Position numbers and translations under genes: made by a program. The notes beneath the pieces are model-generated. The model made no database searches. It saw only the letters and a program-made list of their open reading frames with translations, and was not told the DNA's origin. This document shows positions 1-22,473 of a stretch of 22,473 bases of DNA, one piece after another. Origin of the DNA: a virus. Position 1 is the stretch's first letter, and each line of letters begins with the position of its first letter. The DNA lies in IMG/VR virus record IMGVR_UViG_3300008259_000295, positions 1-22,473 of that record; one strand, written 5' to 3'.

Positions 1-1
1 T

Positions 2-70
2 TATAATAGTCTTAATACTTTAACACTGACAATGGCTCAACCGTTTTCAGGGACAGCGTACCTGTCTTAA
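2..70 (+). CDS. C-terminal end of an upstream phage gene (partial)
   Basis: An open frame enters from the left edge and ends at a TAA at 68-70. The 22 visible residues end in ...FSGTAYLS, a polar, serine/threonine-rich tail like that of a phage structural protein. The stop overlaps the Shine-Dalgarno sequence AAGGAG of the next gene, which fits an operon of tail genes. Too little is present to assign a function; the start lies outside the window. Confidence 0.55.
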   Translation, partial: YNSLNTLTLTMAQPFSGTAYLS

Positions 71-82
71 GGAGCATAGCAA

Positions 83-1486
83 ATGGCAAGAAAATTTTTA
101 GTTAGCGTTGATCTTAACAAAAATGAGTTAATCAATGCTCGAATTCACCACAACTCTGGCCCAGTAAGTAACCCAGTTACAGGTCAGATTTATTATGACA
201 CATCAAATAGTACTATGTACTATTACAATGGCTTACCATCACCAGATGGTCCATGGATGCCAATGTCTGGATCTACAGAACTATTCCAGGATATTATTGG
301 CTCTTCCGTAATCGGAGGAACAGGTCTAACAGCAACTTATGTTGACGCAACTGGCCTAACAACAATTGATTTAGATAACACCGCAGTAACTGCTGGCTCA
401 TACGGATCAGCAACCAAGATTCCTACATTTACAGTAGATGCACAAGGTCGCTTGACTGCAGCTGGAGAAGCAGATGTAGCAACAACACTTACAATTAATG
501 GTGATGCCTCAACTACAACTGGCATTTCTCTTCTAACAGAATCTCTACAGGTTTCTGGTGGAGAAGGAATCGATGTTATCGTATCAGATAATACAATCAC
601 AATTTCTGGAGAAGATGCTTCTTCTACTAATAAGGGTGTTGCAAGCTTTGACGCAACAGACTTCACAGTAACAACTGGCGCAGTAACATTAAATGCTGAG
701 CGTGTACAAGATATCGTTGGCGGAATGGTATCAACTAATACAGAGTCTGGAATTTCAGTATCATATGATGATACAAACGGAAAGCTTGACTTTAATGTAA
801 ATGATCCAACAATTACACTTTCTGGAGAAGTAACTGGTTCTGCCACAATGACAGACCTTGGTAACGTAACAATTACCACAACTATCTCAGCAAACTCAGT
901 AGAGCTTGGAACAGATACAACAGGAAATTATGTAGCAACAATTACTGGAACAGATAACGAAATTACAGTATCTGGTTCTGGATCAGAATCTGCAGCAGTA
1001 ACAATCGGACTTCCAGATGACGTTTCAATTACTAATAACCTTAACGTCGGCGGTAACTTGAATGTTACAGGTACAATCAATGCAGTAAATACTACACAAA
1101 TTAATATTGAGGATAATAAGGTAAACCTCAATAGCAATGCTACTGGAACCCCAGTGGTGGATGCTGGAATCCGTGTTGAGCGTGGAGATTCAGCCGATGT
1201 AGAACTACTATGGAAAGAGAATGTCGATCAGTGGCAATTAACCAATGATGGCACTAACTACCATGCTATTTCAAGAAAGTTTGTTCAAACACTTTCTACA
1301 TCTGCGACTAGCTATACAGTCACCCATAATTTAGGAACGGCTGATGTTTTAGTACAAGTATCTGAAACAGCATCTCCATACGCCAAAGTCGAAACGGATG
1401 TAGAGTTAACCTCTACTTCAGCGGTCACAATTAAATTTGCGACTGCGCCTTCAGCAGGAGAATATAAAGTCGTAGTTATTGGATAA
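83..1486 (+). CDS. Phage tail fibre protein, beta-repeat type
   Basis: A 467-aa predicted tail fibre. The start is fixed by AAGGAG at 69-74. The N-terminus (MARKFLVSVDLNKNEL) leads into a beta-hairpin neck module (about residues 30-62, pattern GQIYYDT...MYYYNG...W). The long central part (about 65-350) is rich in Thr, Ser, Gly, Asn and Val, with short beta-repeats such as IPTFTVDAQGRL and NVGGNLNVTGTIN, as in trimeric beta-helical shafts of marine phage fibres. Residues about 345-395 form a compact region (INIEDNKVNLNSN...LLWKENVDQW) often seen in such fibres. The C-terminus (about 396-467, SYTVTHNLGTADVLVQV) looks like a small beta-sandwich tip. No enzymatic motif is visible. The fibre role is firm; the receptor is unknown. 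It is first in a run of fibre genes, 4 bp ahead of the next. Confidence 0.85.
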   Translation: MARKFLVSVDLNKNELINARIHHNSGPVSNPVTGQIYYDTSNSTMYYYNGLPSPDGPWMPMSGSTELFQDIIGSSVIGGTGLTATYVDATGLTTIDLDNTAVTAGSYGSATKIPTFTVDAQGRLTAAGEADVATTLTINGDASTTTGISLLTESLQVSGGEGIDVIVSDNTITISGEDASSTNKGVASFDATDFTVTTGAVTLNAERVQDIVGGMVSTNTESGISVSYDDTNGKLDFNVNDPTITLSGEVTGSATMTDLGNVTITTTISANSVELGTDTTGNYVATITGTDNEITVSGSGSESAAVTIGLPDDVSITNNLNVGGNLNVTGTINAVNTTQINIEDNKVNLNSNATGTPVVDAGIRVERGDSADVELLWKENVDQWQLTNDGTNYHAISRKFVQTLSTSATSYTVTHNLGTADVLVQVSETASPYAKVETDVELTSTSAVTIKFATAPSAGEYKVVVIG

Positions 1487-1490
1487 TTAA

Positions 1491-2750
1491 ATGTCCAGAA
1501 AATTTAAAGTCCCGCTAAATCTCGTAGGACTAACTAGCGATCCAGGATCTGCCACAAATGGTGATCTTTACTTTAACACAGCTTCTAATAAAGTAAGATA
1601 CTATACACAAAACACTTGGCAAGATCTTGGCGCTGCAGCAGGCGGAGCTACAGTAGAAGTTAGTACATCAATCCCAGCAACAGCAACCGAAGGCAAACTT
1701 TGGTATGACAACGATGACGCAAACCTTTATGTTTTTGACGGAACATATTGGGTTGAAGTTTCAATTGGACCCGTAGGACCACAAGGACCAACTGGATTAA
1801 CTGGTCCAACTGGTCCCATAGGATTAACTGGCGCAACAGGTGCAACTGGCGCAACAGGTGCAACTGGAGCAACTGGACCTGGAGTAGCATCTGGCGGAAC
1901 TACTGGGCAATATTTAATAAAGTCATCAAATAATAATTACGAAACAGAATGGTCTACATTACCAGCAGCATCATTAACATCTACAGATGTATCTAGATTA
2001 ACTGGCGCTACTTCAAATTTACAAACACAAATAGATACTCTTGCCACTAACTTAGGAAATACTTTAGACGATTATGTTCCAATCGGAGATGTTGGACAAC
2101 CTGACGGCGTAGCCTCCCTGGATTCAGCTGGTAAAATTCCAATTGCACAATTAGGTAATTTAATTGACGGAGCTCCAGCAGCCCTAGATACTTTAAATGA
2201 ATTAGCGGCTGCCATTAATGATGACTCCTCATATGCATCAACAATTACAACAGCTCTTGGAAACAAACTTGATTCTACAACTGCTGCAAGTACTTATTTA
2301 ACTCAAACAAATGCGGCATCTACATATGCCCCACTAGCATCACCAACATTTACTGGTACAGTAATATTGCCAAATAGTACTGTAACAAATGCTATGCTTT
2401 CAAATTCATCTATTACTATTAATGGTTCAGCAGTATCTCTTGGCGGATCTACCACAATTGCAGCAGGACTTACTCCAGTAGCGGTTTCTACAAATATAAC
2501 AATGGTGGCTAATACTAGATACTTTGTAGATACAACAAATGACCTGACTTTAACTCTTCCAGCAAATCCAGCATTAGGAGCAGAAATTGAATTATATGAT
2601 GCCTCAAATAACGCATTTAATAACGACGTAGTAATTTTAAGAAATGGCGAAAAAATAAATGGTCTTACAGATGATGCAGCCCTAGATATAAATGGATTTA
2701 CGGTATCATTTATCTATACAGGATCTACGTATGGTTGGAGGATGAAATAA
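1491..2750 (+). CDS. Phage tail fibre protein with collagen-like repeats
   Basis: A 419-aa predicted tail fibre. Two consecutive neck modules lie at about residues 14-46 and 58-90 (GDLYFNT...RYYTQNTW and GKLWYDN...LYVFDGTYW). Then come 13 uninterrupted Gly-X-Y triplets (93-131), a predicted collagen-like trimeric rod. A fibre shaft module at about 191-259 (DDYVPIGDV, GVASLDSAGKIP, LDTLNELAAAI) recurs in two other genes here, followed by the common APLASPTFTGTV motif. The C-terminal part (about 330-419) is a beta-rich tip. The N-terminus MSRKFKVPLNL resembles that of the preceding fibre, suggesting the same attachment site. No clear Shine-Dalgarno is seen, so translation is probably coupled. 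The stop overlaps the next start. Confidence 0.87.
   Translation: MSRKFKVPLNLVGLTSDPGSATNGDLYFNTASNKVRYYTQNTWQDLGAAAGGATVEVSTSIPATATEGKLWYDNDDANLYVFDGTYWVEVSIGPVGPQGPTGLTGPTGPIGLTGATGATGATGATGATGPGVASGGTTGQYLIKSSNNNYETEWSTLPAASLTSTDVSRLTGATSNLQTQIDTLATNLGNTLDDYVPIGDVGQPDGVASLDSAGKIPIAQLGNLIDGAPAALDTLNELAAAINDDSSYASTITTALGNKLDSTTAASTYLTQTNAASTYAPLASPTFTGTVILPNSTVTNAMLSNSSITINGSAVSLGGSTTIAAGLTPVAVSTNITMVANTRYFVDTTNDLTLTLPANPALGAEIELYDASNNAFNNDVVILRNGEKINGLTDDAALDINGFTVSFIYTGSTYGWRMK
1767..1883 (+). repeat. Collagen-like Gly-X-Y repeat coding region
   Basis: Thirteen Gly-X-Y triplets; the later ones are GAT repeated five times. At the DNA level an 18-bp unit beginning ACTGGCGCAACAGG occurs twice in tandem at 1827-1844 and 1845-1862 and then decays. 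Such tracts expand and contract by slippage and commonly set fibre length in phages. Confidence 0.9.
2061..2267 (+). repeat. Fibre shaft module, copy 1 of 3
   Basis: Encodes about 69 residues with DDYVPIGDVGQPDGVASLD, then GKIPIAQLG, LDTLNELAAA and ITTALGNK. Closely related copies lie at 5419-5667 and 13212-13418 in other fibre genes. It is nearly identical at the protein level to copy 3. Confidence 0.85.
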
Positions 2751-3757
2751 TGGTAGTTAGACTATCTGGTACTCAGCCACAAGGTCCTAAGCATTTAGAG
2801 ACTTTAGAAAATAAGACGGTAGACGGAACTCAGAATACAGTTAGAGTAAATAGAGGAACTTCTGCTAATCGTCCAATAGGTGCTGTTATTGGAGATTTAT
2901 ATTACAATACAGAATTTAAAGATTTAGAGCAATATACAGAAGACGGGTGGATGCTTGTAGCAAAACAGCCTCCAAGAATTCCAACAATTGGAAGCGCAAG
3001 TTTGGACTCAAGCAATAATGCTTCTATATCATTTACTCCATCTGTTTATGGGCAACCAGCAACATCATATACAGTTCAATCAAATCCTGGATCATTTACA
3101 GCAACTGGATCTTCAAGCCCAATATCTATATCTGGAACAAATTTACAAGTTGATACAGCGTATACATTTAGAGTAAAATCTATAGGAGTATACGGAGAGT
3201 CTGCATATTCTGCGTATACGTCATCAGTAACTCCAATTTCTATGGGTAGCTATGAATCTATTGCTACTATAAATGTTGGGTCTGGTGGAAGTTCAAGTAT
3301 TAATTTTACTTCTATTCCATTAACTTATACTCATCTACAGATCCGTATAATTGGAAGAACAAACCGAGCCGCAGTCTATGATGCTGTTAGATTAAGATTT
3401 AATTCTGATACAGGGGCAAATTATGCAGAGCATGGTGTATATGGTGATGGCGCAACTGTTGCTGCTTATGGCATTGCTAATGCAACTGGCTCATATACAT
3501 ATCGTATTGCTGGAGGAAGTGCTCCAAGCAATACACAAGGTGTAATTATTATAGATATTTTAGATTATGCAAACACAAATAAATATAAAACTTTACGATC
3601 TCTGGGTGGTGTTGATGCGAACACTAGTGGAGGAAATTTATATTTTAATTCTGGTCTTTGGATGAATACAGCCGCCATTAATAATATAATACTAGAACCT
3701 ATTGGCTTACTACAACAGTATTCCCAATTTGCTCTATACGGAATTAAGGGGTCATAA
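2750..3757 (+). CDS. Tail fibre/adhesin with neck module, fibronectin III-like and 'YGI' domains
   Basis: A 335-aa predicted receptor-binding protein. A TTG at 2735 is in frame, but GGAGG at 2737-2741 sits 8 nt before the ATG at 2750, which also overlaps the previous stop (TAATG); 2750 is the better start. From there: a neck module at about residues 35-70 (GDLYYNTEFKDLEQY...GW), a fibronectin type III-like domain at about 74-160 (ends TAYTFRVKSIGVYGESAYSA), and a C-terminal beta-rich domain at about 165-335. That domain carries the pattern F-x-x-IP-x-TY-x-x-L-x-I and ends in LYGIKGS. The same domain forms the next two proteins and those at 7438 and 15510. A role in surface binding is inferred from domain type and location. 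Confidence 0.8.
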   Translation: MVVRLSGTQPQGPKHLETLENKTVDGTQNTVRVNRGTSANRPIGAVIGDLYYNTEFKDLEQYTEDGWMLVAKQPPRIPTIGSASLDSSNNASISFTPSVYGQPATSYTVQSNPGSFTATGSSSPISISGTNLQVDTAYTFRVKSIGVYGESAYSAYTSSVTPISMGSYESIATINVGSGGSSSINFTSIPLTYTHLQIRIIGRTNRAAVYDAVRLRFNSDTGANYAEHGVYGDGATVAAYGIANATGSYTYRIAGGSAPSNTQGVIIIDILDYANTNKYKTLRSLGGVDANTSGGNLYFNSGLWMNTAAINNIILEPIGLLQQYSQFALYGIKGS

Positions 3758-4263
3758 TGCCAGTAACATATTTTCCAATAGCAACTACTACTTTAAGCGG
3801 TGCCGATGTTTCTTCTTATACTTTTACAAACATCCCATCTACATATACTGACTTAGTGCTAGTAGCGTCTACTTTTGGAGAAACAAATGTTTCTTTTATT
3901 GAATTAATTCAATTTAATTCAGATACAGGAAATAATTATTCTAATACTTTTATGGGTGGTTATGTTACAGGTGGTGGCAGTAATAAAAATTCTAATGTAC
4001 CTTATATTTTTATTGGCCATCTTTCTGGTTGGTTTACAACTGATGTGCCTATGACTGCTATTGCTCATATTCAAAATTATTCAAATACAACAACTTATAA
4101 AACTGTAATATCTAGAGGTGGTAGCCCTGCTACCAATTCCTCTCCAATAGTAGGGTTATGGAGTAATACCTCAGCAATAAATAGTATTAAAATTTCTCTT
4201 CAATCAGGAACAGCTCTAAAATCAGGTTCAACTTTTACGCTTTATGGAATAAAGGCGGCATAA
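3757..4263 (+). CDS. Stand-alone 'YGI' domain, putative receptor-binding tip protein
   Basis: A 168-aa protein that is almost entirely one domain homologous to the C-terminal domain of the preceding fibre. Shared patterns are FTNIPSTYTDLVLV near residues 23-36, QFNSDTGNNYSN in the middle, GLWSNTSAINSIKI near 134-147 and the terminal LYGIKAA. I recognise no named family. The pattern of short beta-strands ending in a hydrophobic strand suggests a jelly-roll adhesin. The start overlaps the previous stop by one base (TAATG), and an AAGGGG sequence inside the previous gene can serve as ribosome site. Function is inferred from paralogy and neighbours. Confidence 0.7.
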   Translation: MPVTYFPIATTTLSGADVSSYTFTNIPSTYTDLVLVASTFGETNVSFIELIQFNSDTGNNYSNTFMGGYVTGGGSNKNSNVPYIFIGHLSGWFTTDVPMTAIAHIQNYSNTTTYKTVISRGGSPATNSSPIVGLWSNTSAINSIKISLQSGTALKSGSTFTLYGIKAA

Positions 4264-4265
4264 TT

Positions 4266-4763
4266 ATGGCAACCTATAGACTTATTTCATCTGTAACAAT
4301 AGGATCTGGCGGATCAGCTAGCATAGATTTTACTAACATACCTTCAACCTATACTGATTTAGAAATATTAGTTTCTGGTCGTACCACTGGTGCTGGAAAT
4401 GGTATTAATATTACTTTTAATGGTAATACTTCTAATTATACAAATGCTGCTATGCAGGGCAATGGAAGCAATGTAAGTAGTTATGGTACTTATAATAGAA
4501 ATGCTGGTATGTTTGGCTATTCTGGAGACGTTGCTAATTCTTTTGGATCAACTAAAATTTATATACCTAACTATGCTGGTTCAAGAAATAAAGCTTATTC
4601 AGTAGATGCCGTTAGCGAAAGTAATTCTACAACTGCCTATATGAATATAGTCAATGGGTTATGGAGTAATACTTCAGCAATTACATCTATATCATTATCT
4701 CCTATGGATGGAACTCTTATTCAACATTCAACAGCTTACCTATATGGAATATCTAACGCATAA
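4266..4763 (+). CDS. Stand-alone 'YGI' domain, putative receptor-binding tip protein (second copy)
   Basis: A 165-aa paralogue of the preceding protein. It shares GSGGSASIDFTNIPSTYTDLEI (described as the FTNIPSTYTDL pattern, about residues 21-34), GLWSNTSAITSISL near 130-143 and the terminal LYGISNA. The middle (about 50-120) is divergent, as expected if surface loops set specificity. The ATG lies 2 nt after the previous stop, with AAAGGCGG just upstream as a possible ribosome site. No signal peptide or catalytic motif is seen. Likely part of the tail tip or an accessory fibre; this is inference from context. Confidence 0.7.
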   Translation: MATYRLISSVTIGSGGSASIDFTNIPSTYTDLEILVSGRTTGAGNGINITFNGNTSNYTNAAMQGNGSNVSSYGTYNRNAGMFGYSGDVANSFGSTKIYIPNYAGSRNKAYSVDAVSESNSTTAYMNIVNGLWSNTSAITSISLSPMDGTLIQHSTAYLYGISNA

Positions 4764-4777
4764 AGAAAGGAGAAATA

Positions 4778-5011
4778 ATGTCAACCCTAACAAAACTTGT
4801 AGTAAATTGTGAGACTGGAGAAGAGCAAATTGTTAATCTTACTCCTGAAGAAATTGCAGATCGTGATGCTTTAGCCGCCGCTTATGAAGCAGAACAGGCA
4901 GCTATAGCCGCTGCAGAACAAGCAAAAGCAGAACTTAAAGCTTCTGCAAAAGCTAAGTTAATTGCTGGACAACCACTAACTGCTGAAGAAGCAGATGTTT
5001 TGGTTATCTAA
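4778..5011 (+). CDS. Small acidic coiled-coil protein, possible fibre chaperone
   Basis: A 77-aa protein with a strong Shine-Dalgarno (AAAGGAGAA at 4765-4773). The N-terminal 20 residues are beta-like (TKLVVNCETGEEQIVNL). Then LTPEEIADRDALAAAYEAEQAA begins a long alanine/glutamate/lysine-rich helix, predicted coiled coil to about residue 65, ending in LTAEEADVLVI. Small proteins of this composition often follow tail fibre genes and include assembly factors, but I cannot place it in a named family. It closes the first fibre block; small acidic proteins likewise close cassettes A and B. Confidence 0.6.
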   Translation: MSTLTKLVVNCETGEEQIVNLTPEEIADRDALAAAYEAEQAAIAAAEQAKAELKASAKAKLIAGQPLTAEEADVLVI

Positions 5012-5035
5012 GCTCAAAATTTATATAGATTGAGG

Positions 5036-5041
5036 TATAAT
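5036..5041 (+). promoter_or_regulatory. -10 box (TATAAT) of a leaderless-type promoter
   Basis: A perfect TATAAT ends 6 nt before the ATG at 5048, so initiation about 6-7 nt downstream would begin at the start codon. The -35 region is weak. A 5-bp inverted repeat (CTCAA/TTGAG at 5013-5017 and 5030-5034) abuts it. It heads cassette A. Confidence 0.5.
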
Positions 5042-5047
5042 TAGAAT

Positions 5048-5182
5048 ATGGCACGCTGGACGGGAACATTGTGGGAACTATTTACAGATGTAGCACAGGT
5101 GTTTGAGCATGTTCATTCATATGATGGTGCAATAGTATCTGTAGGTGGAGCAATTGCTACATTGGACGGCGGTGAAGCATGA
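5048..5182 (+). CDS. 44-aa small protein heading cassette A
   Basis: A short reading frame, MARWTGTLWELF...LDGGEA, fills the only otherwise empty stretch between the fibre blocks. Its TGA overlaps the next ATG as ATGA, the coupling typical of adjacent phage genes. The -10 box at 5036 is placed for leaderless translation from this ATG. In cassette B the gene before the Mtd_N-type fibre ends in the same way (…GCATGAGCG), though that gene is a 419-aa fibre. The predicted product is amphipathic at the N-terminus with a small glycine/alanine-rich end. No family recognised. It could be a remnant of a longer fibre gene. Confidence 0.5.
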   Translation: MARWTGTLWELFTDVAQVFEHVHSYDGAIVSVGGAIATLDGGEA

Positions 5183-5802
5183 GCGTATATACTAGAATTA
5201 AATTAAGAAGAGATATAGCTTCTGATTGGACTGCTAATAACCCCACCCTTTTAGCAGGCGAAGTTGGAATTGATACAACCAATAATAAGATTAAGATTGG
5301 AACAGGATCAACTCCATGGAATTCTCTTGCGTATGCCACATTAACCCCAACTGAAATTAACGCCCTAATTACAGGGCTACAGGGACAAATTGATTCCCTA
5401 GCATCAAATTTAAATAACACATTAGATGACTATGTGCCAATCGGAGATGTAGCACAGGCGGACGGAGTAGCATCTCTTGACTCAACTGGCAAGGTGCCAG
5501 ATACTCAAATTTCTTCAACTATAGCAAGAACTACAGATGTATCAACAGCAATATCTAATTTAGTTGATTCTTCCCCAGCAACACTAAATACTTTAAATGA
5601 GTTAGCAGCCGCCTTAAACGACGACTCTAACTTTGCAGGAACAGTTACTACAGCTCTTTCAAATAAGGCTCCTATAGCCTCTCCTGCCCTTACAGGAGTG
5701 CCTACAGCACCTACGGCAGCGGCGGGAACAAATACAACACAAATAGCCACCACAGCTTATGTACAAGACTCTTTGGCCATGGCAATGGCATTAGCCTTAT
5801 AA
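5179..5802 (+). CDS. Tail fibre with major-tropism-determinant-like N-terminal domain
   Basis: A 207-aa fibre protein. Residues about 1-52 (RIKLRRDIASDW, PTLLAGEVGIDT, KIKIGTGSTPWNSLAY) match the N-terminal domain pattern of major tropism determinant and many phage fibres (Mtd_N-like). Residues about 60-80 form a short helical linker. The shaft module shared with two other genes occupies about 81-163, with a roughly 14-residue insert. The C-terminus has the fibre motif ALTGVPTAPTA and then TTQIATTAYVQ, ending in a Met/Ala/Leu-rich tail. No variable C-type lectin domain is present, so any receptor-binding part must come from partner proteins encoded downstream. Paralogue of the N-terminal part of the gene at 13718. 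ATGA overlap with the 44-aa gene. Confidence 0.8.
   Translation: MSVYTRIKLRRDIASDWTANNPTLLAGEVGIDTTNNKIKIGTGSTPWNSLAYATLTPTEINALITGLQGQIDSLASNLNNTLDDYVPIGDVAQADGVASLDSTGKVPDTQISSTIARTTDVSTAISNLVDSSPATLNTLNELAAALNDDSNFAGTVTTALSNKAPIASPALTGVPTAPTAAAGTNTTQIATTAYVQDSLAMAMALAL
5419..5667 (+). repeat. Fibre shaft module, copy 2 of 3
   Basis: Related to 2061-2267 and 13212-13418 (DDYVPIGDVAQADGVASLD, LNTLNELAAAL, VTTALSNK). It differs from the others by an insertion of about 14 residues (TTDVSTAISNLV) before the LNTLNEL motif. Confidence 0.8.
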
Positions 5803-5820
5803 GCCTCTAAATGGTAAAAT
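5792..5820 (+). promoter_or_regulatory. Possible promoter inside cassette A (TAGCCT-17-TAAAAT)
   Basis: TAAAAT at 5815-5820 lies after the stop of the preceding gene and before AGGAG at 5826-5830. The -35 candidate TAGCCT at 5792-5797 matches TTGACA at only three positions. It would give a leader of about 10 nt carrying the ribosome site. Confidence 0.3.
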
Positions 5821-5836
5821 TTGTTAGGAGATAAAT

Positions 5837-6253
5837 ATGTCAGCAGTACAATTTGATTTAACCAACTTCAACTCAGTAATTCAGGCGAAGATGAATCAAC
5901 TGCATTCTACTACTTCCGCCAATGATATGATTCTTATCTTAAAGGCGCTAGAATCGGCATATAGTACAATTTTAAATGGTACTGCAATTAACACTGCAAA
6001 TGCTATTACAAATATCGGTGATACTAAAGTAGCAGCAGTAAATACCGCAGGAACTACACAAGTAAATGCAGTAAATACAGCGGGAACCACACAGGTTGGC
6101 CTAGTAAATACAGCTGGAACAACTGGCGTATCAAATATTAATACAAATAAAACAACAGCGCTGACAGAAATAGATGTGGCAAAAACTCAAGCAGTCGCAT
6201 TAGTTACAAGCTCAGCTGGCGGAACAAATCCGTTCTTGTTGATGGGAGCATAA
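5837..6253 (+). CDS. Small helical-repeat tail fibre component
   Basis: A 138-aa protein with a good ribosome site (AGGAG at 5826-5830). The N-terminal half (about 1-60) is predicted helical (FNSVIQAKMNQL, MILILKALESAYS). Residues 67-99 are three tandem 11-residue repeats of the form (A/L)VNTAGTT(Q/G)V(N/G/S), continuing in degenerate form to about 120 (NINTNKTTALT, EIDVAKTQAVA); 11-residue periodicity suits a right-handed coiled coil. The C-terminus NPFLLMGA parallels the GIFMLMGV end of the cassette B protein at 13718, which is in the equivalent place. Codons for the terminal MGA (ATG GGA G) also supply the ribosome site of the next gene. Probably a fibre connector; inferred. Confidence 0.65.
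   Translation: MSAVQFDLTNFNSVIQAKMNQLHSTTSANDMILILKALESAYSTILNGTAINTANAITNIGDTKVAAVNTAGTTQVNAVNTAGTTQVGLVNTAGTTGVSNINTNKTTALTEIDVAKTQAVALVTSSAGGTNPFLLMGA
6035..6133 (+). repeat. Tandem 33-bp repeat, three units
   Basis: Units at 6035-6067, 6068-6100 and 6101-6133, each encoding 11 residues around VNTAGTT. Units differ mainly at third codon positions, so the protein pattern appears to be under selection. Confidence 0.85.
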
Positions 6254-6256
6254 TAA

Positions 6257-7438
6257 ATGGCAACAGAGTATAAAATTTTAGGGCAGGTTCAAGCAGCAGT
6301 AGCACCAGCTCAAGAAAACATCAATCTTTTTCCAGATCCAAACCATGAAAGGTATACATCTTCTACAAGTTTTAATCCACACGATGGTCAGGCATCTGTT
6401 GCAACAGATGGTGCCCTTAATAGTATTTGGGTTTGGAACCCTTCAAGCCATAACACTTCACATGCTTATCAACACTGGCCACTAAATTCAAATTCTCATT
6501 CTGGATCACAAACATCTGGAAGAACTGGATACGTAAGATTTGAATCTCATCAGAATACTGGAGGTAGCCACAGTCAAGGAGTGGAACACGCAAGATCTTG
6601 GTATTTAGATCCAGCAAAAACTGGCTCTTTGATTGCAGGAAAAACTTATACAATTAATTTATGGGCTCATGCACATTCAGATTCACATAACTCTCATGCT
6701 CAACATGGTCAAAATTCTTTACAATTTTGGGATGGAACAGCATGGAATCCAATTGTCGCTGGTTTTGCAAGCCAAACAATGAGTCATTTAAATAACGTAG
6801 ACAATCATCATGGTGGAATTTATCAAATACAAGAAGATGAAAATGGAAATAGAGCTAGCTGGTCTGGTGGATGGCGTAGATGGTATAAGACATTTACTGC
6901 TACAGCAAATTCTAAATTTCAAATGCGTGTTAATTTAGGAACACATAACTCTGACGTTTGGCAAAGACTATACGTAGATAACGTTTATGTTGCAGAAGGA
7001 GCTATTCCAAAAGCTCTTATCCCAGCAAAGGCTCCAGATGGAACCAGTGGAAACCCACTAGCAATTCATACACAACCATTTACAACAAGGTCTGAAGGAT
7101 GGTCAGGAACTGCTTATCAATCTGCAACAACAAGAAAATTTACTGGAGAATGGCAAACAATTTATACTGTTCCAGATTTAGTTGGTGCAAGTGCCGTGTG
7201 TTCAACAATAACTATTACAAATACAGCAAGCACTACAAATACATATAGAATAGCAGTTCAAAAATTTGGAGAAGTATTAACTCACAAGCATATTCTTGCA
7301 TTTGATCATAATCTAGCAGCACAATCTATGGAAACCTTAACTCTTGGATTAACCCTTGGTAGACAAGACAAAGTGCTAGTACAATCAGATTCTGATAGAA
7401 TGTCATTTTCATTATTTGGATCGGAGAATACTCTATAA
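6257..7438 (+). CDS. His-rich carbohydrate-binding-like tail protein (cassette A)
   Basis: A 393-aa predicted receptor-binding protein. After the N-terminal KILGQV segment, residues about 22-255 resemble a carbohydrate-binding jelly-roll of the CBM4/9 type (INLFPDPNHERY, GKTYTINLWAHAH, WYKTFTATANSKFQMRVNLG, RLYVDNVYVAEGA). The second half (about 265-393) is a conserved C-terminal domain (FTTRSEGWSGTAYQS, WQTIYTVPD, HILAFDH, DKVLVQSD, FSLFGSE). The first domain is strikingly rich in histidine, about 17 His in residues 30-185, with the cluster H138-x-H140-H144-H147-H150 and another HH at 184-185. The cassette B paralogue at 14406 keeps a His cluster in the same place. Sugar binding is inferred from fold pattern; metal binding is a possibility. 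The GGGAG ribosome site lies in the previous gene's last codons. Confidence 0.75.
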   Translation: MATEYKILGQVQAAVAPAQENINLFPDPNHERYTSSTSFNPHDGQASVATDGALNSIWVWNPSSHNTSHAYQHWPLNSNSHSGSQTSGRTGYVRFESHQNTGGSHSQGVEHARSWYLDPAKTGSLIAGKTYTINLWAHAHSDSHNSHAQHGQNSLQFWDGTAWNPIVAGFASQTMSHLNNVDNHHGGIYQIQEDENGNRASWSGGWRRWYKTFTATANSKFQMRVNLGTHNSDVWQRLYVDNVYVAEGAIPKALIPAKAPDGTSGNPLAIHTQPFTTRSEGWSGTAYQSATTRKFTGEWQTIYTVPDLVGASAVCSTITITNTASTTNTYRIAVQKFGEVLTHKHILAFDHNLAAQSMETLTLGLTLGRQDKVLVQSDSDRMSFSLFGSENTL

Positions 7439-8076
7439 TGACAAGAAGAGTTGTCGGCGGAGTTTCTGGTGCTTCTAGTGTTGTAACTCAAAATTACTCA
7501 TCCTATGTTCTTTTGGCAGAAACATCTATGTCTGGTGGCACAAACTCTATAAGTGGAATGGCAAATCCAACCATGATAGATGGAACAACCGAGCTTGATT
7601 TTAATAATATCCCACAAACATATCGTGATCTTAGAATTGTTTTTGATAATATGGGACACAACACTAGTAATACTTCTGGATATAGAATTATGTTAACTTT
7701 AAACGGAGATACTACAAACAATAGATATTATAGTAGATCTGGAGTATCGGCAACAGGATCATCAAACTGGAACGCTGATAATACAACCTATTTATATTAT
7801 GGATATGTTTATAGGCCAGAAAATGTAACGTGGACTGGTACTGGAGAAATTATTATTCCAGGATATTCAACAATTAGAGGTGGCTGGAACAACAGAGCAT
7901 TCTATGGTTGGTGGTACCATCTTAGTCAGAATGCATATCAGGTGCCATATGTCTTTAACTATTATAATACTGCAGATGCAGATAAAGCAATTACTAGAAT
8001 TACAATAAGAATGGATGGAAATCCAGGATTTAGAGCTCGTTCTAAAATTAGCCTTTATGGAATAGGTACTGTATAA
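7438..8076 (+). CDS. 'YGI' domain tail protein (cassette A)
   Basis: A 212-aa protein. The N-terminus (GGVSGASSVVTQNYSSYVLLAET) is shared almost intact with the cassette B protein at 15510. The remainder carries the window's recurrent adhesin domain: DFNNIPQTYRDLRIVF at about residues 54-69, GEIIIPGYST near 135-144 and the terminal ISLYGIGTV. Relative to the proteins at 3757 and 4266 it has a roughly 40-residue N-terminal extension, probably for joining a neighbour. The ATG overlaps the preceding stop (TAATG), and GGAG lies about 11 nt upstream. Its stop codon lies inside the -10 box of the next gene. No enzyme motif. Host-surface recognition is inferred from paralogy and gene order. Confidence 0.7.
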   Translation: MTRRVVGGVSGASSVVTQNYSSYVLLAETSMSGGTNSISGMANPTMIDGTTELDFNNIPQTYRDLRIVFDNMGHNTSNTSGYRIMLTLNGDTTNNRYYSRSGVSATGSSNWNADNTTYLYYGYVYRPENVTWTGTGEIIIPGYSTIRGGWNNRAFYGWWYHLSQNAYQVPYVFNYYNTADADKAITRITIRMDGNPGFRARSKISLYGIGTV

Positions 8077-8091
8077 TACAGTAAACGGAGG
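8072..8091 (+). promoter_or_regulatory. -10 box and strong ribosome site before the LamG-like gene (cassette A)
   Basis: TATAAT at 8072-8077 overlaps the preceding stop and is followed by AAACGGAGG, with GGAGG at 8087-8091, 5 nt before the ATG at 8097. The cassette B paralogue has the same TATAAT...AAACGGAGGAAAA...ATGCCA order at 16163-16187. The candidate -35 TAGCCT (8049-8054) is weak. Confidence 0.45.
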
Positions 8092-8096
8092 AAAAC

Positions 8097-9536
8097 ATGC
8101 CATCAACACATCATCTTTATGAAAGATACGGATATCTTAGCCCATCAGAAAGTGGAGAAATTTTATATGCTCCAGTCAAAAACGGATTGGGTGTTCAGGT
8201 AAACCAAGGAACAACAAATCAGGTCTATAGCTTTGACGCAACAGCAGACTATGCCACTTTTAATTTAACTGGTTTAACTGGATACTACGACCCATATTTT
8301 GGTATGATTGGCGTTGGATGTCCAAGATATACAATTAATGGCACAAGTCCAAATCCAACAATTAAATTTCCTTCCGCAGATTATTTTCAATCTGGATCAG
8401 ATACATATAAGACTGGTCAGCTAGCTATTTGGAGTGAATACCCATTACAAATGAGATTGGATATTCAATTACAGAATGATTCAAATACACAGATCGGTGG
8501 AGTTGATAGTTCTTCAGTAATAACACTGGTTCCTTATAAGTGGAACGATATTGTTGTTACAACAACAGCTAACTCAACTAAATTTTTATTAACTTTAAAT
8601 GTAGTAAATACTTCTTCCGCTGATTATGGTAAAAAGTTTTGGGTAGACAATATTCAAGTAGAAAACTTTAGGTATCCAACATCTCCATACAATGGAGTTA
8701 CCAGAGTAGCTGGAGAATGTTCATTCTCAGTTCCAAACTGGGGTGCAGATTATACAGTAACTGGTTGGACTAAAATTGGACCACAATGTAGCACAGCTGC
8801 AGGCGGAACACATTCATTCTTTACTCTTTATAAAACCAACACATCTTATGCAACAATGAGGTACCAAGAGGGATCAACAAGAGTTAATGCGTTTAAAGAC
8901 GATACTGATCCTAATACCGATCTTTCTATATCTAATACAGATTATAATCCAGGAGATCTAGTGTTCTTTGCTCTTGTGCATAATGCAAACAATTTAACAG
9001 TTTATACTGCAAAATCTGGTGGAGCTATAACAACAGCAACCGCTAACACGGATTGGGAAGGATTTGATAAAATTTATATTGGTTCAGATCCAGTAAATTC
9101 AAATTTTGCAAATTCACCAATTGAGCAATTTTTATATTGGGATGAAGCTTTAACTCAATCTGAAATTGAAACGGTATTTAATTCAGCAAATGCTTATGAT
9201 TTTACATCAGATAAAAGAATTATTTTGTCTTTTTCAACACCACTGACATATGGAACATCCAAAGCCTTATCTACAAGTTCAACGGGGTTCTTTAGATATC
9301 TTGATAGAACAGCATCCCTAGATCTAGTTCCTCTTGGAACTTCAGCTGGAACTATTTCAACTACAACTGGATTTAGCTCAGCAACACATATTGCTTATGG
9401 CGCAGATGTTGAGAAACTGGCTAAAGATATGGTTGTTACAAGCGGAACAAATTTATCTAATGCTATTGTATATAGGGTTTTGGGACTAAAAAATAGCCAT
9501 GGAGTAGGCGAAGTTGCCTACCTAATTAAGTCATAG
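8097..9536 (+). CDS. LamG/lectin-like tail adhesin (cassette A)
   Basis: A 479-aa predicted adhesin with a strong GGAGG site. Residues about 1-45 are an N-terminal segment (YERYGYLSPSESG). About 46-195 look like a jelly-roll carbohydrate-binding domain (ATADYATFNLTGLTGYYD, TYKTGQLAIWSE, LQMRLDIQLQ, KKFWVDNIQVEN). About 205-355 match a concanavalin A/LamG-like lectin domain (YTVTGWTKIGPQ, FFTLYKTNTSYATMRY, DKIYIGSDPVNSNFANSPI, EQFLYWDEALTQSEIETVFN). The C-terminal 110 residues are a further domain shared with the paralogue at 16185. LamG-type domains bind glycans or act as binding tips in many phage tails; the exact ligand cannot be read here. No catalytic residues were recognised. Confidence 0.78.
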   Translation: MPSTHHLYERYGYLSPSESGEILYAPVKNGLGVQVNQGTTNQVYSFDATADYATFNLTGLTGYYDPYFGMIGVGCPRYTINGTSPNPTIKFPSADYFQSGSDTYKTGQLAIWSEYPLQMRLDIQLQNDSNTQIGGVDSSSVITLVPYKWNDIVVTTTANSTKFLLTLNVVNTSSADYGKKFWVDNIQVENFRYPTSPYNGVTRVAGECSFSVPNWGADYTVTGWTKIGPQCSTAAGGTHSFFTLYKTNTSYATMRYQEGSTRVNAFKDDTDPNTDLSISNTDYNPGDLVFFALVHNANNLTVYTAKSGGAITTATANTDWEGFDKIYIGSDPVNSNFANSPIEQFLYWDEALTQSEIETVFNSANAYDFTSDKRIILSFSTPLTYGTSKALSTSSTGFFRYLDRTASLDLVPLGTSAGTISTTTGFSSATHIAYGADVEKLAKDMVVTSGTNLSNAIVYRVLGLKNSHGVGEVAYLIKS

Positions 9537-9544
9537 GAGATAAA

Positions 9545-9748
9545 ATGACAGTACAATATATTGGATCATTAGACAATAAAGAAGTTATGAGAGTAGGATT
9601 AGGTGAAACTCGTATAGTCTTATCTGATTCCGAAGAGGTAAGAGCCTTCCTTGCCGCTGGCAATGAAATTACTCCAATTGAAATAGGTCCAGAAGACGCT
9701 GGAACCCCATTTGAAAGAACCTTTATTCCAGAAGGTGAAAATATTTAA
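9545..9748 (+). CDS. Small acidic protein closing cassette A
   Basis: A 67-aa protein preceded by AGGAGA that overlaps the upstream TAG. It aligns with the 62-aa protein at 17627: both have a DN(K/H)E turn, then a DS or D-x-PEV motif (SDSEEVRAFLAAGNEI here, EDPEVVAWLISENEI there) and a glycine/proline-rich acidic end. Position directly after the lectin-like gene in both cassettes suggests a dedicated partner, perhaps an assembly chaperone or small tip subunit. No named family recognised. Confidence 0.6.
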   Translation: MTVQYIGSLDNKEVMRVGLGETRIVLSDSEEVRAFLAAGNEITPIEIGPEDAGTPFERTFIPEGENI

Positions 9749-9836
9749 TTTTAAAGCTATAGACTTTATGCTTTAAAAATGGTATTATATACATATATAC
9801 AATATGCTGTATATATTCTTATAGAAAAGATTACTT
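9749..9836 (+). promoter_or_regulatory. Regulatory region before the halogenase operon: promoter-like boxes and two inverted repeats
   Basis: This AT-rich gap has a perfect 9-bp inverted repeat (TTTTAAAGC at 9749-9757, GCTTTAAAA at 9770-9778, 12-nt loop) and a perfect 8-bp one (ATATATAC at 9793-9800, GTATATAT at 9809-9816, 8-nt loop). A promoter candidate is TAGACT at 9760-9765, 17 bp from TATTAT at 9783-9788. Neither repeat is followed by a T-run, so operator-type dyads are more likely than terminators. The ribosome site before the GTG at 9837 is poor (AGAAAAGA). Confidence 0.45.
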
Positions 9837-11423
9837 GTGAGCGAAATTAATAGCATTGCTATCGTAGGCGGTGGTTCATCTGGCTGGATGACAGCAGCTT
9901 CACTTATTCATGCCTTTCCAAATAGAACAATTACCTTAATTGAAAGTCCAAATATTTCTACTGTAGGAGTAGGAGAAAGCACTCAGGGCGCAGTTACTCA
10001 ATGGGTAAAAAGCTTAGGCATTGATCATAAAGATTTTATGGCATATACAGATGCTTCTTATAAAATGAGTATTAAATTTACAGATTTTCATAAAAAAGGC
10101 GATGGCGGATTCCATTATCCATTTGGCAAGGTGTATTTGGGAGATACTCAATATGGTGCCAGAGAATGGTATATGAAAAAAGCTAAATATCCAGAAACTC
10201 CAGTTCAAGATTATTGCAATTCATTTTTCTCACAGATGGCTTTAGTTAATAATAATAAGATTAATACAAATAAATATGGAGTATTTGAAGAGTTTAGTTT
10301 TTATGACGCATCGGCATTTCATTTTGATGCCACCAAGTTCGGTTTGTGGCTAAAAGATAGATATGCAATGCCAAGAGGCGTTAAGCATATTACTAAAGAA
10401 GTTTCAGAAATTAAAACAGATGAAAACGGAATTTCTTGTCTGGTGCTAGACGATGGAACTGAATTTAATGCCGATCTATATATTGATTGTACTGGGTTTA
10501 AATCAATGCTTTTAGAAGAGACTTTAGGAATTGAATTTGATGATGAGTCTGATAAATTGCCATGCAATAGAGCTTGGGCAGCTCAAATACCTTATGTAGA
10601 TAAGCATAAAGAGATTGAAAATTTTACAAATTGTACAGCACTTGGTTATGGCTGGGTTTGGAATATTCCACTATATTCTAGAATTGGAACTGGATACGTA
10701 TATTCAGATAAGTTTACAACTCCAGAAGAAGCTTTGGAAGAATTTAAACAACATTTAAAAGAAAAGAAAGATCCTATTTACGCACCAGATAGAGATTTTA
10801 GTAATGTACAGTTTAAAGACATTAAAATTAAAACTGGAATTCATAAAAAACTATGGGAAAAGAATGTCGTGGCCCTAGGTCTTTCCGCAGGATTTATTGA
10901 GCCTCTAGAAAGTAATGGCCTTTATACAGTACATGAATTTTTAAGAGTTTTAATTAAAGCATTAGATAAAGGATTCTCTACACAATTTGATAAAGATTCT
11001 TATACCCATGAATGTAGAACCATATTTTATGGATTCATGCACTTTGTGCAGATGCATTATACATTAAGTCGCAGAGACGATACTGATTTTTGGAAGTACA
11101 TGACTTCTCAAAATATAAATCTTGAAAAAGAAACTGGTTATAATCAGGTTTCTTCTACAAGAAGGTCTGTTGAAACTACTTATGAAACTACCAGTGGAAT
11201 ACATTGTATAGCAACTGGACACAACAATTTTACATATGGAAATTATGGTAAAGAATTGTTCCAATCACAAACTGGACAAGATGTGGATTTAATTACTGAA
11301 GGGTTTATTTTTAAGTCTAATAAGTCAAAAAAGAAATGGGAAGAAGAAGCAGAGGCCTCTAAAAATCATTATGATTATTTAAGAGAAAACTTTCATTCCG
11401 AGGCTTTAAATGAAGAAGTTTAA
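9837..11423 (+). CDS. Flavin-dependent tryptophan-halogenase-family protein
   Basis: A 528-aa FAD-dependent halogenase-type enzyme. These use reduced FAD, O2 and halide to form HOX, which travels to a catalytic lysine and halogenates an electron-rich substrate. The FAD-binding GxGxxG is at residues 11-16, right after the start, which fixes the GTG start. Also seen: GVGEST (44-49), the family lysine in SYKMSIKF (K76, equivalent to PrnA K79), DCTGF (217-221), the flavin halogenase signature WVWNIP (273-278) and EPLESNG (355-361), whose E358 aligns with PrnA E346. In PrnA/RebH the residue after ES is Thr, which helps bind chloride; here it is Asn360. Related genes occur in marine cyanophages, one of which (VirX1) prefers iodide and non-tryptophan substrates, so substrate and halide are open. 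First gene of a three-gene cassette between fibre cassettes. Confidence 0.88.
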   Translation: MSEINSIAIVGGGSSGWMTAASLIHAFPNRTITLIESPNISTVGVGESTQGAVTQWVKSLGIDHKDFMAYTDASYKMSIKFTDFHKKGDGGFHYPFGKVYLGDTQYGAREWYMKKAKYPETPVQDYCNSFFSQMALVNNNKINTNKYGVFEEFSFYDASAFHFDATKFGLWLKDRYAMPRGVKHITKEVSEIKTDENGISCLVLDDGTEFNADLYIDCTGFKSMLLEETLGIEFDDESDKLPCNRAWAAQIPYVDKHKEIENFTNCTALGYGWVWNIPLYSRIGTGYVYSDKFTTPEEALEEFKQHLKEKKDPIYAPDRDFSNVQFKDIKIKTGIHKKLWEKNVVALGLSAGFIEPLESNGLYTVHEFLRVLIKALDKGFSTQFDKDSYTHECRTIFYGFMHFVQMHYTLSRRDDTDFWKYMTSQNINLEKETGYNQVSSTRRSVETTYETTSGIHCIATGHNNFTYGNYGKELFQSQTGQDVDLITEGFIFKSNKSKKKWEEEAEASKNHYDYLRENFHSEALNEEV

Positions 11424-12132
11424 TTCTAAAAAAATTAAATTTGCTTCAAGTGGATTTTCTCCAGGAAGTTTATTAGAGCATTCTGATGTTCCATCTCCAG
11501 CAAAAAATTTTGTTCCAGAATGGTATAGATCTACTAAAAATATAAAAAGAGATAGTGCTGAGCTAGCACAAGTTAAAAATATAAAAGATTGCGTACCTTT
11601 TGCTGATGCGCTCTTATCTGGATATATTTGGACAACCCCATGTGATATATATGTAGAAAGAGTTCCAGATAGCAAAGCTCCTAGAATTAATTTTACTGAA
11701 CATTTAAGCGTAATGGATGTCAGAGAATCGAGTAGCGCTGGATTAATGAAAGTTCCAGACGGATGCTACGAAACACATTTTGTTTGGAAACATCCAATGC
11801 ATATTTCTACACCTAAAGGTTACAGCATTCTTGTGACACATCCTTTAAATAGACATGATTTACCGTTTATATCATTATCAGGAATCGTAGACTGTGATTC
11901 AAATCCTTTTCGACCAGGGAATTATCCATTTTTTATAAAGAAAAATTTTGATGGGCTAATACCAAAAGGAACTCCAGCACTTCAAATTATTCCAATTAAA
12001 AGAGAAGATTGGGTTTCAGAAAGAGATCAGTCTATGATTGGACCAGAATGGTTAAAAAATAGTTATGAGGTTGGATCTGTAAATGTGGGCTGGTACAAGA
12101 AAAATCATTGGAATAGAAAATCCTACAACTAA
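11410..12132 (+). CDS. DUF6065-like protein encoded with the halogenase
   Basis: A 240-aa soluble protein overlapping the halogenase gene by 14 bp, with GAGG about 7 nt before the ATG; they must be co-translated. Visible features are PSPAKNFVPEWYRS (28-41), CVPFADALLSGYIW (61-74), a CDIYVER strand, ETHFVWKHPMHIST and a run SGIVDCDSNPFRPGNYPFF. This pattern (F-P-W, C-P-F-D-A, G-Y) reminds me of the DUF6065 family found in marine phages, sometimes near a halogenase; I cannot verify that here. No transmembrane segment. It may modify or deliver the halogenase substrate, but that is only a guess from the operon. Its stop overlaps the next start. Confidence 0.6.
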   Translation: MKKFNSKKIKFASSGFSPGSLLEHSDVPSPAKNFVPEWYRSTKNIKRDSAELAQVKNIKDCVPFADALLSGYIWTTPCDIYVERVPDSKAPRINFTEHLSVMDVRESSSAGLMKVPDGCYETHFVWKHPMHISTPKGYSILVTHPLNRHDLPFISLSGIVDCDSNPFRPGNYPFFIKKNFDGLIPKGTPALQIIPIKREDWVSERDQSMIGPEWLKNSYEVGSVNVGWYKKNHWNRKSYN

Positions 12133-12425
12133 TGCTTAAGCCTAAAGATATAGTTCAAGTAACTAAGCAGCTTGGCCATAAAGAATACTGGAATAAAACT
12201 AATACCATAGAGTTTTGGGCATTTTCTACAAAGCTAATGATCATTTTTCCAGGACTAATTCTAGGCATACAGTTTTGGTGGCTTTATATTTTTGCTTTGG
12301 TTTCTAGTCTAGCTTTGATTTTAACCTCAACTGTTAAAACCTTACCAACAATCATATACTTTAATCTTGGCTGGACCATATTGGCCTCAGCCGCAATCGC
12401 CAAACACTTCGGCCTTATCCTATAA
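12132..12425 (+). CDS. Small membrane protein of the halogenase cassette
   Basis: A 97-aa protein with a charged N-terminus (MLKPKDIVQVTKQLGHKEYW) followed by about three predicted membrane helices, near residues 28-47, 49-66 and 72-90. The ATG overlaps the preceding stop (TAATG) with no ribosome site, so translation is probably coupled to the 240-aa protein. No signal peptidase site or catalytic motif. Family not recognised. Being the only membrane protein in the window and sharing a transcript with the halogenase, it may anchor or transport that enzyme's substrate or product; this is inference. Confidence 0.65.
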   Translation: MLKPKDIVQVTKQLGHKEYWNKTNTIEFWAFSTKLMIIFPGLILGIQFWWLYIFALVSSLALILTSTVKTLPTIIYFNLGWTILASAAIAKHFGLIL

Positions 12426-12453
12426 TTAATTATAAGTAGTTACAGGGTATAAT
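12421..12453 (+). promoter_or_regulatory. Palindrome and leaderless-type promoter heading cassette B
   Basis: A perfect 14-bp palindrome TATAATTAATTATA (12421-12434) spans the stop of the membrane gene. A TATAAT -10 box (12448-12453) then lies 8 nt before the ATG at 12462. The palindrome covers the -35 position, so a binding protein there could control the promoter. No ribosome site lies between the -10 box and the ATG. Confidence 0.5.
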
Positions 12454-12461
12454 ATATCTAT

Positions 12462-13721
12462 ATGGCTACCCTATTTCCAACCTCTTTAGATGCTCTAGCT
12501 AATCCGCATTCTACTACCCCGCTTCATGCAGAAGGTGGACACGCACAGCAACATATTAATGCGAATGATGCCATTGAGGCATTGCAGTATAAAGTTGGTC
12601 AAGATAATTCAACAGTAGTAACATCTCATGATTATAAAATTGCACATCTTGAAGGGTTGGTAACTTCACAGGTTGCTGGAGCAAGATCATTATATGCGGA
12701 TGTAAGAAATCAAAGCGGATCTCCAATTCTTAAGGGATCTCCTGTTCGTATTGTTGGTACAGATGGAGCTTCTGGAAAAATATTAATAGATGTAGCAACT
12801 AATTTTAGCGAGTCTGGATCCTCAAAAACATTTGGCCTTACAACATCTGCAATAGCAAATAACTCAAACGGTCAAGTAATTACATTTGGTCTTCTTGAAG
12901 GTATTGATACAACAGGTGCAGTCGATGGAGATCCAGTATGGCTAGGAGTAAATGGAGCTAAGATATACGGTCTTGTCAACAAGCCATTTGCGCCAAGTCA
13001 TTTAGTGTATTTAGGAGCTGTAGCAAGAGGCGGTCAACAAAACACTGGATCAATTCAAGTAACAATTCAGAATGGATTTGAGCTAAGAGAATTACATGAT
13101 GTATCTGTAATGAATCCATCTACAGGCGACACAATTAGATATAATCAAACTACAGATTTATGGGAAAAGTATACATTAAATAATTTTGTAACTACAGATA
13201 ATTTAAGTAACACACTTGGAGACTATGTCCCAATTGGCGACGTTGGTCAGCCTGATGGCGTAGCGTCTCTGGATTCTTCTGGAAAAATTCCAGTGGCGCA
13301 ACTTGGAAATTTAATTGATGGTGCCCCAGCCGCCTTAGACACATTAAATGAACTAGCAGCAGCTTTAGCAGATGATGCTAATTATGCAACTACAATTACA
13401 AATGCCCTGTCTCTAAAAGCACCTTTAGCTAGCCCAACATTTACTGGAACGGTTGATTTTTCTTCAGCAACAGTTAATGGAGTTATTTCGACTGTTCAGC
13501 AGAATGGAACAGCCCTAACTAAAAGGCCAACTCTTAACTTTTTAGGCGGGGCTCTTGTCCAAGATGACTTGGTTAATAACCGAATAAATGTTACAATTAC
13601 AGGAGGAACACCAGAGCTAATCGATGGCGGCAACTTTGACTCAGTGTCTCCATACGATGGTGGAGCGCCAGACGCAACAACATTCGAAAATACATTTGAC
13701 GCAGGAGAAATTGCAGCATGA
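12462..13721 (+). CDS. Tail fibre protein heading cassette B
   Basis: A 419-aa tail fibre. The N-terminus (FPTSLDALANP...HAQQHINANDAIEALQYKVG, about residues 5-47) is the attachment domain common to many phage fibres. About 78-215 is a beta-rich module seen in many phage tail proteins (SGSPILKGSPVRIVG, GLLEGIDTTGAVDGDPVWLG, GSIQVTIQNGFELRELHDV). The shaft module lies at about 251-319, followed by APLASPTFTGTVDF. The C-terminus (SVSPYDGGAPDATTF, DAGEIA) probably joins the next fibre. It starts without a ribosome site behind a well-placed -10 box. Its TGA overlaps the next ATG as ATGA, the same junction as between the 44-aa gene and the fibre in cassette A. Confidence 0.85.
   Translation: MATLFPTSLDALANPHSTTPLHAEGGHAQQHINANDAIEALQYKVGQDNSTVVTSHDYKIAHLEGLVTSQVAGARSLYADVRNQSGSPILKGSPVRIVGTDGASGKILIDVATNFSESGSSKTFGLTTSAIANNSNGQVITFGLLEGIDTTGAVDGDPVWLGVNGAKIYGLVNKPFAPSHLVYLGAVARGGQQNTGSIQVTIQNGFELRELHDVSVMNPSTGDTIRYNQTTDLWEKYTLNNFVTTDNLSNTLGDYVPIGDVGQPDGVASLDSSGKIPVAQLGNLIDGAPAALDTLNELAAALADDANYATTITNALSLKAPLASPTFTGTVDFSSATVNGVISTVQQNGTALTKRPTLNFLGGALVQDDLVNNRINVTITGGTPELIDGGNFDSVSPYDGGAPDATTFENTFDAGEIAA
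13212..13418 (+). repeat. Fibre shaft module, copy 3 of 3
   Basis: Same 69-residue length as copy 1 at 2061-2267 and nearly identical to it (DYVPIGDVGQPDGVASLD, LIDGAPAALDTLNELAAA). Copy 2 (5419-5667) is more diverged. Confidence 0.85.
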
Positions 13722-14404
13722 GCGTAAATTCAAGATTTCAAATTCGTAGAGGTACCGCAGCAGAGTGGAATGCATCAAATCCAACACTGGCGGCAGGTGA
13801 ATGGGGTTTTGAGAAAGATACTGGACGATTTAAGATCGGCAGAGGAACAATTGCTTGGACAGCCTTAGAATATGCTGGATTAACTCCAAACACAAATGAT
13901 ACATTTACAAATAAAACAATTAATCTTTCAGACAATACATTATCTGGAACAGTAGCTCAATTTAATACGGCCCTTTCAGACGATAACTTTGTAACTTTGA
14001 CTGGATCAGAGAATTTAACAAATAAGACTTTGACCAGCCCAACAATTTCAAATCCTACATTTACTGGACAGATGACTGGCCTAGAGCTAGCATTTGCCCA
14101 AAGCATAGTTTTTGAGGGTGCTACAGCAGACTCATATGAAATGACTTTGAGCGCTGGAGAGCCAACAGAGGATAGAGTAATTACCCTCCCAAATGCTACA
14201 GATACCTTAGTAGGTAGAAATACGCAAGATACACTAACAAATAAGAGCATTAGCGGCTCTACAAATACGCTAACAAATATTCCAAATAACGCCCTCACAA
14301 ACAGCTCTATCACAATAAATGGAACTGTAGTATCATTAGGTGGTACCACCGAAATAGCCACAGGCGGCGGTAAATCAGGAATATTTATGTTAATGGGAGT
14401 ATAA
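13718..14404 (+). CDS. Tail fibre with Mtd_N-like domain (cassette B)
   Basis: A 228-aa fibre. AGGAG at 13703-13707 precedes the start. Residues about 1-50 repeat the Mtd_N-like pattern (RFQIRRGTAAEW, PTLAAGEWGFEKD, FKIGRGTIAW). The shaft contains repeated TNKT/S motifs (NDTFTNKTINLSDN, LTNKTLTSPTISNPTFTG, LTNKSISGSTNTL), standard fibre repeats. The C-terminus is GIFMLMGV, matching the LMGA end of the cassette A protein at 5837; its last codons contain GGGAG, the ribosome site of the next gene. It appears to combine the roles of the two cassette A genes at 5179 and 5837 in one product, either fused here or split there. Confidence 0.8.
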   Translation: MSVNSRFQIRRGTAAEWNASNPTLAAGEWGFEKDTGRFKIGRGTIAWTALEYAGLTPNTNDTFTNKTINLSDNTLSGTVAQFNTALSDDNFVTLTGSENLTNKTLTSPTISNPTFTGQMTGLELAFAQSIVFEGATADSYEMTLSAGEPTEDRVITLPNATDTLVGRNTQDTLTNKSISGSTNTLTNIPNNALTNSSITINGTVVSLGGTTEIATGGGKSGIFMLMGV

Positions 14405-14405
14405 A

Positions 14406-15503
14406 ATGCCAGAGTATATTAAAATTTTAGGACAGGTTACAACATCAGCAGCTGGAACACTTCAGCAATTAAGTATGTTTCCAGATCCAAACTTTGAGTA
14501 CTACACAACTAATACAACCCATGTTAATCAAACAGCTCCTCAAAGCCCATTATTTGGTTTTCCAGTAAGCGGTGGAAACTCTGGAGTAAACGATAACTGT
14601 CAGATTACATATATTACTAGCGAACATGCACCTAATTCTGCAAATGCTACTGGCAGAACAAACTCAATGTACTTTACTAATCATAACAATCAATACCATC
14701 CAAGATGGTATATGAACTCAGCAACTAATTTAGATAGACCATTTTTAAAAAGCGGTCAAGTTTACACAATGTCTTTCTGGTCAAAGGTTACAGATGATTC
14801 AGGGCATGCAAATAATCACCATGGTCACGGCGGAATGCAATATTCAAGAGGAGTAAATAATTATGACATTATTCCTTATGGAGATAATTTTCCAAGCAGA
14901 GCTACAATTTCAAACGGATGGGTACTAAATGCAAATATGTATGATACCTGGAGACAATATTATACAACATTTACTGGAGAAGGCGGGTATTTTGATTTCA
15001 ATGTAAGAATTTGGAATCATAGCTTTAGCGGATGGGTAAGATGGTATTTAGATAATTTCCTTATTGTAGAAGGAGCAGTTCCAAGAGCACTTTTGCCAAC
15101 AAGACCATTAGATGGAGCTTCTGGAAATGCAAATGCTCTTTATACATCTCCATATACAACACGATCTGAGGGTTGGCAATCAACTGCTTATAGATCTCCT
15201 ACAATTAGAAGAGTAACAGGTTCATGGCAAACTCTTTATACTGTGCCTGATAATAGATCTGCAGTAGCATCTACATTGCATATTTCAAATTATGGAACTG
15301 CAAATGCAACTTATAGAGTTGCTGTACAAAAAGCTGGAGAAACTTTAAATTCACAACATATCCTAGCATTTGATCATCCAATTACACAAACTTCTAGCGA
15401 ATCCTTAAGTATAGGATTAACATTGGCCGCTGGAGATAAAATAATTGTTCAATCAGATGTTGATAAAATTACATTCCAGCTATTTGGATCAGAGACGGCT
15501 TAA
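14406..15503 (+). CDS. Carbohydrate-binding-like tail protein with His cluster (cassette B)
   Basis: A 365-aa paralogue of the protein at 6257. Shared features are KILGQV at the N-terminus, MFPDPNFEYY, SGQVYTMSFWSK, the His cluster (H134, H138, H139, H141), WRQYYTTFTG, WYLDNFLIVEGAVPRALLP, YTTRSEGWQSTAY, WQTLYTVPD, HILAFDHP and the end FQLFGSETA. The N-terminal jelly-roll (about 20-225) is 28 residues shorter overall and more diverged than the C-terminal domain (about 235-365), as expected when the outer domain sets specificity. CBM4/9-type carbohydrate binding is inferred from pattern. Confidence 0.75.
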   Translation: MPEYIKILGQVTTSAAGTLQQLSMFPDPNFEYYTTNTTHVNQTAPQSPLFGFPVSGGNSGVNDNCQITYITSEHAPNSANATGRTNSMYFTNHNNQYHPRWYMNSATNLDRPFLKSGQVYTMSFWSKVTDDSGHANNHHGHGGMQYSRGVNNYDIIPYGDNFPSRATISNGWVLNANMYDTWRQYYTTFTGEGGYFDFNVRIWNHSFSGWVRWYLDNFLIVEGAVPRALLPTRPLDGASGNANALYTSPYTTRSEGWQSTAYRSPTIRRVTGSWQTLYTVPDNRSAVASTLHISNYGTANATYRVAVQKAGETLNSQHILAFDHPITQTSSESLSIGLTLAAGDKIIVQSDVDKITFQLFGSETA

Positions 15504-15509
15504 TATAAA

Positions 15510-16154
15510 ATGACAATAAGAAAATCTGGTGGTGTTGCTGGAACAACAACTGTTGTAACTCAAAACTATTCATCGTATGTTCTTTTAGCCGAGACAAGTC
15601 CAGATTCAGGAACTACAAATGCTGTTAGCGGTATGAGTAATCCTCAAATGATTAATGGTACAGGTCAGATTACATTTTCTAACATTCCACAAACATATAG
15701 AGACTTAAAAATTCAATTTTCTTATATGTCACACAATGCTCAAAATGATAGCCAGTACAGAATTTCTTGGTGGTATAACAATGATACCAATGCATCCAGA
15801 TACTATTCTCGTGGAGGTACTCAAGCAACTGGAACCCCAGCACATAACGCAGATAACGCTGACAGACACTACTTTTTCTATAATTACAATCATTTAACAC
15901 GTAGAAATGATTGGCCTGGACAGGGAGAGATTATTATTCCAAACTATTCGTCTACCCTTACTACAAACTTTAGAAGCGCTTACGGAACATCCTGGAATAT
16001 GGTAAGCTTAAGCTATCCAACTCAATGGGGATTCCACTATTATAATAATGATGTAGTAAAATTACCAGTAACTCGCCTAGACTTTTCATGGGAAAGCGAT
16101 GTAAAATTCTGTGTTGGATCAAAAATAACCATTTATGGTATAGGCGCAAAATAA
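15510..16154 (+). CDS. 'YGI' domain tail protein (cassette B)
   Basis: A 214-aa paralogue of the protein at 7438. The N-terminal stretch TVVTQNYSSYVLLAETS is nearly the same. It keeps TFSNIPQTYRDLKIQF at about residues 54-69, RYYSRGGTQATG, GEIIIPNYSS near 137-146 and the terminal ITIYGIGAK. The middle differs, with more aromatic and charged residues (RHYFFYNYNHLTRRNDW). There is only a weak ribosome site, 6 nt after the preceding stop, so coupling is likely. Function as a binding-tip component is inferred. Confidence 0.7.
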   Translation: MTIRKSGGVAGTTTVVTQNYSSYVLLAETSPDSGTTNAVSGMSNPQMINGTGQITFSNIPQTYRDLKIQFSYMSHNAQNDSQYRISWWYNNDTNASRYYSRGGTQATGTPAHNADNADRHYFFYNYNHLTRRNDWPGQGEIIIPNYSSTLTTNFRSAYGTSWNMVSLSYPTQWGFHYYNNDVVKLPVTRLDFSWESDVKFCVGSKITIYGIGAK

Positions 16155-16162
16155 AATTAAGG

Positions 16163-16180
16163 TATAATATAAACGGAGGA
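16163..16180 (+). promoter_or_regulatory. -10 box and strong ribosome site before the LamG-like gene (cassette B)
   Basis: TATAAT at 16163-16168, then AAACGGAGGA with GGAGGA at 16175-16180, before the ATG at 16185. Same order and near-identical sequence as before the paralogue at 8097. No convincing -35 (ATAGGC at 17-bp spacing). Confidence 0.45.
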
Positions 16181-16184
16181 AAAA

Positions 16185-17618
16185 ATGCCAAGCACATATA
16201 ACGTCTTTGAAAGATACGGAACAGTCACCCCAGAACTAACAGGTAACCTTTGGTATGGAACCTGTAGGTATAATCTTTCCCCAGCCATATACCAATCTAC
16301 AACTAATACTATTTATAACGCTGACGCAACAGCTGATTACTCTACATTTTCTACAACAGGAATAACTGGATTTTTTGATGCACAAAATTATATGTACGGC
16401 GTTGGATCAGCAAGGTACATGCTTAATGGAGCATCTCCAACTCCGCTTGTTAAAATGCCAGGAGCAGCTTACTACAATACTAGTCAAGATACATATAAAA
16501 CTGGATCTGTAAGAATTTGGTCAGAGCATGCTCTTCAAATGAGATTAGATATTCAAATGTATGATGGCTCAGGTAATACTGTAGGCGGAACAGATAGCAC
16601 AACAGTTACTTTAACTCCAAATCAATGGAATACTCTACAGGTTGTTTCAAGCGTAAACTCTGTAGGATATTTATTAACTCTTAATGTTCTTAACTTTAAC
16701 TCAGCAACAGATACTGGAAAAATATTTTATTTAGATCAAGTTTCTGTAGAAAATTTAAGATATCATACAATTTTTCAAAATGCTGGTGCAAGATCTGCTG
16801 GACAAATAAAATATACAATTCCTAAAACTGGTCCAGACTATACCGCATTAATTTGGACAGTTATTGGTCCGCAATGTAGCTCAGCTGCTGGAGGAACACA
16901 TCCATTTTTCACTTTATATGATACATCAACATCTTATGCTACATTAAATTATCAAGAAGGATCTACAAAGTTGCAGGCATTTAAAGACGATACGGATCCA
17001 AATACAGATATTCAAATAAATGCTGTAAATTATAATCCAGGAGATGTAGTATTCGGAGCCCTTGTTAATGATGGATTAACTCTTACAATGTATGTCGCTA
17101 AGGCTGGAGACGTATCTCTTCAAACAACAAGTAGCGCAACAGAATTTGATACATTTGAGTACGTGTACCTTGGACAAGACCCATCAAATTCACGTTGGGC
17201 AAATTCAACAATTGAACAATTTTTGTTATATAATCGTGCTTTAACTCAAGCAGAAGTTTTAGCAATTTTCAATTCAGCAACACCGTTAGACTACACATCA
17301 GATAAAAGAATTATTTTTGCAGCTGCTACCCCAAGCACACTTGCAACATATAACGGTTTAGGTGTAGCTGGAACTGGTTCGTACAGAAATGAAGATATTA
17401 CAGTTTCTTTAGATATAGTTTCTGCTATTTCTTCAAATACAACTTATGGCCCAACTGGTTCATCTACACATATGTTTTATGGACAAGATGTTAAAAAACT
17501 TCAAGTTAATAATATAATTTCTACTGGGTCAAATGTAACAACATCAACATTATATAAGGTAGACAATATTTCGGATGCTCCTAATATAGGCCCGATAGCA
17601 TATGTATCTAAGATATAG
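16185..17618 (+). CDS. LamG/lectin-like tail adhesin (cassette B)
   Basis: A 477-aa paralogue of the adhesin at 8097, with the same domain order: N-terminal segment (FERYGTVTPELTG), jelly-roll (about 46-195: TYKTGSVRIWSEHALQMRLDI, FYLDQVSVENLRY), LamG-like domain (about 205-355: YTALIWTVIGPQC, FFTLYDTSTSYATLNYQEG, KDDTDPNTD, EYVYLGQDPSNSRWANSTI, EQFLLYNRALTQAEVLAIFN) and a C-terminal domain. The LamG core is the best conserved part between the two copies; N-terminal and C-terminal parts diverge more. A second adhesin of slightly different specificity on the same virion is the simplest reading. Confidence 0.78.
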   Translation: MPSTYNVFERYGTVTPELTGNLWYGTCRYNLSPAIYQSTTNTIYNADATADYSTFSTTGITGFFDAQNYMYGVGSARYMLNGASPTPLVKMPGAAYYNTSQDTYKTGSVRIWSEHALQMRLDIQMYDGSGNTVGGTDSTTVTLTPNQWNTLQVVSSVNSVGYLLTLNVLNFNSATDTGKIFYLDQVSVENLRYHTIFQNAGARSAGQIKYTIPKTGPDYTALIWTVIGPQCSSAAGGTHPFFTLYDTSTSYATLNYQEGSTKLQAFKDDTDPNTDIQINAVNYNPGDVVFGALVNDGLTLTMYVAKAGDVSLQTTSSATEFDTFEYVYLGQDPSNSRWANSTIEQFLLYNRALTQAEVLAIFNSATPLDYTSDKRIIFAAATPSTLATYNGLGVAGTGSYRNEDITVSLDIVSAISSNTTYGPTGSSTHMFYGQDVKKLQVNNIISTGSNVTTSTLYKVDNISDAPNIGPIAYVSKI

Positions 17619-17626
17619 GAGAAATA

Positions 17627-17815
17627 ATGAATATATTAAGCATGCATTATGATAACCACGAAAATACAATGGTTAAAATTAAATATGATAATCAGGCTGT
17701 TAGAGACTCTGTTCCTTTAGAAGATCCAGAGGTAGTGGCATGGTTAATATCTGAAAATGAAATTTTGGAATGCCCATACGGAGACTTTGAAACAAAAGGC
17801 GATCCTAACGCTTAA
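17627..17815 (+). CDS. Small acidic protein closing cassette B
   Basis: A 62-aa paralogue of the protein at 9545, with the same AGGAGA ribosome site overlapping the upstream TAG. Shared pattern: DNHE, then EDPEVVAWLISENEI and an acidic glycine/proline end. Its TAA lies within the -35 box of the next promoter. Possible fibre partner or chaperone; no family recognised. Confidence 0.58.
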   Translation: MNILSMHYDNHENTMVKIKYDNQAVRDSVPLEDPEVVAWLISENEILECPYGDFETKGDPNA

Positions 17816-17840
17816 CACCTGACCCAACTTAGGGTATAAT
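17812..17840 (+). promoter_or_regulatory. Strong leaderless promoter (TTAACA-17-TATAAT)
   Basis: TTAACA at 17812-17817 and TATAAT at 17835-17840 with the ideal 17-bp spacer; the -10 ends 6 nt before the ATG at 17847. It is the best sigma70/sigmaA-type promoter in the window, and no ribosome site lies between it and the ATG. Confidence 0.7.
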
Positions 17841-17846
17841 GGCATT

Positions 17847-19592
17847 ATGTCATATCAATTAAAAACCATAAAAGATTCACCTATAGGTTTTTGGACCTTG
17901 GATGAGTCTTCTGGCTCTATTGCATATGATAAATCTGGATGTAATAATCATGGGACTTATATAGCATCTCCCGCCTCAAATATGTTGCCTCTAGTTCCTG
18001 GCGGAATCTCTGGAACTAAAATAACTAATACGGCATACGCTACATTTCCAGTAACAAAAGATTTTTATTCTTCAACAGTCGGAGCGGGACTAGCAAACAA
18101 ATACACATCAGATAACGATTTTACTTTAGAGGTATGGGTAAATCAATCTATAGAGTCTAACAATGAAACTCCGCTATTTGCAGACACTACAAATAACATA
18201 GGTTTATATTGGCATAAAGGCGATATTGTATTTAAGGTATCAGCCACAGATTCTATTAGATACTGCATCCCATACAGCAAAAAGGTACTTCATCTTGTAG
18301 GAGTTTATTCTGTATCTGGAATATCTTTATATGTAGATTCAGCTCCAGTTGCCTCTAAGTCTTTATCTAATTTTAAATTCACAAATACTACAACCACATT
18401 TCAGACTGGTCCGACGGCAGATGCAGGAGATGCATTTATTGTAGATGCCCCAGCTATCTATAGATACAGCCTACCATCATCATCAATAAGAAGACACTAT
18501 TTATCTGGAAATGTAACAGTATCTCCAATACATGTTGTGTTCCCAGATCGTGGAACTTTATTTAGCGGGACAGACGCAAATATTAGAGCCCCATTCGATT
18601 ATTCATATCCAGTAAATAGGCCATGGACGGACTTTGTAGATGCCAATACATATTACGATGCTGGTAAAAAACATATTACCTTTTATCAGACAGAAACAGT
18701 TGAGGCTAAAAGCCTAGTCATAAATGACTACTTTTTAATTCCATCTCAAATAGGATTAACTACTTCTAAGGTTGAGTGGCGGAATGATCTGGGAATTACA
18801 GTAGAATCCAGCGTAGATGGAACTACATACCTACCTTGCGTAAATGGACAACCATTACCTCAATACAACAAAGACTCATTTAATTCTATTGGTAAGGTCT
18901 ATATTCGAATTACAATGTCTACGACAGATGCAAGTAAATTCTTGCCTAAGCTATCATTTTTCTGCATAACCTTCTATTCTGATAAAACCCTATATTCAGA
19001 TAATTCTGGGGATAAAATAACCTCAACAACAGATTATTATCTAGGATCATTAAATTATCCTATTCTATCTCGAAATTACATGAATGGAATTAGGGCTAAA
19101 AGCGGAGCTGGGTTTGACCTTGAAACCGCATCCTCTATAAAGTCTTTAGAAATGTTCTTTACACCCGCTACGTTGGCCGCTAACACCCTATTCTATGATT
19201 CTGGCAGTACAACCACCAGATTCGCCTGGAATGGCTCTGGAACCCTTTCTAAGGCCAATATAGACAAGGTATACATAAACGGGGTAGATGTATCGACTGC
19301 TACTAATATAACTAATTATTTCTTAGATGAAGAGCCTAGCCATGTCGTATTAATATTTACTGACCCAATTACAGGCACATTTAAATTCAATTATGAAACA
19401 TCTGGGGGGCCAAGTAACCTTTATAAGAACATAGCGCTATATCAGGATGAGCTTACAGCAGGTAAAGTTGAGACCCATTTTGAATTATATACAGGCAAGC
19501 CTGTTGAAACTATCACAGAATCTGCCATCACCCTGACAGAATTACCAGCCGTTTATTATAATAACGACTGGATCGTGTTACAATCTGTATAA
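17847..19592 (+). CDS. Large LamG-domain tail protein
   Basis: A 581-aa predicted structural protein. Residues about 10-215 form a LamG/concanavalin A-like domain (PIGFWTLDESSGSIAYDKSG, FTLEVWVNQS, LHLVGVYSVSGISLYVDSAPVA, AIYRYSLPSSSIRRHY). About 215-385 is a linker region of beta strands (KHITFYQTETVEAKSL, VEWRNDLGITVESSVDG, VYIRITMSTTDA). About 400-565 resembles a second LamG-like domain (DLETASSIKSLEMFF, HVVLIFTDPITGTFKF, NIALYQDELTAGKVETHF). It is not part of the duplicated cassettes and has its own promoter. LamG proteins next to head/tail genes are frequent minor tail proteins in phages of Gram-positive bacteria. Function as adhesion protein inferred; no enzyme motif. Confidence 0.72.
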   Translation: MSYQLKTIKDSPIGFWTLDESSGSIAYDKSGCNNHGTYIASPASNMLPLVPGGISGTKITNTAYATFPVTKDFYSSTVGAGLANKYTSDNDFTLEVWVNQSIESNNETPLFADTTNNIGLYWHKGDIVFKVSATDSIRYCIPYSKKVLHLVGVYSVSGISLYVDSAPVASKSLSNFKFTNTTTTFQTGPTADAGDAFIVDAPAIYRYSLPSSSIRRHYLSGNVTVSPIHVVFPDRGTLFSGTDANIRAPFDYSYPVNRPWTDFVDANTYYDAGKKHITFYQTETVEAKSLVINDYFLIPSQIGLTTSKVEWRNDLGITVESSVDGTTYLPCVNGQPLPQYNKDSFNSIGKVYIRITMSTTDASKFLPKLSFFCITFYSDKTLYSDNSGDKITSTTDYYLGSLNYPILSRNYMNGIRAKSGAGFDLETASSIKSLEMFFTPATLAANTLFYDSGSTTTRFAWNGSGTLSKANIDKVYINGVDVSTATNITNYFLDEEPSHVVLIFTDPITGTFKFNYETSGGPSNLYKNIALYQDELTAGKVETHFELYTGKPVETITESAITLTELPAVYYNNDWIVLQSV

Positions 19593-19615
19593 TTTTGTCA
19601 ATTGATCTGACAAAA
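19593..19615 (+). repeat. Perfect 8-bp inverted repeat between tail and head modules
   Basis: TTTTGTCA (19593-19600), 7-nt loop, TGACAAAA (19608-19615), beginning right after the stop of the LamG gene and ending 3 bp before the -35 box of the head-module promoter. The stem is AT-rich and followed by AGCTGG rather than a T-run, so it reads better as an operator than as a rho-independent terminator. Confidence 0.5.
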
Positions 19616-19618
19616 AGC

Positions 19619-19647
19619 TGGACTTAGGTCGTAGAAAGTGGTAAAAT
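19619..19647 (+). promoter_or_regulatory. Leaderless-type promoter of the head module (TGGACT-17-TAAAAT)
   Basis: TGGACT (19619-19624, four of six to TTGACA) and TAAAAT (19642-19647), 17-bp spacer. The -10 ends 8 nt before the ATG at 19656; no ribosome site is present in between. Confidence 0.55.
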
Positions 19648-19655
19648 AAAAACCT

Positions 19656-19994
19656 ATGGACACTGGAAAGATTAAATATTCATCACCTGAAGAAGAGACC
19701 CGCCTAGGAATTTATGTCTGGGAAATGCCAGATGGTCGCTGGATTGGCGACGACGATGGAAATTATCTTTCAGTAACATCCATGAAAAACAATAAAGCTA
19801 AGATCGATGCTTTGGCTAATACTGTAAGGTCCTATGGAATATATGAGGGATCCCCTAAATTCTTATCAGGACGTAGAAAAGTTGATGACGAAGAGTTTGA
19901 GCATCAGAAACAAAGACTTAATTGGGGACTAGTACCAGATCCTTTGGATATTGGAAACTACAAAGACGAAATGAAAAAAGCAGGTAAAAAATAA
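19656..19994 (+). CDS. Small conserved-looking protein before the portal gene
   Basis: A 112-aa charged, soluble protein. N-terminal half beta-like (IYVWEMPDGRWIGDDDGNYL, residues about 19-38), then a helical stretch (MKNNKAKIDALANTVRSYG) and a basic/acidic C-terminus ending in KKAGKK. The stop overlaps the portal start (TAATG), so the two are translationally coupled. I recognise no family. Position suggests a packaging or head-assembly accessory protein, but nothing in the sequence proves it. Confidence 0.6.
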   Translation: MDTGKIKYSSPEEETRLGIYVWEMPDGRWIGDDDGNYLSVTSMKNNKAKIDALANTVRSYGIYEGSPKFLSGRRKVDDEEFEHQKQRLNWGLVPDPLDIGNYKDEMKKAGKK

Positions 19995-21574
19995 TGGATC
20001 ATATTCAAGACGATAATACAGAAGAGATTCAAATCTCTAATGCAGCAGATTGGGTAAAATTTAATACTCCTACTGCTCAAAAGACAAATGATCCTTTTAA
20101 AGTTGAAGGCGAAGACCTAGTTAAAGTATCTGGACTTAGTCCAGCATTTCGTCGCAAAATGAATCGTGACCTACAAAAAAGATTTACAGGCATTGACGGA
20201 ACAGGAACACAGCAGAACCTACTTGCTCAAGCAATTACTGGTTATGCAATGTTTGACCTAATTGAGCCACCATACAATTTAGAATATTTATCACAAGTAT
20301 ACGAAATCTCTCCATACAACTACGCAGCAATTAATGCTAAAGTTGCAAACATTGTAGGACTTGGATTTGATTTTATCGAGACTCGTAAAACAGTTGAAGC
20401 TATGGACGGAATTGATAGCGACATGCAATTAGAAAGAGCACGTCGTAAATTAAATAGATTACGTCAAGACCTACACTCATGGCTAGAAGATTGCAATGAG
20501 GAAGAAACATTCAAAGAGACTTTAATTAAGTTCTATACAGATGTAGAGGCTACAGGAAACGGCTATCTTGAAATCGGTAGAACAACAAATGGCAAAATAG
20601 GATATATCGGACATATTCCTGCAAAGACTATGCGTGTACGCCGTTTGCGTGATGGATACATTCAATTGCTTTACGGCAAGGCAGTATTCTTCCGTAACTT
20701 CGGAGATCAAGATACTCCTAACCCAATTGCAGGCGGACTAGAGCGTCCTAATGAAATTATTCATGTAAAGAAATATACCCCACAAAATAACTATTATGGA
20801 ATTCCAGATATCGTAGCAGCATCTAACGCTATGGCTGGAAACGAGTTTGCTGGAAAGTACAACCTGGACTACTTTGAGAATAAAGCAGTTCCAAGATATA
20901 TTATCACCGTAAAGGGTGCAAAGCTTTCAAGCGAATCAGAAAGAAAACTTCTAGAATTCTTCCAGGTTGGTCTAAGAGGAAAAAATCACAGATCTTTATA
21001 TATTCCACTTCCTGCAGATTCACCAGACTCTAAGGTTGAATTTAAGATGGACCCAGTCGAGGCGGGAACACAGGACTCATCATTTAATACATATCGCAAG
21101 ATGAACCGTGATGAAATTCTAATGGCCCATAGAACCCCAATTAATAAAATTGGAACTCCAGAAGGAATTAATTTAGCAGCAGCACGAGATGCAGACAAGA
21201 CATTTAAAGAGCAGGTTTGTCGTCCAGCACAAGATATTCTTGAAAAGAAAATAAATAGAATTATTTCTGAAATGACAGATGCTCTAGAAATTAAATTCAA
21301 CGAGTTGGCTCTTACTGACGAAGATGCTCAATCTAAGATTGATGAGCGTTATTTGAGAATGCAGGTAATTACTCCTAACGAAATTAGAATTCGTAAAGGC
21401 ATGGTTCCCCTAGACAGTGGAGATGAGGTTGTAGTTTTAAAACCTCAGCAACAGGCAGAAATTCGGTCACAGGCCGCAAATAGCAGAAGGCGGGATCAAG
21501 AAAGAGAAAATAATGCTCCCGATATTTCAGGGGAAGCTAGAAACCCACAGGGCGAGGGAAGACAAGTCGAGTAG
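19994..21574 (+). CDS. Phage portal protein, PBSX/HK97 family
   Basis: A 526-aa portal: the dodecameric ring at one capsid vertex through which DNA is packaged and ejected and to which the tail attaches. Family features are an N-terminal region with the motif YNLEYLSQVYEISPYNYAAI (about 95-114), the core GNGYLEIGRTTNGKIGYIGHIPAKTMRV (about 189-216, GNGYLEI the hallmark), EIIHVKKYTPQNNYYGIPDI, AGKYNLDYFENKAVPRYII, and a helical RDEILMAHRTPINKIG then LAAARDADKTF stretch (about 370-400). The C-terminal 50 residues are charged and low-complexity. Length fits the family. Terminase genes do not precede it in this window, which is unusual. Ends with TAG. Confidence 0.92.
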   Translation: MDHIQDDNTEEIQISNAADWVKFNTPTAQKTNDPFKVEGEDLVKVSGLSPAFRRKMNRDLQKRFTGIDGTGTQQNLLAQAITGYAMFDLIEPPYNLEYLSQVYEISPYNYAAINAKVANIVGLGFDFIETRKTVEAMDGIDSDMQLERARRKLNRLRQDLHSWLEDCNEEETFKETLIKFYTDVEATGNGYLEIGRTTNGKIGYIGHIPAKTMRVRRLRDGYIQLLYGKAVFFRNFGDQDTPNPIAGGLERPNEIIHVKKYTPQNNYYGIPDIVAASNAMAGNEFAGKYNLDYFENKAVPRYIITVKGAKLSSESERKLLEFFQVGLRGKNHRSLYIPLPADSPDSKVEFKMDPVEAGTQDSSFNTYRKMNRDEILMAHRTPINKIGTPEGINLAAARDADKTFKEQVCRPAQDILEKKINRIISEMTDALEIKFNELALTDEDAQSKIDERYLRMQVITPNEIRIRKGMVPLDSGDEVVVLKPQQQAEIRSQAANSRRRDQERENNAPDISGEARNPQGEGRQVE

Positions 21575-21591
21575 TCCTGCTCAACCATTAT

Positions 21592-21620
21592 TTGCCTTAT
21601 ATACAATAACGTTATAAAAT
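21592..21620 (+). promoter_or_regulatory. Possible leaderless promoter before the prohead protease (TTGCCT-17-TAAAAT)
   Basis: TTGCCT (21592-21597, four of six) and TAAAAT (21615-21620), 17-bp spacer, with the ATG 7 nt further on at 21628. The 53-nt gap after the portal holds no other visible signal and no ribosome site. Confidence 0.45.
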
Positions 21621-21627
21621 TAAGCAT

Positions 21628-22473
21628 ATGAATATTGAGAAATCTTTATGGTCTTCGCATGGCGATAACATCAGTTTATCTGTCCCATTCACGAAAGTTA
21701 ATCGTGAAAAGCGCACAGTTTCTGGATTCGCCACACTAGATAATTTAGATCAAACAGGTGATGTTGTCACAGCAGAAGCAAGCCTAAAGGCATTTGAAAG
21801 TTTCCGTGGTAATATCCGTGAGATGCATGGACCAACAGCAGTTGGCAAAATGGTTTCATTTAAGCCAGAAACATTTTACGATCCAGCAACAAAAGAATTT
21901 TATAGCGGAGTATATGTAGATGCATATATTTCAAAAGGTGCTCAGGATACTTGGGAAAAGATTCTTGATGGAACTCTACAAGGATTTTCAATCGGTGGAA
22001 AAATTGTTGAGGCGGAAAATGAAGTTAATAAGTCAACAGGTAAGCCTGTAAGATTTATTAAAGAGTATTCACTAATCGAGTTATCGGTAGTAGACTCACC
22101 AGCAAACGAGCTTTGCAATATTTTGTCTATTCAGAAAATGAATGGACAATTAATTTTTAAAGGTATTGCCGCAGAGACAGTTACAGAAAATATTTTTTAT
22201 TGTGAAGATTCAGACTCAGTCTTTATCTCACAAGATGCATCATATGACTCCCCAGTTACAGGTAAGCCTGCAACATTAATCGGATGGGTAGAGAGTAACG
22301 ATGTAAACAAGTCGAAAGAGATAGACAGAATTCTTGATTCATTTAAGAAATCAAGATTAACGTTGCCTGATACACAAACAATTGCAAAACAGGCAAACGC
22401 AGAAGGAGGTAATGAAGTGTCAGAAAACACAGAGACAGTAGTAGCAGAAGAAACTCCTGCTGCTGTAGATGAG
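21628..22473 (+). CDS. Prohead protease, XkdF/HK97-type (partial at 3' end)
   Basis: An open frame of 282 codons runs to the window edge. Residues about 17-165 are a prohead serine protease domain: RTVSGFATLDNLDQTGDVV (29-47), the catalytic histidine in REMHGP (H67), AVGKMVSF, a beta strand GVYVDAYISKGAQDTW, and the catalytic serine in LQGFSIGGK (S121). Then EYSLIELSVVDSPANE (about 150-165), typical of this family. It cleaves scaffold and capsid N-termini during head maturation. Residues beyond about 170 are an extension like that in XkdF-type proteins; from about 255 the chain becomes acidic and Glu/Thr/Ala/Val-rich. A strong internal start lies at codon 264. The placement right after the portal is standard head-module order. 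Confidence 0.85.
   Translation, partial: MNIEKSLWSSHGDNISLSVPFTKVNREKRTVSGFATLDNLDQTGDVVTAEASLKAFESFRGNIREMHGPTAVGKMVSFKPETFYDPATKEFYSGVYVDAYISKGAQDTWEKILDGTLQGFSIGGKIVEAENEVNKSTGKPVRFIKEYSLIELSVVDSPANELCNILSIQKMNGQLIFKGIAAETVTENIFYCEDSDSVFISQDASYDSPVTGKPATLIGWVESNDVNKSKEIDRILDSFKKSRLTLPDTQTIAKQANAEGGNEVSENTETVVAEETPAAVDE
22403..22419 (+). promoter_or_regulatory. Internal ribosome site and in-frame GTG inside the protease gene
   Basis: AAGGAGGT (22403-22410) is the best Shine-Dalgarno in the window and lies 7 nt (from GGAGG) before GTG at 22417-22419, which is in frame with the protease (codon 264). Initiation would give an acidic product beginning SENTETVVAEETP, the composition expected of a scaffold. 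An overlapping ATG at 22412 is out of frame. Confidence 0.45.

Follow-up and report, generated by a model that had tools for sequence, protein, structure and literature searches.

Organization of the Locus

The window, i.e., the entire stretch of viral DNA analyzed here (IMG/VR record IMGVR_UViG_3300008259_000295, positions 1 to 22,473), is a 22.5-kb fragment of a tailed phage with a G+C content of 36.9%. All features of the window described below lie on the plus strand. The portal protein (19994–21574), which served as the backbone anchor for presence/absence tests, is 55–59% identical to the portals of BillNye/LukeCage-type Streptomyces phages, and a LamG protein located downstream of the fibre slot (17847–19592) matched only Streptomyces phages in sequence searches. 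Judged by these matches, the fragment derives from a Streptomyces-BE-like actinophage, and its host is therefore probably an actinobacterium. The low G+C content would fit freshwater actinobacterial lineages, and the habitat is probably freshwater.

Three open reading frames, which encode a flavin-dependent halogenase (FDH; 9837–11423), a DUF6065-related protein (11410–12132), and a small membrane protein (MEM; 12132–12425), form an operon with a G+C content of 33.5%. The first two overlap by 14 nt and the last two by 1 nt. The operon is flanked by two fibre cassettes: the first (5179–9748) comprises genes 5179, 5837, 6257, 7438, 8097 (LamG), and 9545, and the second (12462–17815) comprises genes 12462, 13718, 14406, 15510, 16185, and 17627. 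The cassettes share fibre domains and contain paralogous pairs, with identities of 37% for 6257/14406, 49% for 7438/15510, and 49% for 8097/16185. The first-pass annotation, which had placed an overlapping three-gene operon between duplicated fibre cassettes, was thus correct on both counts.

The intergenic region upstream of the FDH gene (9749–9836) contains a perfect 9-nt dyad (9749–9757/9770–9778) and a −10-like box, GGTATTAT, at 9781–9788. A second such box, GGTATAAT (12446–12453), ends a few bases short of the following fibre gene (12462). The motif, GGTAWWAT, occurs 12 times in the window, as compared with 5.4 expected occurrences, and none of 100 shuffled sequences reached 12. Boxes were found just ahead of gene starts at 5034, 5813, 9781, 12446, 16161, 17833, and 19640, some of them only 6–8 nt from the start codon. 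They look like late promoters, and those near start codons might represent a possible late extended −10 promoter producing near-leaderless mRNAs. The earlier proposal of flanking regulatory regions with dyads therefore holds for the perfect dyad and for the boxes preceding the FDH gene and the next fibre gene, whereas the AT-rich dyads did not demonstrably exceed chance. The position itself is of the moron type, as had been suggested: the cassette is non-structural, is surrounded by structural genes, and has a promoter-like box of its own before the FDH gene.

The Flavin-Dependent Halogenase

The FDH gene starts with GTG and encodes 528 amino acids. The protein matched PF04820 (E = 2.8e-103; 346.7 bits against a cut-off of 21) and phrog_2928 (E = 4e-140), and its best match in the PDB was VirX1 (6qgm; E = 1e-99), aligned over residues 2–517. 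The FAD motif GxGxxG (VGGGSSG) and the WxWxIP motif (GWVWNIP) are both present and conserved in relatives, and an EPLES motif carries Glu358. The catalytic Lys and Glu align with those of VirX1 in the PrnA/VirX1 columns; K76 and E358 are invariant in 52 related phage FDHs and also in a set of 37 sequences. In comparison with the nearest relative, locus L007, the dN/dS ratio was 0.07. Based on the PF04820 and VirX1 matches, the invariant catalytic pair, and the low dN/dS, the FDH is very probably a functional enzyme, and the flavin site, whose integrity had been posed as a question earlier, appears intact. LodB/QhpG-type peptide-tryptophan monooxygenases were also considered and rejected, since the matches were weak and far under the cut-off.

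VirX1, the FDH of cyanophage Syn10, shares with the window enzyme a near full-length match, aligned catalytic residues, a location in a phage late region near structural genes, and a DUF6065-type gene overlapping the 3′ end of its own gene. It differs in sequence (~39% identity over the aligned part), in the host phylum, and in a locus rich in 2-oxoglutarate (2OG) oxygenases, and no MEM was detected near the VirX1 gene. A JmjC_2 protein (L086:14123–14833; E = 1e-16) is encoded downstream of the latter, together with several 2OG oxygenases. The classical tryptophan halogenases PrnA, RebH, PyrH, and Thal have the same FAD-binding and halogenation core as the window FDH, whereas their C-terminal part is unaligned and the window lacks pathway genes around the FDH gene. 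The alignments with most classical tryptophan halogenases stop near query residue 420, a comparison of alignment extent rather than of individual residues.

Phage halogenases have been recognized since cyanophage genomes began to appear, and VirX1 serves as a useful biocatalyst. FDHs in phages are already well known (PMC3037559, PMC2984593, PMC10452541). The putative freshwater lake actinophage DSL-LC01 carries a tryptophan 7-halogenase (PMC10611076); like the window phage, it is a putative actinophage with an FDH, and in the available part of that report only the FDH is remarked upon (PMC10611076). We found no reported natural substrate of phage halogenases. In the literature searched, with most subscription journals outside the search, we found no description of MEM or of an FDH–MEM pair, and none of DUF6065.

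The DUF6065-Related Protein

The second gene encodes a 240-aa protein that matched phrog_7084 (7e-33). The designation "DUF6065-like" given in the first-pass annotation holds only in the sense of a distant relationship: by itself, the window protein had no match to Pfam DUF6065 (PF19541) at 0.1 and did not reach the gathering score, whereas 23 of its 36 homologues touched PF19541 (best 6e-7) and sister genes reached it at 1e-34. Two of the 36 homologues also touched the dUTPase family PF00692 (E = 0.014). The dN/dS relative to L007 was 0.22.

The structural model (pLDDT 83.6; pTM 0.81) returned only dUTPases and dCTP deaminases as top rows in Foldseek (best E = 3e-5), and VIA gave a Z-score of 9.4 with an rmsd of 4.8 over 121 aligned residues. 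The protein is therefore predicted to belong to the dUTPase/dCTP deaminase fold, an assignment that would also provide a structural identity for DUF6065, whose Pfam entry has no assigned function. The segments GIVDtD and GTPixQ aligned by profile with dUTPase motifs III and IV (GVIDEDY and GDRIAQ), weakly (E = 1.2). Motif II (RSG) is not conserved; the corresponding stretch is THPxNR-like. The predicted fold is like that of the dUTPase/dCTP deaminase superfamily, whereas motif II and the N-terminal region are unlike it.

The Membrane Protein

MEM consists of 97 amino acids with three predicted membrane helices. Searches of Pfam, PHROGs, and NCBIfam returned no match, and the protein was found neither in 50,697 annotated phage records nor in the bacterial genomes of 84,980 species. 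It is, nevertheless, encoded by 353 stretches in viral contigs. An alignment of 45 MEM sequences contains 31 invariant residues, and the dN/dS relative to L007 was 0.015. When the 45 members were compared with Pfam at E-values up to 10, we obtained scattered chance-level matches and no consistent transporter family, and sequence comparison with solved structures yielded nothing useful.

The AlphaFold2 model (pLDDT 72.7) contains three helices of membrane length. In VIA, its top rows were SemiSWEET and the mitochondrial pyruvate carrier (MPC), with Z-scores up to 8.9, an rmsd of 2.4, and 76 aligned residues, a level that, according to the VIA warning, helical bundles reach through their common arrangement; the best Foldseek E-value was 0.62. 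These three-helix half-transporters are the best structural matches of the model, but a sequence-family match is absent and the model is weak. The likeness is weakly indicated and serves as a lead. The making or export of a halogenated compound, as proposed in the first-pass annotation, is one possible role, but MEM could equally import halide or a substrate.

Linkage of the Membrane Protein to the Halogenase

In a collection of 80 loci anchored on MEM, an FDH gene was located within 5 kb in 69 loci and was adjacent in 48. PF04820 was detected on 41 of 50 MEM contigs, as compared with 69 matches to the window FDH among 50,697 phage records. The adjacent pairs were mostly arranged as FDH>MEM (54), with three convergent, three MEM>FDH, and two divergent layouts. 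On the FDH tree (FastTree, with unsure deep joins), the MEM link requires at least 11 changes, implying that MEM has paired with different FDHs.

MEM could be an ordinary core gene that stands beside the FDH gene passively, and a portal-anchored collection was built to exclude this. It contained 71 loci in which the upstream flank of the portal was 8 kb or longer. MEM and FDH occurred together in 10, neither occurred in 61, and none had one gene alone, a result that led us to reject the core-gene explanation. After dereplication, which removes phage kinship only partly, five loci had both genes and 36 had neither (Fisher p = 1.3e-6). MEM is thus gained and lost together with the FDH and stays beside it across changes of gene order, strand, and FDH clade. 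The suspected membrane partner is a genuine one, given the perfect co-occurrence in the portal-anchored loci.

The dependency is one-sided. In 80 loci anchored on FDH, the surrounding 5 kb contained MEM in 10 cases, DUF6065-type genes in 11, and 2OG oxygenases in 37; most viral FDHs occur without MEM, which consequently is not required for viral FDH chemistry in general. Conversely, three MEM contigs of at least 36 kb showed no FDH gene (L010, L018, and L043), and these carried DUF6065-type genes beside MEM, together with a 2OG oxygenase in L043.

The three genes had been proposed as a linked set, and a neighborhood search had been suggested as a check. It revealed FDH and MEM as a tight pair; other viral FDHs usually lack both partners and are often near 2OG oxygenases. 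The three genes do not constitute a fixed unit: the DUF6065-type gene is an optional partner, missing from many FDH/MEM loci, and the exact order FDH–DUF6065–MEM was found in only four viruses, including the window.

Between the window and L007, dS was 1.2–1.4 for the FDH, DUF6065-like, and MEM genes and 0.4–0.65 for the genes encoding the portal, the LamG protein, and the fibres. This two- to threefold difference between the same two phages suggests that the block was exchanged as a unit.

Neighboring Genes in Other Phages

In other phages, DUF6065-type proteins neighbor FDHs, 2OG oxygenases, and carbamoyltransferases. Cyanophages other than Syn10 also have FDH-neighboring examples, which were found in S-CREM1 (in which the gene is annotated as "triphosphate nucleotidohydrolase"), S-RIM44, Sf-FR1, and Sf-FP1. 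In haloviruses and S-RIM4, the DUF6065-type gene lies near nucleotide-metabolism genes, such as thymidylate synthase in HRTV-2 and ribonucleotide reductase in S-RIM4, with no FDH in the stretch examined. Two loci (L044:6143–10002 and L035:4466–8340) contain a NodU-like carbamoyltransferase, a DUF6065 protein (PF19541; 1e-34), and a member of the "YWSPW" family between FDH and MEM; this last family (phrog_17480) is possibly a remote sister of DUF6065.

In phages of the window's own family that lack MEM, the corresponding slot often holds arrays of 2OG oxygenases that include two DUF6065-type genes. In L215, L241, L249, and L352–L397, 2OG-Fe(II) oxygenase-like genes, six to eight or more in tandem, surround one or two DUF6065-type genes, and these arrays occupy the position upstream of LamG/portal where other family members have FDH–MEM. 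None of the portal-anchored loci had both an FDH and a 2OG array, with few independent FDH cases among them, a pattern suggestive of mutual exclusion within the slot.

Possible Roles of the Operon

The recurrence of FDH plus MEM across many viruses suggests a real, previously undescribed viral halogenation module. Since the same slot is occupied by 2OG-oxygenase/DUF6065 arrays elsewhere in the family, both cassettes probably act in oxidative tailoring, with a molecule of the virion, the surface, or the host as the target. Our leading interpretation, which we hold tentatively at a little short of an even chance, is that the three genes constitute a mobile module for oxidative tailoring and halogenation in late infection, in which the FDH halogenates an aromatic target and MEM moves a small molecule. 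The FDH would use reduced flavin supplied by the host, and its aromatic target would not necessarily be free tryptophan. MEM would serve the FDH as a small half-transporter, importing or removing a small molecule, be it halide, substrate, or product; the DUF6065-type protein might bind or hydrolyze a nucleotide-like ligand or help to present the substrate. In a more specific version, which we regard as unlikely, MEM would be a dedicated transporter that handles either halide, in low-salt freshwater, or the substrate or product of the enzyme, and viruses would carry it with whichever halogenase they possess; the operon would then be a transport-coupled system with a dUTPase-fold accessory common to the VirX1 locus.

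The main rival is the post-translational modification of virion proteins, which we consider rather improbable. Here, the FDH would halogenate aromatic or other residues of fibres or adhesins, which the 2OG/JmjC enzymes of sister phages would hydroxylate, and MEM would be incidental or a membrane helper. The operon lies between fibre cassettes, a minority of FDH loci are near collagen-like or fibre genes, and several 2OG oxygenases accompany a JmjC_2 protein, of a class known to hydroxylate proteins, at the Syn10 VirX1 locus. VirX1 also forms a trimer, and its active site is large and open (PMC8407142). However, after the removal of portal divergence, the divergence of the LamG adhesin was independent of cassette type (permutation p = 0.99), and we rejected this adhesin as the FDH target; nor is a dedicated membrane protein obviously needed for such a modification, and no modified residue is known. 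Passive association, with MEM as a normal resident on the margin of a hot spot that receives FDH and other genes, is already disfavored and appears improbable. The slot between the fibre genes and the LamG–portal block is indeed variable and accepts alternative cassettes, and MEM adjoins non-FDH genes in L043 and L048, but MEM is absent from 61 of the 71 portal-anchored relatives, never occurs there without FDH, and remains adjacent to it through inversion and order change.

A role in nucleotide or DNA modification, with the dUTPase-fold protein handling a nucleotide and FDH, 2OG oxygenase, or carbamoyltransferase modifying bases, seems very improbable. The predicted fold, the carbamoyltransferase neighbors, and the proximity of DUF6065-type genes to thymidylate synthase and ribonucleotide reductase would agree with it, whereas the location among late structural genes, the non-conserved motif II, and the many FDH/MEM loci without a DUF6065-type gene argue against it. 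We also know of no halogenated DNA base. We give the least credence, if only slightly less, to a classical moron that 7-halogenates free tryptophan to feed a pyrrolnitrin-like antibiotic, as for the cyanophage prnA: although such a role has been proposed for cyanophages (PMC2984593, PMC9964418), no further pathway gene is present beside the FDH gene, and the PrnA/RebH-type alignment ends before the C-terminal part of those enzymes, while VirX1 aligns to residue 517.

MEM, gained and lost with the enzyme, and the dUTPase-fold neighbor common to the VirX1 locus offer concrete genetic handles on the role of phage halogenases. The number and arrangement of DUF6065-type genes vary among the related loci: in L057 (10413–13505, minus strand), such genes are situated on both sides of the FDH gene, and L187 contains up to four of them in a single locus.
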